64,000 nucleotides of DNA from a virus, in the IMG/VR virus record IMGVR_UViG_3300027782_000025, positions 62,001 through 126,000 of that record, one strand, 5' to 3'. The notes under the pieces are model-generated. The model was not told the origin of the DNA, searched no databases, and saw only the letters and a program-made list of their open reading frames with translations. Every line of letters starts with the position of its first letter. Positions within the stretch are counted from its first letter, which is position 1. The translations under genes were made by a program, and so were the position numbers. Shown here one piece after another: positions 1 to 64,000 of the stretch.

Positions 1-155
1 AATGATTTTATATCCATAGACTCGACCATATAAAAATTTTTACCATTTATTTGGCTACGGCTTAAAACGACACCTTGACGGCTAATTACGCGGCCGTCTT
101 TAGTTAATAATGCGCCAGTTATACCAGCCGGAAGTGCTACATATTTATTTAACAT
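1..155 (-). CDS. unidentified protein, C-terminus beyond window
   Basis: An ATG at 155 on the minus strand opens 51 codons that reach the left edge without a stop. An AAGGGAC ribosome site lies about five bases before the ATG, which supports a real start. The product begins MLNKYVALPAGITGALLT and has no motif I recognise. It is divergent from the Nudix gene at 214. With so little sequence, a structural role is only suggested by the neighbouring virion genes. Confidence 0.6.
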   Translation of the reverse strand, partial: MLNKYVALPAGITGALLTKDGRVISRQGVVLSRSQINGKNFYMVESMDIKS

Positions 156-213
156 TATTAGTCCCTTATTCTTTCAAATTTACTCTATCGATATTTTAAT
201 TTTGCAGGATACC

Positions 214-621
214 ATGTTTGACAATAAATTACAGCCGATTCTAGAAGCGCTTGATAAAATAAAGAATGTCGTAATACTCTTGGCGCACAAGCGCCATATA
301 TTGCTCGGACTTAGCAAGCACAATGATTTTAGAAAGGATAAATGGACCTTCATTGGCGGCACTATAAAAAATAGTGAAAACCCGTTCCAAGCCGCTCTTA
401 GAGAAGCTAAAGAAGAATGTGGCTTAGAAATTAAAATTAGTAATGAGAGCAAGATAGTTGGTAATGTCATGTTTATGCTAGCTACTCCAAGATATAGCTC
501 GCTTAAACTAAAACATAATTCTGAATTTAAAGCCATGGGCTTCTTCGATAAGGCAGGCATTAAGAGTCTTAAACTCGCGCCTAAAGTCTTGGAAACCATT
601 AAAGAATTCCGCGTTTTTTAA
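214..621 (+). CDS. Nudix hydrolase
   Basis: A 135-residue protein carrying a complete Nudix box: G-x5-E-x7-R-E-A-K-E-E-C-G-L, within about residues 47-70, including the REAKEECG helix whose glutamates bind the divalent metal. Nudix enzymes hydrolyse nucleoside diphosphates linked to another moiety, and in phages they are usually nucleotide-pool or cap/ADP-ribose hydrolases; the substrate cannot be told here. The ATG at 214 has an AGGA site five to six bases upstream, so it is preferred to the TTG at 202. It is a lone plus-strand gene and its stop overlaps the stop of the convergent structural gene by four bases. Confidence 0.9.
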   Translation: MFDNKLQPILEALDKIKNVVILLAHKRHILLGLSKHNDFRKDKWTFIGGTIKNSENPFQAALREAKEECGLEIKISNESKIVGNVMFMLATPRYSSLKLKHNSEFKAMGFFDKAGIKSLKLAPKVLETIKEFRVF

Positions 622-2393
622 CCTACCCAAGTATCGCCGTTATAGAAGAACAATCTGGTGCCGTTGTACCAGAAATCACCAAATATCGGATCTCTTCCGA
701 GTAAGATCTTTAATCTAGGTTCGATTTGGTTTGTGTAAACATTCGGATCATTCCCTAATTCGGTAGTATTAACAATCAGCTTACAAATACGATGAGTAAG
801 ACTCCCAGTAGAACCGAATCTCTCGATAGCCGATATAGGAGTAATTCCTTGAATGCTTTCTAGATCGATTTGCAAGCCAAGACCTTGGTCAGCTTCAGTA
901 ATAAATCTGTTGGTGTCTGAAGGATTTAAAGCATTTATCCGATATTTATGCAGACCTGTAAGCCCAGAGCCGGTGCTACCGCGCATTGCTTCAGATTGTC
1001 CAATGGTCGGACTATATTTTGACATGCGCGACACGCCAAAGCTGCTTATTCTTGTGGCGCCTATACTAAATACAGTAGAAAAGTTATTGGCGATCGGCAA
1101 AGTCTGAAATTGCGTGAAAAAATTATCGATTTCGGAAGTCGGAGCGTTCCAAACAGACGCCAAAGCTACATGACCACGTCCAAATTGCTGATTAAATAGT
1201 ACTTGGTCTGTACCATCAGCCATCAATAAATTATTAACAGTCTGAATTGCTACAATATCGTTATAGCTGAAATCTCTAGATAGATCTAAAACCCCAAATT
1301 CAACAGGTGTAGTGCTCGCCGCATCATCAGTTACATTATAGGTAGAAAAGTGAAATCTAAGGGTGTTTTGTGAAGCCCCAACGAGTTGTACTTTATTAAT
1401 CCAGACAGGGTAATTGAGGCCAGTAATATCACCAGTCGGCTCATCACTACCTGGAGCGATAATATTGAATTCTTTAAAGATGTTTTTAGGGATTTGAATA
1501 CCGTCTGCCGACATTCTGGTAGAACTAGAATCGAAAGGATAGTTAAATGTGTCAAGCCAAGTATCGATATTACTGTCAAGCTGTGGTATAAGGGAATAGG
1601 ATGACTCTGTAAGCATGCCAGTACCATGGGTAACAGCAATCGGACTATAGTCATCTGTAGCGGTCACACTACCACCCTGACTATCGACAATATCATAAGT
1701 CGCAGATAGCATCGAACCACCAGAGGTTAACTCAGAAGGGGCTAGCAGATCAAGGAATGCTCTGTTGACTTCAAGATCCGTATCAAGTGTTCTAAAAGTT
1801 ATGAAGCCAGTAACAGTTTGGCTTTCATTCTGATTTATAGCCTCGCCTGGTACCTCTGAATCAGGCACATATTCTAGTCTCGATATCTGATATGTAAGAT
1901 CGCTGTTGATTTGGTATTCGGCCATCAATATATATGTTTCTTCTGGTGAACCAGCTATTGAAGCGGTAAATAATGCTCTAATAGTGCCCGTGTAGCCAGC
2001 TGTGGTATCATTAGTACCATTCTCTCTAATTAGTCTTGCCAGTCTTACTTTTTCCCATTTGGACGGCATAGAAATCGTTAAATCCCAGATCCAGCCTATC
2101 GGCACATCTGTCTGAAGGGCACCGGATGTTACTTTTGGCTGTATAATAAATGGGAATAGTGTCTGACTTCCTAGCCGATACTGAAGATTATCAACAGCTT
2201 TTGCTATTACCAATTGCCTAACTGTTATATCAGCTAGTGGACGGTTTAAAACTTCATAAAATGCTGGGTCGGTAGCAGTCAGCCACCTAATATTTAAAGT
2301 TATATCACCGCCAGTTAATGCTGTGAATAATGTGCCAGGAGCTTTCGTCGGAACCACTATCGGATTAATCGTAGGAATCGGACCATCCTCCAA
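618..2393 (-). CDS. putative virion structural protein, about 590 aa
   Basis: A long open frame of beta-rich, Thr/Ser/Asn-rich composition with no transmembrane or enzymatic motif. Composition, length and position next to the baseplate gene suggest a tail or baseplate component, but I recognise no family. The C-terminus ends in an aromatic-rich segment (FWYNGTRLFFYNGDTWVG) like the short carbohydrate- or surface-binding tips of phage fibres. The listed TTG start has no ribosome site; a strong GGAGG lies just inside it and would fit initiation at an in-frame ATT codon at 2378. A TAAATA late-promoter-like element is at 2407-2414. Confidence 0.75.
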   Translation of the reverse strand: MEDGPIPTINPIVVPTKAPGTLFTALTGGDITLNIRWLTATDPAFYEVLNRPLADITVRQLVIAKAVDNLQYRLGSQTLFPFIIQPKVTSGALQTDVPIGWIWDLTISMPSKWEKVRLARLIRENGTNDTTAGYTGTIRALFTASIAGSPEETYILMAEYQINSDLTYQISRLEYVPDSEVPGEAINQNESQTVTGFITFRTLDTDLEVNRAFLDLLAPSELTSGGSMLSATYDIVDSQGGSVTATDDYSPIAVTHGTGMLTESSYSLIPQLDSNIDTWLDTFNYPFDSSSTRMSADGIQIPKNIFKEFNIIAPGSDEPTGDITGLNYPVWINKVQLVGASQNTLRFHFSTYNVTDDAASTTPVEFGVLDLSRDFSYNDIVAIQTVNNLLMADGTDQVLFNQQFGRGHVALASVWNAPTSEIDNFFTQFQTLPIANNFSTVFSIGATRISSFGVSRMSKYSPTIGQSEAMRGSTGSGLTGLHKYRINALNPSDTNRFITEADQGLGLQIDLESIQGITPISAIERFGSTGSLTHRICKLIVNTTELGNDPNVYTNQIEPRLKILLGRDPIFGDFWYNGTRLFFYNGDTWVG

Positions 2394-2406
2394 AATGTAT
2401 ACAATA

Positions 2407-2414
2407 TATTTACT
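2407..2414 (-). promoter_or_regulatory. late-promoter-like element AGTAAATA
   Basis: Minus-strand AGTAAATA followed by TATTG, two mismatches from the T4 late -10 TATAAATA. It shares the core GTAAATATATT with sites at 9795-9802 and 57163-57170. A transcript starting about six bases downstream would begin near 2401, just before the gene ending at 618. Confidence 0.4.
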
Positions 2415-2470
2415 GGCCCACTTATTCGGGAATAAAACAGTATTTAATGTATGTTTTGTCGGGGATAGAA

Positions 2471-4105
2471 ATGTTTGAATCTGATTTTCATGAATTAATC
2501 GAAGAATATAATCTTAAAAAGATAAATAATAGTCATTATATATTCGACTATATCAAGGATAATCCCCAATTATCAGTGCTAGACCTAAGCATTATAACCG
2601 GACATGATCCTAAATTAATTAGAACATATATGCGTGACCTTGGCATAAATCTTAACAAGCATAATAGAAAAAGTAAACAAAGAGACCAAGGTATAACCAC
2701 AAGAATACCAGACATCGATTATCCTACCAACTGGCTCGATCGAGAATGGCTTAATAGGGCTACATTGGTAATGGGGGCCAGAAAAATAGCAAGGCTAGTA
2801 AATGTGTCTTTTCAGCGTGTCAGTATGGTGATAAAACAATATGGCTTACAAGGCAACGCAAAAATCCGAGACCTACCTAGACATCAATTTAAAAATCATG
2901 CATGGCTTCATCATCATTATAATATTTTGCATTATAGTAAAAAACGATGTGCTTTATTAGCCAATGTAAGCTATAGAACGATGAATGACTGGTTTGCTCA
3001 ATTCAAAATCGCCAACCGAAAAGCAATATTTAGATTACCTCAGAGGCTAATATGGCTAGAGAAATATTGGAACGATCTTAAGAACTCTGACTATTTTAAA
3101 TATGTGGTGCTTTATAAACATAAGATAAGGATTACCCTAAAGAATAATAAGGTTATTCAATTATTATTTAAAAGACCTAAAGGGATGAGTCTAAGCCCTG
3201 GCGATATGATTATTCAAAAATCGAGATTTAAACCAACTCGTATACCTAGGATACTTCCAACATTCACTGAAGTAGGCTTTGTAAAATTAACTGGGTTACA
3301 TTCAGGATTTTCTAGGGCTACTTTCAATGATGCTGGGCAAGTAGAGCAGCATTTAGCTATCATGGAGCTGGCTAAACATATAAATAAACATAGATTCGCT
3401 AGCTATAGATATCCACAAGAAATGGTCGATAGAGCTAAAAAGATGCTCGCTCTTTTCTATGAAGAATTAAAGATCAATAGCGAAGCAAGATATACAGATT
3501 TATGCGTTGAACACCCTATTTATGTCCTCTCACTGCATTTTTTGAGACCAAGATATTTAAACATATTAACTATTAAAGAAAAAGACACATTTAAGATATT
3601 GTTAAGGCTAAAAAAGCGGCATCAGTTAAATGTCGATTATCATGGCTACCTAAGAACATATTTAACACATGGCGGCCAGATTTTTAATTACGATAACCTG
3701 CCTACCGACCCTTTTTGTCCAGCGCATCTAGCGATTTTCTTTAGCTTAACGAAATATAGTAGTCGCTTTGTCGACTTGTATCCAAGTGTAGAATATGCGT
3801 TGGCTTTCGACCTAGCAGGTTTGACCTATACATATATCAACAATAAACATTTTGATGTAGGCATGTGCGCTGGTTTATATTCTATGATGGGTAAAAAGCC
3901 AGAAACTGTAAAATCTTTTAACGATCAAGATATATTAATAAACGCACCTTTTGGGATGCTGAATGATAATATAAAAATTAAAGCCATCCGTAAAAGTGAA
4001 TTTAAGAAATATGATAAGACTTACTCGATAACTGGTGTCTATCCTATAAAGCCAGTATGTCAAATCAGCCTTAGATCAATCATCGTCTTAATTACTTATT
4101 ATTGA
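2471..4105 (+). CDS. multi-helix-turn-helix protein of unknown function
   Basis: A 544-residue basic protein. The N-terminal 190 residues hold three helix-turn-helix-like units, recognisable by patterns such as GARKIARLVNVSFQRVSMVI and KKRCALLANVSYRTMNDWF, the type used for DNA recognition in homeodomain-like and phage nuclease-associated regions. The remaining 350 residues match nothing I can name; a segment with FVDLYPSVEYALAFDLAGL and a later ILINAPF faintly recalls the SAM and DPPY motifs of DNA methyltransferases, but the catalytic residues are not convincing. A GGGG site six bases before the ATG at 2471 decides this start over the ATG at 2447. It overlaps the convergent gene ending at 4099 by seven bases. 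Confidence 0.8.
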   Translation: MFESDFHELIEEYNLKKINNSHYIFDYIKDNPQLSVLDLSIITGHDPKLIRTYMRDLGINLNKHNRKSKQRDQGITTRIPDIDYPTNWLDREWLNRATLVMGARKIARLVNVSFQRVSMVIKQYGLQGNAKIRDLPRHQFKNHAWLHHHYNILHYSKKRCALLANVSYRTMNDWFAQFKIANRKAIFRLPQRLIWLEKYWNDLKNSDYFKYVVLYKHKIRITLKNNKVIQLLFKRPKGMSLSPGDMIIQKSRFKPTRIPRILPTFTEVGFVKLTGLHSGFSRATFNDAGQVEQHLAIMELAKHINKHRFASYRYPQEMVDRAKKMLALFYEELKINSEARYTDLCVEHPIYVLSLHFLRPRYLNILTIKEKDTFKILLRLKKRHQLNVDYHGYLRTYLTHGGQIFNYDNLPTDPFCPAHLAIFFSLTKYSSRFVDLYPSVEYALAFDLAGLTYTYINNKHFDVGMCAGLYSMMGKKPETVKSFNDQDILINAPFGMLNDNIKIKAIRKSEFKKYDKTYSITGVYPIKPVCQISLRSIIVLITYY

Positions 4106-4389
4106 GCTTTCGATTCTAAGCACAATAGCTGCTGAAGCAGAGGCGTTACTTTATTAAGGTATTGGATGCCCCAATACTCTACAATAAGCTTACATCTGTC
4201 TTCATGATTCATATCTTCTAATTGCACGCAGTAGCCTTTAAGTTCGTCAGTCGGCTTATTGCCGGATTTTAACAATGAATCGATCTTATTTTTAAGATCA
4301 CGCCATTGTTTGGCTTTTATAGCCTCAGCTGACGCGGCGCGTTTATTAGCTTGTCTTATACCATCCAGACCTCGTTCAATCTTCATCAC
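4099..4389 (-). CDS. hypothetical small helical protein
   Basis: A 96-residue Lys/Glu/Leu-rich protein, predicted mostly helical, without a known motif. GTG at 4389 and ATG at 4386 are both possible; a GGAG lies five bases from the GTG and eight from the ATG. It overlaps the end of the preceding gene, so it is translationally coupled downstream of the baseplate gene. It could be a small chaperone or baseplate accessory, but only position suggests this. Confidence 0.65.
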   Translation of the reverse strand: MMKIERGLDGIRQANKRAASAEAIKAKQWRDLKNKIDSLLKSGNKPTDELKGYCVQLEDMNHEDRCKLIVEYWGIQYLNKVTPLLQQLLCLESKAQ

Positions 4390-4748
4390 ACATGCTCCCT
4401 GATGACTATGACATCACCAAAATTTTCTTTAAAATTTATCTGACCATTATTATCTACAACACAGATTTCCCTAATAGTCTTAAGGAATTCCTGTTCGAAT
4501 TGAATTTCAGTAGAAAGCTTTCCATTTCTCACAGGGACGATATAATGTGTACCAACCGCGTCCTTATAAACTTCGTTAATCTTCTTAACGTAATGAATTA
4601 GCCTTGCGTTATCCATGCCAGCGGTTTCGACATAGACCGCTACTCTTATCCGCTCATTCGTATCAGCGACCATTCTATCGACTTTTTCATTGACTATAGA
4701 AACTTCTTTTATGATCGGTTTTTTATTATTTATCTTCTGCTGTTTCAC
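4386..4748 (-). CDS. hypothetical protein, 120 aa
   Basis: Begins with GTG at 4748, which overlaps the TAG stop of the baseplate wedge gene by one base; GGAG lies eight bases upstream. A basic N-terminal tail precedes a compact alpha/beta domain (IRVAVYVETAGMDNARLIHY, then HYIVPVRNGKLSTEIQFE). No family is recognised. Tight coupling to the 1267-residue baseplate gene suggests a role in tail assembly. Confidence 0.7.
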   Translation of the reverse strand: MKQQKINNKKPIIKEVSIVNEKVDRMVADTNERIRVAVYVETAGMDNARLIHYVKKINEVYKDAVGTHYIVPVRNGKLSTEIQFEQEFLKTIREICVVDNNGQINFKENFGDVIVIREHV

Positions 4749-7700
4749 TACCTTATCTCCAATAATGATGGTATTGACCCATCAAGTCCCATCGAACGAA
4801 TACCAAGATTAACAGATAAATTCAGATACGATTCAATCTTTAACATATCGTAATCAGTCTGTAAACTTCCATCCTCATTTATGTACAATCTAAAATCATT
4901 ATTATATTCGGAATTAAGTATCGGACAGGATAAACGATAACCCTGCTCGATAAGAATTCCAGACCCTAATAAGAATAAGACTTCAACATCTGATGTAAAA
5001 CCAGCTGGTAAGCCTAGGTCTTCCAAAGCCTCAAGATAATCATATGATACGGTTGCATCTATAAGCTGGACGCCTCTGACGCACGGGTAACCATTAGCAT
5101 AATCGAGACCGTCATAAACATATGGAAAGATCGGAACATCTACATTTATCTTACCATCATAATCAACACTCGAATCAAAATCGCAAACTTGATCAAAGGT
5201 AATAGCTGGATTGCTAGACGCATCTTCCATATAAACCTTATGGATGATGCTATTATTCTGAAGGCCGATATAAGGTCCTAAGTTTTGTATGTCTGCCTCA
5301 ATGTTGTTGCCATAAATCGTATATGCCACATCATCGAATAATATGCTTGAATTACCATCCTCATCATACACCTGCTTAACATTTAAAAAAGAAGGCTCGA
5401 CGGGGCCGCATGCTCCTTTTGGGCCACAATATGTGCTATAAGCATCATCCCAAGGTCTGGCTCTAAAAGATGTGCTTAAAAAATCGACTTTAAGTCTGTT
5501 TAAAGTCGCAAATCTGGTCCCAGGAAAATGCATAATTGGCTTATCTATGCTTATGGCTCTTCTAGTTAATGCCTGATTTCTACGCTGATCAGGATCAAAG
5601 GCATAACAACTGTCGAAATAATGTAGAGTGTGTTGTTTATTCTTATCAGGATAGTTTTTGTATAACTTTCCCAGCAGGTCATTAAATTCTAGAAATGTCG
5701 GTTGATCAATAGGCTGATTAAAATAAGTGCCAGCCAGTCTATCCTTATAATATTCTAGACCCTCTTCTGGGCTCTTACCAGAGAAGACCAAATAATTAGA
5801 AAAGGAGTTCTGCGCTGGCTTTCTTGTGCCAAAATTCGAGGGCCTTGTGGTGAATGGATAAGTATAATATACTCCAGACCCTAATCTCAAGCCACACATA
5901 ATCGACCGAAATTCTTCTGGTATGCCAAGATCCTGCACGTAAAGAACAGAGTCATCCACCCTTCCGCGGTATGAATAGTCAGTCTTATTATCGGGAGTTA
6001 TGAGAGTCTTCCCAGAACTCGTCGACTGTCTATTCATTTTATAAAGCAGGTCTGAACGATTGTTAGTTGTTAGATCCACATATTTTTTGTTTAACCCCAA
6101 CTCTACATCATAGCTTGGATTTGCCTTGCTGTCCGACGGTTGACCAGCCAACTGATTTGCGTTTGGGTCAGGTGAAACTATTTTATCGTCGATGGTAAAT
6201 TTGGAACCTGTTATAATTCGATTTTGAGCAAAAGGCGCATAAATAAACTTATTTTCTTCTTGAGGAACATTTGGCATGATCCTTTCAGTGGTCGGTCGAA
6301 ACGGAATCCTATCAAGTAATTCTGTTACTGCGAATTCTGCAGATAATCTATCAAGCTTGACTTGTCTTAGGGCTATATCTTCCGGTTTATAACCTAAATT
6401 TTCAGGCGAATAATCAAAACATTCACTGACACCGGTGGGAAAACGAGGATTAATCGCCGGCGGTACTTGTAGCTTTCCGATATCAGTGTCATAACGCTGT
6501 ATGACATCGCCACCAACCCCCAAGTCGGTTACTTCATAATCTTCAAAAAGATTAACCCTTTGCCTGATCGTCCTTAATAGACTATGTAGAGCCTTTACTT
6601 TATTTAAAAAATCTATGGCGAAATTAAGCGTCGTGGGGTCTATTTGCTCGGTTGTACCGCTTAGAAATAATTCTAAATCGAAATAATTACTACGTCTGTT
6701 GACTAAGTCAGCTGGAACATCATATTCTGCCTTATGGTAAGCAGCATACATGTAAACCGCCTCTGTTGAATCTATCGGCGAATCAAATGAAAAATAAAGC
6801 TTGTTCTTAGGCCGTTCATATCTAACAGAGGTTAAATCTTGAGGTATGGCAGCATATTCATCGATTTGCGTATAAGTCTGAGTGTTAGAGCTTGACTTAT
6901 TAGCTTCTAGGTAACCATTAAGATTCTTTATGATATCTTGAGTCGCCGAGAAAGGAGGGCTTTGGCCTTGATTGCGGATTCTAACTTCTGGCGTTTCTTG
7001 GCCAGTTAAAAGAACGGAACTTATGCCTCGGATCGGATATGATGATAAGATGTCAAATAAGAATTTTGGATAAATCGAACCATCGACAGCTTCGTATATT
7101 TCTTTCTGGTCATTTGATGTCCAGCGCTTCGCATAATTCGCTGGGTCATCGTATATGTCCACACATATTTCTTTTAAAGCCTGATCGGCTAAAGAATTTT
7201 TTAAAACTTTAATAGCATAGAGACTAATGTCGCCGCCATCGTTTAATATCACTTGATCTTCGGCGTCGATCTGTTTTTTAGGTCTAAACAATGGATAAGA
7301 ATAATAAGCTAAAAATTTTTCGTTGGCCGATGTATCAAATCGGTAGAAGATGACCTGTCCTGGGAGATCGCTGGTGTCAGAACTTACTGATCCAACCACA
7401 GTTTCGAACTGAATGACTTTCGATTCTATAACCTCCTGCCCTGCATAGATAGCCGGTAGTTTTTCGTTAGGCCTTATAAGTCTCTTATTATCTAATGAAT
7501 ACCACAAATTAGATAAAAGGATGTCGAAACCGAACAGATTAAAAATCGACACAATAGCTTGCTTTGAGCCCTTGAGTTGCTGGAAAGACGTTGTCTTTTG
7601 GAGTACAGCTCTTCTCTGCCTATCTAGACTCTTTGGGAAAAAGGGTATATCCCACCCTAGCTGATAAGATAAATATGGTAATAATTCAGCTGGGGCCTCA

Positions 7701-8551
7701 TAGATCCAATTCACAATTTCTAAGAGGTCTTGCTCATCATATACATCTTGAATGGCTGTTGTAAATGAACGATAGAATGCGATTGTTTTATCGACTTCTG
7801 GCGAACTATCCGTAAGGTACGGCTGTGGTGTAAGCCGTTTAAATTCACTAAGGATATGGCCAGGGTGATTCATCCTAAAAGTATTAAATGCCAAGTCTAT
7901 CAATAATGTATCGATACAGATATACTGTGAAAAAGATCCGGCATTTAACAAATTTCTTTTATAGTATTTTGTCTCATAAACAACATTATAATAACCATCT
8001 GGCAGTAAAACGATATCCGTCAGCTGATCGACAGAAAAGTCATAATAAGCTGCGCCTTCTAAATAAAGTATGCTAGCTTCGACACCACTTAACGTTCGGT
8101 ATGTAAAAAAATCACCGGTTTTAGCGTTGGCGATACCATTTACATCAGTAATCCCTTCTTCATTATCTTTAAAAAATTTCACTTTATCAGATCTGAGATT
8201 TATTATTCTTGAATTAAATGTTTCTCCTATGATATCTATAGCATATAATTCTTTGTCTGGGAATCGACGATTGCCATTTGGTGTGATATATTGATGACCA
8301 ACGATCCTTGCTTCTGAAGGTACGTTTTCAATTTTTATCCTTATTCCTTCTACGGTGTAATCCACACCCGTAGTGGGATCTGTTCTCGTCAAGAACACTT
8401 CAGAATTAGGAATAAATACGCCTGCCGCGTCAAATCTCTTAGGTATAACAAGAATCATCGGAAGTGATATAGGACGATATCCTGTCGTGTTGTCGTTAAC
8501 CGGGAAAAGCGCAAACGACGGTTGAAATTCATTAATGTCAGAAATTATCAT
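4748..8551 (-). CDS. baseplate wedge protein, P2 gpI / T4 gp7-like
   Basis: A 1267-residue protein. Residues about 270-344 match the phage tail protein I family (Tail_P2_I): LLPYLSYQLGWD, then DRQRRAVLQ and SFQQLKGSKQAIVSIFNLFG, the helical signature that follows the sequence of contractile-tail wedge proteins. In P2 and T4 these proteins form the inner wedge that, with gp6/gpJ, surrounds the hub and triggers sheath contraction. The N-terminal 260 and C-terminal 900 residues are beta-rich extensions with no clear family, making this about the length of T4 gp7 (1032 aa) rather than P2 gpI. An AAGGGAG site precedes the ATG. Two small genes are translationally coupled downstream. Confidence 0.85.
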   Translation of the reverse strand: MIISDINEFQPSFALFPVNDNTTGYRPISLPMILVIPKRFDAAGVFIPNSEVFLTRTDPTTGVDYTVEGIRIKIENVPSEARIVGHQYITPNGNRRFPDKELYAIDIIGETFNSRIINLRSDKVKFFKDNEEGITDVNGIANAKTGDFFTYRTLSGVEASILYLEGAAYYDFSVDQLTDIVLLPDGYYNVVYETKYYKRNLLNAGSFSQYICIDTLLIDLAFNTFRMNHPGHILSEFKRLTPQPYLTDSSPEVDKTIAFYRSFTTAIQDVYDEQDLLEIVNWIYEAPAELLPYLSYQLGWDIPFFPKSLDRQRRAVLQKTTSFQQLKGSKQAIVSIFNLFGFDILLSNLWYSLDNKRLIRPNEKLPAIYAGQEVIESKVIQFETVVGSVSSDTSDLPGQVIFYRFDTSANEKFLAYYSYPLFRPKKQIDAEDQVILNDGGDISLYAIKVLKNSLADQALKEICVDIYDDPANYAKRWTSNDQKEIYEAVDGSIYPKFLFDILSSYPIRGISSVLLTGQETPEVRIRNQGQSPPFSATQDIIKNLNGYLEANKSSSNTQTYTQIDEYAAIPQDLTSVRYERPKNKLYFSFDSPIDSTEAVYMYAAYHKAEYDVPADLVNRRSNYFDLELFLSGTTEQIDPTTLNFAIDFLNKVKALHSLLRTIRQRVNLFEDYEVTDLGVGGDVIQRYDTDIGKLQVPPAINPRFPTGVSECFDYSPENLGYKPEDIALRQVKLDRLSAEFAVTELLDRIPFRPTTERIMPNVPQEENKFIYAPFAQNRIITGSKFTIDDKIVSPDPNANQLAGQPSDSKANPSYDVELGLNKKYVDLTTNNRSDLLYKMNRQSTSSGKTLITPDNKTDYSYRGRVDDSVLYVQDLGIPEEFRSIMCGLRLGSGVYYTYPFTTRPSNFGTRKPAQNSFSNYLVFSGKSPEEGLEYYKDRLAGTYFNQPIDQPTFLEFNDLLGKLYKNYPDKNKQHTLHYFDSCYAFDPDQRRNQALTRRAISIDKPIMHFPGTRFATLNRLKVDFLSTSFRARPWDDAYSTYCGPKGACGPVEPSFLNVKQVYDEDGNSSILFDDVAYTIYGNNIEADIQNLGPYIGLQNNSIIHKVYMEDASSNPAITFDQVCDFDSSVDYDGKINVDVPIFPYVYDGLDYANGYPCVRGVQLIDATVSYDYLEALEDLGLPAGFTSDVEVLFLLGSGILIEQGYRLSCPILNSEYNNDFRLYINEDGSLQTDYDMLKIESYLNLSVNLGIRSMGLDGSIPSLLEIR

Positions 8552-8592
8552 GAAAACTCCCTTGTACGTAAAATATTTTTTAGGGATAACAT

Positions 8593-9087
8593 ATGATCAC
8601 AGATAAGGGTAATATTGAATTCGTCGACACCTTTGGAACTATATATCGCGTCGATTGGGAAAAGATAAACACTGATTTTCAAATTATTACAGTCACTGAT
8701 ACACCCTTTAAATATGGCAAAAAGGCTAAACACATAGCAACCGGACAATCACCCAATCTAACTTTTTACGCCCTAGGACGCAGAACAAAGGTAGTTCAAT
8801 TATTAAAAACTGGTCAAGATACTCCGATTAATCAGCAGGTGCTTTTAGACGAAGACATTTATGTTCCAGTTTCACCCAATGCTTTAAAAAAAGATAATCC
8901 TTTTAAGTATATCATAGACTATGAAGCTCAGGATATGGTCGAATGTTACTGTTTAGAAGGAAGCCATTTTACCAATGATGTACCAATTCTCGGCGAATCC
9001 TTCACCATTTGGCCAGAGCTCGATAACAATGGAGACGTCGTTCCAAACGTGTTGAATCTGGTTTACGAAGATGTTTGGTCTAATTAG
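8593..9087 (+). CDS. hypothetical protein, 164 aa
   Basis: A plus-strand gene lying between minus-strand structural genes, with an AGGGAT ribosome site before the ATG. The protein is acidic and beta-rich, contains no signal peptide or membrane segment, and has no motif I recognise. It faces the baseplate wedge gene divergently (41 bases apart) and overlaps the next minus gene by eight bases at its stop. Confidence 0.7.
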   Translation: MITDKGNIEFVDTFGTIYRVDWEKINTDFQIITVTDTPFKYGKKAKHIATGQSPNLTFYALGRRTKVVQLLKTGQDTPINQQVLLDEDIYVPVSPNALKKDNPFKYIIDYEAQDMVECYCLEGSHFTNDVPILGESFTIWPELDNNGDVVPNVLNLVYEDVWSN

Positions 9088-9502
9088 TTAACGGTATGGT
9101 TAGGACAAAATTGGTTATAGCCACAGACCCGCCCGTTATGAAATCGATCCTATCGAATGTCAGATCGGCGCCAGTGTTAGTGAGACCAACTGTTCCGTCT
9201 AAAATAGTTATCTGATCTCGATTATATAATCTAAAATAACCAGCTGTGCCATCGTTTAGGACTGCCATATCAGCTTTAATCGATGGTACTATGCCGGTGG
9301 CATTATTAAAATTACCAAAACCGCCAATTGGAAGGTTTATAGTGACCAGCAACACACCGGTAGGCGATATATCTGGAAAATCAGGAATTTTTCCGGTTCT
9401 TATTTCTAAATAAGCAGCAGGTAGTCTTGATCCACTATCTAATAAGTCGTTTAGAACATTACCTATAGAATTTCTAGAAATTAACGATAATTTTAATGTC
9501 AT
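9080..9502 (-). CDS. small phage structural protein (tail-associated family)
   Basis: About 140 residues. The arrangement RNSIGNVLNDLLDSGSRLPA then LEIRTGKIP and GVLLVTINLP is characteristic of a widespread small phage protein (N-terminal helix, LDxGS, LxIxTGxxP, GxLLAxxxL) usually encoded among head-tail or fibre genes; its exact role is not established. An AAAGGA site favours the ATG at 9502 over the upstream ATG at 9520. The start overlaps the stop of the next gene (9499) by four bases. Confidence 0.75.
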   Translation of the reverse strand: MTLKLSLISRNSIGNVLNDLLDSGSRLPAAYLEIRTGKIPDFPDISPTGVLLVTINLPIGGFGNFNNATGIVPSIKADMAVLNDGTAGYFRLYNRDQITILDGTVGLTNTGADLTFDRIDFITGGSVAITNFVLTIPLTN

Positions 9503-9741
9503 GAAGAGATCCTTTGCCAAAAAGCAGACAATATAGCGTACTCACGGCGCACTACTATCCTTTTAAATAGCGTGTTCGAAATAGCATTATAATAGTAATC
9601 ATCTCTGCAGGTGCAAGGGTCCGGTTCGAAAGCCGTTGGTTCGACAATCGTGCCGCCGTATGGTTCCACAATTCTCATGCTCGGGCCGCCAACATCATTA
9701 TTTAGCCGCCTATTATATAAATCTGCTAAGAATTCATTCAT
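9499..9741 (-). CDS. hypothetical small protein with Cys pair
   Basis: The ATG at 9741 has a weak TAGGTG site eight bases upstream and gives 80 residues (MNEFLADLYNRRL...); the frame is open further to a TTG at 9807 but without a ribosome site. The middle holds PDPCTCRDDYYYNAISNTLF. It is coupled to the next structural gene by an ATGA overlap, so a virion role is plausible, but no family is recognised. Confidence 0.6.
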   Translation of the reverse strand: MNEFLADLYNRRLNNDVGGPSMRIVEPYGGTIVEPTAFEPDPCTCRDDYYYNAISNTLFKRIVVRREYAILSAFWQRISS

Positions 9742-9794
9742 ATGGGAAGCACCTATTACCAATATTCTACGTATTATTCTCCACACGTATAATA

Positions 9795-9802
9795 TATTTA
9801 CA
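9795..9802 (-). promoter_or_regulatory. late-promoter-like element TGTAAATA
   Basis: Minus-strand TTGTAAATATATT, identical over 13 bases to the element upstream of the portal gene at 57163-57170. It would drive the 9741-9080 gene pair. The opposite strand of the same spot contains TATAAT (9788-9793) ahead of the sigma gene at 9826, so the short region may be a divergent promoter. Confidence 0.45.
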
Positions 9803-9825
9803 ACCAAGGTAGGAAAGGATTAGAC

Positions 9826-10740
9826 ATGGATAGTATTAAATATAAAGAACTAATATTAAAATTCGACAAAAAAACGACTAACGCAGAATATAACGATGAA
9901 CAAATAAGTGAAATCTTAGAATCAAGTGAGACCGCCGAGGAAGGCGATTATCAAGAAGCTAAATATAGTTCTAATTATAAAGGATACAAGCCGACCCATA
10001 ATGAATATGTTTTTACAAGGAAGGGGGAATTTAAAGCCTTCAAGAGATACGACGTTCTTAAAAAGCTTCTTAAAACTGTGTCGACTAGACTTCAAAAAAA
10101 TGACGATGAGCTTCCTACAGAAGACGACAAAGCACTATTTCTAACGGCTTTAAAGCAACAAGAGCATATTTGTAGACATAACACTAGGTTAGTGTACATT
10201 GCTATGAAATACTATCTAAAGAAAAGAAATGTAGGGTCTAACGAGGTGCTTTATGAATCAGATGCTTACTATGCGCTTTTTCTATCGGTCTGCAAGTTCG
10301 ATTACACCAAAGGATATAAATTAAGCACATATTTTATGACCGTTGCTTTTAATCATTTTAAAACTACAGATCGAAATATTAGAAAACACTCTAACTGTAG
10401 TGCGGTCGGCTTGAACCCCATGCATGTCGACAAAAGGCGATTATACTCAGAAAATGGGACGACCTATAGAGGCTTGAATACGATAGAGAGCACAGAACTG
10501 AGACCTGAACAAAACGCCTATGATTCCGAATCATCAGAATACATCTCTGAAGCTCTTAATGGGCTTACACAGACTGAAAAGACAATAATTATTGATTTTT
10601 ATCTTAATAACACAGATATAAGGAATGGCCACGGCGCAATACGCAAAAAGTTAAATTTAAACAGGAATGCTTATAAAGTCTCATTAAAATCTGGCCTTAG
10701 AAAGCTAAGACAATACGATGTTTTAGAGCATCTTATATAA
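9826..10740 (+). CDS. sigma-70 family RNA polymerase sigma factor
   Basis: 304 residues. Residues about 118-185 follow sigma region 2: NTRLVYIAMKYYL, a middle helix, then CKFDYTKGYKLSTYFMTVAF, matching the FDxxKGxxFSTYA core that binds the polymerase clamp and the -10 element. Residues about 240-300 look like region 4 (LNGLTQTEKTIIIDFYL, then LNLNRNAYKVSLKSGLRKL), the HTH that reads the -35 or contacts an activator. The first 100 residues are acidic and probably regulatory. AAAGGAT precedes the ATG. It is a plus-strand gene and may direct a promoter class different from the gp55-like sigma at 60153. Confidence 0.8.
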   Translation: MDSIKYKELILKFDKKTTNAEYNDEQISEILESSETAEEGDYQEAKYSSNYKGYKPTHNEYVFTRKGEFKAFKRYDVLKKLLKTVSTRLQKNDDELPTEDDKALFLTALKQQEHICRHNTRLVYIAMKYYLKKRNVGSNEVLYESDAYYALFLSVCKFDYTKGYKLSTYFMTVAFNHFKTTDRNIRKHSNCSAVGLNPMHVDKRRLYSENGTTYRGLNTIESTELRPEQNAYDSESSEYISEALNGLTQTEKTIIIDFYLNNTDIRNGHGAIRKKLNLNRNAYKVSLKSGLRKLRQYDVLEHLI

Positions 10741-12285
10741 TGGTAAGTTAAAATCATTTATATGCTTTGGCAATCTTGTATAGCTACTCATCAGGCGTAA
10801 GTATTCATCCGCTGCACACTTCTTTATCTTTATCTCGCCTTCGCGTATTATGCGATTGTAAGACTTAATATCGATATGTTTATCAGCACCTATCAAGCTT
10901 GGTATCTTGTAAAAACTTCTGAATTCATCGATCATGATTATTTCGGCATTGGTTTTACTCATTTTTTTGATGCGCGCAGCATACTCCTTTACATAGCAAT
11001 CGAAGACGTGGTCTGTTTGGATGTCATAGATGTTAAATAAATTATCGATGTGTTCTTTGTCATCAAGCCTATACTGTTTTAAATATTCTTCACCATAGTT
11101 TATTAGAGAATCACCATATAAGTAAAAACTATTTAAAGAATATAATATAAATTCATGAAGACTCGGCACCAAGCATACCACTTTTACGTCTTTTAAGGCA
11201 CAAAATTCATCTAATCTATTAATTAGCCGGTGCCCAAAGATTACATTCAAAGATGCTGTGTCGTCAGAGGATGCCTTGCAAACTGCTTCTAAAGAGATTG
11301 CTTGGCGATCACTAAAGTGGTGGCTATATTTCTTATAAAAAGCATCGATGGTTAAATCTGTAGAGTTAAACTCATAGATACTACTTGTTGCGTTTGTCGA
11401 AAATGCTACGGCGGTTGAAACGAGCTTTACGTGATCCTCGCATAATCCTGTCACAATAAGATGTAATTTATGTCGATGATGATCGGTCAAGATTTTTAAA
11501 ACCGATTGATTAACTCTATAGTTAGAAGCCTTGAAAGGACCGGCATAATGCAGTAGACCCTTGCCAAAGTTAACATGCTCAATATGCTTTATAAGTCCTT
11601 CATATCCGCTTGGGATCATATTACTTAGTACATGTCTTGGTTTAACGTTCATAACATCGCAATCTATAACATTATAATATAAACGTAGCTTATGAATTGC
11701 AGCTAAAACGCATCCTTGGTCAAAACACGAGATTAACGATCGGATCTTTGGATCCTTAGAGGCCATCCAGACATATTCTTTAATCGTGTTTAAAATTACA
11801 ACATCCCGATTAGGATTAAACCCTATAACGCCAGCATTGACGGCTACCTTTTCACGAGCAAATGCTACATCGATTTCTAATTTCGAATATAATTCTTTTT
11901 TATTAAAGCAAGCTTCAGGACTGAATTTATCAGCAAATAGTGTAAAATTCTTTTCTGCGGCTCGGATGATCTGACTGATATCGGAGATTACAACAATATC
12001 GGCATCGAGCCAGATATATGTTTCATTAGGATCTAACTCATCAAAAATGAATTCCTTACACCAAATGATCTGACCTGATTCAAAAGCCGGCATATTCGTA
12101 AAATCTAAGACTCGAATATCAATGTCTATGTGCCTGATCAAGGTATCATAATCATCCGGATTTAAATCATAAACAAAAAGTATAAAATGATTATCATGAT
12201 ATCTTCTGATAGATTTATATAATATTAAAAAATCTTCTAAGAATCTTGTAGATATAGCACTTACAAAACTAGCTTTGGTATCCAT
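10723..12285 (-). CDS. two-domain glycosyltransferase (GT8-like N-terminus)
   Basis: 520 residues. The first 250 form a GT-A-like domain: an opening MDTKASFVSAISTRFLEDFL, then YIWLDADIVV (residues about 90-100) with the DxD metal/nucleotide-sugar motif, and a later CFDQGCVLAAI as in glycogenin/GT8 enzymes. The C-terminal 260 residues open with LHLIVTGLCEDHVKLVSTAV and are of unknown fold. Such enzymes glycosylate phage DNA, virion proteins or host surface sugars; the acceptor is not evident. It starts one base away from the divergent glycosyltransferase at 12287 and overlaps the sigma gene convergently by 18 bases. Confidence 0.7.
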   Translation of the reverse strand: MDTKASFVSAISTRFLEDFLILYKSIRRYHDNHFILFVYDLNPDDYDTLIRHIDIDIRVLDFTNMPAFESGQIIWCKEFIFDELDPNETYIWLDADIVVISDISQIIRAAEKNFTLFADKFSPEACFNKKELYSKLEIDVAFAREKVAVNAGVIGFNPNRDVVILNTIKEYVWMASKDPKIRSLISCFDQGCVLAAIHKLRLYYNVIDCDVMNVKPRHVLSNMIPSGYEGLIKHIEHVNFGKGLLHYAGPFKASNYRVNQSVLKILTDHHRHKLHLIVTGLCEDHVKLVSTAVAFSTNATSSIYEFNSTDLTIDAFYKKYSHHFSDRQAISLEAVCKASSDDTASLNVIFGHRLINRLDEFCALKDVKVVCLVPSLHEFILYSLNSFYLYGDSLINYGEEYLKQYRLDDKEHIDNLFNIYDIQTDHVFDCYVKEYAARIKKMSKTNAEIIMIDEFRSFYKIPSLIGADKHIDIKSYNRIIREGEIKIKKCAADEYLRLMSSYTRLPKHINDFNLPLYKML

Positions 12286-12286
12286 A

Positions 12287-13099
12287 ATGATCTCTATTAT
12301 TACTTTGTATTCTTCTGACCGAGCTCACCAGCTCCAGCAACAAGAAACCTTTATGATTAGATACGAAGACTGGCGCAAGTGCGAAAGGATTATTGTGCTT
12401 GACGGCGATGAGATTCCATCTTCGATAAAAGCCAAAGTCATTAAATATGATAGAGAAGGTAAACCATTCAACTTTAAATTAGCATGGGATATGGGCGTTA
12501 GAGCTGCAAGCCAAGAAAGGCTTCTACTGATTGATTCAGACAGATTAGTCGATAAAAGCTTTTTAAATGCCTCTAAGAAGGTATTAGATTATCAAATATG
12601 TTATCCAAGGCAGCTCAAAAATTTAACAGAACCAATAGAAGATATCGAAGCTTATGACATGAATATTAGAATAAAAGCACAATCTATATCACATCGATAT
12701 GCTTGGCAAACCGGTAGAAACCCAGCTTCTGGTAATATGGCTTTAACCTCTAGAACTTATAATCATATTAATAGAAAGATAGACGAGCAACAAATGTCTT
12801 GGGGCTATACAGATTTAGATTTTACAGAGACTGCACGGAGAGCTAAAATATCATTTAATCCAATTAAAAGCGTAGCGACACATTTAAAACATGAGTATAC
12901 AATATCTTCCGGAGCCTTCACCTCTTTAAATCTAAAAAATGGTATCGCTCATTTTAAGAAATTCGATTTACCATTGCCGCGCCATCTTAAAAATTATATA
13001 GATATTCATGATTTAGATGTTGACCTTATAGAAGCGATGACTTTTGAAGAAATTATGGCAGGCAAGCTTTATACAGGCGCTAAAAGAAAATCGATATAA
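12287..13099 (+). CDS. glycosyltransferase, GT2/GT7-like
   Basis: About 270 residues with a GT-A signature: ISIITLYSSDR at the N-terminus, RLLLIDSDRLVDKSF (DSD metal motif) and QMSWGYTDLDFTETARRAK, the WGxxDxDF acceptor-side motif of family-2/7 galactosyltransferase-like enzymes. The ATG at 12287 lies one base from the start of the divergent gene, so any promoter must lie inside that gene; the ribosome site is weak. The pair probably works on related substrates. The gene ends inside the 3' end of the convergent methyltransferase (31-base overlap). Confidence 0.7.
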   Translation: MISIITLYSSDRAHQLQQQETFMIRYEDWRKCERIIVLDGDEIPSSIKAKVIKYDREGKPFNFKLAWDMGVRAASQERLLLIDSDRLVDKSFLNASKKVLDYQICYPRQLKNLTEPIEDIEAYDMNIRIKAQSISHRYAWQTGRNPASGNMALTSRTYNHINRKIDEQQMSWGYTDLDFTETARRAKISFNPIKSVATHLKHEYTISSGAFTSLNLKNGIAHFKKFDLPLPRHLKNYIDIHDLDVDLIEAMTFEEIMAGKLYTGAKRKSI

Positions 13100-13890
13100 T
13101 TAATCGATAGTGACTTTTCGATGTGTTCTACTGACATTGATTCTGAATAATGTAATCTCTTAATGCGAGTCATTAAATTTGCTGAAACGAATGGGTTAAC
13201 TTGAGAATGATGTATCTTTCTTGAAATTACAGAAAATCCCAATAATCCAAACACTCTTTCATAAAACTCTAGTGGCAATACTACTTTTATATTATCCCAA
13301 GGCTTTATCCCCAATTTCATTGATTCGCTTGGTGTTAGAGATAAATGAGCGAATGCTAAATTAATTGGTGAAAAATCATGTGTACCATTAACCGCTGAAA
13401 ATGGATGCGTTCTTATAAAGATCCTACCATCGCTGTGGATTACGGTTTTTATTTCTTCTAATATTTCGATAAAGCCTGACAAATCGGTATGATCTAATAC
13501 ATCATAAAGTATCGCCAATTTAAAAGGTGCTAAATCTACAATCTTGGCCCAATCATCATAACAATTAGCGGTTTTTGTTTTAGCTTTGTCATATCCTACA
13601 GCCTTCCTGCCGGTACTATTTAGTGCAGCTATTAAATCACCATCTCCGCAGCCATAATCTAGCATCTTTACATCTAACGCAGCGGCCGGCAGCATAGAAA
13701 CCTGTTCGATGCCCCTTATTATCTTGGCGCCACTGACTACAGAAGCCATTTGGTCAAACTCTGAAGATCCACGAGGCCAAAGCTCTGAATATATGTCTGG
13801 ACAATCATGATTTGAATCGGTTATGTCAAAACCACCAGACAAGCCTGGTAGTGATTTTATAGCAGCGATTAAAATCTGTAATGTATCCAT
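13069..13890 (-). CDS. class I SAM-dependent methyltransferase
   Basis: 273 residues with the class I Rossmann motif I VKMLDYGCGDGDLIAAL near residue 75, an acidic motif II at KAVGYDK, a motif IV-like region FKLAILYDVLDHTDL and GRIFIRTHPFS in the post-motif position. The layout resembles methyltransferase-11/23 type enzymes that act on small molecules or sugars rather than DNA. With two glycosyltransferases next door, modification of a glycan is a reasonable guess. No ribosome site is visible before the ATG, three bases after the preceding stop, so translation is probably coupled. Confidence 0.8.
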   Translation of the reverse strand: MDTLQILIAAIKSLPGLSGGFDITDSNHDCPDIYSELWPRGSSEFDQMASVVSGAKIIRGIEQVSMLPAAALDVKMLDYGCGDGDLIAALNSTGRKAVGYDKAKTKTANCYDDWAKIVDLAPFKLAILYDVLDHTDLSGFIEILEEIKTVIHSDGRIFIRTHPFSAVNGTHDFSPINLAFAHLSLTPSESMKLGIKPWDNIKVVLPLEFYERVFGLLGFSVISRKIHHSQVNPFVSANLMTRIKRLHYSESMSVEHIEKSLSINYIDFLLAPV

Positions 13891-13893
13891 AAT

Positions 13894-15018
13894 TTAGTTT
13901 AGGATGATCGACCATCTTACTATTATAACGAAATCCGAGCTTTTTTTAATCGGTGTCGTCAATATTCTTTGCGAAAACATTTTAAAGCCATCTCTATATA
14001 TCCCGATGGTATTTCCAGAGTTTGGCATCAAAATGGTACCATCAGAATTCGTAGGCGTCCTGTCCAGAGTTATGTCTCTTCCGCCTATTTGCTTATTGAC
14101 AACCAAATAGAATGGGTTTAATTGACCCAGAAAATCAGGGTTATTTTTAGTGGAATCATAAGATTGAAGCTGGATCTGATCACCTTCTTTGATAACATCA
14201 GGGTTTAATACCGATGGGTCCAGACTTATCGTAGCACTATCATTAAAAATTGCCTTAATTGGATTACCATCAACGCTGCCTGTTAAAAACAGCATCCTAG
14301 GATCACAGTCACATGTTCCAATGCTACCGATTTCTGCTGCTCCGACTAGAGAGACTTCAGTAAGCGTGAAATAATCACTGGCGGTAGTACCAAAACCATT
14401 ATATTCGTCTTTTTCAAGGGTCGTTTCGAACACGACAATGTTATTTATAGCTCGGACATTAGGCCCATCATTCTCGACCAAGGGAGACCCTGCTGGCTGG
14501 TAGGATGGCTGAAAATAAATTCTCTCTATTCTTTTTAACGGCCTTGATGGTTCAGATACAGGAATCGGATTAATTAGACTTCCATTTCTTAATAATTGAG
14601 TCTGCGCATTACCTATCGAACTATTATCAGTTCCTGAATTTAATGCCACCGGAACATATGCTCCTGTGATCGAATCATATGCATAATACCTTGCGTCAGC
14701 TTGATCTAGCGGGGTACCGTTGGTGTCAAATGAAGCCCCAAAACAGATGTATTTAACAGCTGATTCGTCGATGTCTATGCTATGAGTTACCCATTCTCCG
14801 CTGCCGGTACCACCAGTAGGGTCCCATACTTTAGAATAGCATAGTCTGTGCGACAGGATTTCTTTTGCAAAGATCTTTACAATATTTGGCTGCTTTATCT
14901 TTTCGATTGTTCTACCGCGTACGTCTCTGATCTCGAATTCTAATTCACCACGGTAAGTTCGGTAAGGACCTTTAATGGGGTGTTCGCCATATTGTTCAGA
15001 AAAATTCATCGTATTCAT
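13894..15018 (-). CDS. virion structural protein, probable baseplate or tail component
   Basis: 374 residues. The N-terminal third (RGELEFEIRDVRGRTIEKI, SHRLCYSKVWDPTGGTGSGE, VKYICFGASFDTNG) and the RPLKRIERIYFQPSYQPAG segment have the look of a conserved structural protein of large T4-related phages rather than an enzyme. A CDCDPRMLFLTG stretch in the C-terminal half carries a Cys pair. An AGGTG site precedes the ATG at 15018. It sits in a short run of structural genes (15018-16950). Confidence 0.7.
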   Translation of the reverse strand: MNTMNFSEQYGEHPIKGPYRTYRGELEFEIRDVRGRTIEKIKQPNIVKIFAKEILSHRLCYSKVWDPTGGTGSGEWVTHSIDIDESAVKYICFGASFDTNGTPLDQADARYYAYDSITGAYVPVALNSGTDNSSIGNAQTQLLRNGSLINPIPVSEPSRPLKRIERIYFQPSYQPAGSPLVENDGPNVRAINNIVVFETTLEKDEYNGFGTTASDYFTLTEVSLVGAAEIGSIGTCDCDPRMLFLTGSVDGNPIKAIFNDSATISLDPSVLNPDVIKEGDQIQLQSYDSTKNNPDFLGQLNPFYLVVNKQIGGRDITLDRTPTNSDGTILMPNSGNTIGIYRDGFKMFSQRILTTPIKKSSDFVIIVRWSIILN

Positions 15019-15026
15019 TATTTCAC

Positions 15027-15659
15027 CTATATAATAACGTTCTCAGTGCTAAATGTCGCGTTCGGTATGCGTCTGATGGAGACATAAAATAAATCGTTCG
15101 CATCTAACTCATTAGGACTAATATCAATAAATTTTTGGCTACCGACAGTGACGATAGACACTTCTCTTGGATCTAAATTATGCGTCACATTAACGGTCAT
15201 AAATATTCTACTATCTGAAAAAATGTACGGATACATATTAGATGGGATAGGGATTCTGAAGATACCGCTAATTGTAGATCTACCCCCAAAGACGACTTCG
15301 GGTGCTAACGATTTTAAAATAATAGTCGCTTGATTAGTGTACCAATCAGCTAGAGTAATGCTCTGGCCTTCAGAAGTCAATAAAATAGTATTAGCAATAT
15401 CTTGCCATTCATTATTAAAATATGCTTTTAAGGCGTTTTCATTAAGATCAAACCAAACGGTACCTTCGCTGTATTCCGAAGGCGATTGAAATGAAGCTTG
15501 GTGGGTTAATAACCCTATCAGATAAAGCCTTAAATGGTCATACCTTGCTTGAGTTCCAGGGGCTGGGTACCCATCATGCGCTTGCCCTGTAAGACCCACA
15601 TCAGCCGCGAAATCTATGAGAGGGGCTGGAAATCTTATTCTATAGTCAGGTAATGTCAT
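15027..15659 (-). CDS. putative virion structural protein, 210 aa
   Basis: 210 residues; begins MTLPDYRIRFPAPLIDFAAD, followed by an ARYDHLRLYLIGLLTHQ helix and a GTVWFDLNENALKAYFNNEW segment like the short WxD modules seen in tail-fibre and baseplate proteins. The rest is beta-rich. The ATG directly abuts the upstream stop, with AGGA eight bases before it. I assign it to the virion by composition and position only. Confidence 0.65.
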   Translation of the reverse strand: MTLPDYRIRFPAPLIDFAADVGLTGQAHDGYPAPGTQARYDHLRLYLIGLLTHQASFQSPSEYSEGTVWFDLNENALKAYFNNEWQDIANTILLTSEGQSITLADWYTNQATIILKSLAPEVVFGGRSTISGIFRIPIPSNMYPYIFSDSRIFMTVNVTHNLDPREVSIVTVGSQKFIDISPNELDANDLFYVSIRRIPNATFSTENVII

Positions 15660-16637
15660 TTAGGTGTTCCTAGCAATCTTAGCGCCGGTTTCTTCATTAT
15701 CTACTTTTAGTGAGTCAGGCCCGACTTTTGATACAATATCATTCACAGCGCCTTCTTGTGTTCTCAGAGATTCTTGTCTTTGTTTAAATGATCCTGGTGC
15801 TTCGCCGTTTGAAAGATCTATGCAATCAAAGAGCTCCTCCTTAAAACTGTTTCCGTTTTCTAGCGACGAGAGAGGTATCAGTTTTATCTCTTGCTTTGCG
15901 CCGGTAGTAGCATTAATTACGTGTATTACTAGAGACTGACCGTCCTTGGTACGCGACAATTCGAATCCACGGGCTTTCAATTTAGTTCGTGTAGAGCCAG
16001 CATCAAGAGCTTCTATAAATTGGTCGAAATATGCTTGTGGTTGGACATTCGTTTCAGTAGCAATGCCCTCCAACGCTTCTTGGAGCTTTAATTTAAATCT
16101 CGTAATTTTTTGAATAAAACCTTCATCTTCATTGCTCGGCTCTTCGGTAGTCTTTATAATGGCGCTTATTTTGTTAATCTTAGGAGCAGATGATACCTTA
16201 GGATCCTTAGACGCTAGTGTACTTCTTTTCTTATAGCCATCTGTGGGGCTCATATAAGTTTTATATTGTTCTTCTTTCACAGGCGCTACTTTATCGGGCC
16301 CTCGTCGATTACGCTTTTTATTACGATGAACTGGTGACAGATTGGTTTTATATTGTGCTTCGAATACAGCTTCAATTTTATCTCTAAAGTTCATTTTGCT
16401 CTCCGTTTGCTTTTCGTCGTTAATGCCCTTGGTATTCACTCTAAGACTGCAGCCATTTCTAACCTTTTTTATCGTTACTTGCTTATCTTTCGATTTATCT
16501 AATCTTCTAATTACAGATTTTACATGTGGTATATCACTGTTTATATTTAAAGTGGTAGCGTCAAGGTCAGTTATCATTTGACTTGTGCTAATACCATTCT
16601 CTGCACACCAAGCTTTTATGAGATCAATAAGGTCCAT
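15660..16637 (-). CDS. hypothetical basic, partly disordered protein
   Basis: 325 residues when started at the ATG 16637 (AGG five bases upstream; GTG at 16643 is the alternative). Residues about 80-170 are Lys/Arg/Pro-rich and hold an imperfect repeat (EAQYKTNLSPVHRNKKR and EEQYKTYMSPTDGYKKR). A helical segment (FKLKLQEALEGI) and a small alpha/beta domain follow. Basic disordered proteins in this setting may bind DNA or sit inside the head, but there is no family match. Confidence 0.6.
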   Translation of the reverse strand: MDLIDLIKAWCAENGISTSQMITDLDATTLNINSDIPHVKSVIRRLDKSKDKQVTIKKVRNGCSLRVNTKGINDEKQTESKMNFRDKIEAVFEAQYKTNLSPVHRNKKRNRRGPDKVAPVKEEQYKTYMSPTDGYKKRSTLASKDPKVSSAPKINKISAIIKTTEEPSNEDEGFIQKITRFKLKLQEALEGIATETNVQPQAYFDQFIEALDAGSTRTKLKARGFELSRTKDGQSLVIHVINATTGAKQEIKLIPLSSLENGNSFKEELFDCIDLSNGEAPGSFKQRQESLRTQEGAVNDIVSKVGPDSLKVDNEETGAKIARNT

Positions 16638-16950
16638 CTGCACCTGGGTTTGTGGTTTTATTCATGTAATTCTGAAGGTCCAGTGGTGAATCTGAATCCA
16701 TCTGAGATGCAATACCATCTATCGTTCCGCTTTGATCGTTAGCAATATTAATATATTCATCTTCTTTACGCTTAAGATAATCATATATTTTAAAAACCCT
16801 ATCGAAACTACCTAGATATTTTAAAAGCGCTTCAGCATATTTTATGTCCTTCGCAGAGAACGGATATGACTGATTTTGGCCGCCGGCGGCAACATTCTCG
16901 TTACTGCCGAACATATGAAGTGGGTCTATAGATCTCGTTTCTTGTGCCAT
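16624..16950 (-). CDS. hypothetical helical protein
   Basis: 108 residues from the ATG at 16950, which has GGTGG four bases upstream. A longer frame starts at ATG 16992, but a GATAAATA promoter-like element at 16994-17001 would start transcription near 16988, downstream of that ATG, so 16950 is preferred. The central part (KYAEALLKYLGSFDRVFKIY then DYLKRKEDEYINIAN) is strongly helical. Overlaps the next gene by 14 bases. Function unknown. Confidence 0.6.
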   Translation of the reverse strand: MAQETRSIDPLHMFGSNENVAAGGQNQSYPFSAKDIKYAEALLKYLGSFDRVFKIYDYLKRKEDEYINIANDQSGTIDGIASQMDSDSPLDLQNYMNKTTNPGADGPY

Positions 16951-16993
16951 TGATCCACCAGTTATTAATTGATCATTTTCATTTATGTTCATA

Positions 16994-17001
16994 TATTTAT
17001 C
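16994..17001 (-). promoter_or_regulatory. late promoter-like GATAAATA
   Basis: Minus-strand GATAAATA, one mismatch from the T4 late -10 TATAAATA and identical to elements at 44385-44392 and 48214-48221. It is placed to drive the minus-strand structural run from 16950 down to 13894. Confidence 0.55.
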
Positions 17002-17037
17002 TTTTTCCTCAAATGGTACATAAATTATTTAAGAATC

Positions 17038-17068
17038 GGTAGCAAAGGACTACCATCGGCTGAGGCCG
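17038..17068 (+). other. two small hairpins in the leader of the Ig-like/papain operon
   Basis: GGTAG (17038-17042) can pair with CTACC (17050-17054), and CGGC (17057-17060) with GCCG (17065-17068). They lie just before the ribosome site AAAGGAA of the gene at 17084. They could stabilise the message or modulate translation; the stems are short and the role is inferred. Confidence 0.25.
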
Positions 17069-17083
17069 TAAAGGAAAATTCAC

Positions 17084-17803
17084 ATGAACCAGATCTTATT
17101 AACTTTTCTTATGCTGGTGGCCCAAGCGCCAGAGCCAAAAGTGACAGTTACACCGGCTGTATCGGTGCAAGCCTGCCGATTGTTAAAGCTATCTGCTGAA
17201 ACTAACGGAAAGCAGATAAAATGGATAGCACCTGCGAGTGTCGATCTTATAGTTTCCGAAAGCGGAAAATGGGCAGTATTTCAATCTCTTAAACCCGGTG
17301 TATTTCAAGTAGCGGTTTACACGGCTTTAGGTGATGTGCCCAGTGAACCAGCTATTATTACGGTAACAGTGACTGGCTCGCCAGAACCAACACCAAATCC
17401 AGATCCGGTGAACCCTCCGACCCCGACACCTATACCTGATCCTAACTCTGCAGAAGAGATAAAGAAGGACCCACTGTACCAAAGGCTAGCACCAATTTAT
17501 GCTGCTAGCGGTGATGCTAACAAGTTGGACCAAAAGAATAAATTAATTATAATTTATCAACAAGCGATTGTCGTTCTTCAGAAATATGAGTTTGGCTCGG
17601 CTTCTGACTTCATCGCACAGACCCATATCATAGCTGCTCAATATTTGGCCCCTACAGCCTTGAAGGCAATGAGGACAACTATCGGTGAAGAGCTAAATAA
17701 TATTTTGCCTACCGATCCTAATGTAAAATTAGACAAAGCTACTGTAGAGTTATGTCAAAAACAATTTACAAGAATTATTAAAATCTTGGAGACAATCAAA
17801 TGA
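17084..17803 (+). CDS. exported Ig-like protein with Pro-rich linker
   Basis: 239 residues. MNQILLTFLMLVAQAPEP is a short hydrophobic leader with an A-Q-A type cleavage point, so the product is probably secreted or periplasmic. Residues about 20-98 form a beta-sandwich-like domain ending in EPAIITVTVTGSPEP, as in bacterial Ig-like/PKD domains. A Pro/Thr-rich linker (PNPDPVNPPTPTPIPDPN) leads to a helical C-terminal domain. The stop overlaps the start of the papain-like gene by four bases, so the two are co-translated and likely act together. No phage family is recognised. Confidence 0.75.
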   Translation: MNQILLTFLMLVAQAPEPKVTVTPAVSVQACRLLKLSAETNGKQIKWIAPASVDLIVSESGKWAVFQSLKPGVFQVAVYTALGDVPSEPAIITVTVTGSPEPTPNPDPVNPPTPTPIPDPNSAEEIKKDPLYQRLAPIYAASGDANKLDQKNKLIIIYQQAIVVLQKYEFGSASDFIAQTHIIAAQYLAPTALKAMRTTIGEELNNILPTDPNVKLDKATVELCQKQFTRIIKILETIK

Positions 17804-18792
17804 GTGAATTTAACTTAGCTGATGTCGGCGGAAGACGCCTTATGAAAGGCGATTCATCTGAGAGTATATGGTCTTTTGGCTACATCATGCCAGAGGATCG
17901 TACCGACGAAGAAAAAGAATTCGACACCGAAGTAAAGTCCAAAATGATAGACTTCCAAATCACTGGCGCCCAAGAGCCTAGTGACAGGGCTTTTCTCTGG
18001 GAATGCGCAAAAGTAGCCAATGGCGGAAATAATTTTCGGACGTTTTACCAACAGACTGGTTCATGCGTCGGAAATGGTGGTGGCCAAGCGCTTTGGTATT
18101 TGTCAGCGGTAGAAGTAGTAAGACTAAGGGACCCAGAGCAAGTACTAATGCCATTTTGGCTCTTGCCATACGGCCGAAGTCGATATTACGCTGGTAGCCG
18201 AGGAAAAGGCGAAGGCTCGTTCGGATCGGCGTTTGCTGAGGCTATGCGTAAGGATGGCGTTCTCGAAGCAAACCGTGAAGGCCTGCCGCAGTGTACCGAC
18301 CAAGGTGGTCTGACATGGGGTAAAACCGCTGAAATGAATTGGAGCGATGGTGGAAAGATTGATCAAAAATGGCTCGATTTGAGCAGGAAACACTTGCTTA
18401 AGTCCACAGCTCAGGTAAAATCAGCTGTTCAAGTTCGTGAAGCATTGCTGAATTATTATCCTTGCACTATTGCCAGCGATTGGGGTGGTCATATGACGCC
18501 GGCTGTCCAAGGATCGCCTCCGGTAAGACTCAATAAAAGAGCCGATACTTGGATGCACCAAATGTGCGTCATCGGCACTGTAAATCATCCTACGCTTGGC
18601 TGGATATATTATATCCTAAATAGTTGGGGAGTTGATGCTCATGGCCAACCACCAGAGGGCGGTTACGGCGAACCACCTGGTGGTTTTTGGGTAAATGAAA
18701 GCGATATGGATAGAATCGCCAAGCAAGGCGACTCCTTCGCATTCAGTCAATTCGAAGGCTTCCCAGCCCAAAAACTTGATTGGACAATCTAA
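17800..18792 (+). CDS. papain-like (C1) cysteine peptidase
   Basis: 330 residues with the papain-fold order of catalytic elements: QQTGSCVGNGG (Gln84/85 for the oxyanion hole and nucleophile Cys89), TWMHQMCVIG (His253) and YYILNSWG (Asn274), the NSWG being the hallmark of C1 peptidases. It has no signal peptide, unlike its partner at 17084. GGAG eight bases before the ATG, with ATGA overlap to the upstream gene. Possible roles are processing of a virion protein, lysis or degradation of a host surface protein; nothing in the sequence decides. A C1 peptidase is unusual in T4-related phages. Confidence 0.8.
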   Translation: MSEFNLADVGGRRLMKGDSSESIWSFGYIMPEDRTDEEKEFDTEVKSKMIDFQITGAQEPSDRAFLWECAKVANGGNNFRTFYQQTGSCVGNGGGQALWYLSAVEVVRLRDPEQVLMPFWLLPYGRSRYYAGSRGKGEGSFGSAFAEAMRKDGVLEANREGLPQCTDQGGLTWGKTAEMNWSDGGKIDQKWLDLSRKHLLKSTAQVKSAVQVREALLNYYPCTIASDWGGHMTPAVQGSPPVRLNKRADTWMHQMCVIGTVNHPTLGWIYYILNSWGVDAHGQPPEGGYGEPPGGFWVNESDMDRIAKQGDSFAFSQFEGFPAQKLDWTI

Positions 18793-18801
18793 AACTATAA
18801 G

Positions 18802-18830
18802 AAAGGCGCATTCGAAACAATGCGCCTTTT
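18802..18830 (+). terminator. hairpin terminator after the papain-like gene
   Basis: AAAGGCGCATT (18802-18812) pairs perfectly with AATGCGCCTTT (18819-18829) around a six-base loop and ends in a T4 run. It follows the stop at 18792 by ten bases and separates the exported-protein pair from the nucleotide-metabolism genes. Confidence 0.7.
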
Positions 18831-18871
18831 CCATATTATAATATCCTATAATCCAACGCTATTGGAGTATC

Positions 18872-19378
18872 ATGATGCGAAACAACGTGCCTCTTATTCA
18901 TGAATTAGAAGAATTCAACAGCAAGACGCTAATTATAGAACTAGATCTTTGCCATTTTTTCCCTAAATCTCCTAACGTTCCAAAAGATATGGATCGATCT
19001 GTGGTTTTTGACCCAAAATATTACTTTGTAACATCAGGCGAAGCGATAGAAAAAATGAAGTTTATGCTTATAGATATTGACTTTAAACTTACACAGCTAT
19101 TAAATATCATCCTGAAATCAATTATGGGCTCTATAAAAGGCAAAAAACCAGAAGCATTGGCACATCTTAAAAGCGGGCAAAAGCTGCCTAAGGCTCTACT
19201 ACCTTACAAAACGTATTATGATTTTGTCGGCACATGCAAAAAAGAGGCTAAGATTCTTTTGACCTTATTAAGAAAATTCAGGGGAACTAACTGCTTTTTA
19301 GAGACTGAATGGGATAGTCACCGTTTATTGTGTATATCAAAAAATCCAAGAATGAAGGACGAGGTAGATGAAGAATAG
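18872..19378 (+). CDS. hypothetical protein, 168 aa
   Basis: GGAG sits four bases before the ATG at 18872, and TATAAT-like boxes at 18837-18842 and 18847-18852 may mark a promoter. The protein is basic and mostly helical in its C-terminal half; an N-terminal acidic-aromatic segment (IIELDLCHFFPKSP) is followed by no recognisable domain. It overlaps the dTMP kinase start by 11 bases and so probably belongs to the same nucleotide-metabolism transcript. Confidence 0.7.
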   Translation: MMRNNVPLIHELEEFNSKTLIIELDLCHFFPKSPNVPKDMDRSVVFDPKYYFVTSGEAIEKMKFMLIDIDFKLTQLLNIILKSIMGSIKGKKPEALAHLKSGQKLPKALLPYKTYYDFVGTCKKEAKILLTLLRKFRGTNCFLETEWDSHRLLCISKNPRMKDEVDEE

Positions 19379-20066
19379 AGGGATATATATTGTTTTAGAG
19401 GGTATCGATGGATCAGGCAAATCAACATTAGCCAACAAACTAAATGAGTATCTTGTCGAGAGGCACCCCAAAAATAATATCGTCACGACATACCACCCCG
19501 GTAGCACAGCACTAGGCAATCACCTCCGCAAACTGGTAAAAAATCCAGCACAATTCGACCGCAATATCAAAATAGACAATCTGTCAAGACAATTATTACA
19601 TTTCGTCGACACAATCGCATTTAATAAAACGATACTAGAACCAGAATTGAATCGTGGTAGCATCGTAATAGCAGATAGAAGCACCTATATCAGTTCGATC
19701 ATCTACGGCAAGGCGACCGGCCTCACTGTTAACGACATTTCAAAACTGTTTATGGTATACCCGCCGAGGAAGGCAGATCTTGTATTCGTGTTCGATTGTC
19801 CTTGGCGAACCGCAAAAGAAAGGATGATCGGTAGAGACCAAGAAGACTTCTACGACAACCAAAAAGACGACTTCTTTGATTCGGTATCAACAGCATATAA
19901 AACCCTAACCACTTCCTCCTTAGAGCAGTCAGTATTGATAAATCAGATTGTTTCATTAAATAATCTAAAAACCATCGATGCGGATAGAGACGCAGATATG
20001 ATTTTTAATGAAATGATTCCTAGCATAGAAAGGGTGATCGCCAATATGGGGGTTGAAAATGATTAG
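19368..20066 (+). CDS. tmk: thymidylate (dTMP) kinase
   Basis: 232 residues of the P-loop dNMP kinase family: YIVLEGIDGSGKSTLANKL (Walker A, residues about 7-25), a DRSTYISSIIYG motif equivalent to the DR[YF]xxS dTMP-binding stretch, and FDCPWRTAKERMIGRD, the LID-region arginines. It phosphorylates dTMP to dTDP for phage DNA synthesis. GAGG precedes the ATG. The adjacent dUTPase supplies dUMP, the precursor of its substrate, so the two form a pyrimidine module. Confidence 0.93.
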   Translation: MKNRGIYIVLEGIDGSGKSTLANKLNEYLVERHPKNNIVTTYHPGSTALGNHLRKLVKNPAQFDRNIKIDNLSRQLLHFVDTIAFNKTILEPELNRGSIVIADRSTYISSIIYGKATGLTVNDISKLFMVYPPRKADLVFVFDCPWRTAKERMIGRDQEDFYDNQKDDFFDSVSTAYKTLTTSSLEQSVLINQIVSLNNLKTIDADRDADMIFNEMIPSIERVIANMGVEND

Positions 20067-20487
20067 ACTTGAAATGCAATTGTTGCATCCTGACGCCAAA
20101 ATACCGAGCCGTGGTCGAGTCACCGATGCCGGATATGATCTCTATAGCATCGAAAAGATGATTCTGCCACCTCAGGTCGCTACTATTATACGGACCGGTG
20201 TTAAGATAAGTGCACCGCCAGGTTATTACTATACGATCGAAGGCCGCAGTAGCCTGTGGAGTAAAGGCGTTTTTCCCAACCGCGGCGTTATCGACGCAAC
20301 GTTCACGGGCGAGATCGTTGTATCACTTATAAATGTCAATAGCGAAGACTATATAGTAAATATCGGGGACCGAATAGCCCAGATACTGATCCATGAACAG
20401 CATTCAGCTTATTTCGATGTCGTTGCGGATTTTAGCCCAGAATACAATGTCCGTGGTGTAAACGGCTTTGGTAGTAGCGGTAAATGA
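20059..20487 (+). CDS. dut: dUTP diphosphatase (dUTPase)
   Basis: 142 residues with the five trimeric dUTPase motifs: VTDAGYDLYS (I), EGRSSLWSKG (II), NRGVIDATFTGEI (III, with the catalytic Asp and a phenylalanine in place of the usual tyrosine), GDRIAQILI (IV) and RGVNGFGSSGK (V, the P-loop-like arm). It removes dUTP and provides dUMP. The ATG at 20059 has GGGGG upstream, preferred over TTG 20053; the start lies within the last codons of tmk. Confidence 0.95.
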   Translation: MIRLEMQLLHPDAKIPSRGRVTDAGYDLYSIEKMILPPQVATIIRTGVKISAPPGYYYTIEGRSSLWSKGVFPNRGVIDATFTGEIVVSLINVNSEDYIVNIGDRIAQILIHEQHSAYFDVVADFSPEYNVRGVNGFGSSGK

Positions 20488-20494
20488 GGGTAAT

Positions 20495-20800
20495 ATGGAA
20501 CCTGATCAGCTTTACTTGGTATCTTATGTTCACGTACAAATCGAGAATCAAGACAGTTACACGGATTTCTCTCTTTATTTCGCTGGCTTGGTAGAAACTA
20601 AAGAAGAGGCCGAAGTCCTAGCACGAGCCTGCTCTTTAAATCTCAAGAATGGTACTATTATCCCAAAGATTCTAAGTTTCAACGACGATATGTCTTTGAT
20701 TGACATGATGTATGATGCATCGGAGAAATTCCAAAAAATATTATTGCAGATGCGTGAAATGCATGACAGATTTTCTAATTTTAAAAAGAAGAAGAAATGA
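20495..20800 (+). CDS. hypothetical protein, 101 aa
   Basis: Starts at ATG 20495 after GAGGG, seven bases past the dUTPase stop. A beta-rich first half (LYLVSYVHVQIENQD, SLYFAGLVETKEEAEVLA) looks like a small alpha/beta domain, and the C-terminus is a Lys-rich helix ending in FKKKKK. No family recognised. It shares the operon with tmk and dut. Confidence 0.7.
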   Translation: MEPDQLYLVSYVHVQIENQDSYTDFSLYFAGLVETKEEAEVLARACSLNLKNGTIIPKILSFNDDMSLIDMMYDASEKFQKILLQMREMHDRFSNFKKKKK

Positions 20801-21144
20801 TCCAAAAATGGTTCTCACAAGAAATAGAAATACCTCTCATGCCATTTGGTATGAGCGCCAAGATTATTGGTCTTAATGATAGTGAAGATCCTAAGACACA
20901 TAATTCCAAGATAATATTAGCTATCACGGATACCGAAGGTAATACTATAGAATATATAGTTTATTCCCATATAGTTAGGACGATTTCCACCTCATCTCCT
21001 ACAGCAGAAGAGATATACGATAGATATCAATTAATGCTGTCTAAATATATCAAAACTTATTCGAGCATCAAATTTGGTTTAATTAATTTTAAGAAATTTA
21101 CTATAAACAATGAGATGAAGGACACAGAAAGCCATTCCTTTTAA
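20797..21144 (+). CDS. hypothetical protein, 115 aa
   Basis: Overlaps the previous stop by ATGA and is the last plus-strand gene before a convergent fibre gene. The sequence alternates short beta strands (IPLMPFGMSAKIIGLND, KIILAITDTEGNTIEYIV) with a C-terminal helix. No motif recognised. The 77-base gap to the convergent gene shows only a weak GCCATT/AATGGC hairpin and no T-run. Confidence 0.7.
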   Translation: MIQKWFSQEIEIPLMPFGMSAKIIGLNDSEDPKTHNSKIILAITDTEGNTIEYIVYSHIVRTISTSSPTAEEIYDRYQLMLSKYIKTYSSIKFGLINFKKFTINNEMKDTESHSF

Positions 21145-21221
21145 TCAAATGGCAAACTGTGGCTCGGAATATTAACAGATTAAAATGCTCGCAAAAAAGA
21201 TGTATCCTGTGACCTTGAGAA

Positions 21222-23723
21222 TTATGTTGCTATGGTAATCTGACCATAGGAGAATTCACTAAACAATATAACCTGCGATTTAATATCCATCCGACGGATC
21301 TTAGCACCAGGCCAGAGTTTGAGACCACATTTTCCAAATGGTTGATTTGTAGGGTTAAAATCGATTGGGTAATATGGTGTATTGATCGATACCGGCGTCG
21401 TTAATAAAGAATTTAACGCAGGACTAGGTGGGATTAATAATCCATTCCACCAAATCCAAACTTGCCCGTCACGCAACATTACCTCTATCTTGTTCCAATA
21501 TTCACCCGAATCTCCGCCACTAACTGCGCCACCATCGTAAAACTTAAATCCACGCGGTGTCGCTGCGGGCTGCGTACCGACGCCTGACCATACGCCAGAC
21601 TGCGAATATACCGCACTAACAGCATAGCCTGGCGCTAGGCCACGCACAAAATCATCTACCTCATCAGTTGGAGAGTCGAACTGGTATGGGAGACTCATGT
21701 CTAATTGTCCGACCATAAATTGCAATGTAACCAAATTAGTGGTTTGGTCGAAGCCATATTGTAATCGCACAACTGGATTGTCATAGTCTTGATGTAATAA
21801 TTCTACAACATCACCAATATTACCCTCATATGGCTTATTGTCAGGATAACCGTTAGCTAGCACCAACACATCACAACCGCTTATCGTCAGCGACGAAGGA
21901 ACACCTAACACAGGATTAAGAATTTCAGAAGGAAATACGAATTTTTTATTATAGTTGTATACCAGATTCTCATCAGCGCCTGGATTTAATATTCTTATGG
22001 TGCCGAAGGGAGGTAATTCTGTAAAATCGGCGCCACAAACCATAACATAATTTAAACCATTAATATTTCCGATGGAAACAACCTTCATATACTTTTCAGT
22101 AGTGCTGTCGATTTTGGCTCTAAGTAATATGTCGATTGGAGGAAACACGCCGACATAATCAATAATCTCTGGTCTTCCTATATCTGCTCTTATAAGTGCA
22201 TTAGTCATGCTTTCTCTATGCCATAAATAAACGGGCCTCTCCGAAAAATTACCGCCAGAGTAAATGCTCTTGACGATCTTCATGCCTGGCATTAAAGTGT
22301 CTATAACAGCTCTATGTTGCTGATTATAGTCGCCGTCTGGCGCTGTGCCGCCAGCTACGATTTCGTCGAACATTAGCAATGGGTCATCTAATCCGGTGAG
22401 ACCCCACTGGCTCGGTTCAAAATCTCTTGAAGCTGTTTCGGTTATAGCACTAGTTCGAGGATCAAATGTGCCCGCTGGTTCGATTTCTTCCCTCGCTACT
22501 ACAATATCACCAAATTGAACTGAACCTATGTTGGTCCATACATAGTTCGGATTTAAACTTGGTTTCTTAGAAAAGAAATAACGATATTGGGTTTGCCCAG
22601 CGATTTCACCGACCTGATAAGCATAGAGGTCAATTAATGTACCAACTGGTAGTAAGTCGATAGTCTGATCTAACACTAAGACTTGAGGATTAACACCTGA
22701 TTGTGGATTTTGCGGATTTATGATCTGCCAGACGTTTCTAGCCGAGTAACAGTCGCCAGTTGCAAGAGATTTATCGAGGTTCCATTCTCTAACCATGTAG
22801 ACATTTGTACTTAATACTTCGTTTGTATAATCTACAATTACTGCAGGTTTTTTGGTTATTAAAATACCCTTATATAAGAGTGCTCCCAAGCCGTCCGCAT
22901 TGATATTTGGATCCATCTTAAATGTTATGGCATTGCCGTTCAGATCAAGACCAGTATACCAAATCACCTCTGGAATGCCTCTAGCGCCTGGAGTAAATGC
23001 CCAGCCGATTTCCGTCACAGAACTATTTAAAGAATTCCTCTTTAAGATTAATTCGAATTCAGCCAAACCAGGAGTAATAGCGTCATCATATCTCTTAAAG
23101 ATAAGCGCTGGATAAATGCCTTTGTTGCCCAAGGTCTTAGCGGGGTTTGTGGTATCAACAATAGTTGATTCTGGGAATAGATATACTTTCATTTCACCAT
23201 AAACATCGGTGCCAACTAGCTTGCCGGCGCATGTTGGTGGTCTGATCGCGGCCACTTCAGTCTCATCCTGCACCCAAAAAATCTGATTGCATGATTCACA
23301 AGCGCAATTCAATGGGATCGGGCTATCGACTGTAAACCTGACCACGTTTCCGATACGTTCTAGACTGATGAATTCAGTACCAGCGGCCAATATTATATCG
23401 CCCTGCATCCAACCGCCGTCGTTTGGAAATCCGGCGCCTTGGAATCCAAGTACGCCCAGTCTTGTCTGCAAAATAGCATCGACTTTACATTTATCATCGG
23501 CAGACATCAAACCAGGCGAATCACATGTAGCAACAGGTACTGGATCTTCAGCAATATGTGTTGGGCCGTGAAAACTAGGATAAACAACTTGGCTGTCACG
23601 GTAATAGAGGGTTCTTAACTCTGCATCATATTGGTATCCAGTGGTTATACCATTTGGTCCTAGAACCTGGATAAATTGTGCATCTTTTAATTGGGAATGA
23701 TTCGGTATCTGATATAGTGCCAT
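21222..23723 (-). CDS. virion structural protein, probable tail fibre
   Basis: 833 residues, beta-rich, with an N-terminal segment typical of fibre attachment regions (YPSFHGPTHIAEDPVP, DSPGLMSADDKCKVDAIL). A CACESCNQIFWVQDET stretch holds three Cys. The middle carries repeated strand-turn units and a GYPDNKPYEG turn; the C-terminal 150 residues (GEYWNKIEVMLRDGQVWIWW) resemble a carbohydrate-binding-like beta sandwich. No enzymatic signature. Likely a receptor-binding or baseplate-attached fibre. Confidence 0.7.
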   Translation of the reverse strand: MALYQIPNHSQLKDAQFIQVLGPNGITTGYQYDAELRTLYYRDSQVVYPSFHGPTHIAEDPVPVATCDSPGLMSADDKCKVDAILQTRLGVLGFQGAGFPNDGGWMQGDIILAAGTEFISLERIGNVVRFTVDSPIPLNCACESCNQIFWVQDETEVAAIRPPTCAGKLVGTDVYGEMKVYLFPESTIVDTTNPAKTLGNKGIYPALIFKRYDDAITPGLAEFELILKRNSLNSSVTEIGWAFTPGARGIPEVIWYTGLDLNGNAITFKMDPNINADGLGALLYKGILITKKPAVIVDYTNEVLSTNVYMVREWNLDKSLATGDCYSARNVWQIINPQNPQSGVNPQVLVLDQTIDLLPVGTLIDLYAYQVGEIAGQTQYRYFFSKKPSLNPNYVWTNIGSVQFGDIVVAREEIEPAGTFDPRTSAITETASRDFEPSQWGLTGLDDPLLMFDEIVAGGTAPDGDYNQQHRAVIDTLMPGMKIVKSIYSGGNFSERPVYLWHRESMTNALIRADIGRPEIIDYVGVFPPIDILLRAKIDSTTEKYMKVVSIGNINGLNYVMVCGADFTELPPFGTIRILNPGADENLVYNYNKKFVFPSEILNPVLGVPSSLTISGCDVLVLANGYPDNKPYEGNIGDVVELLHQDYDNPVVRLQYGFDQTTNLVTLQFMVGQLDMSLPYQFDSPTDEVDDFVRGLAPGYAVSAVYSQSGVWSGVGTQPAATPRGFKFYDGGAVSGGDSGEYWNKIEVMLRDGQVWIWWNGLLIPPSPALNSLLTTPVSINTPYYPIDFNPTNQPFGKCGLKLWPGAKIRRMDIKSQVILFSEFSYGQITIAT

Positions 23724-23724
23724 A

Positions 23725-24600
23725 TTACTTTACCGATTTATCGGTCTCCTCTTTGCTTTCTGCCTGCTGGTTCTCTTGATGCTGTATCGCACGCTTAACG
23801 AAGTCAGTGGCTTTATCCAAAATCCAATGTCTACTTTCAAATGTAGCATTGTTTCTAGCGTACGGTATATTTTTACCGAACTTATGGTATTCAACTAGAT
23901 CATCAGGTACTATTAACCCACCGTATCTCATTTGAAATGCCAATGGTAATAATCCAATTAATTGGTTAAAACTTGCTTCTTTATTATCGACTTTTAAGCT
24001 AGCCGGCTTAGTAGCCTCAGTGTAATCGTTCGCACCTTCATCGCCATGAGCAAACACACCGAAAATTTTTCCGGCATAATGGTTCTTTAAATCATTTTTA
24101 TATTTCCCAGATAATTCATGCTTAGCGGTCAATTTTGAATTTTTTATGTCGTCACCGAATATTTCCTTAGCCTTTTCTACCGGCAGAGTCAAATTAATAC
24201 AAACCAACCGATCAAAAAAGGACTTTACGACCGAGGTGACAGTATACCAATGGATCGGGGTGAATGTTAATATGATGTCTGCAGACATTAAACCATTATA
24301 GACATCCTTCTCATACATGTAATCTTTAACGTCGTCTTTTAAAGAGTAACAGCTGCATGGGAAATGGCACTGAAATCCATTGGCAGTAGATATACATCCT
24401 TTGCATGGCTGTATACGCGGCTCATCGTCTATCACTGTAAGATCATATAGTATATAGTCAGCTTCTGGGCCATCGTTTATAATGTGGCTCACGATCTTGC
24501 TAGTTTTAGACTTACCGCCAGAACAACTGTTTTCATTTCTAGGAGAACCACTTATAATAGCGATCTTCTTCCTAGAATTAGCAAAGGTTAATGGTATCAT
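23725..24600 (-). CDS. NADPH-dependent FMN reductase / iron-sulfur flavoprotein-like
   Basis: 291 residues of flavodoxin-like fold: KIAIISGSPRNENS (FMN phosphate loop) near the N-terminus, a cysteine cluster CKGCISTANGFQCHFPCSC (residues about 66-84), then ADIILTFTPIHWYTVTSVVK and FFDRL, the isoalloxazine-binding strand and helix of the FMN_red family. The cysteine cluster resembles the cluster-binding insert of iron-sulfur flavoproteins, though its spacing is not the classical one. GAGG precedes the ATG, which overlaps the preceding stop. An electron-transfer enzyme inside a structural gene run is unexpected and may serve host redox metabolism. Confidence 0.8.
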   Translation of the reverse strand: MIPLTFANSRKKIAIISGSPRNENSCSGGKSKTSKIVSHIINDGPEADYILYDLTVIDDEPRIQPCKGCISTANGFQCHFPCSCYSLKDDVKDYMYEKDVYNGLMSADIILTFTPIHWYTVTSVVKSFFDRLVCINLTLPVEKAKEIFGDDIKNSKLTAKHELSGKYKNDLKNHYAGKIFGVFAHGDEGANDYTEATKPASLKVDNKEASFNQLIGLLPLAFQMRYGGLIVPDDLVEYHKFGKNIPYARNNATFESRHWILDKATDFVKRAIQHQENQQAESKEETDKSVK

Positions 24601-25628
24601 AAGGCCTCAATAATGTATCTTCTGAGTCTCGGGCTGTAATATGTTATGGTTTTTTTGCCAGCTTCAGCTATCATTTCATCTTGTTCAGCTACCATATCGT
24701 CAACTATCGGCAGGTCGTCATATTCTGACTTTAGCGGCGCCATTTCTATGCGATCGTCATAATTAGACGCCTTTGTATAATCGATGTTAGGTGCTTTAGA
24801 TGCGACTTGTGCTGGTGCAACAGGCTTAACTTGTGCTGGTGCAACAGGCTTAACTGGTGCTGGTGCAACAGGCTTAACTGGTGCTGGCACAGGCGGCACT
24901 GGCTTAACTGGCGTTGGTAAAACAGGTACGGGGGCAACAGACGGAGCAGCTTGGATGACTTCATTATCTATGGTGTCAGCATATTCCTTTTCTGCTTTTA
25001 ATTGCTGTGTCTCTTTATTTTTAAGATTTTCAGCCTTGTCTTTAATCTGTGCGTATCTGTCTTTGACCTCTTTGTCTTGCGGTGTCGCAAGCGTTTTATC
25101 GCTCGGTACCTCTTTAGCTAGCTTTACAGTCTCTATATCGTAGGCTCTTTCTACATTTCTGATGTCTTTGTTAGCATCTACTGCTTGCGGCGCGGCTTTA
25201 AGCTGCGCAGCCCTATGAACCCTAGCTTTCGATGCCTTCTCAGCGTCCTTACTAAGAACACCATATACAGGAAATAAGACGCCAGTCTTGAGATCAGCTA
25301 TATGGTCAGAGTCATATGTTCTATAAGCTTGATCAGAAAATATGTGCGGCAGCGCTCTCGCCCCAAACCTGTACCTTCGCTTTAATCCCCTAATATTACT
25401 TAATTCTGGTAATAATTTTCTTAGATCTAATTGATCCCTTTTACTTATATAATGTAGGTTTATGCCGCCAACTAGTTGATTTCCGGTACTGGGGTGCTTA
25501 TATGTTCCTAAGACAAGCACATCAGGCTTAGGGTCGGTATGATAATTTTCGTAATCGAACTGCCAACGATGCCCTTCGCCAGCTTCGAATATTATATGGC
25601 CTGGAATGGTCAAAGAGTTCAAAATCAT
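24597..25628 (-). CDS. virion-associated protein with Pro/Ala/Val repeat linker
   Basis: 343 residues. An N-terminal domain (KPDVLVLGTYKHPSTGNQLV, then LRKLLPELSNIRGLKRRYR) of about 110 residues is followed by a charged coiled-coil-like helix and a repetitive linker of PVKPVAPAP/AQ units encoded by a 24-base tandem repeat, then an acidic tail ending RLRRYIIEAL. The N-terminal pattern (GxNLHY, LxxLLPE) recalls a domain in small T4-related structural proteins, but I cannot name the family. ATGA overlaps on both sides put it in the structural operon. Confidence 0.65.
   Translation of the reverse strand: MILNSLTIPGHIIFEAGEGHRWQFDYENYHTDPKPDVLVLGTYKHPSTGNQLVGGINLHYISKRDQLDLRKLLPELSNIRGLKRRYRFGARALPHIFSDQAYRTYDSDHIADLKTGVLFPVYGVLSKDAEKASKARVHRAAQLKAAPQAVDANKDIRNVERAYDIETVKLAKEVPSDKTLATPQDKEVKDRYAQIKDKAENLKNKETQQLKAEKEYADTIDNEVIQAAPSVAPVPVLPTPVKPVPPVPAPVKPVAPAPVKPVAPAQVKPVAPAQVASKAPNIDYTKASNYDDRIEMAPLKSEYDDLPIVDDMVAEQDEMIAEAGKKTITYYSPRLRRYIIEAL
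24804..24875. repeat. 24-bp tandem repeat, three copies
   Basis: Three head-to-tail 24-base units at 24804, 24828 and 24852, the first two identical and the third differing at one position, with a degenerate fourth behind. They encode the Pro/Ala/Val linker of the gene at 24597. Being in frame, they are likely to expand or contract by slippage without breaking the gene. Confidence 0.85.
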
Positions 25629-27553
25629 ATGATAATGTTTCTTCTATCTTTTATGCATTCTATAATCAAGTTATGCCGAATCATTGTATTATATCTAAGC
25701 AATTCATTTAATTGCTCCATCATTATTTTTCTATCTATTTTATCTTCGATGATCAGAGGCACCAATTTGCCATTAATGCTTTCACTTAGTGAATCATCTT
25801 GAGCAAGTGATTTTCGTTCAGCTAAAACGACCATCTCGAACTTTTGAGTCGCGCTAGCTAGATCACCCGTTACTTTTTGCCTAGATATTGATTGACCGTT
25901 CGCTTTTGCCATTCTAGAAGGATTAATAGGGATCTTTACTATTCTCTCTTCATCCCCTTCACCAATTATGAAGCCTTCCTCGAATTCTTTAGCCTCTGCA
26001 GCCATTTCTTCGACTATGCCTGGGACCCTCAGAGCTTGGCATCCTTCCCTCAGCCATATACTTTCCCATGTTTCATCAGTACCTGGTACTAATTCGATTT
26101 CTGGGTCTTCATAAGGCGACCACCAACCAGGCATCTCTCGGGGGATTTTTAAATTTTCACGCATGTCGCCTCTACCTGGATAATCTGAGGCGATCTGGCC
26201 ATAGGATCTAATTAAGAATCTAAATTGGTTAGATGTCATATACCCTTTGATATTATCTAACTTTTTTGCATCGACATCTAAAAATTTAGTACCTCTTAGT
26301 ATATCACGCAAATCATAATTTAAACACATTTTTAAGACATGGTTGAAAAGTTCTTTAGGTTTTGGAGCTTCAGAATCCTCTTCGACCCTAGTATCTGCAA
26401 GTTGCATTTCTTCTGCTTCGCCTGTTTCGGCTGATGGTCTACCACCACTAATGCTAGCTATTTTGGTCCTTGTCTTTCTGTCAGGTGTGGTTATTGTATG
26501 GCCAGGTTTTAATCCTGTCTTTGTGCCCAAAATCATAGCCGATGCCCCTTCGGCACGTGATTCGAGCTTTTCTAGATCTTGTTTAGCTAATTCTATTCTT
26601 TCTTGGTCTCCTTCTTCGTAAGCAGCTGCTAGTTCGCTTCCAAACATATAATATTCGCTGCTATAATGTCCAAATGGATTTCCGCTAGCACGGTCTGTTT
26701 TTGATTCATATCTATATTCTTCAGATACTACATCAATAGCTCTGTAAATCTCTTCTGGATTAGTCATCTGTAACAATGACGGTATACCATATACTTCTTT
26801 TCTAATCCAACTGCTCTCGGCTTCTGCTCTAAGTTTTATCGCTCTCTCTTGGCGTGCTTGGAAAGCCTCCTGCGATTCGCCAGCATTGGGTGTTTTAGCC
26901 GTTACAGGCAGGCGCACTTTTACTTGACCGGCAGGCGTCACGTAATAGACGGATTTATCACTCAACAACATATCGATCCTTGTATCGCTTCCTACACCAC
27001 CGACCATAGCACCTTCTACTTGAGTAGCCGCCCAAGATATAAATGGACTAAGAGATCTATCGGCACCAGGCTGTAATAATTTAACTAATGCCACAGAGCC
27101 ATTTTGATAGCAATCCTCTACCAAATTCTCATCCATATACTTTCCTGTAGATGATGCTACTTTTTTTGCAGCCCTCTTTGCAATTCTATATAGAGGTGAT
27201 CCAAATTTACCAGAAGCCGGTCCTTTATTACCGCCTCTCTGATGAAAATTCGAACCATCACTTAACCCAGCAAAGGCAATGTATACTTCAGAATCAGTCC
27301 ATCTAGGGGCTTTACCACCAGGAACGAAGTCTTCTGGTGCTTCATAACCAACACGTGATGTCCAAGGCTTATTAACCCACCGTGAATTCACAGTCATTGG
27401 GCCGACAGTATGATAAAGACAGTCCTCAGCAAATTCTCTATTATAATTAGAAGAGTACGGATCCTTCCATTGCGCTTGGGATTTATCACCAGCCACAGCG
27501 GCCTCTTTTAGAACCTTCGCCAGCTTATGCGATAATTTATTTAAAAAAGACAT
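25625..27553 (-). CDS. large protein with a sigma region 2-like segment
   Basis: 642 residues. Residues about 122-186 read YRIAKRAAKKVAS, DENLVEDCYQNGSVALVKLL and SPFISWAATQVEGAMVGG, which parallel sigma-70 region 2 (helix, DLVQEGxxGLxxA, SxFxxYAxxxIxGAM). The rest is a long helical, highly charged protein with no recognised region 4. The N-terminus (NKLSHKLAKVLKEAAVAG) contains a possible prohead-protease site at VLKE. It is encoded within the structural gene run; AGGAG precedes the ATG and a TAAATA element is at 27580-27587. Whether it is a sigma factor, a degenerate relative or a packaged protein is open. Confidence 0.65.
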   Translation of the reverse strand: MSFLNKLSHKLAKVLKEAAVAGDKSQAQWKDPYSSNYNREFAEDCLYHTVGPMTVNSRWVNKPWTSRVGYEAPEDFVPGGKAPRWTDSEVYIAFAGLSDGSNFHQRGGNKGPASGKFGSPLYRIAKRAAKKVASSTGKYMDENLVEDCYQNGSVALVKLLQPGADRSLSPFISWAATQVEGAMVGGVGSDTRIDMLLSDKSVYYVTPAGQVKVRLPVTAKTPNAGESQEAFQARQERAIKLRAEAESSWIRKEVYGIPSLLQMTNPEEIYRAIDVVSEEYRYESKTDRASGNPFGHYSSEYYMFGSELAAAYEEGDQERIELAKQDLEKLESRAEGASAMILGTKTGLKPGHTITTPDRKTRTKIASISGGRPSAETGEAEEMQLADTRVEEDSEAPKPKELFNHVLKMCLNYDLRDILRGTKFLDVDAKKLDNIKGYMTSNQFRFLIRSYGQIASDYPGRGDMRENLKIPREMPGWWSPYEDPEIELVPGTDETWESIWLREGCQALRVPGIVEEMAAEAKEFEEGFIIGEGDEERIVKIPINPSRMAKANGQSISRQKVTGDLASATQKFEMVVLAERKSLAQDDSLSESINGKLVPLIIEDKIDRKIMMEQLNELLRYNTMIRHNLIIECIKDRRNIII

Positions 27554-27579
27554 GCAATGCTCCTATTAGTTATATAATA

Positions 27580-27587
27580 TATTTAAC
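27580..27587 (-). promoter_or_regulatory. late-promoter-like element GTTAAATA
   Basis: Minus-strand GTTAAATATATTATAT, sharing TAAATATATT with the other candidate late promoters. It lies across the stop of the gene at 27583 and ends 27 bases before the ATG at 27553, leaving room for the AGGAG site. Confidence 0.4.
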
Positions 27588-28257
27588 TAATCCATATTTT
27601 CTTTAATTTGCGTAGTGCCTTAGACACAGCATTAATATCTTTCTTCTCAGCCTCTCCGATAGCGTTGGTTACTTTACCGACTGGCTCAGATAAATATGTT
27701 AAAAATTCCATATAATCTATGTTGTTCTTTAATATCAATAATTGACCAGCAGACTTTAGCTTGTTAAGCATAAATATTTTAAAATTATTGCCAGCGAGAT
27801 CACTTAATATATTGTGGCTTTTTTTAAATAGCAAGCTATCTAGCATTATATTTCCAGAATATTGAGTCCTATAAAACGTCCCATTTTCAGGATTGATTTT
27901 TATCCCATTACCAAAGGCTGATCCAGTATAATCATCGTTTTGCACTTTCGCTTTTAATTTTTCCACAGACGCCCTGTTAAGGACAGAATCAGGAGTTAGT
28001 GTGAAGATTAAATCATTACTCGAATTTTCCAAAGCAGTCACGTAAGCCTGAATTTCATTAGTCGAATGGAATAAGTCTAGAACTTTAATATCTTTCTTGG
28101 TACTCCTATCGCTTTCGCTCAATTGACGATAATCAGATATCTTGTTAACAATGATTAATTCATCACCATCGACCTTTATCTCATCGTATAAAAGCTTTAA
28201 GTATTTATCTCGAACATGGTGGAAGACATCTATGACTGCGATATAAGAAGTATTCAT
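27583..28257 (-). CDS. hypothetical protein, glycosyltransferase-like N-terminus
   Basis: 224 residues. The opening YIAVIDVFHHVRDKYLKLLY and the later NDLIFTLTPDSVLNRASVEK recall the nucleotide-binding half of GT-A glycosyltransferases, but the usual DxD is absent (TPDS instead), so this may be a degenerate or unrelated protein. No ribosome site precedes the ATG, which lies a few bases after a TATATATA stretch. The function is not established. Confidence 0.5.
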   Translation of the reverse strand: MNTSYIAVIDVFHHVRDKYLKLLYDEIKVDGDELIIVNKISDYRQLSESDRSTKKDIKVLDLFHSTNEIQAYVTALENSSNDLIFTLTPDSVLNRASVEKLKAKVQNDDYTGSAFGNGIKINPENGTFYRTQYSGNIMLDSLLFKKSHNILSDLAGNNFKIFMLNKLKSAGQLLILKNNIDYMEFLTYLSEPVGKVTNAIGEAEKKDINAVSKALRKLKKIWIS

Positions 28258-28273
28258 GATAAATATATATACG

Positions 28274-28303
28274 AAGATGGCCGCTATTTCTAGCGACCAT
28301 CTT
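28274..28303. terminator. strong hairpin between minus-strand genes
   Basis: AAGATGG (28274-28280) pairs with CCATCTT (28297-28303), and inside it CGCTA (28282-28286) with TAGCG (28291-28295) around a TTTC loop. It follows the stop of the Cys-rich gene (28323) in the minus direction and precedes a TATATATATTT run, so it probably terminates or attenuates that transcript. Confidence 0.55.
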
Positions 28304-28322
28304 AAAGAATCCTTTTTACTAA

Positions 28323-29918
28323 TTATTTAGGATATTCTTTTGGTTTGCCAGTGAGACCATTCTTAGGCTGGCGGTTGTTTAAACCTTTGGCGGTGACTTC
28401 CTTGAAATCGGACATTGAAGGCTCTTTACTGCCTTCTTCTGTCTTCTTTCCTTCAGCTTTATCGATCATATATCCGGTCTTCATGACTTCTTGAGTGTTC
28501 TCAAAAAGAGGATTAAAGCTTGGATATCGATTCTTGAGCATAGTTAGCGCTTGGCCGACTTTCTGCTTGCTGCTGGTGATTTTGCAATAACCGGCGTTGC
28601 AATCCCAAGATTCGTTTAATTTTGCGCCAATAATCCTTCGACCATAACGTGCATTCTCTTTAATAATGTTTCGTGCTTCGGTGAAAAATCTAGTGAGTTT
28701 ACGCTGTAATCCTTCAGCCATATCATCCTTTTTGCCACCACCACACTTTCCGCTACCACATGAACCGTGAGCTTCTTTGCACTTGCAGAATGGTGGGCAC
28801 TTGCATTCTCCACCTTTAGCACATTCACAACCACTATCTTCGTCGCCACCGTAGCCCCAGCCTTCACCGGTCGATGGCCTCTTGCTTGGATCGAGTCTAG
28901 AAGGGTCATTTGGGTCATATGGCGCTTCTGGCGCTTCTGGTCTAGTCGTAGAGAAATCTCTCCTAGCAGGTTCGGGGTAAGGATTTTCGCGGAAATTGGT
29001 GCCAGTCATAGGGTTATCTTCGGGGTCTAACGGAGTGCCGTCTTCGCCAAGGCCCCAGCCATCCCCCATACCACAATTACCCTCTGGAGACTCATCTTCG
29101 AATTCATCTTCGCCGCCGATGCCATAGCCATGATTTGATGGATTATCGTCGGGATTTAACTTAGAAGGATTTGCTGGATCAAATGGCATTTCTGGCTTTT
29201 CCGCAGGCTTCTCATATAACTCATGGCCTGGATTTTTGTGATACTTTTTTGTATCGATGTCAGCGGGAGTCCATTCTTCGCCCATTCCCATACCCATGTC
29301 GGATTCTGAGATGTAGAATCTGTGGATGCCGTCATGATGCTCGGTAAAAACGAATTCTTTATTATTCTCGATCAATTGGCGAAACATGTCTTCAGATAAC
29401 GGATAATCAAAGCCGTTGGCTCGGCAGACATTTTTAAATTCTAGCATATTGACCGAACGACGGGTACCAGCATATTGGTTAAACATGTCTTGGAGATTAT
29501 ATTCTTCTCCAATCATACTGCCGATTGAATCTGGATTCCAGCCTTCTAATTTAGGTTCAGGAGCAGCGCCAGTGTAATCATAGCCTGTTGCGAATTCGCC
29601 AGAAGCACCATCGTTGGTTGGGCCGTCTGGCCAATCGTGTCCGACCTTTTCTTGGAAGCCGTCCGAAGCTTCGCCGTGGGAGCTGCTGGTTTCAGAACCA
29701 GCAACCACACCTTTATCATTAACTCTGTTTTTATTTTTAGGATGCGTTTGTTCGGTGCCGCCGTGGCCGCCCTTAAGTTGGCGTCTCTCACCACCCACAA
29801 CGCCTGCGCCTGAGCCTTCTACTCTCTTCATCTTAGGAGATCCTGGCTTGTAACCAGCAGCGTCAAAAGGTGGTTCATAATTTTCACTAATTCTTCTTCG
29901 GTCATTATTACTAGCCAT
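28323..29918 (-). CDS. disordered protein with Cys-rich metal-binding-like segment
   Basis: 531 residues, mostly low-complexity Gly/Asp/Glu/Pro. Two related units around residues 240-275 and 325-357 (PFDPANPSKLNPDDNPSN and PYDPNDPSRLDPSKRPST, each followed by a Gly-rich acidic stretch) flank the centre. Residues about 359-394 hold eight cysteines in C-x-C and C-x4/5-C spacings (CECAKGGECKCPPFCKCK), as in metallothionein-like segments. A short globular domain (FKNVCRANGFDYPLSEDMFR) precedes them. A TATAAATA late promoter and AAGGAGATATC ribosome site lie directly upstream. Metal binding and a virion role are inferences. Confidence 0.7.
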   Translation of the reverse strand: MASNNDRRRISENYEPPFDAAGYKPGSPKMKRVEGSGAGVVGGERRQLKGGHGGTEQTHPKNKNRVNDKGVVAGSETSSSHGEASDGFQEKVGHDWPDGPTNDGASGEFATGYDYTGAAPEPKLEGWNPDSIGSMIGEEYNLQDMFNQYAGTRRSVNMLEFKNVCRANGFDYPLSEDMFRQLIENNKEFVFTEHHDGIHRFYISESDMGMGMGEEWTPADIDTKKYHKNPGHELYEKPAEKPEMPFDPANPSKLNPDDNPSNHGYGIGGEDEFEDESPEGNCGMGDGWGLGEDGTPLDPEDNPMTGTNFRENPYPEPARRDFSTTRPEAPEAPYDPNDPSRLDPSKRPSTGEGWGYGGDEDSGCECAKGGECKCPPFCKCKEAHGSCGSGKCGGGKKDDMAEGLQRKLTRFFTEARNIIKENARYGRRIIGAKLNESWDCNAGYCKITSSKQKVGQALTMLKNRYPSFNPLFENTQEVMKTGYMIDKAEGKKTEEGSKEPSMSDFKEVTAKGLNNRQPKNGLTGKPKEYPK

Positions 29919-29941
29919 GATATCTCCTTAAATGACAATTA

Positions 29942-29949
29942 TATTTATA
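29942..29949 (-). promoter_or_regulatory. exact T4-type late promoter TATAAATA
   Basis: Minus-strand TATAAATA, identical to the T4 late -10 box, continuing TAATTG. The predicted start is about 15 bases before the AAGGAG site of the gene at 29918. It overlaps the stop of the upstream gene (29945). Confidence 0.7.
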
Positions 29950-30523
29950 TTTGTCTAGTGACCCGCATTTGTTCTATCATCAATTGGATCGATCTATCGA
30001 GATCGTCTGTAAACATTGCACGAATACCATCATGCTTCTTATTCTTTAATCTCCTCTTTTTCTTACTACCTTTACCATTACCATCATAATCGGGCTGAAA
30101 AAGCATTGGTAATGCGCCGGTAGAAATAGCACCGGTGCCGCACATGGTTTCATTATACATCTCGACGTTAATTGGGGAATATAATTCTGAACCATCCTTT
30201 TCAAGATCCGTTCTTACGTCGTCAGATAATCGTACATCTGATAAATTAGTCACAAGCGGCATTGATGATGCCATATTTGTAATAGTTTCATTATTATCTC
30301 TTACCGTATCCCCAGGAGATCCAATTAACTGAGGATCTTGGGGAGCAACATTCTTTGCACGGCTGATCATCGGCTCTTCAGCGCTAATGGAATAAGTAAT
30401 CTGATCCATAAGGCCAGCTATAGCTTCGACTAATGTACCTTCTCCATTAGCTCTCACTAATTCTACGCCGCCTGTCCGATTTAATCTCTTATGGGCTTTT
30501 TTGGTATTCTTTTTAATAGCCAT
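29945..30523 (-). CDS. hypothetical protein, 192 aa
   Basis: Begins with a Lys/Arg-rich tail (MAIKKNTKKAHKRLNRTG), followed by an acidic middle and a second basic cluster (GKGSKKKRRLKNKKHDG) near the C-terminus. No motif recognised. It starts inside the end of the gene at 30481 (43-base overlap), so the two are coupled. The strongly basic patches suggest nucleic-acid or capsid-interior contact, by inference only. Confidence 0.6.
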   Translation of the reverse strand: MAIKKNTKKAHKRLNRTGGVELVRANGEGTLVEAIAGLMDQITYSISAEEPMISRAKNVAPQDPQLIGSPGDTVRDNNETITNMASSMPLVTNLSDVRLSDDVRTDLEKDGSELYSPINVEMYNETMCGTGAISTGALPMLFQPDYDGNGKGSKKKRRLKNKKHDGIRAMFTDDLDRSIQLMIEQMRVTRQI

Positions 30524-30990
30524 TTTGTCTCAGGAATTTTACCCTGAACCTCTATATCTTCAACATTTAAATATTCTATATAGGCTTTGCCTTCGGCAAG
30601 CATATATTCGTATTGTATTTTTCCGTCGAGAAACTTTAGCAACAAATTGTTAATATCGGCATTGTCAGCCAACAAAATCGTTCTTCGCGGATAGGTTAAA
30701 GTATTTCCTGTGAAATATCGTTCGATCGATGCAATATATTCTGTATTTTCATCCCTTATGACAGCGCTGGGAAAATTAATAACTAAAAATTCCATCAGCT
30801 TTTCTTTTAAACCAGCAACTTCTATATCGGGCAATAATTCTACCATTATCCTTGCATTATTACTGCAGCTCTTAGATGCTCTGAATTTTTCGATAAAGAC
30901 ACCGTAGAGATTTTCGTCGGTTTCTTTTAACCATTGCTGCCAGAGTGGATGAGATGCTAAAGAACAATATAGCTCAGTTTTTATTTTCAT
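30481..30990 (-). CDS. hypothetical protein, 169 aa
   Basis: Overlaps the stop of the giant fibre gene by ATGA. The protein has a helical N-terminal half (LASHPLWQQWLKETDENLYG) and a beta-rich C-terminal half (RTILLADNADINNLLLKFL, YIEYLNVEDIEVQG). No family recognised. Its position directly after a fibre gene would fit a fibre chaperone or attachment protein, but there is no sequence evidence for either. Confidence 0.6.
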   Translation of the reverse strand: MKIKTELYCSLASHPLWQQWLKETDENLYGVFIEKFRASKSCSNNARIMVELLPDIEVAGLKEKLMEFLVINFPSAVIRDENTEYIASIERYFTGNTLTYPRRTILLADNADINNLLLKFLDGKIQYEYMLAEGKAYIEYLNVEDIEVQGKIPETKWLLKRIPKKPIRD

Positions 30991-33900
30991 AGAATCAGCC
31001 AGTACACACCAACTTGTCCTAGATAAAAATCCTTCATCATAAATCTAAAACTACTTACGCTCGGCAGCATCACAGTTTTTCCATCTATGCTAGGCATAGC
31101 AATTAAAGTACCAGTTATACCAGTCGCTTTTTCAGCGTCTATAATCAGATAAACATCTCCTATTTCATTTTCTATTTTAGTCGACTTGCTAAGATCTAGC
31201 TTTTGAAGGTCGACAGCGGCAAGGATTATTACCTTGTCCTTATATGAATCGGCTCGTTCAATCGAAATGCTGATTTTACCGCTCGAATTTTTTGGATTTT
31301 TAGAAGGTATCCAAACCCTTATATCGCCACCGTCATGCATAAATTCGACATACTTATTCTTATACCTATTGGCAGCATCCGCCAACGATTTGAAAGAACC
31401 CTCAGAAAGTAATGACTTTACTATCGCTTTTGAATTATATTGGTAGAGCACTCTTATATCTGCTCTATAATAACCATCGATCCTTGATGACATGTTATCG
31501 ATTTTAACTCTATACTGATTTGTCGGCAAATTTAGCGTTATGGCCGTATCTTCATTGGCATTGGTCTTAACATTTACTTCGATCGACGATACCGTTTCAT
31601 AATTAGCATCCTTAATAGTCACACCGCTAATAAGTTTATTAGTAGCAATCGCTCTAAAATTATTAGTCGAACTAGCTACAGTTATGTTCTTATAGGCCGG
31701 TATAAAAGCATTGGTAGAATATTTAAAAGAATAACCCCACCTGTTTAATGAATCAGTCGATAACAAAGACGCATAAAACTTAGCTATTGGAATTGTACCG
31801 TCAGCGCATGCCAATGTCGCATTCGTAGCAGACAGTTTATTAAAATTAAGACCAAAACAATTGTTAAAACTTGCACTAGTTGAGCTCATACTTATTGCGG
31901 CGTTTAATTGAGCTGATAAATATGAACTATCGAGAGCGGCTTTTCGGCCGGCATTGGCGGTGTTTATAACGCCACCCAGAGCGCCATTGGCACTAAAGAA
32001 ATAAACCGGAAGAATATCTGCAGTAGCTTTAAACAATGGCGAATTACAAGTCGGACTGTTTAATAAATCCACCAAATCACTGATAGCCATAGTTGCTCGA
32101 CCCATAACACCTGGCGAACACTCATTGGGCTTAGCTAATGCCGAAATTTTGGTCTGAGCCGACCTAGTTCCTGTGTCAAACGGCGCGACAGCCGTCACCA
32201 TGCTAGTCTCCAAAGTCGCATCGATATTATCATTTATGTAATTAGGCGGATTCAGAGAACTATCTAGATATCTGGCCGTATAATAAACACCGGCGGCCGG
32301 TTGGTTAACAGGATTTGGACTATAACTACTATTACAACCGATAATCATCCTTTCAGCGCTAAAGAAAGAGCCAGTCTGATCTTTAGCGCTGCTGAAACCT
32401 AGAGCACTACTGACTTTATTGACGATTAGCTTAAGACCTAAATCATTAGTCGGAAATAATTGGCCAGCAACGTTTAATCTAAAGCCCGGCACCACGATAC
32501 TCGGCAGTCCTGGGTTTTGCTTCCCTGTTTTAAGATCCATGGTCGGCTGAAATTCTATATAAGATATGGGAGAAGTGTCAGGGAAAGACTTACCAATCGA
32601 TTTTTTGACTGCTTCTCTTATATTAGAAACAGATATGGTTTCTTCATTAAAATAATAGCCTTCATTACCGTTAAACGGATAACGCACGGCATCATTGTCA
32701 TCCACAATTCTATATAGTTCACGCGACAATAATTTACCCTTTAGCTTTAATAGTTCAGCACAGCTTACGATATTGCTTGAATTAGCGTTAGGGAAATTAC
32801 TCCTATATTCTTGGCTTCCGGTTCGTGCATCCTGATACATATTGAATTGGCCGCCATCAGCTTTGCATCTGTCTCTTAAATCTATCCAGTACCTCTCCAA
32901 TCCATCCATCTGAGGAAAAATCGCATAAGCAAGATCAAACGTTAATTGACGACCAGTTAGATTCTCTGGAACATTGCCTGTAAACCCAATATCGAAAGTA
33001 TACTTCCCTGGGGCCACTAATCTAGGATCATTATCAGCTGGTGGCCATGATGGTTTAGTCTGAACATCTCCAAAAATACCAGTAAGATCAAAAGTAGACC
33101 TGTTAGAAACTAATTCGAATACTGGATCATTATGAGGTAATCGAGCATTCTTAGAATACTTCGGTACACTCGGAAGAGCCTCTAATATTTTCGGTACCGT
33201 AGACCTTGTAATCGATACCTTAATGGGTAATATCTGTGATAATGAACCATCAGCATCATTGGTTACAAACACATTTAGCACAAAATCGCCAGCTACTGTT
33301 GGTGTTAGATTAAATGAAAATGTATTTGGGGTCACGAATGTAACAGCCAAAGAAGAAGTAGGAAAGGCTGTAGATAGAGTCTTACCGACATCATCGATAA
33401 TACCAACCAGTACGGTACCGTTTGGATATCCAACAGCTAGTAAATTAAACGGCCCGAGTGTGAAAGGCTCATCTAAATAAGCATTGATATTTTGACCACT
33501 ATAAAGTGGATATGTTAGAAAAAGCCCAGAAGATGGCGGAGCAGCAATAGTTACTTTATTTAACGTTACTGAAGAGCTAGAAGATAACATCGGGGCCATT
33601 GTCATCGTATTTCCCGCAGCGACTTGAACGCTTCTTAGCGAGCAAGCATTTACATAAATATCATAAGTTCCAGTTTTTGAATATGCGGTGATAAGGAATT
33701 TGCCTACATTGTTGGTATCGACCCCATAAGCGATGGTTTGTGCGAAATCTGGTAAGAAGAATCTTTCCCAAGAGCCACCACCATCTGGTGATACTATAAC
33801 ATCGATATCACCCACGATAATAAACACGCCATTACCATAAGACAGATTTAGCTTAACACGCTCATACACATCAAAGGCAAATGCTAGTGATAAGCTCCAA

Positions 33901-36900
33901 CTATTTAAATCTTTACTAATATATGCGCCATTTGAAGCCAACAATAAATAAACCCCATCTCCACAGACTATATCGTAGAACTCACCTTTACCATAAGGTG
34001 GTATAGAGTCTGATGGAAGTTTAAATTCTATATAATTAACCCCATTTCCAGATCTATAGCCAACAGATTTTACACCAGTTATTGTCTTCGTAGGAATTAT
34101 TAAGAACTCACCGTTACAAAAGTTCAATCGACAATCGAAATTAAAGATAGCAGAGTCATTATCAAGGTATGTTATACCATCGTTTGATGTAAGAATTCTA
34201 GTTCTCGGTGGTACTTCTTTGGTAGGATTATAAGAATAAGCAGCAGCGACATAAATTTTATTTCCGTATTTGGCATCCTGTATTAATTCAGCATTATCAT
34301 CTATACCATCTAGTTTTCGGAAGGTAAAATTAGCACCGCTATCTAAAGAATATATAACACCAAATGTGTCTAATTGCTCGACACTGTTGATCACTTTCAT
34401 CGAATAACCAAAATATAACACTCTATCTGGACCGACTACCAAACCGATTTTGCCGTTAGGCCTCGGTCTGAGTGAATATCGCTGACTTGACGCTCCAACC
34501 CAATTTATGGCGTCAGACGAACTAACTACATATTGCTCTTTCGTGTCTCCGACACCTATCGCAAAAAACTTATTCTGCCCGTAGGCTAAATCTACATAAT
34601 TGAATAGCCTCGGCATCCGATAAGTGTCCCACTTGCTGCCGCAAGTGATTGGTATAGAGGGAACTAGGCTTCCAAGGTTTGCTGTCTGAACAGACATCCC
34701 GATAGGCAAAGCACCAGATGTACTATTAAAAGTACTCGATATGGAGAGTTGGGTGCTTGTAGATGTAGAAAGGCCTAACGCAGAAGTTTTTAGCTTTTTA
34801 CTAGCATAATCAGAATCAGAATATACTAATAAGCCTGTACCGTCTGGGGCTAAATAACCAATGACCCAGCTAGCGCTCGGAAATCGCTGTCCTCTATCAA
34901 ATAGACCAGTAAAACCGAGATATTGACTGCCAGTCGCGAGGGAAGCATTAACCGACGGAAAAGGTATAGCTGTTAGAGTGCTAGGTGGAGTGTAGTTAGC
35001 TAGATAAACGATATATGCCGCATCTGTGCCTACACACAAAGCGCAAATGCCCATGCCATTAGTCTGGGGATTGCACCCGCCTTGTTCTACTCCAATAACG
35101 CTAAGATTTACCATAACGCCAGAAGCTGTTTTAGCTTCTAGCATCGAATTGCCAGGTTTGACAAATTTTGCATAGTCATATTTAGTAGAAAATGATAGGT
35201 CCGAAAAAGGTGACCAACCAGATATTCCATTCCATCCTAGCATAGAATCTAAATATGAAGGTTGTTGACCAAATTTACAAAACTCTGAAGAGTCGTACGC
35301 TATTGGCTTTCCGCTCGAATTTACGTATCTTGATATAAACTTTGTTGGTATTTTCGGGTCCGTAGAATCAAACCTCGAAAATTGAATAATTGCATGCACA
35401 CCCCAAGGAAAGTTCATAGCACCCTTGCCGCATGGGGTACCGTCAGACTGTAACGGTGGTTGCGGCATTTTACCTGAGTAATAAGGAGGATACCTAACGC
35501 TAGCAGTAAAAGTCAAGACACCATTGACGGATGAGCCTAATTGAACATAATCTGAACAAGTCAGAGAGAACGCATCAAATATATTCTGCGTATCAACGTC
35601 GCCTTGGGGGTATAACTGCCCAAAAGTAGCTCCGCCATCGCTCGAATAATAAAAAGCCGCTTTTTTCCGCGCCCAAGGTGATGTATTATTATTATTTTTA
35701 CCAAAATCATAACTATTATTAAATACTACCATGACCTCTAATTTTTGGCCGAGGTGAGTTGGGCTTACAGCTATTAACGAAGAAAAAGCTGTCCCAATCA
35801 CATCAGGACTGTTAGTCTGTATCGGAAACCCATCTAGAGGCTTACTCAATAGCCAATTTTTACCATCAGCACTGCTAGCGACATATGCTTTTGCAAATGA
35901 TAAATCTCCAGGATATTTCGTATTAATTGTCTTGATGGCCACCCAAAATTTACCACCTTCATATCTAAATTCTGATAAAGTTCTTTGGAATTCTTCATCA
36001 AGTGGTAATTTGATTTTAAAATCGATAGCGCTGGCTGTTGTTGGGCATTTGAATGATGCTGTGGGTGTGGCGGTTGGTGTGGCCGTTGGTGTGGCCGTTG
36101 GTGTAGCAGCAGGGGTAACTGACGGTGTCGGAGTAGCGACTGGCAAGCATATTATTTCATGGTATGTGTTTAGTCCGCTTGTCGTCTTACCGACTAAAAC
36201 ATACATCCCTTGTAAACTAGATAAGCCGCCGCTGATAGTAACATATTCACCGACCTTAAAGCTAGAGGTGACGGCACCGACTTCATAAAACACAGACTTT
36301 GTCTGCGGTATACCGGTCTTACCAGAAAGCCAAAAAACGGTATTTGAAGCATTCGTAACTGCCTTGGATGTCATGCCTCTAACGATACAGCCACTGCCGA
36401 TTAGTTCGGTACCTGCTGGCCAATCGGTAAAACAATTAAGAGTCGTAGCTGGCGTTGGCGTCGTCGGCGTAGGGGTAGCTGGCGTTGGTGTCGTCGGCGT
36501 AGGGGTCGAGTTCCCAGGTGTTGGCGCTGGATACTGTGGAAAAGGCTTTCCATCTGAGCAGATGTCCGGAGCACCAGCCGCGGTGTGATTAGGTGCATCT
36601 AAAGTGCTTAATAAAGTGGTACCGGAGGCAAAAGCAGCTTCATTACTGTCACGCCCATGCATAATGACCTTAGCGCCGCCGGCTGTTGCTGCCGCTGCAA
36701 CACTTTCAATATGCTTCCTAGTATCAATGTTACGTGTAGCCGATTCTACATATTGCAGGGCACAACATAGAGCTTGCTTTTGCTTTTCAAAGAGATTAGA
36801 CATCGTCACAAGCCAAAACTCTACTACTGATTCATAGCTGCTACGAAGATATTCGACTTTACGATCATATAAATTTTTAATCGGATCTGTGATCAGATTT

Positions 36901-37781
36901 AAATTTACATAATAGGCTGGCTGCATAGCATTACTGCCACCATTTAAGCAACCGGTGAATTCGATGCTATTATTCGCAGGGACATTGGTGGCGACATTTG
37001 CAGCAACGCCGACAGCAACGCCGTCAGTCACCAAAATAAGTGGGCTTTCATTTCTGGTTACAAAAAAATCGCTGGCTGATGAATCGAGTTTACCTAGACT
37101 CTTACGAGTTAGCAAGACGCTATAATCATTTGGTTTAGTAGGATCATCAACGACTTCTAAATCTGTAATTATAAGCTTAGAGTTAGGGTTTTGAGATACT
37201 ACAAATCTCTCTGATGACAAAGCTAATTTCGTTAATGGAGCAGCACCTTTAGCACCCTTGGTGCCTTGTGGGCCAGATAAAATCGAATTTTCGCCAGGGA
37301 TACCAGATTCACCCTGTTCACCACGATCACCGACTTTGCCTGTCAGATTTAACCTACCATAACTCTGAAGATAAGCTAATAAAATGTCCTTTCTGAATTC
37401 AAAGTCAAAGCCATAAGTATTTTCTTGTATTTTATATGGTTCTGAGGTGCTGTCTAGGAGAGGCGTAACATATGACACATCACCATGTATTTCGATAAAT
37501 CTATCTGAGCGCAATTCTAGAAAACCGCTCGAAAAGGAAGAAGTACAATGCTGACCGATGATTGTAGATCTTGGGAATGGGTATACCAACCTATTAAGCT
37601 TTTTAAAATCTAAAGCCGACATAGCCCCATCTCTATAGATCGTAGCTAATTCTAAAATCTTCGTTTCAGACAACAGCTCGTTCCAAGTCCGCATTCTAGA
37701 ATCATATTGATAAATAATGCCTGGCTCGAGCTCATATATCTGCCCGTTGGTGGGATTGTCTGGAAATTTGTTATTGTTCAT
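30987..37781 (-). CDS. giant fibre-like protein with Asp-box (BNR) repeats
   Basis: 2264 residues. An N-terminal fibre module (FPDNPTNGQIYELEPGIIYQ) and a collagen-like stretch (GPQGTKGAKGAAP) at about residues 150-185 are followed by Pro/Thr linkers near 420-445 and 550-580. From about 590 to 1370 there are many Asp-box units (SSADGKNW, SSDGGATF, SLDSGANF, SKDLNSW, SPDGGGSW) typical of sialidase/BNR propellers, then Ig-like strands and a long C-terminal beta domain. Such proteins bind or hydrolyse surface glycans; no catalytic set was identified. The ATG at 37781 overlaps the upstream stop (ATGA) and is preferred to TTG 37796. Confidence 0.8.
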   Translation of the reverse strand: MNNNKFPDNPTNGQIYELEPGIIYQYDSRMRTWNELLSETKILELATIYRDGAMSALDFKKLNRLVYPFPRSTIIGQHCTSSFSSGFLELRSDRFIEIHGDVSYVTPLLDSTSEPYKIQENTYGFDFEFRKDILLAYLQSYGRLNLTGKVGDRGEQGESGIPGENSILSGPQGTKGAKGAAPLTKLALSSERFVVSQNPNSKLIITDLEVVDDPTKPNDYSVLLTRKSLGKLDSSASDFFVTRNESPLILVTDGVAVGVAANVATNVPANNSIEFTGCLNGGSNAMQPAYYVNLNLITDPIKNLYDRKVEYLRSSYESVVEFWLVTMSNLFEKQKQALCCALQYVESATRNIDTRKHIESVAAAATAGGAKVIMHGRDSNEAAFASGTTLLSTLDAPNHTAAGAPDICSDGKPFPQYPAPTPGNSTPTPTTPTPATPTPTTPTPATTLNCFTDWPAGTELIGSGCIVRGMTSKAVTNASNTVFWLSGKTGIPQTKSVFYEVGAVTSSFKVGEYVTISGGLSSLQGMYVLVGKTTSGLNTYHEIICLPVATPTPSVTPAATPTATPTATPTATPTASFKCPTTASAIDFKIKLPLDEEFQRTLSEFRYEGGKFWVAIKTINTKYPGDLSFAKAYVASSADGKNWLLSKPLDGFPIQTNSPDVIGTAFSSLIAVSPTHLGQKLEVMVVFNNSYDFGKNNNNTSPWARKKAAFYYSSDGGATFGQLYPQGDVDTQNIFDAFSLTCSDYVQLGSSVNGVLTFTASVRYPPYYSGKMPQPPLQSDGTPCGKGAMNFPWGVHAIIQFSRFDSTDPKIPTKFISRYVNSSGKPIAYDSSEFCKFGQQPSYLDSMLGWNGISGWSPFSDLSFSTKYDYAKFVKPGNSMLEAKTASGVMVNLSVIGVEQGGCNPQTNGMGICALCVGTDAAYIVYLANYTPPSTLTAIPFPSVNASLATGSQYLGFTGLFDRGQRFPSASWVIGYLAPDGTGLLVYSDSDYASKKLKTSALGLSTSTSTQLSISSTFNSTSGALPIGMSVQTANLGSLVPSIPITCGSKWDTYRMPRLFNYVDLAYGQNKFFAIGVGDTKEQYVVSSSDAINWVGASSQRYSLRPRPNGKIGLVVGPDRVLYFGYSMKVINSVEQLDTFGVIYSLDSGANFTFRKLDGIDDNAELIQDAKYGNKIYVAAAYSYNPTKEVPPRTRILTSNDGITYLDNDSAIFNFDCRLNFCNGEFLIIPTKTITGVKSVGYRSGNGVNYIEFKLPSDSIPPYGKGEFYDIVCGDGVYLLLASNGAYISKDLNSWSLSLAFAFDVYERVKLNLSYGNGVFIIVGDIDVIVSPDGGGSWERFFLPDFAQTIAYGVDTNNVGKFLITAYSKTGTYDIYVNACSLRSVQVAAGNTMTMAPMLSSSSSVTLNKVTIAAPPSSGLFLTYPLYSGQNINAYLDEPFTLGPFNLLAVGYPNGTVLVGIIDDVGKTLSTAFPTSSLAVTFVTPNTFSFNLTPTVAGDFVLNVFVTNDADGSLSQILPIKVSITRSTVPKILEALPSVPKYSKNARLPHNDPVFELVSNRSTFDLTGIFGDVQTKPSWPPADNDPRLVAPGKYTFDIGFTGNVPENLTGRQLTFDLAYAIFPQMDGLERYWIDLRDRCKADGGQFNMYQDARTGSQEYRSNFPNANSSNIVSCAELLKLKGKLLSRELYRIVDDNDAVRYPFNGNEGYYFNEETISVSNIREAVKKSIGKSFPDTSPISYIEFQPTMDLKTGKQNPGLPSIVVPGFRLNVAGQLFPTNDLGLKLIVNKVSSALGFSSAKDQTGSFFSAERMIIGCNSSYSPNPVNQPAAGVYYTARYLDSSLNPPNYINDNIDATLETSMVTAVAPFDTGTRSAQTKISALAKPNECSPGVMGRATMAISDLVDLLNSPTCNSPLFKATADILPVYFFSANGALGGVINTANAGRKAALDSSYLSAQLNAAISMSSTSASFNNCFGLNFNKLSATNATLACADGTIPIAKFYASLLSTDSLNRWGYSFKYSTNAFIPAYKNITVASSTNNFRAIATNKLISGVTIKDANYETVSSIEVNVKTNANEDTAITLNLPTNQYRVKIDNMSSRIDGYYRADIRVLYQYNSKAIVKSLLSEGSFKSLADAANRYKNKYVEFMHDGGDIRVWIPSKNPKNSSGKISISIERADSYKDKVIILAAVDLQKLDLSKSTKIENEIGDVYLIIDAEKATGITGTLIAMPSIDGKTVMLPSVSSFRFMMKDFYLGQVGVYWLIL
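36064..36099. repeat. 12-bp tandem repeat, three copies
   Basis: Three units of GGTGTGGC(C/G)GTT (36064, 36076, 36088) with a degenerate copy after them. On the minus strand they encode the TPTA repeats of the fibre linker. Confidence 0.8.
36446..36505. repeat. 30-bp tandem duplication
   Basis: Two 30-base units, 36446-36475 and 36476-36505, differing at one position. They encode a Pro/Thr/Ala linker of the giant fibre protein in frame. Confidence 0.85.
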
Positions 37782-39259
37782 GTTAAATAAAACCAATTCT
37801 TATTATTTAGTGTAACCACTCTTGAATTAGTAACAGCAATACTACTTCCACCCTGCGTTGGTGGCACGGCCCCACGCGTCCCGCGTGGTGATGGCGGCGG
37901 CGGCGGCGGATCTACAACCGGTGTAGGTGTCAATGGCGTGGGTGTAGGCGTCGGAACATAGGGCGGCGGTACTACGGGTGTAGGCGGTGGGGCTGGAGGA
38001 AATATAGGCGTCGGTGTCGTCGGCGGCTCTGGTGGTTGAAGCGGCGTTGGTGTGCCAGTAGAAGTAGGTGTAGGCGTTGGTTTTGGCGGTACTGGCGGAG
38101 GGTCTGGAAACTGCGTAGCAGAACCGCAAGCAAAAGTTAAACAAAAATCTTGTGCTGGTAAAGCAAATTCAGCATCGCTCAGTTTCTGCGATAGATCTGC
38201 TAAGATCTTGCGAGCCTGATTATCAATGCTAGTTATATATTCCTTAGCTCTGGCACCTAATTCTGCATCAATTTTATTTAAACTCGCCTGATATTCGCTA
38301 ACCACCGCTTTGATATAATCTGATAATGTTAAACTAGAATCGAATTGGACAGGTACATCACTAGAATCTGTAGATCCAGTTGGTAATCGTAGTACAGTTA
38401 AATCAAGCCTTGTAAAATCTCCCGCTGGTTGCTGAAGCTGCCAATCGCTTAGTTTAACTTCATTACAATCTCTAGCATCCGCAGGATAACGCAGATACCT
38501 TTGTAATAAAGAGGCTGACAGCCTATTCGCGGCTCCATTTTGGATATCTAGTTCACTCTTTGTAAAGATCATCTGGTGCCCGCCGCCTTCAAACCCAAGC
38601 AGATTCAAGTCAACAATAGCACTATCAGATAATTCATTAGGTAAGTCATGATATAATATGCCATTGAGATTATAAATAGTCTTCCCGTTGAGTCCTATTC
38701 TTCCATCTACCCCTAGCGGACCTAGGTAATCAAAACCGTGTTTCCCTGGTGGCCCCTCTAGGCCTTTGGGTCCGGTGTCGCCTTTAGACCCTGGTAGATC
38801 AATCGTCAAAGAGTTTAGAAAATTATCGCTTAACGAAAAGTTTAATGCCGGCGGTGTCGGTCCATCAGGAACCAGTATAGCTTTTGATGGCGAACAGTTC
38901 GCAGTGTCTGGTGTCCTGCCGACTGGTGTAAAAACTGAACATGTTATATCGATAGAATCACTAACTAATGTTATATTCCCAGATATTGTGCCGTCGGCGC
39001 CAATGCCAGTTAGACCCGCTTTTGGATCTACTATGATCGAAAAACTACCAGGCGTATCGGTTTGTATAGTATCTATAAAGGCTTTGTCAATTTTGTTGAG
39101 ATAGCCGATTATTTCAGACGAAGCTACTTCAGGCGACTGAGCGACACCTTGACGTTCCCATAGATCATTTGATTTATTATAAACCCATCTAGTATCTCTA
39201 GAATAGTCAATAAATACTTGACCATCATACGGGTATTGTGGTAATAAATTATCAACCAT
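37778..39259 (-). CDS. fibre-like protein with collagen and Pro-rich regions
   Basis: 493 residues. The N-terminus (LLPQYPYDGQVFIDYSRDTR, then W-V-Y-N-K) is the same kind of fibre-attachment module as in the next gene. A short collagen-like stretch (PGSKGDTGPKGLEGPPG) lies near residue 155-172, followed by a helical region rich in coiled-coil heptads (about 310-365) and a long Pro/Thr region (about 385-470) ending in a Ser/Gly tip. The similar start suggests it is a paralogous or partner fibre of the 2264-residue protein. AAGAG precedes the ATG. Confidence 0.75.
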   Translation of the reverse strand: MVDNLLPQYPYDGQVFIDYSRDTRWVYNKSNDLWERQGVAQSPEVASSEIIGYLNKIDKAFIDTIQTDTPGSFSIIVDPKAGLTGIGADGTISGNITLVSDSIDITCSVFTPVGRTPDTANCSPSKAILVPDGPTPPALNFSLSDNFLNSLTIDLPGSKGDTGPKGLEGPPGKHGFDYLGPLGVDGRIGLNGKTIYNLNGILYHDLPNELSDSAIVDLNLLGFEGGGHQMIFTKSELDIQNGAANRLSASLLQRYLRYPADARDCNEVKLSDWQLQQPAGDFTRLDLTVLRLPTGSTDSSDVPVQFDSSLTLSDYIKAVVSEYQASLNKIDAELGARAKEYITSIDNQARKILADLSQKLSDAEFALPAQDFCLTFACGSATQFPDPPPVPPKPTPTPTSTGTPTPLQPPEPPTTPTPIFPPAPPPTPVVPPPYVPTPTPTPLTPTPVVDPPPPPPSPRGTRGAVPPTQGGSSIAVTNSRVVTLNNKNWFYLT

Positions 39260-39273
39260 TTAAATTCTCTTGT

Positions 39274-39441
39274 TTATTCGTATTCTTCATCTAATTCATC
39301 TAAATAATCATCATCCACCTCGTCTTCATCTTCAAGATCGTCTTCGTCTATCTCTTCGAAGTCAGAATAGTCATCTTCGGGATTCTCGTCATCACCAAAG
39401 AATTCGAAATCTTCTTCATCATCTCTTTGTGGTATTGGCAT
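39274..39441 (-). CDS. small highly acidic protein, 55 aa
   Basis: A short minus-strand frame from ATG 39441 to TAA 39274-39276, with the strong site GGAGGGATT just before the ATG. The product begins MPIPQRDDEEDFEFFGDDEN and is about half Asp and Glu throughout, with no cysteines or basic clusters. It fills the only sizeable gap between two operon genes and is in the same strand, which supports expression. Acidic phage mini-proteins often act as DNA mimics or scaffold/assembly aids; here that is only a possibility. Confidence 0.7.
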   Translation of the reverse strand: MPIPQRDDEEDFEFFGDDENPEDDYSDFEEIDEDDLEDEDEVDDDYLDELDEEYE

Positions 39442-39453
39442 AATCCCTCCGTT

Positions 39454-39855
39454 CTATTTATTCTCTGTTATTACACGATCCGACAATTTATTTTCGATGA
39501 AATATCCTATTATCAGCAGCGGAATTTGCTCCAATATTCTCCTATCGACTAGTACTCTTTTTCTAGTCATATTAATATAAACCTTATGTCGAATTAGTCT
39601 TTTATATCTTCTAAAATATGTTCCGTGAATGTTTTGTTCAAACGTACTTCTTCGTAAAGCATCATAGAAATCACAAGCATCATCCATATCATGGTATTGG
39701 ATGAGATATTTAACAATATTAACTAGAGTTTCATAAATAGTTTTTATAGGCCAATTTCTGTCGATTTCTGATAGCTTTTCTGCCAACGGATATAGGTATT
39801 TCGGTGTGTCTTCATATCTTATGTCTGGTTTTTCCGACGGAATAATATTTATCAT
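39454..39855 (-). CDS. hypothetical protein, 133 aa
   Basis: Starts inside the end of the nucleotidyltransferase gene (44-base overlap). GGTGAT seven bases upstream supports ATG 39855 rather than 39876. The product is helical and basic in the second half (YFRRYKRLIRHKVYINMTRK), with no known motif. Coupling suggests it acts together with, or regulates, the nucleotidyltransferase. Confidence 0.6.
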   Translation of the reverse strand: MINIIPSEKPDIRYEDTPKYLYPLAEKLSEIDRNWPIKTIYETLVNIVKYLIQYHDMDDACDFYDALRRSTFEQNIHGTYFRRYKRLIRHKVYINMTRKRVLVDRRILEQIPLLIIGYFIENKLSDRVITENK

Positions 39856-40501
39856 ATAATTTATCACCAATCTCATACATTTTTGTTATGTATCCATTAG
39901 CCCTTAGTTTTTTATATGTAAGATTTTCGGTGCCCATTTCGCCAGAGTTTTCTAAACCACATAGCCTATATCTTGCTACTTTTTCTTGTACACGCTCTAT
40001 GTGCGCCATATTATCTTGGCTGGGTTCCAACTTATAAAGATCATCGATAATCTTTTTGATTTTATAATATTTATACTTTGAAGGTTTTTCGACTCTTTTT
40101 TGAGGGCTAGGGCTTTTTATCCAAGTATCATCTATTAGACTATACACGGCGTTTGCTACTAATTCAGCATCTATATCTTGAAAATAAACTTCTACGTCAT
40201 AATTAAGAACATCGACTTGATGCCTGTCATTCCAAATGGTCTTTATTTGGTTAAGAAAATCCTCTACATATGTCTGCCCAATATCTAATTCATCGAATTT
40301 CACTATGAAGTGAAGGTCAAGATCAGAATGACTGGTATAATTATATCCGGCTAGACTGCCAGTAAATATTATGTCGTTTACTTTATCCTTCGGAATTTTT
40401 GAGTCCCTAAGTATGCGGTGTGATAATTTTAATAGAGCATCTCTAACTTCTCGGCGCAACCGATTATTAACCCATATGTCTGTATTCAATTTAGAATGCA
40501 T
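39812..40501 (-). CDS. nucleotidyltransferase-fold protein
   Basis: 229 residues with the polymerase beta-like signature IIFTGSLAGYNYTSHSDLDL: Gly-Ser at 48-49 and the Asp-x-Asp at 60 and 62 that bind the metal, with a third acidic strand DVEVYFQD near 105. This fold transfers a nucleotide to protein, RNA or small molecules, and is common in large phages without known substrate. The C-terminal helical part (about 125-229) is basic. AGAGGATC precedes the ATG, and a TTAAATATAAT element lies upstream at 40520. Confidence 0.8.
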   Translation of the reverse strand: MHSKLNTDIWVNNRLRREVRDALLKLSHRILRDSKIPKDKVNDIIFTGSLAGYNYTSHSDLDLHFIVKFDELDIGQTYVEDFLNQIKTIWNDRHQVDVLNYDVEVYFQDIDAELVANAVYSLIDDTWIKSPSPQKRVEKPSKYKYYKIKKIIDDLYKLEPSQDNMAHIERVQEKVARYRLCGLENSGEMGTENLTYKKLRANGYITKMYEIGDKLYDKYYSVGKTRHKI

Positions 40502-40519
40502 TAATAGATCCTCTGATTA

Positions 40520-40527
40520 TATTTAAG
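40520..40527 (-). promoter_or_regulatory. late-promoter-like element CTTAAATA
   Basis: Minus-strand CTTAAATATAATC, matching the TAAATATAAT tail of the TATAAATA element at 29942. It is 19 bases upstream of the nucleotidyltransferase ATG at 40501 with AGAGGA between. Confidence 0.5.
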
Positions 40528-40541
40528 TGACGGAGATCAAA

Positions 40542-40958
40542 ATGAGAACATTAGAAGTGCTTCTATCGGTTTCAAACAAACCCAAAACCGATAACGGCAT
40601 AGTAAAGACTGATGTTAAATTTTCGTGGCTAGATGGAAGCCCTATACCATTAAGTTTTAATAATCTTTGTGTCATAGGATTAAAAACGCTTTTTAAAAAG
40701 AGAGAAATCGTCGACGGCCCGATAGAAATCATCATGCGTGACATCGCTAATATTGATGAACCGGTTACAAAGATAAACAACATACGGGGAAGACGTTTCT
40801 TCATGACAACCGAAGATAACAAAGCATATTTTTGGCTGTGTAATGGTATAAAAACCGACTTGTTTTTTAATCTGGAAAAAGAGGAGCAAGAGATTTTGAA
40901 TTGGCTCCTGCCCCCTAGAGAAGGCGAAACGAAATGGTTTGATCTTATCGCCTATTAA
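40542..40958 (+). CDS. hypothetical protein, 138 aa
   Basis: An isolated plus-strand gene. GGAG six bases before ATG 40542 decides this start over GTG 40527. The protein looks like a compact beta-rich domain (TLEVLLSVSNKP, VKFSWLDGSPIPLSF, EIIMRDIANIDEP) and has no recognised family. It is divergent from the nucleotidyltransferase gene and overlaps the convergent haem-motif gene by 14 bases. Confidence 0.65.
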   Translation: MRTLEVLLSVSNKPKTDNGIVKTDVKFSWLDGSPIPLSFNNLCVIGLKTLFKKREIVDGPIEIIMRDIANIDEPVTKINNIRGRRFFMTTEDNKAYFWLCNGIKTDLFFNLEKEEQEILNWLLPPREGETKWFDLIAY

Positions 40959-42069
40959 CATCAAAATAGAGATCACCATCGGTCACTTTAGACCTATGAA
41001 TAATGTAACCGTTATCCTCTAAATAACTATTTATCGTTACACCAGCGCCTATTCCGTTGTAGCTTATGCAATTTTTATCGAAGATATGAAATGAAAAAAT
41101 TCCATCGCTACCTCTGATTTTACCGTACCAATCTCTAGCAAAATCAAAATTATCAACATGTTTATTAGTAGAATCGTGACATCTTGCACACGACTTGCTG
41201 GTTACCTCTATAAAATCGGCATCATACTTAACCGGCACTATACCAAAGCCTTCTTCGATCGTGACTGTTGTCGGCCCGTCTGATTTGCCATTCCATGATG
41301 TACCGACTGCAGAGCGAAATGGCCTACTCTTTAGTAGACTAGCAGCCTTTTCTTTTGATATGCCGGGAAGAATAATCCTCTGTATTTTAGAACTAAAAAC
41401 CCGTCGATTTGGCTGAGAATCTTCAAGGATCATTGCGTCTTTATTCAGCATATCTGCACCAACATAAAGCCTTACTAACTCATCATCCTTCCTATAATCG
41501 GTAAAATTCTTAACAATTTGTTCGCGTAATTCCGAAGCGCTATTATAAGGCCGCAAAGTGTCAATAATCCATGTCTCTTTGCTCTTGGTACGTGTCCTTA
41601 TTTCGAAGCAATCACCAATTTGGTATAGTATTTCTCCGAACACAGTCCCCCTAGGATATATCCAATTATAACCATCATTGGCTATGTATTCGTATGCTAT
41701 TGGAATGGTTTTACCATCTAATTTAGGAAGGCTCATAAATTTAATAGTCGAGACGCCGTCTGTGCGGTGCGTCCCAGCAGGCTTACCCCATGGGAATTCT
41801 TTATTTCCATTGCCATGCGGCTCTGAGCGATTGGCACTTATGTTATAGATAGGGCTGTGAATACCCCTCAAAGAGCCACGGAAGTCTTGGTACGCCATAG
41901 GTAACGTTTCAGTATCATAGAATCTAATCTGATCAGAGAAGAGTATCTTAGAAAGGCTTTCAGACTCTATTTTTGGTAACCCCAATATGATTTGCTTTGC
42001 TTTGATCTGATCGTAGAAAAAATCCTGCGAAACTGCTGCCGTTACAGCCAGAAAAATAACTCCATACAT
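40945..42069 (-). CDS. exported protein with a haem c motif (CxxCH)
   Basis: 374 residues. MYGVIFLAVTAAVSQ is a short secretion signal. A single CARCH haem-attachment motif occurs at about residues 294-298, in the context SKSCARCHDSTNKHVDNFD, followed by a DWYGKIRGSDG stretch; no Met is present after it, so the second axial ligand is uncertain. The rest is a unique beta-rich domain. c-type cytochromes need the host's periplasmic maturation system. The strong AGGAGG site lies partly within a small hairpin (42080-42097). Cytochrome-like proteins are rare in phages. Function is unknown; planctomycete-type exported cytochromes are the nearest style I know. Confidence 0.7.
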   Translation of the reverse strand: MYGVIFLAVTAAVSQDFFYDQIKAKQIILGLPKIESESLSKILFSDQIRFYDTETLPMAYQDFRGSLRGIHSPIYNISANRSEPHGNGNKEFPWGKPAGTHRTDGVSTIKFMSLPKLDGKTIPIAYEYIANDGYNWIYPRGTVFGEILYQIGDCFEIRTRTKSKETWIIDTLRPYNSASELREQIVKNFTDYRKDDELVRLYVGADMLNKDAMILEDSQPNRRVFSSKIQRIILPGISKEKAASLLKSRPFRSAVGTSWNGKSDGPTTVTIEEGFGIVPVKYDADFIEVTSKSCARCHDSTNKHVDNFDFARDWYGKIRGSDGIFSFHIFDKNCISYNGIGAGVTINSYLEDNGYIIHRSKVTDGDLYFDVNRR

Positions 42070-42079
42070 AATACCGACC

Positions 42080-42097
42080 TCCTGCTATTAGGCAGGA
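42080..42097 (-). other. hairpin overlapping the ribosome site of the haem-motif gene
   Basis: TCCTGC pairs with GCAGGA around a six-base loop, and the downstream arm contains part of the AGGAGG ribosome site of the gene starting at 42069. It could restrict translation until it is opened, or be a weak terminator of the upstream gene. The stem is only six base pairs. Confidence 0.3.
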
Positions 42098-42100
42098 TTG

Positions 42101-42466
42101 TCAGGAATCACTATCCTGATCATCAGACTCCTGCCTCATATCTTTATAATACTCAGCGAAGGCCTTCAAGGCCATGCCGGTGAGGCCATGGATAGGAGCT
42201 ATAAATTCAGCATTGCATATTTCTAGGCGCTCAGCGACTTCAAAGACATCCTTGCCGTTGTCGCTCTTTCCGTTTAATTCGACACCTAATAATTTATATT
42301 TTAATTCTTCTATAATTTCAGTGACATCCTTGCCTACTAAGTTATTTTCCATCTCTACAAGTATTTTACCATTTCTTCCATATAATTTATAATGTATACC
42401 GTATAAATTTGTGGTGGCTTCGATTTCATATTCCTGATACTCTGAATCGTCTTCAGGCTTATCCAT
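42101..42466 (-). CDS. hypothetical acidic protein, 121 aa
   Basis: 121 residues with acidic ends (MDKPEDDSEYQEYEIE, RQESDDQDSDS) around a small alpha/beta core (YGIHYKLYGRNGKILVEMEN). GGAGGTAGAA is a strong ribosome site, and the ATG lies just after the stop of the preceding gene. No family recognised. Confidence 0.65.
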   Translation of the reverse strand: MDKPEDDSEYQEYEIEATTNLYGIHYKLYGRNGKILVEMENNLVGKDVTEIIEELKYKLLGVELNGKSDNGKDVFEVAERLEICNAEFIAPIHGLTGMALKAFAEYYKDMRQESDDQDSDS

Positions 42467-42468
42467 TT

Positions 42469-43887
42469 CTACCTCCAGCTTTCATTTCCTTCTTCTTCGT
42501 CGTCGTCCCCAAGATGGCGTTCATCATCGCCTAATTCTTCGTCGCCATCATTATAGTCTTCCTGATATCCTGCTTCATTTTCGTCATTATCCTCTTCTCG
42601 CATTGATCTTTCGAGCAATTCTATAAGAGCCTGTTCTGTAGTCGTCCCTTTAGATGGACGACCTTCGGCCATATTATCAGCTAGACCCATCATAATGACA
42701 TGTAATTCCTTAGGATGGGCTGACGCCATGTGCATAACCACATGTGCTAGCTTTGATTTATGCTGAGCAGGAATAATAGACAATAATTCCTTCCAGATTT
42801 TAGGTCCGATCTGGATTTGCGGAAATTCGTTCGCCAAAGTATCTGCCAATCTTATAGCTTCTTTAGAAATCTTTTTATCGACATCAGTAAACTGATGCTG
42901 GGCCAATAAGGTCATTAAGCCTTTAACTAATTCTTGTAAGAGAACAGGAAAGCAAGCAGCTTCAGCTTGAACGGTATCGCCTTTCACCTTAGCTGTTCCC
43001 ATCGCCTGTCCTAAAGATGCGCCGAGCATCATATTCAGATCATAAATCCAATAATGATGAGATGCACCTCTGCCAAAAGCCGAATATAATTGTTGCAGCT
43101 CTGGCGATAGGCGGCCAACCGCATCCATCACTTCTTCTTCAAAATGTCCATTGTGCATGTTATGAATAGCGGATCCTTGGGACAGCAGATTCATCATATG
43201 ACGTTTACCAACTTGCTCTTGAAGCTCCGGAGTCATTTGAACCTTCTCATCGCCGCTCTCATTGTCATCATCATTATCATCTGGTTCAGGCTGTGGCTGC
43301 CTTAGAAATGCTTTTAGAGTCTCTTCGGGACATCCGTATAATTTAGCAACTGCTCTTACTGCTATCTTTTCTAACTGTTTTTTAAATGGCTGTTCTAATG
43401 ACATCATTTTCTGTAGTGCTCGACCAGTTAGCTGACCTAATTGCTGGCGCCGGCGATCTGGAGGTAAATCTTTTAATTCTGGAAATGTTTTAAACAAAGT
43501 GCTATTACTGTCATTATAACCTTGTTCTGCTAATTTAGAACCATGCTTTTTAACCATTTCATGGTCTGTAAATGATACGCCTGGGTGGCCCTTTTCCCAC
43601 ATTTCTTGTGTTCTTGGATGTGTGAACTCACGATATGCTTCATTAATAATGGTCTTTTTAAAGGCTTTTGGCTTTGGTTTAACGTCTGGTGCAGGATTTT
43701 TAAAAGGGTTTTTGGTAGGACTCTCACTTGGCGGAGCTTTAGGCACTATGACCGGTGCTGTTGCTGGGCCAGAAGAGCCCATTGCTTCATCATCATCTTC
43801 ATGCTTTTTTGTAGGATCTGCAAAGACATTTGGATCTTCAGTTAAAAATTTAGCGATGTCATTAACGTCATACTTATCATTCTTCAT
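42469..43887 (-). CDS. conserved head-associated protein, 472 aa
   Basis: N-terminal residues 1-80 are disordered with an early FLTED, a possible prohead-protease site. The core (about 140-420) includes LTGRALQKMMSLEQPFKKQL, EKIAVRAVAKLYGCPEETLK, then GKRHMMNLLSQGSAIHNMHN and SHHYWIYDLNMMLGASLG, a pattern I recognise from conserved proteins near capsid genes of large phages, without a known function. The C-terminus is a strongly acidic tail (EDNDENEAGYQEDYNDGD). GGAG precedes the ATG. It is likely virion-associated. Confidence 0.7.
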   Translation of the reverse strand: MKNDKYDVNDIAKFLTEDPNVFADPTKKHEDDDEAMGSSGPATAPVIVPKAPPSESPTKNPFKNPAPDVKPKPKAFKKTIINEAYREFTHPRTQEMWEKGHPGVSFTDHEMVKKHGSKLAEQGYNDSNSTLFKTFPELKDLPPDRRRQQLGQLTGRALQKMMSLEQPFKKQLEKIAVRAVAKLYGCPEETLKAFLRQPQPEPDDNDDDNESGDEKVQMTPELQEQVGKRHMMNLLSQGSAIHNMHNGHFEEEVMDAVGRLSPELQQLYSAFGRGASHHYWIYDLNMMLGASLGQAMGTAKVKGDTVQAEAACFPVLLQELVKGLMTLLAQHQFTDVDKKISKEAIRLADTLANEFPQIQIGPKIWKELLSIIPAQHKSKLAHVVMHMASAHPKELHVIMMGLADNMAEGRPSKGTTTEQALIELLERSMREEDNDENEAGYQEDYNDGDEELGDDERHLGDDDEEEGNESWR

Positions 43888-43916
43888 ATCATACTCCGTT
43901 GCTAATGGTTAAATTA

Positions 43917-44357
43917 TTAAGACCTTATGGTATTATTAAACCTCTTATATAATTTATCCATCATAGCCATATAGGTATCTTTTCCACCAAGTGTCAGACG
44001 GACGATGTCTGAATCATCTACAATCCCGCCTCGGTCTGGGAAGTATTCCTCACAAGCCACGGTTTCTTCATGGGCATAAAAAAGGTGGGGAACGAGAGAC
44101 GGCACAACCAGCTTATTGCCATCGGTTAAAATGTGATGCTTCTTTTCCGGACCATAAAATTCGATGATTTCTAAATTACCTGTCTTTACTACGAATTCAT
44201 TCGATCGGTGAGTATGATAGTGCAAAGAACAATAACCACCTTTTTCAATATTTAATAGATGCTTACTATATCTCTGACAGGTAAAAACTACATCCGTGTT
44301 TCCCCATATCTTGTTGTTTTCATACCCATCATATAAATAGTAAGGAATTTCTGACAT
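43917..44357 (-). CDS. cupin-domain protein
   Basis: 146 residues with two cupin motifs: GGYCSLHYHTHRSNEFVVK (the G-x5-HxH-x4-E metal-binding motif 1) and VPSLVPHLFYAHEETVACEE (the motif-2 P-x-x-x-H stretch). This is the fold of sugar-phosphate isomerases and epimerases, and the HxH-E-H set is intact, so it could be a sugar isomerase or a metal-dependent dioxygenase-like protein. CAGGAGATC precedes the ATG and a GATAAATA element lies at 44385. It may act with the glycosyltransferases of this genome. Confidence 0.8.
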   Translation of the reverse strand: MSEIPYYLYDGYENNKIWGNTDVVFTCQRYSKHLLNIEKGGYCSLHYHTHRSNEFVVKTGNLEIIEFYGPEKKHHILTDGNKLVVPSLVPHLFYAHEETVACEEYFPDRGGIVDDSDIVRLTLGGKDTYMAMMDKLYKRFNNTIRS

Positions 44358-44379
44358 TATGATCTCCTGCCAAAAGATA

Positions 44380-44616
44380 TTATCTATTTATCAACGTAGG
44401 TGTCTTGCTATTAGCAGAGGCTAACTGCTCTATTTTTTTGACCATTTGCCCAGCGTTTCTAGCATATCGTCGTTTTATTTCACCAACACGCCCATCGCCT
44501 GTTAAATACTGATAAATGTTACCGTTAGGAAAAGCGATCTTTACTTTTCCTGTGCCATCCCAATAGATCATGGTCGGCTTGGCGATACTAGTTTCTAATA
44601 ACATACTAATTTTCAT
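44380..44616 (-). CDS. small KTSC-like protein with capsid-targeting-type N-terminus
   Basis: 78 residues. The N-terminus MKISMLLE matches the T4 capsid-targeting style, ending in L-L-E followed by Thr, a consensus (I/L)xE site of the prohead protease. The remainder, VKIAFPNGNIYQYLTGDGRV, resembles the small KTSC-type domain (strand, NGxxYxY, turn). It is the last of four adjacent genes sharing this N-terminal pattern, so packaging in the head is inferred. Confidence 0.65.
   Translation of the reverse strand: MKISMLLETSIAKPTMIYWDGTGKVKIAFPNGNIYQYLTGDGRVGEIKRRYARNAGQMVKKIEQLASANSKTPTLINR
44385..44392 (-). promoter_or_regulatory. late promoter-like GATAAATA
   Basis: Minus-strand GATAAATAGATAATA, located inside the end of the 78-residue gene and 28 bases upstream of the cupin ATG. 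A start near 44379 would leave a 22-base leader with the CAGGAG site. Confidence 0.55.
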
Positions 44617-44630
44617 TATGATTTACCATT

Positions 44631-45662
44631 TTAGTAATCTCTATCCTTTTTTTGCTTAGATGACTGGACCAAGATTTCCCTTGCTAAATCTCCAGCACTA
44701 TGTATGTCGGCTGAATTTATATCAGCCGCTAGCCCATATATGTTAAATAATATCGAGCCAGTGCCTACTGGCCTCACATCTTTGATGCTTCGATAACCAT
44801 CAATAATTTGCTTATCAGCCAAATAAGAATACATCTCACCAATGTGTTTGATCTCTGACATCTGATCTAAACTAAACTCCATTATTATTTCCTGCCTATA
44901 GTTATTATAGAATCTAATGCTATCTTCTGTAAATTGGATACCTCCGCCACCGGTTTCAAAGACCGCTACATTATAAACCCTATTAAATTCATTGTCATCG
45001 ATCTGCAATTTAAACCCGCCTCCAAAGTCTCGCCACCTATAAGATATAGCCTCATCGTTTAAAAATCTCATACCATTAATGTAATTTGCATATTTCGGAT
45101 AATCTACCGTCACCTCGTTAGTGGTCCTTTTCGCGAATTCATCGAGGTTTTGTGGTGTGGTTAAGTCTTCTATGGCTGTTCGCACTATGAAACCATTCGG
45201 CCTTAATACATCGATGTTTTTAGGGGTGACTGTAATGATTCGTTTAGGATCTCCTTTTTGGGCGCCATTAACAGGTAGTTTTAACTTATCACTCAACACG
45301 AATTTTTTAAAACTTGCCCAATCGGTCGAACCTTTTGTAGCTGCCATTTTGGCTTTAGCTTGATCTATACTTAGTAACCTCTTTTGCTCATGCTCTTGTA
45401 CTTCACGAGCTAGTTTCTGTTCCGCTTCTAAAGCCGCATCGAGATCTTCTTGAGTCCGAGCATATTTTAGAATAGCTTCCTTTTCCCATAATATAGAGTT
45501 TATTAGTGAGCTAATATTCTCGTCCGCCAAGCTATGGTTTCCGGTATCTCTAAAATCTATCGCCCTCTCTAACTTATCTAGCATTTGGGCCATACCGGCT
45601 TTAAGGCGGTCCAAGTCATGCCTGCTTATCGTAGCTTCTGTAATGATTTGTTTTATTTTCAT
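44631..45662 (-). CDS. probable internal head protein, 343 aa
   Basis: Begins MKIKQIITEATISRHDL: a short amphipathic helix ending in I-T-E then Ala, the layout of T4 internal-protein capsid-targeting sequences cleaved by gp21. A coiled-coil helix follows (EQKLAREVQEHEQKRLL, about 90-110) and then a beta-rich domain (about 130-343) with a GGGIQFTEDSIRFYNN stretch. Unknown function. The ribosome site is weak, so it is probably translated from the upstream message. Confidence 0.65.
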   Translation of the reverse strand: MKIKQIITEATISRHDLDRLKAGMAQMLDKLERAIDFRDTGNHSLADENISSLINSILWEKEAILKYARTQEDLDAALEAEQKLAREVQEHEQKRLLSIDQAKAKMAATKGSTDWASFKKFVLSDKLKLPVNGAQKGDPKRIITVTPKNIDVLRPNGFIVRTAIEDLTTPQNLDEFAKRTTNEVTVDYPKYANYINGMRFLNDEAISYRWRDFGGGFKLQIDDNEFNRVYNVAVFETGGGGIQFTEDSIRFYNNYRQEIIMEFSLDQMSEIKHIGEMYSYLADKQIIDGYRSIKDVRPVGTGSILFNIYGLAADINSADIHSAGDLAREILVQSSKQKKDRDY

Positions 45663-45672
45663 AGTTAATTCT

Positions 45673-47562
45673 TTAGACTAAAGCCTCCAAACGTTGAATC
45701 CGTCTCAATCGCCTTGTCGCGATTTGCCGAGTGTCTTGATGCGTGCTTTGGGATAGCTGTAATAATGTCTCTTTATCTCTTGTCTCTCGCGCTATATCGA
45801 TTTGCGTGATTTCATCGTATGAATTTATATTTAAAATAGTCTGAATTAATATTCTTACTGCCCTTACTGTCTTTTGATCAGCAAACCTGCTGCTATTGAC
45901 TGCAGGCAAATTATCATAAATATATCTCAGTTGCTCATGTTCGAGGCTAAGTATAATTTTAAGGACATTGTTTAAGGCATTCGAAAATAAATTTTCACCA
46001 GATCTCATATGCCTGCTGTTTAAACATGGCGCTATTATTCTTGCCATATCGATAGAGTTTTGTTTTGAAGCAATAATGCTATTATTTTGCGCGATTTTAT
46101 AATAATATTCTATGAACTTCATCGCCATATTAGAGAATACCTCTTCATTATATGTCTCACTAAAACACATATCCGAGTATAACTTATATAAATCATTTAT
46201 AGGAATGCAATATAGAATCGTCTCAGGATATAGGCCATCTCTCGCATCGCCGACAGAACCATCGGCTGCAGCTTTACATATGTGCTCGGCATAGGGCGTT
46301 AAAGCACTGCTCACAGCATTAAAATTTGAAAGCGCTAAAACGTATCTTCTGTATAAAAGATGAAACTCAGAAATTGGTAGTTTTAAAATCGTCTCTAGAA
46401 ATGATTCTGGGTCATAAACACTACGATATGATGCTAAGCATGCATTGTCAGTACCAGCCAGCTCTAACCATTGGCCTTGCCCTATCCCTTTAGATTCAAA
46501 TGCGGCATAATTACTAATCATTTTATTATAAAGTTTAAGCTGATACCCAGTACCAGTCAACCTAGTGTAAATGCTCTTTAATGTGGTATACCTCAGATTA
46601 CTTATGTCCATTTCTAATATTTGAGACATATTGTCACCGATTAACTTTAGTAAGATTTCATCAGCTTTATCTTCAGACATGAATTTTGAAAATCGGTTAA
46701 AATATTCTTTATCCCAATCAATTCGGTCTACGAATTTTGCGACATATTTCGTGTTCTCTTCTAAAATCTTTAAAAAATCATCTCCTGTCACCTTATAATC
46801 AGTAGTAACCAACCAATCGAGAACAGCTTTCTGATATTTTGGAACTGGCTGTCTATTTTGTCTACCTTTTATTTCAGATATTTTATTATAATCGATAATT
46901 CTTATATCGACAAATGGTCTATTACTAGCATTTCTCATACTCATCACCGACTGGCCCTTGGTATCGAATATATATGATCTGATACAATTCTGCATTAGTT
47001 TTCCTTCTAACTCTGCATCATCCCTATGGAGCGGTACAAAGAACCACTGACCAATCTGGACTGTACCCTCTGTTTCGATACCATGTTTATGAACACCGTA
47101 ATTGGCTGAAATATTTTGTATTCTTTCATGCCATTCCTGAGAGCTAGCCATGGCTCTTTCTAATGATAGATCCTTTACATCCTCTAAGTCCATCTCATTC
47201 GCTTCGAAATAATCAAATATTCCATTTTCTATTGGGACTTCATCTTGAGCTTCTTTCCATACCTTTAAAATCCACTGATAGTATCTCCGGCTTAGTTCTT
47301 GGGCTCTCTTTTGCATCTGTTCATATCTAATGTGGCCTTCGGACTTCTGGGTTTGCTTAGCAAAAGGATCTAAGTCTTGGACTAAAGAAATGGCTTCAGG
47401 CGTGATTTCTGTGATTACATTTGTAGCAAGACCGAATAGTAATTTTTCGGCGTTTTTAGCATCTATGTTTATAGCGGCATTAATATTAGCTTCGCCTACT
47501 TGTTCGCCATATTTTTTGTTTAAATAATTAAATTGGCTTTCTAATATTATCGACAAATTCAT
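45673..47562 (-). CDS. PcfJ-like domain protein, probable internal head protein
   Basis: 629 residues. MNLSIILESQFNYL is a capsid-targeting-type N-terminus (I-L-E before Ser). Residues about 172-253 match the PcfJ-like pattern: WFFVPLHRDDAELEGKLMQN, a conserved Cys in NCIRSY, a slippery VMSMRN with RPFVDIRII, and ISEIKGRQNRQPVP. The C-terminal 370 residues are a repetitive helical array with a Leu/Ile/Tyr-rich pattern (HEAT-like in appearance). The PcfJ domain is found in mobile elements and phages but its activity is unknown to me. GAAGGAT precedes the ATG. Confidence 0.7.
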   Translation of the reverse strand: MNLSIILESQFNYLNKKYGEQVGEANINAAINIDAKNAEKLLFGLATNVITEITPEAISLVQDLDPFAKQTQKSEGHIRYEQMQKRAQELSRRYYQWILKVWKEAQDEVPIENGIFDYFEANEMDLEDVKDLSLERAMASSQEWHERIQNISANYGVHKHGIETEGTVQIGQWFFVPLHRDDAELEGKLMQNCIRSYIFDTKGQSVMSMRNASNRPFVDIRIIDYNKISEIKGRQNRQPVPKYQKAVLDWLVTTDYKVTGDDFLKILEENTKYVAKFVDRIDWDKEYFNRFSKFMSEDKADEILLKLIGDNMSQILEMDISNLRYTTLKSIYTRLTGTGYQLKLYNKMISNYAAFESKGIGQGQWLELAGTDNACLASYRSVYDPESFLETILKLPISEFHLLYRRYVLALSNFNAVSSALTPYAEHICKAAADGSVGDARDGLYPETILYCIPINDLYKLYSDMCFSETYNEEVFSNMAMKFIEYYYKIAQNNSIIASKQNSIDMARIIAPCLNSRHMRSGENLFSNALNNVLKIILSLEHEQLRYIYDNLPAVNSSRFADQKTVRAVRILIQTILNINSYDEITQIDIARETRDKETLLQLSQSTHQDTRQIATRRLRRIQRLEALV

Positions 47563-47627
47563 GTTTATATCCTTCTTTCAAAACCTTTTTGGCTATTTTA
47601 TCACGATACTGCGTGACCTGACGCACA

Positions 47628-48176
47628 TTACTTTACGTCTGATAGACCTAATCTTCGCGCCATAGCTTCTTTATTAGATTCATTCGGATGCATAGCTGCC
47701 GCTTGATTGCTACCAAAGCTAGCCATATTTTGTTGGTAATACGCTTCAAATTCCTCGATAGAACAAATGCCTTGTTGCTCTCCCTGCGCTGTTTTTATTC
47801 TATAAGTGACTCCTTCATCATCTGCGACCCACTTCGCGGACGGCGAATTAAAAATCTCAGGAAATGATAACTTTGTCTCTTTAATTTCGTCTTTATCCCA
47901 CGACATATTTTTTAAATATTTTTCTTTAAATTGCTTGACCATTTCGGAGTTAATATGCGGTAAAAAGAATTTCTGGTATATTGGTAGAAAATTATTGACA
48001 TGAGCAACACCATTCTGGTTGCCTTGTTGACTAATTATTTGATATTGGATCTCTCCGTCAGGTCCGATGAAATACTTGCCAAAAGCACCGTAGGCTAGTG
48101 GTGGAAATTTAAGAGACTCGATATCTATCGTTTCCGAAAGTAGCTTTTTTTCATGCAAAATAGACGATATATTCAT
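47628..48176 (-). CDS. probable internal head protein with a duplicated domain
   Basis: 182 residues from ATG 48176 (GGAT seven bases upstream; the promoter at 48214 argues against the longer GTG start at 48209). The N-terminus MNISSILHEKKLLSETID carries an LLSE site of prohead-protease type. Two copies of one unit follow: YFIGPDGEIQYQIISQQGNQ and WVADDEGVTYRIKTAQGEQQ, each continuing to an aromatic YQ motif. No function known. It is the first gene after the major-capsid terminator. Confidence 0.65.
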   Translation of the reverse strand: MNISSILHEKKLLSETIDIESLKFPPLAYGAFGKYFIGPDGEIQYQIISQQGNQNGVAHVNNFLPIYQKFFLPHINSEMVKQFKEKYLKNMSWDKDEIKETKLSFPEIFNSPSAKWVADDEGVTYRIKTAQGEQQGICSIEEFEAYYQQNMASFGSNQAAAMHPNESNKEAMARRLGLSDVK

Positions 48177-48213
48177 TATAAAGATCCGATAAAACAAATG
48201 AAATTTCACTACT

Positions 48214-48221
48214 TATTTATC
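48214..48221 (-). promoter_or_regulatory. late promoter-like GATAAATA
   Basis: Minus-strand GATAAATA between the capsid terminator and the first capsid-tagged gene. It would start transcripts near 48208, giving the ATG at 48176 a leader of about 32 bases. It would restart transcription after the MCP terminator. Confidence 0.6.
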
Positions 48222-48261
48222 TTTTCTTGTAGTTAATTAACGCAAGCAGATACTAGTATAC

Positions 48262-48297
48262 AAAAAAACCCGAGCTTTGCGGCTCGGGTTCTTTTTT
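48262..48297 (-). terminator. strong intrinsic terminator after the major capsid gene
   Basis: CCCGAGC (48269-48275) pairs with GCTCGGG (48282-48288), extended by AA/TT, with an A7 run on one side and a T7 run on the other. Read on the minus strand this is a GC-rich stem ending in eight Us. It is symmetrical enough to stop transcription from both directions. Confidence 0.9.
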
Positions 48298-48325
48298 TAA
48301 CCGATTCTTGTTAAAGAACCAAGTC

Positions 48326-49900
48326 TTAGAGGTTAGAAACGTTGATCACACCGTAGTACAAGCCACCGTCTTCGATCAACTTCTTACCATATCGGGTCAT
48401 GATGCCCTTGTTAGGTGTGAAGCTATTAGGATCAAGAACAGTAGGAGTGCTAAGCAAAGGAATGTAAGGAGCATAGAAATAACCCGCATCCAATACACTA
48501 TTACCCTTGAAGCCGAGCAAGATCTTGCAATTAGGGAAGAGAGGATCTTTATAGAGCCTGATCTTGCCTTGGATGGTACCAATGTTCATGATACCGATAT
48601 CAATGCCATCGGTTGTAAGAGCATCGCTTGCACGGAAATCGTTAAGCTGCTCAAACTTGGAAGCGATATCGGAACTCATAACAGCCCAGTTAGCAGGACC
48701 ACGAAGAGTGGTTCTGTGGATAATGTTCGCAACTTCGAGTGTCTTATAAAGCAACGCGATGTTACGATCAGTAAAGTTAACTGAAGCTCCAGCTGCAGTG
48801 GCGAAGTTATGGGTAGCACGAATCGAAGAAGCGATAATCAAGTCATTGATAATTTCGCGGTCGATTTCTGCAACCATTTCGTCAGCCATTAAATCAGTCA
48901 AGGTGCTCTCAGCATCAATGTTATGCACTGATTTGAGATCTTGAGCAGCTTCTAATGACCAGCTGGTCTTAAGCTTGCGGGTAACAGCAGCAACGCTATC
49001 ACTGTCAATGCTCAAGGTTACTTCTGGCTGGAATGGGTTAGCTTCGAGATCGTACTCATAATTAACGCGTGCTACGGACCCAGTTGGGAACGAGCCGGAT
49101 TGCAATGATACGGTTACAACTCCGGTGCTGTGATTGAAAGAGGAATTGCCGGTATCAACAGCAAGAATGCTGGTGAAATCGGTGCAATCGCCGATCAAAA
49201 CCACATCAACCGCGCCAGTAGAGTCAAAACCAACTCGGAGGCAAGGTGTTGGATCATCACAATTAGGGTTTGCTGCTGCTTCGCTAGGGAAGACTTCTAC
49301 AACCACGGTGCCAGCAAGAACTGGACGATGACTCAAAGTACCGCTAACACCAGTAAGCGAACCATTGATGGTCGCGTCTTCACCCTTAACTTCTTGGGAA
49401 GAATAATAAGGATCAAGTGCCCAGCCATTATTTCGTGAGAAATTTTGAGCTGTGTTTTGGCGCATGATCTGGGTGCCAGCTACCGTTTGGCCTTTAGTAA
49501 GAGCATAACGATACCTGATGTAGAAAATCAAACTAGCTGGTTGACTCATGGGCTGAACACCAACAAGGTTATCAGCGATAAGTTTAGGATAGGATTTTCG
49601 GATGAGGGGCAATGCAAAGCGAGTAAAGTCCGCAATGTTTGCAGTGGTGGTTTGATCTTCGAGAATCATCGATCGGTTGCCTGGGTTCCAAGCATTGAAT
49701 TGATTTTCGAGGATAGACGCCATAAGGCCGAATTTGCTCTTCGCAACTTCACGGCACTTGGAAAGAACTGGAGTCCATTTCTTTACCAAGGTGTTTTTAC
49801 GACCTTCGTTGAGCACTGCTGCTCGGTGAAGATCGGCAGATTCGGTGATAAAACGGTTTTGGCCGCCGGCCAAGTGTTGGCCATTAGACTTATTCAACAT
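48326..49900 (-). CDS. major capsid protein, T4 gp23-like
   Basis: 524 residues, close to T4 gp23 (521). The N-terminal 80 residues (LVKKWTPVLSKCREVAKSK, then ASILENQ and RSMILEDQTTT) form the removable peptide; two (I/L)xE sites lie at Glu65 and Glu81, and alignment by pattern with gp23 favours Glu81 as the cut. FARFALPLIRKSYP-like (actual DFTRFALPLIRKSYPKL), LVGVQPMSQPASLIFYIRY mark the HK97-fold start. It forms the capsid shell hexamers. GAGGAG precedes the ATG, and a strong terminator follows. Confidence 0.93.
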   Translation of the reverse strand: MLNKSNGQHLAGGQNRFITESADLHRAAVLNEGRKNTLVKKWTPVLSKCREVAKSKFGLMASILENQFNAWNPGNRSMILEDQTTTANIADFTRFALPLIRKSYPKLIADNLVGVQPMSQPASLIFYIRYRYALTKGQTVAGTQIMRQNTAQNFSRNNGWALDPYYSSQEVKGEDATINGSLTGVSGTLSHRPVLAGTVVVEVFPSEAAANPNCDDPTPCLRVGFDSTGAVDVVLIGDCTDFTSILAVDTGNSSFNHSTGVVTVSLQSGSFPTGSVARVNYEYDLEANPFQPEVTLSIDSDSVAAVTRKLKTSWSLEAAQDLKSVHNIDAESTLTDLMADEMVAEIDREIINDLIIASSIRATHNFATAAGASVNFTDRNIALLYKTLEVANIIHRTTLRGPANWAVMSSDIASKFEQLNDFRASDALTTDGIDIGIMNIGTIQGKIRLYKDPLFPNCKILLGFKGNSVLDAGYFYAPYIPLLSTPTVLDPNSFTPNKGIMTRYGKKLIEDGGLYYGVINVSNL

Positions 49901-49919
49901 TAAAAAATTCTCCTCAGAA

Positions 49920-50648
49920 TTAGATTAGGTTCTCGTCAAGATTAGCCGCAATGCTATTGATATTATAACCACCGGCAACAATAGCTGGTTGCTTAGGTGG
50001 AGTGGATGGGTCTTGGCTTTCTACTAATGTTGGCCTGGTGGTAGTAGGGTTTTGGGAAAGACTCTTCCTTGGCAACAGGTTAGGCCTGCTTGCTTTGGGA
50101 GCTCTATTCTCAGTAACCGTCTTAGTACCAACCAACATACGTTTGAGTCTGATATTCTCAGATTCAAGTCCCTGTGATTCAGCTAGAATTTTGCGAGCAA
50201 TAGAAGTCTGCTTGTTCGCTAGTTCATTGGCCTTATCGCAGGATTCAACAAGTTGCCTAATTTTGGCTTTTGCAGCTTCAAAACTAGTCTTCAGCTTGCC
50301 ATCGTTTCCAACATTCAGCTCGATGCCTTCTACTAGAGCGGCAATTTTATTGAGCTTGCTGGTACTTTTGGACTCTGAAGATACTGACTGCTTTCGAAGC
50401 TGAGCTTCGATAGCGGCACCCTTGGTTTCACAGAATATTTGTACGCGTCGAGCCAAATCACGTTTGTACGTTTCGGTTTCTTCAACGCAAATCTTTTTGG
50501 CCTTGCTAATCTTGGTGACAAATTCTGCCTCCAAAGATTCTTTGATAGTTGATTTGTAAGATTCTAAGGATTCGATGATCCTACCAGTAAATTCTGGTTG
50601 AACTCCAGCTTTTTGCAACAAATCTTTTAATTCAGCGATAGCTTCCAT
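49920..50648 (-). CDS. prohead scaffold protein, T4 gp22-like
   Basis: 242 residues, almost entirely charged alpha-helix with coiled-coil heptads (about 20-175), as in T4 gp22. It has several (I/L)xE protease sites (RIIES, ALVEG, RQLVES, KILAES, PTLVES), consistent with complete degradation by the prohead protease during maturation. TAGGAGTATAAAG precedes the ATG. It lies between protease and capsid, as in T4. Confidence 0.85.
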   Translation of the reverse strand: MEAIAELKDLLQKAGVQPEFTGRIIESLESYKSTIKESLEAEFVTKISKAKKICVEETETYKRDLARRVQIFCETKGAAIEAQLRKQSVSSESKSTSKLNKIAALVEGIELNVGNDGKLKTSFEAAKAKIRQLVESCDKANELANKQTSIARKILAESQGLESENIRLKRMLVGTKTVTENRAPKASRPNLLPRKSLSQNPTTTRPTLVESQDPSTPPKQPAIVAGGYNINSIAANLDENLI

Positions 50649-50699
50649 CTTTATACTCCTAAACGTTGATCTGAAATTATTTTTGACAAAAAACGCAAT

Positions 50700-51422
50700 T
50701 TACGAAAGACCGAAAAATTTATTAATCTCTTCAACCACCATGTTTTGGTAAACAGACGGCGAAAATTTCTTTTTCATAGCCTTTAATGGAGTCATTCTTT
50801 TTTTAAGATCCTCTTGGATATTAAGAATAGCACCATTAACGCTAGGCTCAGCCACAGCATCCCAAGTCACGAATGTGTAGCCTGGTAAAACCCTATAAGT
50901 CTCTTGGCCATTGCTTTCGCTAACTACTTCCATATCGCCAACACCACGAGAGCTGATGCCGACTCTCACTTTATGTTCGAATAGGCCACGCAAGCAAGCA
51001 CCGCAAGGTAATTTATGAAGTATCTCTGCTTCACCAAAAACCTTTCGTCCTTCCATCCAGACATTCGTCATTAGATGGCTAACTCTATCAAGGTGAATTT
51101 TAGCATCACTAGGATGATCGAATTCGCCAAGTACTGCTCTAGCCTTGATATCTTCTTGGATTTGCTTGATAGCTGGCGCTAAGACTTCATTGGTCGAATA
51201 ATAGCGACCATTGCCGTTAGGTTGATCGCCCATCTGGATAAGACCTGTCACTCGTAGAACTGGAGTACCATTTCCATTGCGATCTTCCCTGATAGCATTC
51301 TTCTTATCTAAGATTTTAAATTCATGAGTATCCCTGATCAGCTTCATGCCGGCAGGGATTACTCCTGTTTCTGCGATTACTCTTCGATTCTGAAAACACG
51401 ATGTTCTTCGACTAGGTATCAT
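50700..51422 (-). CDS. prohead core protease, T4 gp21-like (peptidase S77)
   Basis: 240 residues. LGEFDHPSDAKIHLDRVSH gives the catalytic His103, GISSRGVGDMEV the nucleophile Ser157 or Ser158 and TWDAVAEPSVNGA the likely third residue Asp188, as in S77/HK97-type proteases. GRYYSTNEVLAPAI precedes the His as in T4 gp21. An autocleavage-like RRVIAETG lies near residue 18. It cuts scaffold, capsid and internal proteins after (I/L)xE. AAGGAG six bases upstream decides ATG 51422 over the longer frame. Confidence 0.92.
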   Translation of the reverse strand: MIPSRRTSCFQNRRVIAETGVIPAGMKLIRDTHEFKILDKKNAIREDRNGNGTPVLRVTGLIQMGDQPNGNGRYYSTNEVLAPAIKQIQEDIKARAVLGEFDHPSDAKIHLDRVSHLMTNVWMEGRKVFGEAEILHKLPCGACLRGLFEHKVRVGISSRGVGDMEVVSESNGQETYRVLPGYTFVTWDAVAEPSVNGAILNIQEDLKKRMTPLKAMKKKFSPSVYQNMVVEEINKFFGLS

Positions 51423-51432
51423 TATTTGCTCC

Positions 51433-54400
51433 TTAAAGGTCAATATTGTCAAGATCGTCGCGATCGCCGATTCCCTCGACTGATTCGTCGTTCTTACGCT
51501 TGTTGACCTTCGGTTTTACATCTGTGCGTGGGTCTTCTTCGGCTTGTTTATGATACTTGGGCTTGCTAGGGTCCGTAATATCATTATCTTCATTAAGACC
51601 GTCGAAATCTTCGTCTTCGTCCTCAGTATCGATGTTGTCATCGTCCGACTCGTCTTCATACTCTTCATCATCGGCCGATTCATCATCCGCATATTCTTCA
51701 CCGTCAGCGAGTTCATCACCGTCCTCGATGGCTTCGTCATCCATTGACTCACCGCCATCAATTAGTTCCTCATCACCAAATTCATCATCGAGATCTTCTT
51801 CTTCCATTCCGGACATTTCCATGTCGTCATCTTCGATGTCTGAAGCATCCATATTCATTTCATCATCGCTTTCAAGACCCAATTCATCCTTAATCTCGTC
51901 GATTTCATCATGAATGCTATCAATTTCAGCTCTCATTTCATGGTCTGATCCACCTTCATCGCCGTATTCGTCTCCGCCTAGTTCGAGATCTAATGAACTC
52001 ATGTCGCCATCGGAGCCATCTTCGAGGCCATCTTCTTCGCCGGCCATGTCATCAGTGCTTTCAAACTCATCTTCGCCACCAATTTCGTCGGCGTCATCAA
52101 GGTCGCCTTCGCCTTCAAGATCTTGATCTACATCGCCCATGTCGACTCCTTCTTCGTCGTCGACAGCCGAAAAATCAGGCATATCTTCTTCCTCCGAAGG
52201 CGATGATATGGAAGGCTCAGTAGCTTCTACAGGTTTCATTGCATCAATTTCTTCTTCGAATTCTTCATTTAAAAAGTTTCGTTCAGATTCGGAGATTGGT
52301 GAAAGCTGGTCGATACTACCTGCTAACCACTCACGAAATAATGAAGAATTTCCTTTGATTACCCTAGCAGCAGCTAAAGCACTATTTTGAACTTTTTTAG
52401 GAACGGGTATTTCGACTGTTCCGTCTTCTGACATAACGACTGCAGGTAATTCTGCATTACCATGGTCAAGAGCAAACTTGGCGCCATTGAAGACCCCATA
52501 AAGGACATCGCCGTTTTTAGAAGTCCAGCGGATAGCGTTTTCGCTTACTGGCTTTGCAGCCTCTTCATTTTTCTTACCAGCCTTGCCAAATGAATTTCTG
52601 CTTAGCCCGCGTTTTCGCATTATCGGGGATTTCCTCTGGCTTTCCTTGACTGCAGCCCGAGTGTTTTGGTAAGTGTCGACTATTTGATTAACAGCTAGAG
52701 GAAGCATAGATTGATTTAGATTCAAAACGACCTTTCGAATGCAAGATTCAACGATCTTGGGAAGTCCTTTTACCAATTGTTCATTGGTCAAATTATTAGC
52801 TATTACATGCCTGTCGACCATCTTAACTATCATTTGGATCTTTGAATTATCATTAATCGCAGTCTTACCATATTGACCCATTATAGCTCTATCGCCTTTG
52901 GAAACATTGTAGGCATACTGATCAGTAGATTCGTTTATCGGTCGTTTATTTTTATTACGGCTTTCTAGTCTTGGGGGGCCACCTGGGGCTGCGCCTGGAG
53001 CTGGTGCTGCACCTGGGGCTGCGCCTGGAGCTGGTGCTGCGCCGGGAGCGGGAGCTGCACCAGGGGCTGGTGGTGCGCCGGCTGTAGGTGGCTCGTCGAG
53101 TAGTGCAGATAAATCATCTTCGCCGCCGGCTTCGTCTGGCATGCCAAGATCGTCTTCACCTTCTTCACTTGCTGCTGAACTCTTCCCGCCGATTTGAATC
53201 AGAGGAGAATTAATATTTATAACTGGTGCGCCCGAAGGAGCTTCTTCCTCTTCGGTATCGACTTCTGGCAGCCCAGAATCAGTGGTATTTGGCATTTGAT
53301 CGAAATCCGCAAGATTTTCATTCGAAGTCACTTCCTCTTGGATAGTGGCTATCAAATCTTCCGCTTCATAAATCGTTGCATCATCAACAGCCTTATCTTT
53401 CAGCTTGTTTATTAAGCCGTCGAGCTTACTCTTTAATTCATGGTTTTCCATGATTCTAGGAGTCTTATCTCTTAGCTGGCTTAAAGTAGTCGCAAGCGCT
53501 TCCGCAGCTATTTCTCTGTTTCCGATGGTTTCAAAAATAAGGTCCAAGAATTTATTATAAACTGGTTCGAATTCCTGAGCTTCAGATAATATAGCAACAT
53601 TCTGTGCAAGATTATAATTTTCAACAGCGCTTGCAATATTCTTCCATTCTTTAACGATCTTGCTGCGATTTACTCGCAGGTTCGTCTTATGGAATAATGT
53701 CGCCACATCTTCACATAATTGTGGGTTAAAGATCGCCTTTGCTGCAAGTGCGTTAGAAACGAGTTCTTTGGTTTGCGATCTATTCAAGAGAGTAAATTCT
53801 TCGTACTCTTCTAAAAATGGTGCAACCAAATTAACCGCTTTGTCTACATTACCTTCGGATATCAAAGAGGCAACATCATAAATGCGCCCTTGAAAACCTT
53901 GGCTAAGATATGCTTCCATCGCTACTTTACGCATAGTCTTTGCTGTTAACTTCTTAGTAGCCCATTTTGAAACGGGCAGATTAAACTGTTCGCCATCAAT
54001 GAAATGGCCACCAATAGCGTGATTATCTTCAACAATCACTCTGGTAGAAATCGATTCTACCACACAAGCAACGATTTTTTTCTTGATGTCTTCGTTAATT
54101 TGTTCTGGAGTTCTTACCTTAATACGGCGCACAACGCCGTCTTTACTGCAAACCATCCCAGATTCTGGGATAACGCGGCCGGTAAAGCGTTGAGCCTTCA
54201 TACGTCCAAAAGTAGATTGCATACCCTTTTGGTCATTCCGTTCAATAGCGTTAATCAAACGCAAGCATGATTCTTCGAAAAGACCAGCTTTTTGACTTTC
54301 TACTATAGAGATAGGTTGAATATCGGTGATATTTATTGCACCATGTGACTTATGGTGTTTAGCGATATAAAAGGTGTTAGATCCTACATCTTCGATGTAA

Positions 54401-54576
54401 AGATCTTTCGAATAAAGCGCAGCCAAGCGCCAGTTTTTATTTGTTGCCTTGCCTAGTTCCTTAACTTTAGATTCAAAAAAAGCTACTTTAGCCTGAGCTG
54501 AATCGTTAAGGGCTCCCAAGAACTTTCGGCTATCCATTCGGATTGGACTAAGCGCTTTGTTCTGGTTCTGAGCCAT
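51433..54576 (-). CDS. large prohead core protein with acidic tail
   Basis: 1047 residues, in the position of T4 gp67/gp68 between portal and protease, but much larger. The N-terminal 430 residues are a helical domain with several ISE/IVE/VVE sites. Residues about 500-550 are an Ala/Pro/Gly repeat. The C-terminal 300 residues are extremely Asp/Glu-rich (LEGEGDLDDADEIGGEDEFE). The many prohead-protease sites and the acidic tail suggest an internal core or scaffold protein, digested or retained in the head. GGGAG precedes the ATG. No named family. Confidence 0.7.
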   Translation of the reverse strand: MAQNQNKALSPIRMDSRKFLGALNDSAQAKVAFFESKVKELGKATNKNWRLAALYSKDLYIEDVGSNTFYIAKHHKSHGAINITDIQPISIVESQKAGLFEESCLRLINAIERNDQKGMQSTFGRMKAQRFTGRVIPESGMVCSKDGVVRRIKVRTPEQINEDIKKKIVACVVESISTRVIVEDNHAIGGHFIDGEQFNLPVSKWATKKLTAKTMRKVAMEAYLSQGFQGRIYDVASLISEGNVDKAVNLVAPFLEEYEEFTLLNRSQTKELVSNALAAKAIFNPQLCEDVATLFHKTNLRVNRSKIVKEWKNIASAVENYNLAQNVAILSEAQEFEPVYNKFLDLIFETIGNREIAAEALATTLSQLRDKTPRIMENHELKSKLDGLINKLKDKAVDDATIYEAEDLIATIQEEVTSNENLADFDQMPNTTDSGLPEVDTEEEEAPSGAPVININSPLIQIGGKSSAASEEGEDDLGMPDEAGGEDDLSALLDEPPTAGAPPAPGAAPAPGAAPAPGAAPGAAPAPGAAPGGPPRLESRNKNKRPINESTDQYAYNVSKGDRAIMGQYGKTAINDNSKIQMIVKMVDRHVIANNLTNEQLVKGLPKIVESCIRKVVLNLNQSMLPLAVNQIVDTYQNTRAAVKESQRKSPIMRKRGLSRNSFGKAGKKNEEAAKPVSENAIRWTSKNGDVLYGVFNGAKFALDHGNAELPAVVMSEDGTVEIPVPKKVQNSALAAARVIKGNSSLFREWLAGSIDQLSPISESERNFLNEEFEEEIDAMKPVEATEPSISSPSEEEDMPDFSAVDDEEGVDMGDVDQDLEGEGDLDDADEIGGEDEFESTDDMAGEEDGLEDGSDGDMSSLDLELGGDEYGDEGGSDHEMRAEIDSIHDEIDEIKDELGLESDDEMNMDASDIEDDDMEMSGMEEEDLDDEFGDEELIDGGESMDDEAIEDGDELADGEEYADDESADDEEYEDESDDDNIDTEDEDEDFDGLNEDNDITDPSKPKYHKQAEEDPRTDVKPKVNKRKNDESVEGIGDRDDLDNIDL
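52981..53040. repeat. 30-bp exact tandem duplication
   Basis: Two identical 30-base units, 52981-53010 and 53011-53040, encode part of the Ala/Pro/Gly linker of the core protein in frame. A diverged third unit follows. Confidence 0.9.
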
Positions 54577-54636
54577 AATAATACTCCCATTAAAACAGTG
54601 AAAAGTTATAATTAATTTTTGCTAAAAAGTATATGC

Positions 54637-57135
54637 TCATGATTTTGGTAAATCATGCTCTGTGATATCAGCACCTTGTGATTCAGTGATCGGATGCCCT
54701 TTAGCTCTCATCAATATGTCATAATTTTCCTTAATGACTTCATCCCTGATAGCTTTAGGCACTGACCATTCTACTAATAAATCATTATCTTGGTTTGGAT
54801 CATGAATTATATTAGTCATTGGTTTTGGTTGGTTTCTAGAAAGACCATCCAATTCCTTTGATTCTATTAAATATTCATATTTAGTGTTCAAAGTCTTTGT
54901 ATCGTCATAACTAAATCCGCGCCTCTCATGTATCTTTTCTAAATATGTTCTAACCCTTCCTGACACTTCTTTGCGCTTCATTTCGTTAATCAGCTTTTTA
55001 TGAGCCTTGGCGTCAAAGCCGCCCTCACCAAGCGGCGGTAAACCTCCAGCGTCAGCACCACCAGGAGGAGCACCTGCGTCAGCACCACCAGGAGGAGCAC
55101 CTGCGTCAGCACCACCAACAGGAGGAGCGCCACCTTCAGCACCTTCTGGTGGCGCACCGCCTTCTGGAGGAGCATCACCAGCGCCTTCTAAACCACCCAT
55201 AGCACCGCCGCCGCCGCCACCGCCACCGCCACCGCCACCTCCGCCTTCTTCACCACCTTCTTCGCTTTCAGGAGACTTACTAAGCATTTCTAAATCTTTT
55301 AATTCTTGAATTTCGTCAGGAGTTAGATCGGTAAAATGGGTAACGATCCATTCTTTTGGGAACCAGCCAAGATCTTTAAGATCAGACATTACACCTACTC
55401 TTGTTCTCCAAGATTCGATCCTATATAATTCTTCCATGGCACTAGTAGCGGTAAGTGCTATTTCGAAGCCTTTAAGATCTTCAACAGAAAAACCTTTAAG
55501 TGCTAAATGGACAATAGCCACCTTTGTTAAGCCGTTTGCCACTTCTCTCTGAATATACTGAACGGCTTTAGCGAACTCGCTATGGCTCTGTGATAAGGAT
55601 TTTTCGCTTGACTCTCCAGCACCTTCCCCGATACCTACCCTAGCAAATGGTATTTTCATAGGCGCTACCATCTTCTTTTTAAAATATTCGATATCTGCTA
55701 TTTTATCGACATTTTCACCGCCTTGTAGTATTTCAACATCAGGGCCAGTGCCGTCGCTACGTCTAGGCAGAAAATAATCATCTTCTTGAATTAGAGGACT
55801 ATATCGTTCATCAAAAGAGCCGGTGGTAGGGTTATAAAACCTCTGCCTCTTAAAATTCCTAGCAATCATCTGCATATATTCTGGAACTTCTTTGGGCGGT
55901 ATCATTCCAACAGGTATTATAAACTTGCGTCGTTCCGGTGCTCTTGTGATCCTATAAATCAAAGCGGCATCTTCCATCAACCGCAATTGCTTAAACGCCT
56001 TCCTACCGCCATCTAGTATTGACTTGCCGTAGGGGGCATAAAAGTTTTCAAAATTAGTTAATCGGAGATGCATAACTTGCCAAGGATGCAAGAATATGGG
56101 CTTTGGCCACATGCTATCCATGTGAAAGAATCCAATTAGATCACCATAACGGGTCTCGATCCTTGTGAAGTTATACACATTCATAAACTTAAGAGCCGCT
56201 ACCGATGTGCGGTCAGCGTCAAGCGTTATCTCAAACGGCATATCACCGTACTTGCACAGATACCTAATTGTAGGCCGGCAAAGAGTATCCCAATTTAAGG
56301 TATTATAAAACAGGCTTTCGAGTTCCCGCTTTAGGCGGATCGAACGTGCTCTAATAATTAAAGTGTGTTTACGCTCAGGGTCTACCAAGCTATTATGTAC
56401 TATCAGAAAATTAGGGCCTGTCCCGACAGCAAAGTTATGATGCTCAGGAACCTCTATATCGTATACTTTATCTGCCTTCCCAGCAACTTCTACGGCTTTC
56501 ACTACCTTCTCACCATCTTCTTCGGTCGGTGCATCGATGGGTGTACCGGTTATATCTGCATTAATTATAGTAAAAGAACGTATCCGCTGCCCCGCCTTTA
56601 ATTCAGATGCTCTAACATATTCATCTGTCTCAGTTAAGTAAAGATGCTCAGCAGTATTCGTTATGATGGTGCCATCTTCGAAGATAACTCTAATAGTATC
56701 AACATCAATGCCAGTGACTCTGGCGCCCTTAGCGACAGCTGGAACGAATTTCTGGTTGGCGATATCATACGCTATGACGATGAACTCATGCTCGCTACCG
56801 GCCTGAGCCAATTTTTCTATCGTGATCGTAGATCCATTAACTAATAATATTGGAGTACTACCCACTAAACAGGCTTCATCTGCATATAGATCGAGAGCTA
56901 AGCTTATTTCGCCGGTTTGATCCATCTGCTCATAGTCTTTATATCTCTCTAGGCGATTTATCTGAAGATTTGTTTGGTCTAAAATAGCGGCTTGCTGGTT
57001 AAAATCTAAAAAATCACCACCGGATGTCAATCTATCGAGGTTAGTCTGATCTTGAAAGATCCTTTCCGACTGATATATTCTATTCTGCCTTGTCAGGGCT
57101 CGTAATCTATCGAAAATTAACCAATTGCTAGCCAT
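54637..57135 (-). CDS. portal protein, T4 gp20-like, interrupted by a mini-intein
   Basis: 832 residues including a 160-residue intein (56392-56871). The exteins carry portal landmarks: QTGEISLALDLYADEA before, SLVDPERKHTLIIRAR and LFYNTLNWD after, RRKFIIPVGMIPPKEVPEY and IADIEYFKKKMVAPMKIPFA further on. The C-terminal third is low-complexity: a run of Gly and 27-base repeats encoding Ala-Pro-Pro-Gly-Gly units, unusual for a portal. The portal forms the dodecameric head vertex for DNA packaging. GGAG before ATG 57135 is preferred to TTG 57147. A TGTAAATA element lies upstream. Confidence 0.92.
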   Translation of the reverse strand: MASNWLIFDRLRALTRQNRIYQSERIFQDQTNLDRLTSGGDFLDFNQQAAILDQTNLQINRLERYKDYEQMDQTGEISLALDLYADEACLVGSTPILLVNGSTITIEKLAQAGSEHEFIVIAYDIANQKFVPAVAKGARVTGIDVDTIRVIFEDGTIITNTAEHLYLTETDEYVRASELKAGQRIRSFTIINADITGTPIDAPTEEDGEKVVKAVEVAGKADKVYDIEVPEHHNFAVGTGPNFLIVHNSLVDPERKHTLIIRARSIRLKRELESLFYNTLNWDTLCRPTIRYLCKYGDMPFEITLDADRTSVAALKFMNVYNFTRIETRYGDLIGFFHMDSMWPKPIFLHPWQVMHLRLTNFENFYAPYGKSILDGGRKAFKQLRLMEDAALIYRITRAPERRKFIIPVGMIPPKEVPEYMQMIARNFKRQRFYNPTTGSFDERYSPLIQEDDYFLPRRSDGTGPDVEILQGGENVDKIADIEYFKKKMVAPMKIPFARVGIGEGAGESSEKSLSQSHSEFAKAVQYIQREVANGLTKVAIVHLALKGFSVEDLKGFEIALTATSAMEELYRIESWRTRVGVMSDLKDLGWFPKEWIVTHFTDLTPDEIQELKDLEMLSKSPESEEGGEEGGGGGGGGGGGGGGAMGGLEGAGDAPPEGGAPPEGAEGGAPPVGGADAGAPPGGADAGAPPGGADAGGLPPLGEGGFDAKAHKKLINEMKRKEVSGRVRTYLEKIHERRGFSYDDTKTLNTKYEYLIESKELDGLSRNQPKPMTNIIHDPNQDNDLLVEWSVPKAIRDEVIKENYDILMRAKGHPITESQGADITEHDLPKS
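55055..55108. repeat. 27-bp tandem repeat in the portal tail
   Basis: Two identical 27-base units (55055-55081, 55082-55108) and a diverged third encode Pro/Gly/Ala repeats. About 100 bases on, 55204-55245 is a GCC/ACC triplet run giving a poly-Gly tract. Confidence 0.85.
56392..56871 (-). other. mini-intein inserted in the portal gene
   Basis: 160 residues in frame with the portal. Block A is CLVGSTPILLVNGSTITIEK (Cys1 nucleophile), block B includes ITNTAEHLYLTE with the TxxH motif, block F is KVYDIEVPEHHNFAV and block G ends LIVHN followed by Ser+1. The penultimate His, terminal Asn and Ser+1 are all present, so splicing should work. No LAGLIDADG or HNH domain lies between blocks B and F, so it cannot home by itself. 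Removal joins YADEA to SLVDPER, the conserved portal sequence. Confidence 0.93.
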
Positions 57136-57162
57136 ATGCCGCTCCAAGCCCTAAAATAAATA

Positions 57163-57170
57163 TATTTACA
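57163..57170 (-). promoter_or_regulatory. late-promoter-like element TGTAAATA
   Basis: Minus-strand TTGTAAATATATTT, 13 bases identical to the element at 9795. It lies in the 118-base gap upstream of the portal gene. A weak AAGCCG/CGGCTT hairpin between it and the terminase stop might end the terminase transcript. Confidence 0.5.
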
Positions 57171-57253
57171 ATAGCCAAATAACCTTAAAGCCGAATTAAT
57201 AACGGCTTAAATAATTTTAAATCGTTCTATATAATACAATTAAACCAATAATA

Positions 57254-59224
57254 TTATTTTCTCTTTTGTCTATAAAATTTAGGAGGCGTAACCAAAGGTC
57301 TACCTCCTACGGAAGGTATAGCTCCAAGCTGATATGTAAATTGATCAAGAACACGCTGAGCTGCTATTTCTGGCAAATCGATTGGCTCCATGCTCATTGG
57401 TATTAACAAGCTCGATCCGCCTTTTTCAATAAACGACTGCTGGTCGACTACACGTTGTTCATCAGTCAATATGGTCGGGCCAACCATCGATCTAAAATCA
57501 GTATTGTGATTAGCTGGTGAGACGATTCCACCATCGTCGATAAAAGCGTCGCTAGTACCGATGAAGGCAAGAGCTGTTGCAATTACTAGATCGTCGAAGT
57601 TGCCTGCACCGTCTTCTGCCTCAGTTTTAGATGTATCCCGCCCTGACTTGTCTCTTTTTCGAACATACGTCTGAAATTGCTTCAGTAACCTCTGAGAATA
57701 AACCCTATATCCTGAGTCATCCTCTCTAATATAATCGATCAGAAATTTATTCATTGTTGGCTTACTAGAAGCAGTTGTCGCATAACCATATGGCGCCACT
57801 TTTAAGGCTCTAGGCCGGCGCTTTTTACCACCTGCTTGTGGCTTATCATTAATGTCTTTACGGCGCCATAATCTGGGATACATAAAATCATGACGCAATG
57901 CATCGATGATAATATCTCCACCATTATTTCGCTCTATAACCGCTAGGGCGTTGTTATAATATCGTCCAATCCTGTCGATATATTTTGCTAATTCCCTCGG
58001 TAATACTCTTGCCATAAATTCAGCAGCTTGCTCCCTGGTGTCGAGATCGAACACCTCTATGGTACTATAATCCCTGCCTTTACCAGTTGCTATATCGACA
58101 CCCATTACATATCGATGAGCTGGTTTGCTTTCTTCCAGTATGATCTTGCCTCTTCGTCTCTCAGGAGACCGGTTTATTGGTTTATGCCATATCCAAAAAC
58201 CCTGATCAGGGTCGATGAAAGAAAAATCAAGCTCGCTAACGACATTATTGGTCGGATGTGTGAAGGTCTGAAGACCATTGACTTTTTCTACAGGCGGTTT
58301 AATCGTTAGAGCAACTGCAGCAAGAGCGTTTTTATCAAGCACGGTGTTACCTGAGCCGATAAAGGCCGCCAATACTTCCTGTTCAAATTTCCAGCCTTCC
58401 CCCTGCTCTTGCAAAGCTTGCCATTGTTCTTCGAGCCAAGGTGACCAATATGGACCATATTTTGATATTTCGGCTTTCCCTGAACATTGACGTAGATTGT
58501 CCCTCGGAGCTATACGCTTCTTATCTAATGATAGCGGGTCAGTATATTCTATAGACCAGTCCATATCCCACCAATTTATAATAATCGGATTAAATGGACT
58601 AACTCCAGCTTCTGCATCTGTCCATGCGCTCCAGTACCAATTACCAACACCATTGCTAGTGCTAATGCAAATAACCGAACCCCCGTGCTGCAAGGTCGGC
58701 CAACCTGCTGCCCATAGGACATCCATATTAGGGATAAACGCGGCCTCATCGATAATATTTAAGGATGCCGCATGGGATCTTAACACTTCTGGATGCGAAG
58801 TAAGAGACTGAATCTTGGAGCCGTTAGGAAAGAATACTTCATGCTCATTTTGCTTCGTAGGAGTCCAGATCTCGCGCATCCAAGGAGGTAAGTTGTTAAA
58901 CAAAAAATAAATATGCTCGCGCAAGAAGGACATTGCATCTTCATTACGTCTTGAGACTATCAAAATGGTCTTATGAGCATTAAACATGGCAAACCAGAGA
59001 GCGAAAGCTCCGGATATCTTTGAGACACCCGCTTGGCGACATTTTCTGAATATGTTAAGTCGGTTTTTTCTAAAGCATGTCAGAGCATGTAACTGGTATT
59101 TAAATGGATCGAAAGGAATAACACCAGCCGAGGGATGCTTAATCTTTCCGAAATTACGCAAAAACCAAGCTACGGATTTTTGGCAACGTTTAATAACTTC
59201 TAATTTAGCTTGTTCTGGCGTCAT
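57254..59224 (-). CDS. terL: terminase large subunit, T4 gp17-like
   Basis: 656 residues. The ATPase half has a deviant Walker A FRKCRQAGVSKI (about 59-70), Walker B SLNIIDEAAF (Asp159, Glu160) and an ISTSNGVGN coupling motif. The nuclease half has YVMGVDIATGKGRDYSTIEV near residue 375, an ALAVIERNNGG strand and GNFDDLVIATALAF, whose aspartates form the RuvC-like metal site. It translocates DNA into the prohead and cuts it. ATGA overlap with the probable small subunit upstream; the portal follows. Confidence 0.95.
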   Translation of the reverse strand: MTPEQAKLEVIKRCQKSVAWFLRNFGKIKHPSAGVIPFDPFKYQLHALTCFRKNRLNIFRKCRQAGVSKISGAFALWFAMFNAHKTILIVSRRNEDAMSFLREHIYFLFNNLPPWMREIWTPTKQNEHEVFFPNGSKIQSLTSHPEVLRSHAASLNIIDEAAFIPNMDVLWAAGWPTLQHGGSVICISTSNGVGNWYWSAWTDAEAGVSPFNPIIINWWDMDWSIEYTDPLSLDKKRIAPRDNLRQCSGKAEISKYGPYWSPWLEEQWQALQEQGEGWKFEQEVLAAFIGSGNTVLDKNALAAVALTIKPPVEKVNGLQTFTHPTNNVVSELDFSFIDPDQGFWIWHKPINRSPERRRGKIILEESKPAHRYVMGVDIATGKGRDYSTIEVFDLDTREQAAEFMARVLPRELAKYIDRIGRYYNNALAVIERNNGGDIIIDALRHDFMYPRLWRRKDINDKPQAGGKKRRPRALKVAPYGYATTASSKPTMNKFLIDYIREDDSGYRVYSQRLLKQFQTYVRKRDKSGRDTSKTEAEDGAGNFDDLVIATALAFIGTSDAFIDDGGIVSPANHNTDFRSMVGPTILTDEQRVVDQQSFIEKGGSSLLIPMSMEPIDLPEIAAQRVLDQFTYQLGAIPSVGGRPLVTPPKFYRQKRK

Positions 59225-59718
59225 ATGTCATCATTTTCGCCTAGTGGTTGGCTTAAAATTCTTTCTAGCATGTTCGAATCAATTCCAGCGCTAACAGTAT
59301 TTTGCTGAATATTGATGCTAGACTTGGTAGCGGCCAAAGTTTTAGCGTTAGCTTCGATCATTTTAACGGCCGTAGTATTAATATTCGACTTTACTTCGAT
59401 CGCCTTTACAAGCGATTCAATTATACCAGTAGACAATTTAGAGCCTGTTCCGATAGCACTTTCTACTTGATCGCGCAACATGTTTATAAGATCTTGAGTT
59501 TCAGCCCGATCTGCCTTGCATGCCTTTAAAACATCATCAGTAACATCATCTAACCTACGCAAGTATTTGGTTATATCGACAGCTTCTGGTTCAACGCTTG
59601 CGTTATTAGGATTTAATGTAGATATAACATGTGGGGCTACATTGGCTAAGTCTAGTGTAGAGGGAACTTGGTCGCTGGCCTTGTCTAAATCTCTAAATAA
59701 ATCATTTAGTTCTGTCAT
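59221..59718 (-). CDS. terS: probable terminase small subunit, T4 gp16-like
   Basis: 165 residues, the length of T4 gp16 (164), directly upstream of and overlapping the large subunit. It is helical with a central coiled coil (about 75-135) and acidic, as expected for the ring-forming small subunit that recognises DNA. I see no clear HTH, and identification rests on position, size and coiled coil. AGGA precedes the ATG. Confidence 0.7.
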   Translation of the reverse strand: MTELNDLFRDLDKASDQVPSTLDLANVAPHVISTLNPNNASVEPEAVDITKYLRRLDDVTDDVLKACKADRAETQDLINMLRDQVESAIGTGSKLSTGIIESLVKAIEVKSNINTTAVKMIEANAKTLAATKSSINIQQNTVSAGIDSNMLERILSQPLGENDDI

Positions 59719-60151
59719 CCGATTTTTCCTCGGCGTTTTTATCTATCAACGACACTGATAAATTAGAAGATGCTAACTTTTCATGCAATTCTGTCACAGT
59801 AATCTTCTGGTCATCTATCAATTTTAACAATTTATCGAGTTTACCTTCAGTATGGACAGTATTGGCTTTTTTGCGTTGTGTCCTTGTGCTCTTTTTATGT
59901 GCTTGCTTGGTAGCTCCATGACTCATTTGGTCAATGGGCTTTTTTTTGGGGTGCACTCTTCCAGCAAGATCAAATGGCTTTACCCTGCTATGTCCAGTCG
60001 GATTATCGATCCTGTTCTTTTTGCCGACTCTAGTTCGTCTGCGTACTCTTTCTATAACTGAGCCGCCCATAGATTCAGCTATAAAACTATTAAATTCTTC
60101 CAAGGTTAATGACTGATCAGCGATTTTTTCTACTATTAGATCGTATTTCAT
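59702..60151 (-). CDS. hypothetical basic protein with capsid-targeting-type N-terminus
   Basis: 149 residues. MKYDLIVEKIADQSLTLE carries an IVE site and FNSFIAESMGG an IAE site, both prohead-protease type. A strongly basic central region (SVIERVRRRTRVGKKNR, PKKKPIDQMSHGATKQAHKK) could bind DNA. A helical C-terminus follows. AGGAAGAG precedes the ATG. It may be an internal head protein, by inference. Confidence 0.6.
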   Translation of the reverse strand: MKYDLIVEKIADQSLTLEEFNSFIAESMGGSVIERVRRRTRVGKKNRIDNPTGHSRVKPFDLAGRVHPKKKPIDQMSHGATKQAHKKSTRTQRKKANTVHTEGKLDKLLKLIDDQKITVTELHEKLASSNLSVSLIDKNAEEKSDDRTK

Positions 60152-60152
60152 T

Positions 60153-61106
60153 TTACTCTTCCTCTTCGTCGAGTATTACTTTTTTGCGCTCAAGGGAGTT
60201 ATTGGTGGACCCTCGGTTTATTGGCGAATCGGTAAATTCTGTGCTTCTTAATTTGAGTAATTTTAAAAAACCAGTAATTATAAATCTCGATAATTTAGTT
60301 TTTTCTATCAATTTTCCGACTAAACCATCATGTGGTTTATCATCAGTCCGTATCAATAGATCCAAAGCTTCGATAATAATTATATGTTCTTCATTATATT
60401 GGCATATGTTCTTGGCTTCTCCGAGAAATCTAGCCATAACGTCGTTTTGAGTTTTAGTCTTGGTGCCGACATGATTCAAATAGGCATCACTATTCTTCCT
60501 ATCACGTCCCTCTTTTTTGATGTATGCCAATATGACTGTTCTCGCTACTTGCGACCACATATTGAATACTTTACTTGCGCCTTTATATAATATAGTGGTA
60601 GAGCCACCAAATAATCCTTGCTTCGGCTCAATGATCGGTGCTTCTGAAAAGGTCGAGCTGCATACTTTACACTTTTTGATGAGCTTAACTGTTTCTTCTA
60701 ATCTAAGTATACCATATTCTAATTGGCTTGGCGAATACAAAATTGAATCGCTTGGTCTGTCCGGATTGTAGCATCTACGGCAATGCGGCCTAGCTTTATA
60801 TTTATATAGTACTTTTTCGACTTGGCACCAAGCGGTGTTGACAAGATCTCCCATGGAGGAGTCTTCCTGGCCTGGATAGATCATATGGAGGCCTTGCTTC
60901 CTGATGATCTGCCTGATTAATTCTGAGGCGTTGGACATAATAGCATCGCGTAGACTAACATCAGTACATCCTGTCCAAATGTACTTGGTTAAATTCCATT
61001 CTACTATTTCATTTATAAAATATAAGCGTTTAGGTACTTCAGAGGCATCACTTACCAAATAATGCGCTGGGCACTTTAAATCTGGATCTGATGAGTTCGC
61101 TTCCAT
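60153..61106 (-). CDS. T4 gp55-like late sigma factor with zinc-ribbon insert
   Basis: 317 residues. YPGQEDSSMGDLVNTAWCQV, EKVLYKYK and VFNMWSQVARTVILAYIKKE parallel the region 2 helices of T4 gp55 (a divergent sigma that recognises TATAAATA). Between the two helices sits an insert of about 75 residues with CRRC (109-112) and CKVC (146-149), a likely zinc ribbon. After it a RDRKNSDAYLNHV stretch and a helical C-terminus end in an acidic tail. It should direct late transcription from the TAAATA elements of this window. Starts at ATG 61106, inside the helicase 3' end. Confidence 0.75.
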   Translation of the reverse strand: MEANSSDPDLKCPAHYLVSDASEVPKRLYFINEIVEWNLTKYIWTGCTDVSLRDAIMSNASELIRQIIRKQGLHMIYPGQEDSSMGDLVNTAWCQVEKVLYKYKARPHCRRCYNPDRPSDSILYSPSQLEYGILRLEETVKLIKKCKVCSSTFSEAPIIEPKQGLFGGSTTILYKGASKVFNMWSQVARTVILAYIKKEGRDRKNSDAYLNHVGTKTKTQNDVMARFLGEAKNICQYNEEHIIIIEALDLLIRTDDKPHDGLVGKLIEKTKLSRFIITGFLKLLKLRSTEFTDSPINRGSTNNSLERKKVILDEEEE

Positions 61107-62640
61107 CTAGTACACCATTCGGAAAGATCACGGTAGACGGATAGCCTATGTGATCTATTATCTTCAACCTTGCTTTAGAGTGGTTATATAGGTATTTGTT
61201 ATTTCGAAAATAAAAATCATATATAACACTCTTTCCGCGTTTATTTAGCCGCAAGGCTCGACCTATTTTTTGCTCGAAATCCGATTGTAATTTACCACCA
61301 GTAGCCACAATCAACCTCTCGCATCCGCCTTTTAAATCCAAACCCCGATTGATTATTTTTCCACCGATAAGAATCTGGAACTTCCTATCCTCAAAGTCCC
61401 TAATTACTTCCCTGCGTGTATTCTTATCAGTCTTACCGAAAATAAAATGTGCTGGATAACCAGCACTATTAAACAATTCGAGCAAACTACGGCCAAGAAC
61501 CTCTCTATCTACTAAAATTAGTACTCCATCACCTTCTGGTAATTTATTAGTAGCTATACGATATATTAAGGAATGAAAATCGGCGTTTTCAACCATAAAA
61601 TCATTTATAGCTATATCATAGGCCGTCGACTCCTTGATATCGCCCAGACCGCCGACACAAAACATCTTGTACTCACAAGGAATAATCCTTCCAAGGCTGG
61701 TTAATAAAGCCCTGTCGACTCTGTGAATAATCGACCCTAGATGCTCCTGCACCACCAAAGCTTCAACCGGCTTAGAAGGATCAGTAGGAGTACCACTAAA
61801 ACCATATCTTCTACGGCCATGAAAGTGATTCCTAAAAAGATTTTTATATGATTCACTGCAAGCCTTGTCGCATTCATCGACTAGTAACATTTCAGCTTTA
61901 TGAATATAATCTAATAATTCATTAGCATTCGCCTTGCGGGTCTCGAATGCTTTAAGCTGATTCTCGAACCTATTGTAACGCTTGGTATATTGGTGTTCAT
62001 CCTCGCCTTTAAGATGCTTGGGCGGTACCGGTGCCGCTTTAGGCGGTGTAAGAGACTGTATCGAACCTACGACAATAGTCTGACCATTCGGCTTATGCCC
62101 AGCATAAAACATCCCTACTTCGTCCTTAATATCTCGTAACAATAAACGTGATCGCGCCTGTTCTACAACAATTGTCTGATCAGCCAGAATGACCGTAGGG
62201 CAGTCGAAGATCTTGCAAATCGCACACGCCACTTCTGTCTTACCGGCGCCAGTTGGTAAAGCAATGATCCCACATTCATTGGTAATCGCTTCTTTTATCG
62301 AAGTCAGCTGGTATTCTTCAAGGGTAATATCTGGTAACATGTCAGGCGTGACGATATCAACAGTCGGTACAGGGTATCTCCAAGCATCTCTTGCATCGGT
62401 TATAGAAAGCGGTAAATTATGCTTCTTACACACTTCGATCACTAGAGCCAACAATGGCCTAGCGATTTTCTTTCTTGAACGATTATATTTTCTATAGACA
62501 CCATCCCATTGCCCTCGCTGGTTAGGATCTATGTAGGTCCCAGGCCTTGAGACGCTGAAAGCCTCCCATAGAACATTATCTTCATGCTGGGTGATGTTTT
62601 CAAAATAAACAAAATTATTGTCGCGTATGATTGCATTCAT
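61048..62640 (-). CDS. SF2 DNA helicase, UvsW-like
   Basis: 530 residues with all SF2 motifs: IIALPTGAGKTEVA (Walker A, 129-135), MLLVDECDKA (DECD box, 255-258), RYGFSGTPTDP (motif III), ILILVDREVLG, then LIGGKIINRGLDLKG and FEQKIGRALRLNKRGKS (motifs V and VI). T4 UvsW has this architecture, with an N-terminal domain of about 100 residues before the helicase core as here. UvsW acts on recombination and origin R-loops, shutting off early origins. Overlaps the gp55-like gene by 59 bases. Confidence 0.88.
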   Translation of the reverse strand: MNAIIRDNNFVYFENITQHEDNVLWEAFSVSRPGTYIDPNQRGQWDGVYRKYNRSRKKIARPLLALVIEVCKKHNLPLSITDARDAWRYPVPTVDIVTPDMLPDITLEEYQLTSIKEAITNECGIIALPTGAGKTEVACAICKIFDCPTVILADQTIVVEQARSRLLLRDIKDEVGMFYAGHKPNGQTIVVGSIQSLTPPKAAPVPPKHLKGEDEHQYTKRYNRFENQLKAFETRKANANELLDYIHKAEMLLVDECDKACSESYKNLFRNHFHGRRRYGFSGTPTDPSKPVEALVVQEHLGSIIHRVDRALLTSLGRIIPCEYKMFCVGGLGDIKESTAYDIAINDFMVENADFHSLIYRIATNKLPEGDGVLILVDREVLGRSLLELFNSAGYPAHFIFGKTDKNTRREVIRDFEDRKFQILIGGKIINRGLDLKGGCERLIVATGGKLQSDFEQKIGRALRLNKRGKSVIYDFYFRNNKYLYNHSKARLKIIDHIGYPSTVIFPNGVLDGSELIRSRFKVPSALFGK

Positions 62641-62661
62641 AGCTTAATAATACATCGATAA

Positions 62662-62919
62662 TTATTTTCCGGTTATAGTTTTAATGTGTTCTTGGTGCTT
62701 TTCTTCTGGCAGGTACCATGGTATCTTAGGCGTCGTTTTTTGTATAGGCTGGTCACTATTTATCCAGCCGTCCCTTATAGAGTATCGGCCAGAAAAGCAA
62801 GCACACTCTATAGAACAAAAGCTTATCTCTTGGTTACTCTCAGATATGATCCTATCGCAGCACGCACAATGGGTATGGATATTGTCTATTCTACAACATT
62901 TATCGTTTAGTGTTGACAT
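62662..62919 (-). CDS. small zinc-finger protein
   Basis: 85 residues with two cysteine pairs, THCACCDRIIS and FCSIECACFSGR, plus an N-terminal KCCRID; the spacing fits one zinc-binding knuckle pair. Its C-terminus is Lys/His-rich. No ribosome site is visible before the ATG, and a TTAAATA element about 12 bases upstream suggests a short leader. A regulatory or DNA-contact role is inferred from the fold only. Confidence 0.6.
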   Translation of the reverse strand: MSTLNDKCCRIDNIHTHCACCDRIISESNQEISFCSIECACFSGRYSIRDGWINSDQPIQKTTPKIPWYLPEEKHQEHIKTITGK

Positions 62920-62975
62920 AATATCTATTTAAGCTATGTCTGTGTATCGTCGTAACATAATAAGCTATGTTTGAT

Positions 62976-64000
62976 CTAGCTCAATTCGCAACTGTCACCG
63001 TCACAGAATTTACTACCAAGGGCCTCATTGATAAACTCGGAATAGTCGGCGTCTCTAATGCCCTTATTATATTCGTCGACTTCTTCTTTGGTACAAGGGA
63101 TATAGGGGGCCTGTGGATAATTATGGCCAGTATGTGGGAGGAAGCTAATGCCCTTGGTTTGGTCTTCGTAAACCTCGAGCACCTTACTGATCTCCTTCGC
63201 CTCATTTTGCTTAAACTTGATAGTGCAGCTAACCTGATTGTCTGCCCAATAACGCTGATAATCGGTAGCATTGGCCATCTGCTGCCAAATACCTGCCTCG
63301 TCAACTGCTTTCACCCTCTCGTCGGTAACACCGAAGTACACCACAACGGTCCTATCTTTATCAGTGATAGATGGCTCGATTCTGTAGCCGGCATCAGATA
63401 AGATTTTAACTAGCACACTATCTTTAGCCACCCTAACAGTACGCCAGTAAGTGCCAGCCTCAGGATAATGAATGCCTGGGGTCGCGCCAGCAAGCAAGGA
63501 TACCGATCCAGAAGGCTTGACACTTGTGACTTTGATAGACTTTTGAATACACAACCAATCAGCATATATCGAATCCCATCGCTTAATCTCTTGGAATCCG
63601 GCATCACAGAATTCAGTAAGCATCTTACGCCTGCCGAATTTAGCGAACGCTTGAACTATGCCTGACTGCGATAAACCAATACGCCTATTCCTAAGCATAA
63701 CATGATTGGTGCGGGCATTGTGGGTAGGAAGTAAAGTGACAGTCTTAGCATAAAGATATGCGAATTTTAAAGTCCTCATGTAATCATCGACATTATCGTG
63801 ATTGGCAGGAAAAGTCTCGCAGAGGCAACATAGTTCGTACGATTCTAACGACTGCTCACAGCATGGGTTAGTACCCATCACCCTACCGTCAATACCCGGC
63901 TGTCTGCCATCTATCATTCTACCATAATCCCTAATATTATCTAGCCAAATTAGGCCTGGCTCTCCATTGGCAGCTATCTGTTCGCCTATCTTATCATAAT
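62976..64000 (-). CDS. nrdJ: adenosylcobalamin-dependent ribonucleotide reductase, N-terminus beyond window
   Basis: The C-terminal 341 codons are present and the frame stays open to the right edge. NGEPGLIWLDNIRDYGRMID, MGTNPCCEQSLESYELC (the catalytic NPCxE with Asn, Cys and Glu), FAYLYAKTVTLLPTHNART, VTSVKPSGSVSLLAGATPGI and YWADNQVSCTIKF match the B12-dependent triphosphate reductase family of Lactobacillus leichmannii type. The C-terminal CDGDSCELS is the redox-active cysteine pair that regenerates the active site. It makes deoxyribonucleotides for replication. Confidence 0.92.
   Translation of the reverse strand, partial: YDKIGEQIAANGEPGLIWLDNIRDYGRMIDGRQPGIDGRVMGTNPCCEQSLESYELCCLCETFPANHDNVDDYMRTLKFAYLYAKTVTLLPTHNARTNHVMLRNRRIGLSQSGIVQAFAKFGRRKMLTEFCDAGFQEIKRWDSIYADWLCIQKSIKVTSVKPSGSVSLLAGATPGIHYPEAGTYWRTVRVAKDSVLVKILSDAGYRIEPSITDKDRTVVVYFGVTDERVKAVDEAGIWQQMANATDYQRYWADNQVSCTIKFKQNEAKEISKVLEVYEDQTKGISFLPHTGHNYPQAPYIPCTKEEVDEYNKGIRDADYSEFINEALGSKFCDGDSCELS

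Follow-up and report, generated by a model that had tools for sequence, protein, structure and literature searches.

Four neighbouring genes beside the capsid gene of a large, T4-type, environmental phage begin with short peptides of similar form, which raises the question of whether these N-termini carry otherwise unrelated proteins into the phage head. The DNA studied (the window, 64,000 nucleotides) comprises bases 62,001–126,000 of an IMG/VR virus record with a full length of 274,625 bp. The head module on the minus strand of the window has the gene order of T4 20-67-68-21-22-23. It comprises a portal protein of the T4 type that carries an intein (54637–57135; PF07230 3e-66, PF14890 3e-9), an acidic protein of 1047 aa (51433–54576) that has no match in Pfam and is a putative core component by its gp67/gp68 position alone, and a gp21-type prohead protease (50700–51422; PF03420 3e-15, phrog_207 7e-39). 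The protease, which an earlier note on this DNA had recognized, is 28% identical to T4 gp21, with the HP and SSRG motifs conserved in the alignment. A putative scaffold (49920–50648) without a family match in Pfam or PHROG lies in the gp22 position, with the protease gene on one side and the capsid gene on the other as in T4, and the gp23-type major capsid protein is encoded at 48326–49900 (PF07068 2e-78).

The cassette consists of four consecutive minus-strand genes directly 3′ of the capsid gene, and all four ORFs, with (I/L)xE starts as the earlier note had described them, have an ATG start and a Shine-Dalgarno-like stretch. They encode proteins of 182 aa (47628–48176), 629 aa (45673–47562; leader MNLSIILE/S at 47539–47562, the slash marking the predicted cut), 343 aa (44631–45662; MKIKQIITE/A at 45636–45662), and 78 aa (44380–44616; MKISMLLE/T at 44593–44616), the last with a basic, KTSC-like mature part. 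Sequence comparison among the four revealed no mutual similarity, in agreement with the claim that they are unrelated. For the 182-aa protein the predicted cut could fall at either of two places, ILHE/K in the leader MNISSILHE/K (48150–48176), with Lys at P1′, or LLSE/T in the longer leader ending KKLLSE/T (48132–48176). The cut before Thr that had been proposed for this protein is kept, but not as the single site, ILHE/K being another candidate.

T4 gp21 cleaves after L/I-X-E, the first 10 residues of T4 IPIII are enough for head targeting, and the T4 internal proteins (IPs) and Alt are ejected (PMC9026906). The N-terminal sites in T4 head genes are KLFAE/A in gp67, ALIPE/A in gp68, LLIE/T in gp21, QLIAE/A in gp22, and ELLRE/S in gp24. 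In our phage the maturation cut of the capsid protein is predicted at SMILE81/D82, aligned with FLTE/A of T4; among the relatives retrieved, nearly all read [IL][LF]E/D at this site, and two have Glu at P1′. The rule by which the leaders would be cut agrees with what the protease encoded by the phage itself is predicted to recognize, judged from this conserved [IL]xE capsid site. One further match of the search expression at the capsid does not fit and is probably not the maturation site. The N-terminal IAE/TG of the protease was rejected as an autocleavage site and left out of the evidence because the motif varies in more distant relatives, where it reads IAQ, VAK, or VAR.

Starts with MK and hydrophobic residues are common and Glu is a frequent residue, so the leaders might be thought to be chance matches. 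The class-1 leader can be written M[KRN][IL]xx[IL]xE at the N-terminus, with Glu usually at residue 8. Among the 323 genes of the genome, called stretch by stretch, the pattern M[KNR][hyd].{2,5}[ILM].E was found in 9, compared with 1.3 ± 1.1 expected from N-termini shuffled column by column, and none of 5000 shuffles reached 9. Since the four index genes served to design the pattern, a fair count sets them aside and compares the five other genes with 1.3; one of these five (genome 150363) is doubtful. A scan of alternative starts added two leader genes, giving six outside the cassette at genome coordinates 37839 (MRLYQLINE/V), 47505 (MRLLSILE/G), 53406 (MKLSLILE/N), 58154 (MKLSILYE/S), 60559 (MKLISIIE/G), and 238217 (MKLLNIYE/A). 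A wider set of 1,073 N-termini was drawn from the genome and from 80 loci of phages whose capsid genes are related to that of this phage. In this set 23 genes start with the pattern ending in Glu, with 2.3 expected (z 12.9), whereas other last residues give 0–7 genes each. The Glu stands at residue 8 in 17 of these genes; across all 23 it is mostly followed by Ser, Asn, Gly, Ala, or Asp. Some single matches, such as MKIILPIKE in locus L006, are probably due to chance. Among Met residues that are followed by the same kind of start, the sequence continues to the leader at 27 of 112 gene starts and at 12 of 244 internal positions (p = 4e-7). Patterns relaxed by dropping the M[KNR][hyd] start show no excess in the genome (12 versus 9.6), which speaks for a chance origin, but the shuffles, the Glu-specific excess, and the internal-Met comparison contradict it and make it very improbable.

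Comparison with related phages points to a leader that behaves as a module. In the close sister phage L001 (capsid protein 100% identical) the cassette lacks the 182-aa gene but keeps the other three, whose leaders read MNLSIILE, MKIKQILTE, and MKIAMLLE. Its 629-aa orthologue is 79% identical with the leader unchanged, and its 343-aa orthologue is 71% identical with a sole leader change, Ile to Leu at P3, which the L/I-x-E rule would permit. The first 11 codons differ between the sisters by eight synonymous and two nonsynonymous substitutions, the change at P3 being one of the latter. In the sister phage L002 (capsid 94%) none of the four genes is present there, and the capsid gene is followed by a homologue of the gene at 42469. 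A homologue of the 182-aa protein (L024:684–1124, 37% identity) lies between the terminase and portal genes of another phage and keeps a leader, MKLHCINE/D, whereas the homologue of the 78-aa KTSC-like protein in L024 (14901–15116) is without one. The search of homologues for the peptide that the earlier note had suggested thus gave a divided answer, with leaders kept in L001 and in the 182-aa homologue but not in the KTSC-like one. From the gene content of the two sisters and the L024 homologues with and without a leader, the leader can be taken as a module and the cargo as variable. An array of similar proteins in tandem (L103:29697–35576) starts ~4 kb after the capsid gene of the uncultured phage LR756508, several of them with leaders, for example MRLKEILLE/N, MKLKGILKE/A, and MIKFKKLLFE/D. 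Class-1 enrichment in this phage is weak (5 versus 1.9, p = 0.036), and none was found in the parts searched of LR756511 (1 versus 1.9) and of CM1, so that not all T4-type jumbo phages appear to share the class-1 leader.

The 472-aa protein encoded at 42469–43887 (minus strand), with homologues in L001 and L002, had also been named as a candidate; a leader is present, but it belongs to a different class. This leader, MKNDKYDVNDIAKFLTE/DPNVF (43837–43887), ends in IAKFLTE/DPNVF, a version of the class-2 form IAxLITE/DPxxF. Class-2-like starts are found on unrelated proteins in relatives, with nine occurrences within the first 60 residues against two in 240,983 internal residues. When the DNA of all IMG/VR was scanned, Ax[LF]ITEDPxxF turned up in 20 stretches, nearly all of the matches within the first ~35 ORF residues, with Glu mostly at residue ~12–15 and proteins of 59–450 aa. 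A gp23-type match is present in 9 of 19 class-2 records, most of the others being fragments. One IMG/VR record contains six class-2 matches, and two or three matches (L117, L122, and one in L112) are chance-like or have ambiguous starts. The P1′ residue of the putative class-2 site is Asp, the same as in the capsid site of the clade. The minus-strand gene at 59702–60151, likewise a candidate in the earlier note, encodes a 149-aa protein with a putative 26-residue propeptide; the site is not the IVE at residue 8 but FIAE/S at residue 26, which is kept in relatives as FINE/S in L034 and LISE/S in L038 at the same place. The mature part of this protein is very basic (pI 10.4). Leaders of both classes are concentrated in the first 3 kb on the 3′ side of the capsid gene (13 of 136 genes, versus 7 of 412 elsewhere in the same loci; p = 1e-4).

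The cargo itself offers few clues to function. Residues 172–247 of the 629-aa protein form a weak PcfJ-like stretch (PF14284, E = 2e-4, below the curated cut-off), the sole domain match of this protein, and the 78-aa protein matches KTSC at E = 0.24 (PF13619, below cut-off); beyond these, no recognizable effector domain was found in the cargo. The PcfJ family has its origin in conjugative elements. Pfam and PHROG searches gave no match of proteins in the window to T4 IPs or Alt and detected no ADP-ribosyltransferase domain in them. Sequence searches of INPHARED with the 629- and 343-aa proteins and of GTDB genomes with the 629-aa protein returned no matches, and among the databases searched the two proteins occur in one other record only. 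The resemblance of the 629-aa protein to L-glutamate oxidase in the PDB (E = 0.02) was put down to chance, and the PADLOC matches are weak. The AlphaFold2 model of the 182-aa protein is of low confidence (pLDDT 61) and suggests two beta-rich repeats with a disordered leader; this model and that of the 343-aa protein (pLDDT 42) are too poor for a fold to be named, and Foldseek with the 182-aa model found nothing below 1e-3. The mature parts of the 182-, 343-, and 629-aa proteins are acidic (pI 5.6–5.7) and that of the 78-aa protein is basic (10.2). Within the cargo, internal [IL]xE sites show no clear depletion.

What can be read from the sequence is a putative leader with specificity for Glu that recurs on unrelated proteins, a protease and a capsid site predicted to match it, and a variable cargo. 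We consider it probable that these N-termini are capsid-targeting propeptides cut by the protease in the prohead, and that the mature proteins leave with the DNA and act in the host. The leader of 8–9 residues would bind the prohead core and draw its protein into the prohead, where the gp21-type protease of the phage would cut after (I/L)-x-E. The mature protein would thereby be freed inside the head before DNA entry, and the DNA would be packaged over the enclosed protein; at infection the mature proteins would probably exit with the DNA and act in the host cell. Core binding, enclosure, cleavage, and packaging are proposed here on the model of T4 and of the matching sequences, and packaging of the leader proteins in the head is likely on these grounds; injection and effector action of the cargo we infer with less certainty. 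Counted against this explanation are the KTSC-like homologue without a leader, the restriction of the 629- and 343-aa proteins to one other record, the acidic nature of three of the four mature proteins, internal [IL]xE sites that are not clearly depleted, the Lys at P1′ in the 182-aa protein, and a class-1 leader that is not universal in T4-type jumbo phages.

The leader could also target the prohead core while the proteins are head-building or DNA-condensing parts that are retained or degraded and not injected. The structural T4 proteins gp67, gp68, gp22, and gp24 also have N-terminal [IL]xE sites (PMC9026906), and the mature parts of the protein at 59702 and of the 380-aa, 189-aa, and 78-aa proteins are basic, as might suit such a role. 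However, the lack of the 182-aa gene in L001 and of all four genes there in L002 suits accessory cargo better, and some of the cargo is enzyme-like, the protein at genome 47505 having phosphoribosyltransferase- and 5′-nucleotidase-like stretches below cut-off; we regard structural parts as a possible but clearly less favored identity for these proteins. It is rather unlikely that the motif directs or binds the proteins to something else, such as the membrane or another phage structure, with an accidental likeness to a gp21 site: although class-2 leaders keep DPxxF past the Glu, a possible uncut binding motif, Glu is required at the last position, the capsid cut of the clade itself is predicted at [IL]xE, and the leaders are concentrated beside the capsid gene. 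Capsid targeting followed by release with the DNA thus remains our preferred explanation. Opinion is evenly balanced on the wider proposal of a cargo-tag system throughout this clade of uncultivated T4-type jumbo phages, in which two interchangeable leader classes (MKLxxLxE/ and IAxLITE/DPxxF) would serve at least 10 unrelated accessory proteins per head with rapid swapping beside the capsid gene.

The protease, the capsid [IL]xE site, the Glu-specific recurrence, and the L024 homologue give good support to the packaging signal proposed in the earlier note. As a class, the device is already known from the capsid-targeting sequences of T4 (PMC9026906, PMC3012670). As in T4 IPI, IPII, and IPIII with gp21, a short N-terminal peptide ends in (I/L)xE before a small residue, the cargo is unrelated, and a gp21-type protease is present within the T4 head gene order. 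The protease is of the gp21 (S77) type, all four predicted propeptides are within ~6–20 residues and end in (L/I)-x-E, and the leader is modular, being kept in the 182-aa homologue of L024 and shared by mutually unrelated cargo. In contrast to the three IPs of T4, about ten class-1 leader proteins are found here in a single genome, with cargo of up to 629 aa, Glu at residue 8–9 compared with 10 in T4, and a second leader class; many mature parts are non-basic, unlike the IPs, those of the 78-aa protein (10.2) and of 59702 (10.4) being basic. T4 Alt, a head-packaged and injected ADP-ribosyltransferase, is similarly a large protein with a short gp21-type N-terminal leader, and its very short propeptide is cut by gp21 at ITE-6 (PMC5694885). 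In phiKZ and SPN3US many head proteins are likewise cut after Glu by a gp21-related protease, and a mass of proteins is ejected. Their sites are SxE or AxE, and SPN3US propeptides often exceed 100 residues (PMC5694885), whereas the leaders here are of 8–17 residues and end in [IL]xE. Packaging and injection with DNA have also been proposed for the polyvalent proteins that phages and conjugative elements encode (PMC5512222), which the sub-threshold PcfJ-like stretch of the 629-aa protein weakly recalls; those proteins combine several known, conflict-related domains in one chain, and a leader peptide is not what defines them.

No description of leaders of this kind in environmental or jumbo phages was found in the open-access literature searched. 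A tag on about ten unrelated proteins in one environmental genome, large acidic cargo, and an exchange site beside the capsid gene appear undescribed, as apparently does the second leader class ITE/DPxxF. Which proteins accompany phage DNA into the host is difficult to establish, and almost nothing of the kind has been learned for uncultivated phages. Should the leaders prove to be head-targeting tags, a list of the injected cargo could be drawn up for a large clade from sequence alone, and the IAxLITE/DPxxF leader would be a second type of tag. Injected proteins of environmental phages could then be catalogued directly from their N-termini, and for functionally unassigned proteins it would be clear where and when they act, namely during the first few minutes after infection, when counter-defence is needed.

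The gene at genome positions 45579-46859 (L083:5580-6860) belongs to a paralogue family with about four further copies in the same genome and additional copies in relatives, and the member from one relative (L074:1633-2382) starts with MRLKLLYE/S, the slash marking the predicted cut after Glu. Between the leader proteins encoded at genome positions 37839-38981 and 58154-59584, one domain shows weak similarity (E 0.002; 25% over 87 amino acids). A tandem array of similar proteins, several bearing short leaders, is located near the capsid gene of LR756508.1 (L103:29697-35576). These proteins carry LYRGT and KRSESKFGS-like motifs and, judged by eye only, are possibly ADP-ribosyltransferase-like; the array had no match in Pfam and one in PHROG, to a family of unknown function.

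Other minus-strand genes of the window were also annotated. The portal gene (54637-57135) contains an in-frame intein of ~150 amino acids (PF14890, 3e-9), and the portal of the related locus L009 is uninterrupted across the insertion site. An NADPH-dependent FMN reductase-like gene (23725-24600; PF03358, 1e-8) sits amid structural-looking minus-strand genes. The cupin gene adjoining the cassette (43917-44357; PF00190, 2e-6; phrog_7851 cysteine dioxygenase, 5e-14) lacks a leader and is present in both sister phages, L001 and L002.

A second N-terminal leader, IAxLITE/DPxxF, is found at 42469-43887 (minus strand) and in loci L034 and L106-L125, with six matches in a single record, and is borne by unrelated proteins throughout this phage clade.

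Follow-up and report, generated by a model that had tools for sequence, protein, structure and literature searches.

How can a phage make its portal protein, which starts capsid assembly and passes DNA, from a gene that is interrupted in a highly conserved stretch? This question is raised by the window analysed here, 64,000 nucleotides of viral DNA (positions 62,001 to 126,000 of IMG/VR record IMGVR_UViG_3300027782_000025), in which an earlier note had read the interruption as a mini-intein.

Anatomy and identity of the insert

The interrupted gene lies on the minus strand at 54637..57135 and encodes an 832-aa precursor from an ATG at 57135 (MASNWLIFDR). By its profile match (PF07230, E 2.9e-66) the host ORF is a portal of the T4 type (gp20), and intein-free relatives match the gp20 structure 3ja7 in the PDB with a profile E of 2.6e-41. 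The N-extein (56872..57135, minus strand) comprises 88 aa that end in LALDLYADEA and are continuous with the N-termini of intein-free portals up to an exact junction. The insert follows at 56392..56871 (minus strand, read from 56871 to 56392); its 480 nt, or 160 codons, run from CLVGSTPILL to NFLIVHN and correspond to Cys89 to Asn248 of the precursor. The C-extein (54637..56391, minus strand) contains the 584-aa portal body and the stop codon, and the best PF07230 stretch spans residues 260-614. Near the C-terminus, at about 54950-55300, the gene contains a long low-complexity stretch rich in Gly and Pro, with runs of about 14 Gly, whose length varies between otherwise near-identical relatives. 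The upstream neighbour, a terminase large subunit gene at 57254..59224 (minus strand; PF03237, E 1.5e-5), is a contiguous ORF without an intein.

The insertion point falls in a near-invariant motif, as the earlier note had supposed: among 18 diverse portals, the D and E of YADEA are invariant and the Y and A are conserved in at least 90%. Mapped by eye onto T4 gp20, where the N-terminal alignment is unreliable, the site may fall within the wing domain, towards its N-terminal side.

The insert matches the intein splicing profile PF14890 above cut-off (E 2.8e-9), the sole match to that profile in the 274,625-bp viral record, and also the intein N-terminal model TIGR01445 and the C-terminal model TIGR01443. 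All of the class 1 motifs are present within boundaries that agree exactly with those proposed before. They are the Cys1 codon of block A (56869..56871), the block B sequence TAEH with T73 and H76 (56644..56655), the penultimate His159 and terminal Asn160 of block G (56392..56397, with the Asn codon at 56392-56394) and Ser+1 (56389..56391), all on the minus strand. Cys1, T73, H76, His159 and Asn160 are invariant in an alignment of 31 portal inteins. Most intein-free members of the window's group likewise have Ser at the position of Ser+1, the first C-extein residue and predicted splicing nucleophile. The catalytic roles of these residues are assigned by homology.

AlphaFold2, given the locus alignment, predicts a Hint fold (pLDDT 88.9) in which only residues ~101-120 are uncertain (pLDDT 53-56). 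This short linker, encoded at 56512..56571 on the minus strand, aligns to a gap at the position where three full-length relatives (L019, L092 and L063) have about 220 extra residues, including an HNH domain. No homing endonuclease, HNH or other, was found in the insert by profile search, in line with the earlier note and distinct from a full-length homing intein. The best PDB matches of the model are the Ssp DnaB (1mi8, TMt 0.85), Npu DnaB and Mtu RecA mini-inteins, and among the 50 Foldseek matches listed, all 50 are inteins or intein-like (BIL) domains. The Synechocystis DnaB and Mtu RecA proteins, which are engineered minis, share with the insert the Hint fold, the C1/TxxH/HN residues and class 1 chemistry, splicing of the window's intein being predicted. 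They differ from it in host protein, are 21-24% identical to it in sequence, and the window's intein is a natural one. Matches to "Cake" repeat proteins were set aside as an artefact of weak repeats summed.

Exact removal and the predicted splicing reaction

An IMG/VR scan with the whole portal protein as query returned the best 80 loci. In-frame deletion of the window's intein gives YADEA/SLVDPERKHTLIIR (the slash marks the junction), as in intein-free relatives, and most of the other scanned loci have an uninterrupted YADEA/SLVDPERKHTLIIR or close variants. A systematic count of the fetched portals gives 63 empty sites in the window's portal group; the raw count was 67, of which four (L083, L084, L110 and L111) belong to different portal groups. 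The comparison with intein-free portals that the earlier note had recommended thus restores the portal sequence exactly, and the refuting outcome it had named, homologues in which the segment forms an ordinary domain of the portal, is the opposite of what is seen. Because these homologues are without exactly the window's segment, chance is excluded.

The site is occupied in all nine loci of the window's own clade. Six other members (L002-L007) carry the same intein at 95-100% identity, and two (L008 and L009) carry a related 160-residue intein that is 55-58% identical to the window's, with exteins ~95% identical. The intein and its relatives are known from metagenomic sequences alone. In L019, L092 and L063 the same site holds a full-length intein (383-385 aa), and in L058 a related intein lies 4 residues upstream (ALDLY/C...HN/SDEASLV). 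The HNH_3 profile is above cut-off in L092 and L058 and below it in L019 and L063. The portal proteins of L019 and of L032, an empty relative, are identical over 460 tree columns. Their DNA is 91.7% identical upstream of the site and 96.6% downstream, and a 1,152-bp insertion lies exactly between GAT GAA GCT and AGT CTG GTC. In this pair a full-length relative was either gained or precisely lost at the codon boundary that the window's intein occupies. A further portal with a full-length intein (L051/L093, IMGVR_UViG_3300033149_006707) is missing the N-terminal end of its intein and has a second frameshift downstream; it may be a broken gene or an assembly error.

This distribution also bears on whether the insert could be another kind of Hint-domain protein (pretoxin, BIL or hedgehog-like) or a chimera of assembly. 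A PT-HINT match points that way, at an E of 0.019 that is below cut-off, and the pretoxin reading was rejected. The TIGR intein models and PDB inteins match best, the insert is flanked on either side by parts of a single conserved protein, and 8 other contigs, drawn from several metagenomes, have this insert or a related one at the identical position. Recurrence and exact removal together refute the idea, to which we give almost no chance.

Purifying selection acts on the intein itself. Between the window and L003-L007, dN/dS is 0.018-0.062 at dS 0.08-1.6 (Nei-Gojobori, own script), which indicates that the intein sequence is maintained, a result consistent with splicing being required for the portal. 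Mini-inteins are sometimes inactive, and a degenerate insertion, dead for splicing and tolerated in the portal or merely cleaving, is conceivable on that ground. Such an insertion is very improbable here, given that the catalytic residues are all retained, that dN/dS is 0.02-0.06 despite diverged synonymous sites, and that the insert splits a near-invariant portal motif.

With its gene anatomy, exact removability, predicted Hint fold, conserved catalytic residues and purifying selection, the window's segment is very probably a functional mini-intein that splices by the standard class 1 pathway. Going by general intein chemistry, the 92.5-kDa portal precursor would be translated first, and Cys1 would then attack the Ala88-Cys89 bond in an N-S shift assisted by the TxxH block. 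Attack by Ser+1 would give a branched intermediate, and cyclisation of Asn160, helped by His159, would free the 17-kDa intein (predicted 17.3 kDa). The exteins would be ligated into a portal with the YADEA-SLVDPE stretch intact, able to form the ring; its computed mass of 75.3 kDa agrees with the earlier expectation of a product near 75 kDa.

History of the window's intein

A maximum-likelihood tree of 69 exteins of the window's group (group 1; 460 columns) places the carriers of the window's mini-intein in one clade with support 100/100. The sister of this clade is L092, which carries a full-length intein at the site (modest support, 80/90). Carriers of full-length inteins are dispersed among empty relatives, at four separate points of the tree, a pattern that homing would be expected to give. 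Another mini-intein, of 143 aa (L096), falls elsewhere in the extein tree, so the endonuclease has probably been lost at least twice. The tree and alignments suggest that the window's mini-intein is what remains of a full-length HNH intein, one that would first have homed into this portal position and afterwards shed its endonuclease. It would now be inherited vertically, since deletions that remove an intein precisely are rare and an intein that does not splice should leave the phage without a portal.

Vertical descent may not be simple throughout the clade. Synonymous sites are saturated in the comparison of the window with L008/L009, where the intein is far more diverged than the exteins; faster evolution or replacement may account for this. 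A homing-like conversion tract was sought between the window and L004 and rejected: in two comparisons, low third-position divergence spans codons ~40-460 and is not centred on the intein, which indicates ordinary recombination or recent ancestry. A search of the genome for a trans-acting homing endonuclease returned one small HNH ORF only, without a link to the intein. The free-standing HNH ORF (G000:C1:170817-170942; 131 aa, E 2.3e-7) lies outside the window, ~52 kb from the portal intein.

The insertion site across portal groups

Portal inteins as such are already known, in that six portal genes of mycobacteriophage cluster C1 are listed with inteins (PORT) by Kelley et al. 2016 (PMC5050341). 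This corrects the hint in the earlier note that they had gone unrecorded. Going by that listing, the likeness consists in an intein in a phage portal gene, whereas the window's case concerns a T4-type portal (PF07230) from uncultivated jumbo phages. The open-access literature, which leaves out most subscription journals, yielded no description of a T4-type portal with an intein. The window's portal matches 2,474 phage records, and among the best 40 of these two unannotated huge-phage portals are interrupted; with the intein as query, the phage collection gave four matching records, none of the four annotated as a portal intein. Terminase inteins are described in cyanophage Mic1 (PMC7156551), phage phiCbK (PMC3556154) and mycobacteriophages (PMC5050341), and those of mycobacteriophages tested for cleavage have LAGLIDADG endonucleases (PMC5050341). 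They resemble the window's case as inteins in a conserved DNA-packaging gene and differ from it in residing in the terminase instead of the portal and, for mycobacteriophages, in having LAGLIDADG where the window's relatives have HNH.

A scan with the intein alignment revealed inteins at the same site in portals merely 25-30% identical to the window's. A query built solely from the region beyond the site (alignment A2), and hence free of intein bias, returned the best 80 loci. Across both scans, all 100 sampled loci of this second group with a complete site are occupied, by inteins of 228-234 residues; these loci include overlapping fetches of the same contig and yield 78 distinct intein sequences. 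Sampling took the best 80 per scan, so full occupancy holds for the sample and not for the whole clade. Intein and extein identities are correlated (Mantel r 0.87, p 0.001), which indicates co-inheritance of intein and portal, and 35 of 41 well-supported intein splits recur in the extein tree. No endonuclease match was obtained in the two second-group inteins scanned. The second-group intein has a conserved helical insert (AlphaFold2 pLDDT 94.6) with weak helix-turn-helix matches, and both parts are under purifying selection (median dN/dS 0.17 for the insert and 0.09 for the Hint part). To this group belongs the unannotated record LR756511, from a 595-kb uncultured phage, with an intein at the homologous portal site (FADEA/C...MHN/C). 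Its portal is 29% identical to the window's, and its intein differs in being longer, with the helical insert and Cys+1. Microcystis phage Mel-JY01 represents a third group, in which the portals of 80 of 80 loci are uninterrupted, the query spanning the site and so favouring uninterrupted genes. The YADEA portal site is a recurrent intein hotspot.

Inteins were also met at other positions. The 1387-aa portal ORF of L083 (LR756508, a 484-kb phage) contains three, at GK/C..HN/SVLEG, KQL/C..HN/TLLED and EGK/C..KN/STLSQ, with an HNH-like region in the last. Further portals with two or three inteins are L092:3120-8024, L110:1668-6470, L131 and L138; the first intein of the L092 portal has an HNH endonuclease and the third a LAGLIDADG endonuclease. 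The site YR[IL]/C..AN/TRAPE is common to L092, L131 and L138, and YG[RK]/C..HN/S to L083 and L092, the phages being unrelated. A terminase-like ORF of 1658 aa on a 313-kb contig (L115:3111-8084) has four inteins, one of which splits an apparent Walker A motif (GSIG/SGKST). In Bacillus phage SP-15 (L087), the "hypothetical protein" SP15_022 consists of an apparent N-terminal part of a terminase and a full-length intein (FEV/CLSGDT..FVHN/CVTGGIGLGKS).

Full occupancy without an endonuclease in the second group, together with an extra domain under selection, is unusual, but it could also mean that intein-free alleles with which to recombine no longer exist. One might ask whether redox, temperature, DNA or another cue gates portal maturation through conditional splicing of the mini-intein. 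The Cys1 nucleophile is in principle redox-sensitive, and the endonuclease-less inteins with a selected helical insert in 100 of 100 sampled second-group loci speak for such a role. The authors of the Mic1 study propose TerL inteins as sensors, an untested proposal (PMC7156551). Against this stand the 63 empty sites in relatives from the window's group, which show that the intein is dispensable for the window's portal type and weaken the idea of regulation by a cue there. The usual cycle of homing and degeneration fully explains the pattern of full-length HNH, empty and mini alleles. The link proposed earlier between capsid assembly and a cellular condition is unsupported, and conditional splicing of the window's intein is quite unlikely. 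The always-occupied second group leaves room for a retained intein function there. A broader proposal is that the YADEA site is a conserved intein niche and that in at least one clade the intein, fixed, endonuclease-less, vertically inherited and with a selected helical domain, is obligatory for portal production, possibly by postponing ring formation as a folding aid or as a gate that acts after translation. We regard this as speculative and rather unlikely.

A single protein site presents all stages of an intein's existence: empty, occupied by a full-length HNH intein, reduced to a mini remnant and, in another group, occupied throughout the sample with co-inheritance. Where portal genes serve as phage markers, their annotation may be inflated or split by inteins. 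Inteins are normally patchy in distribution, and whether some persist by serving the host gene becomes testable in the essential portal.
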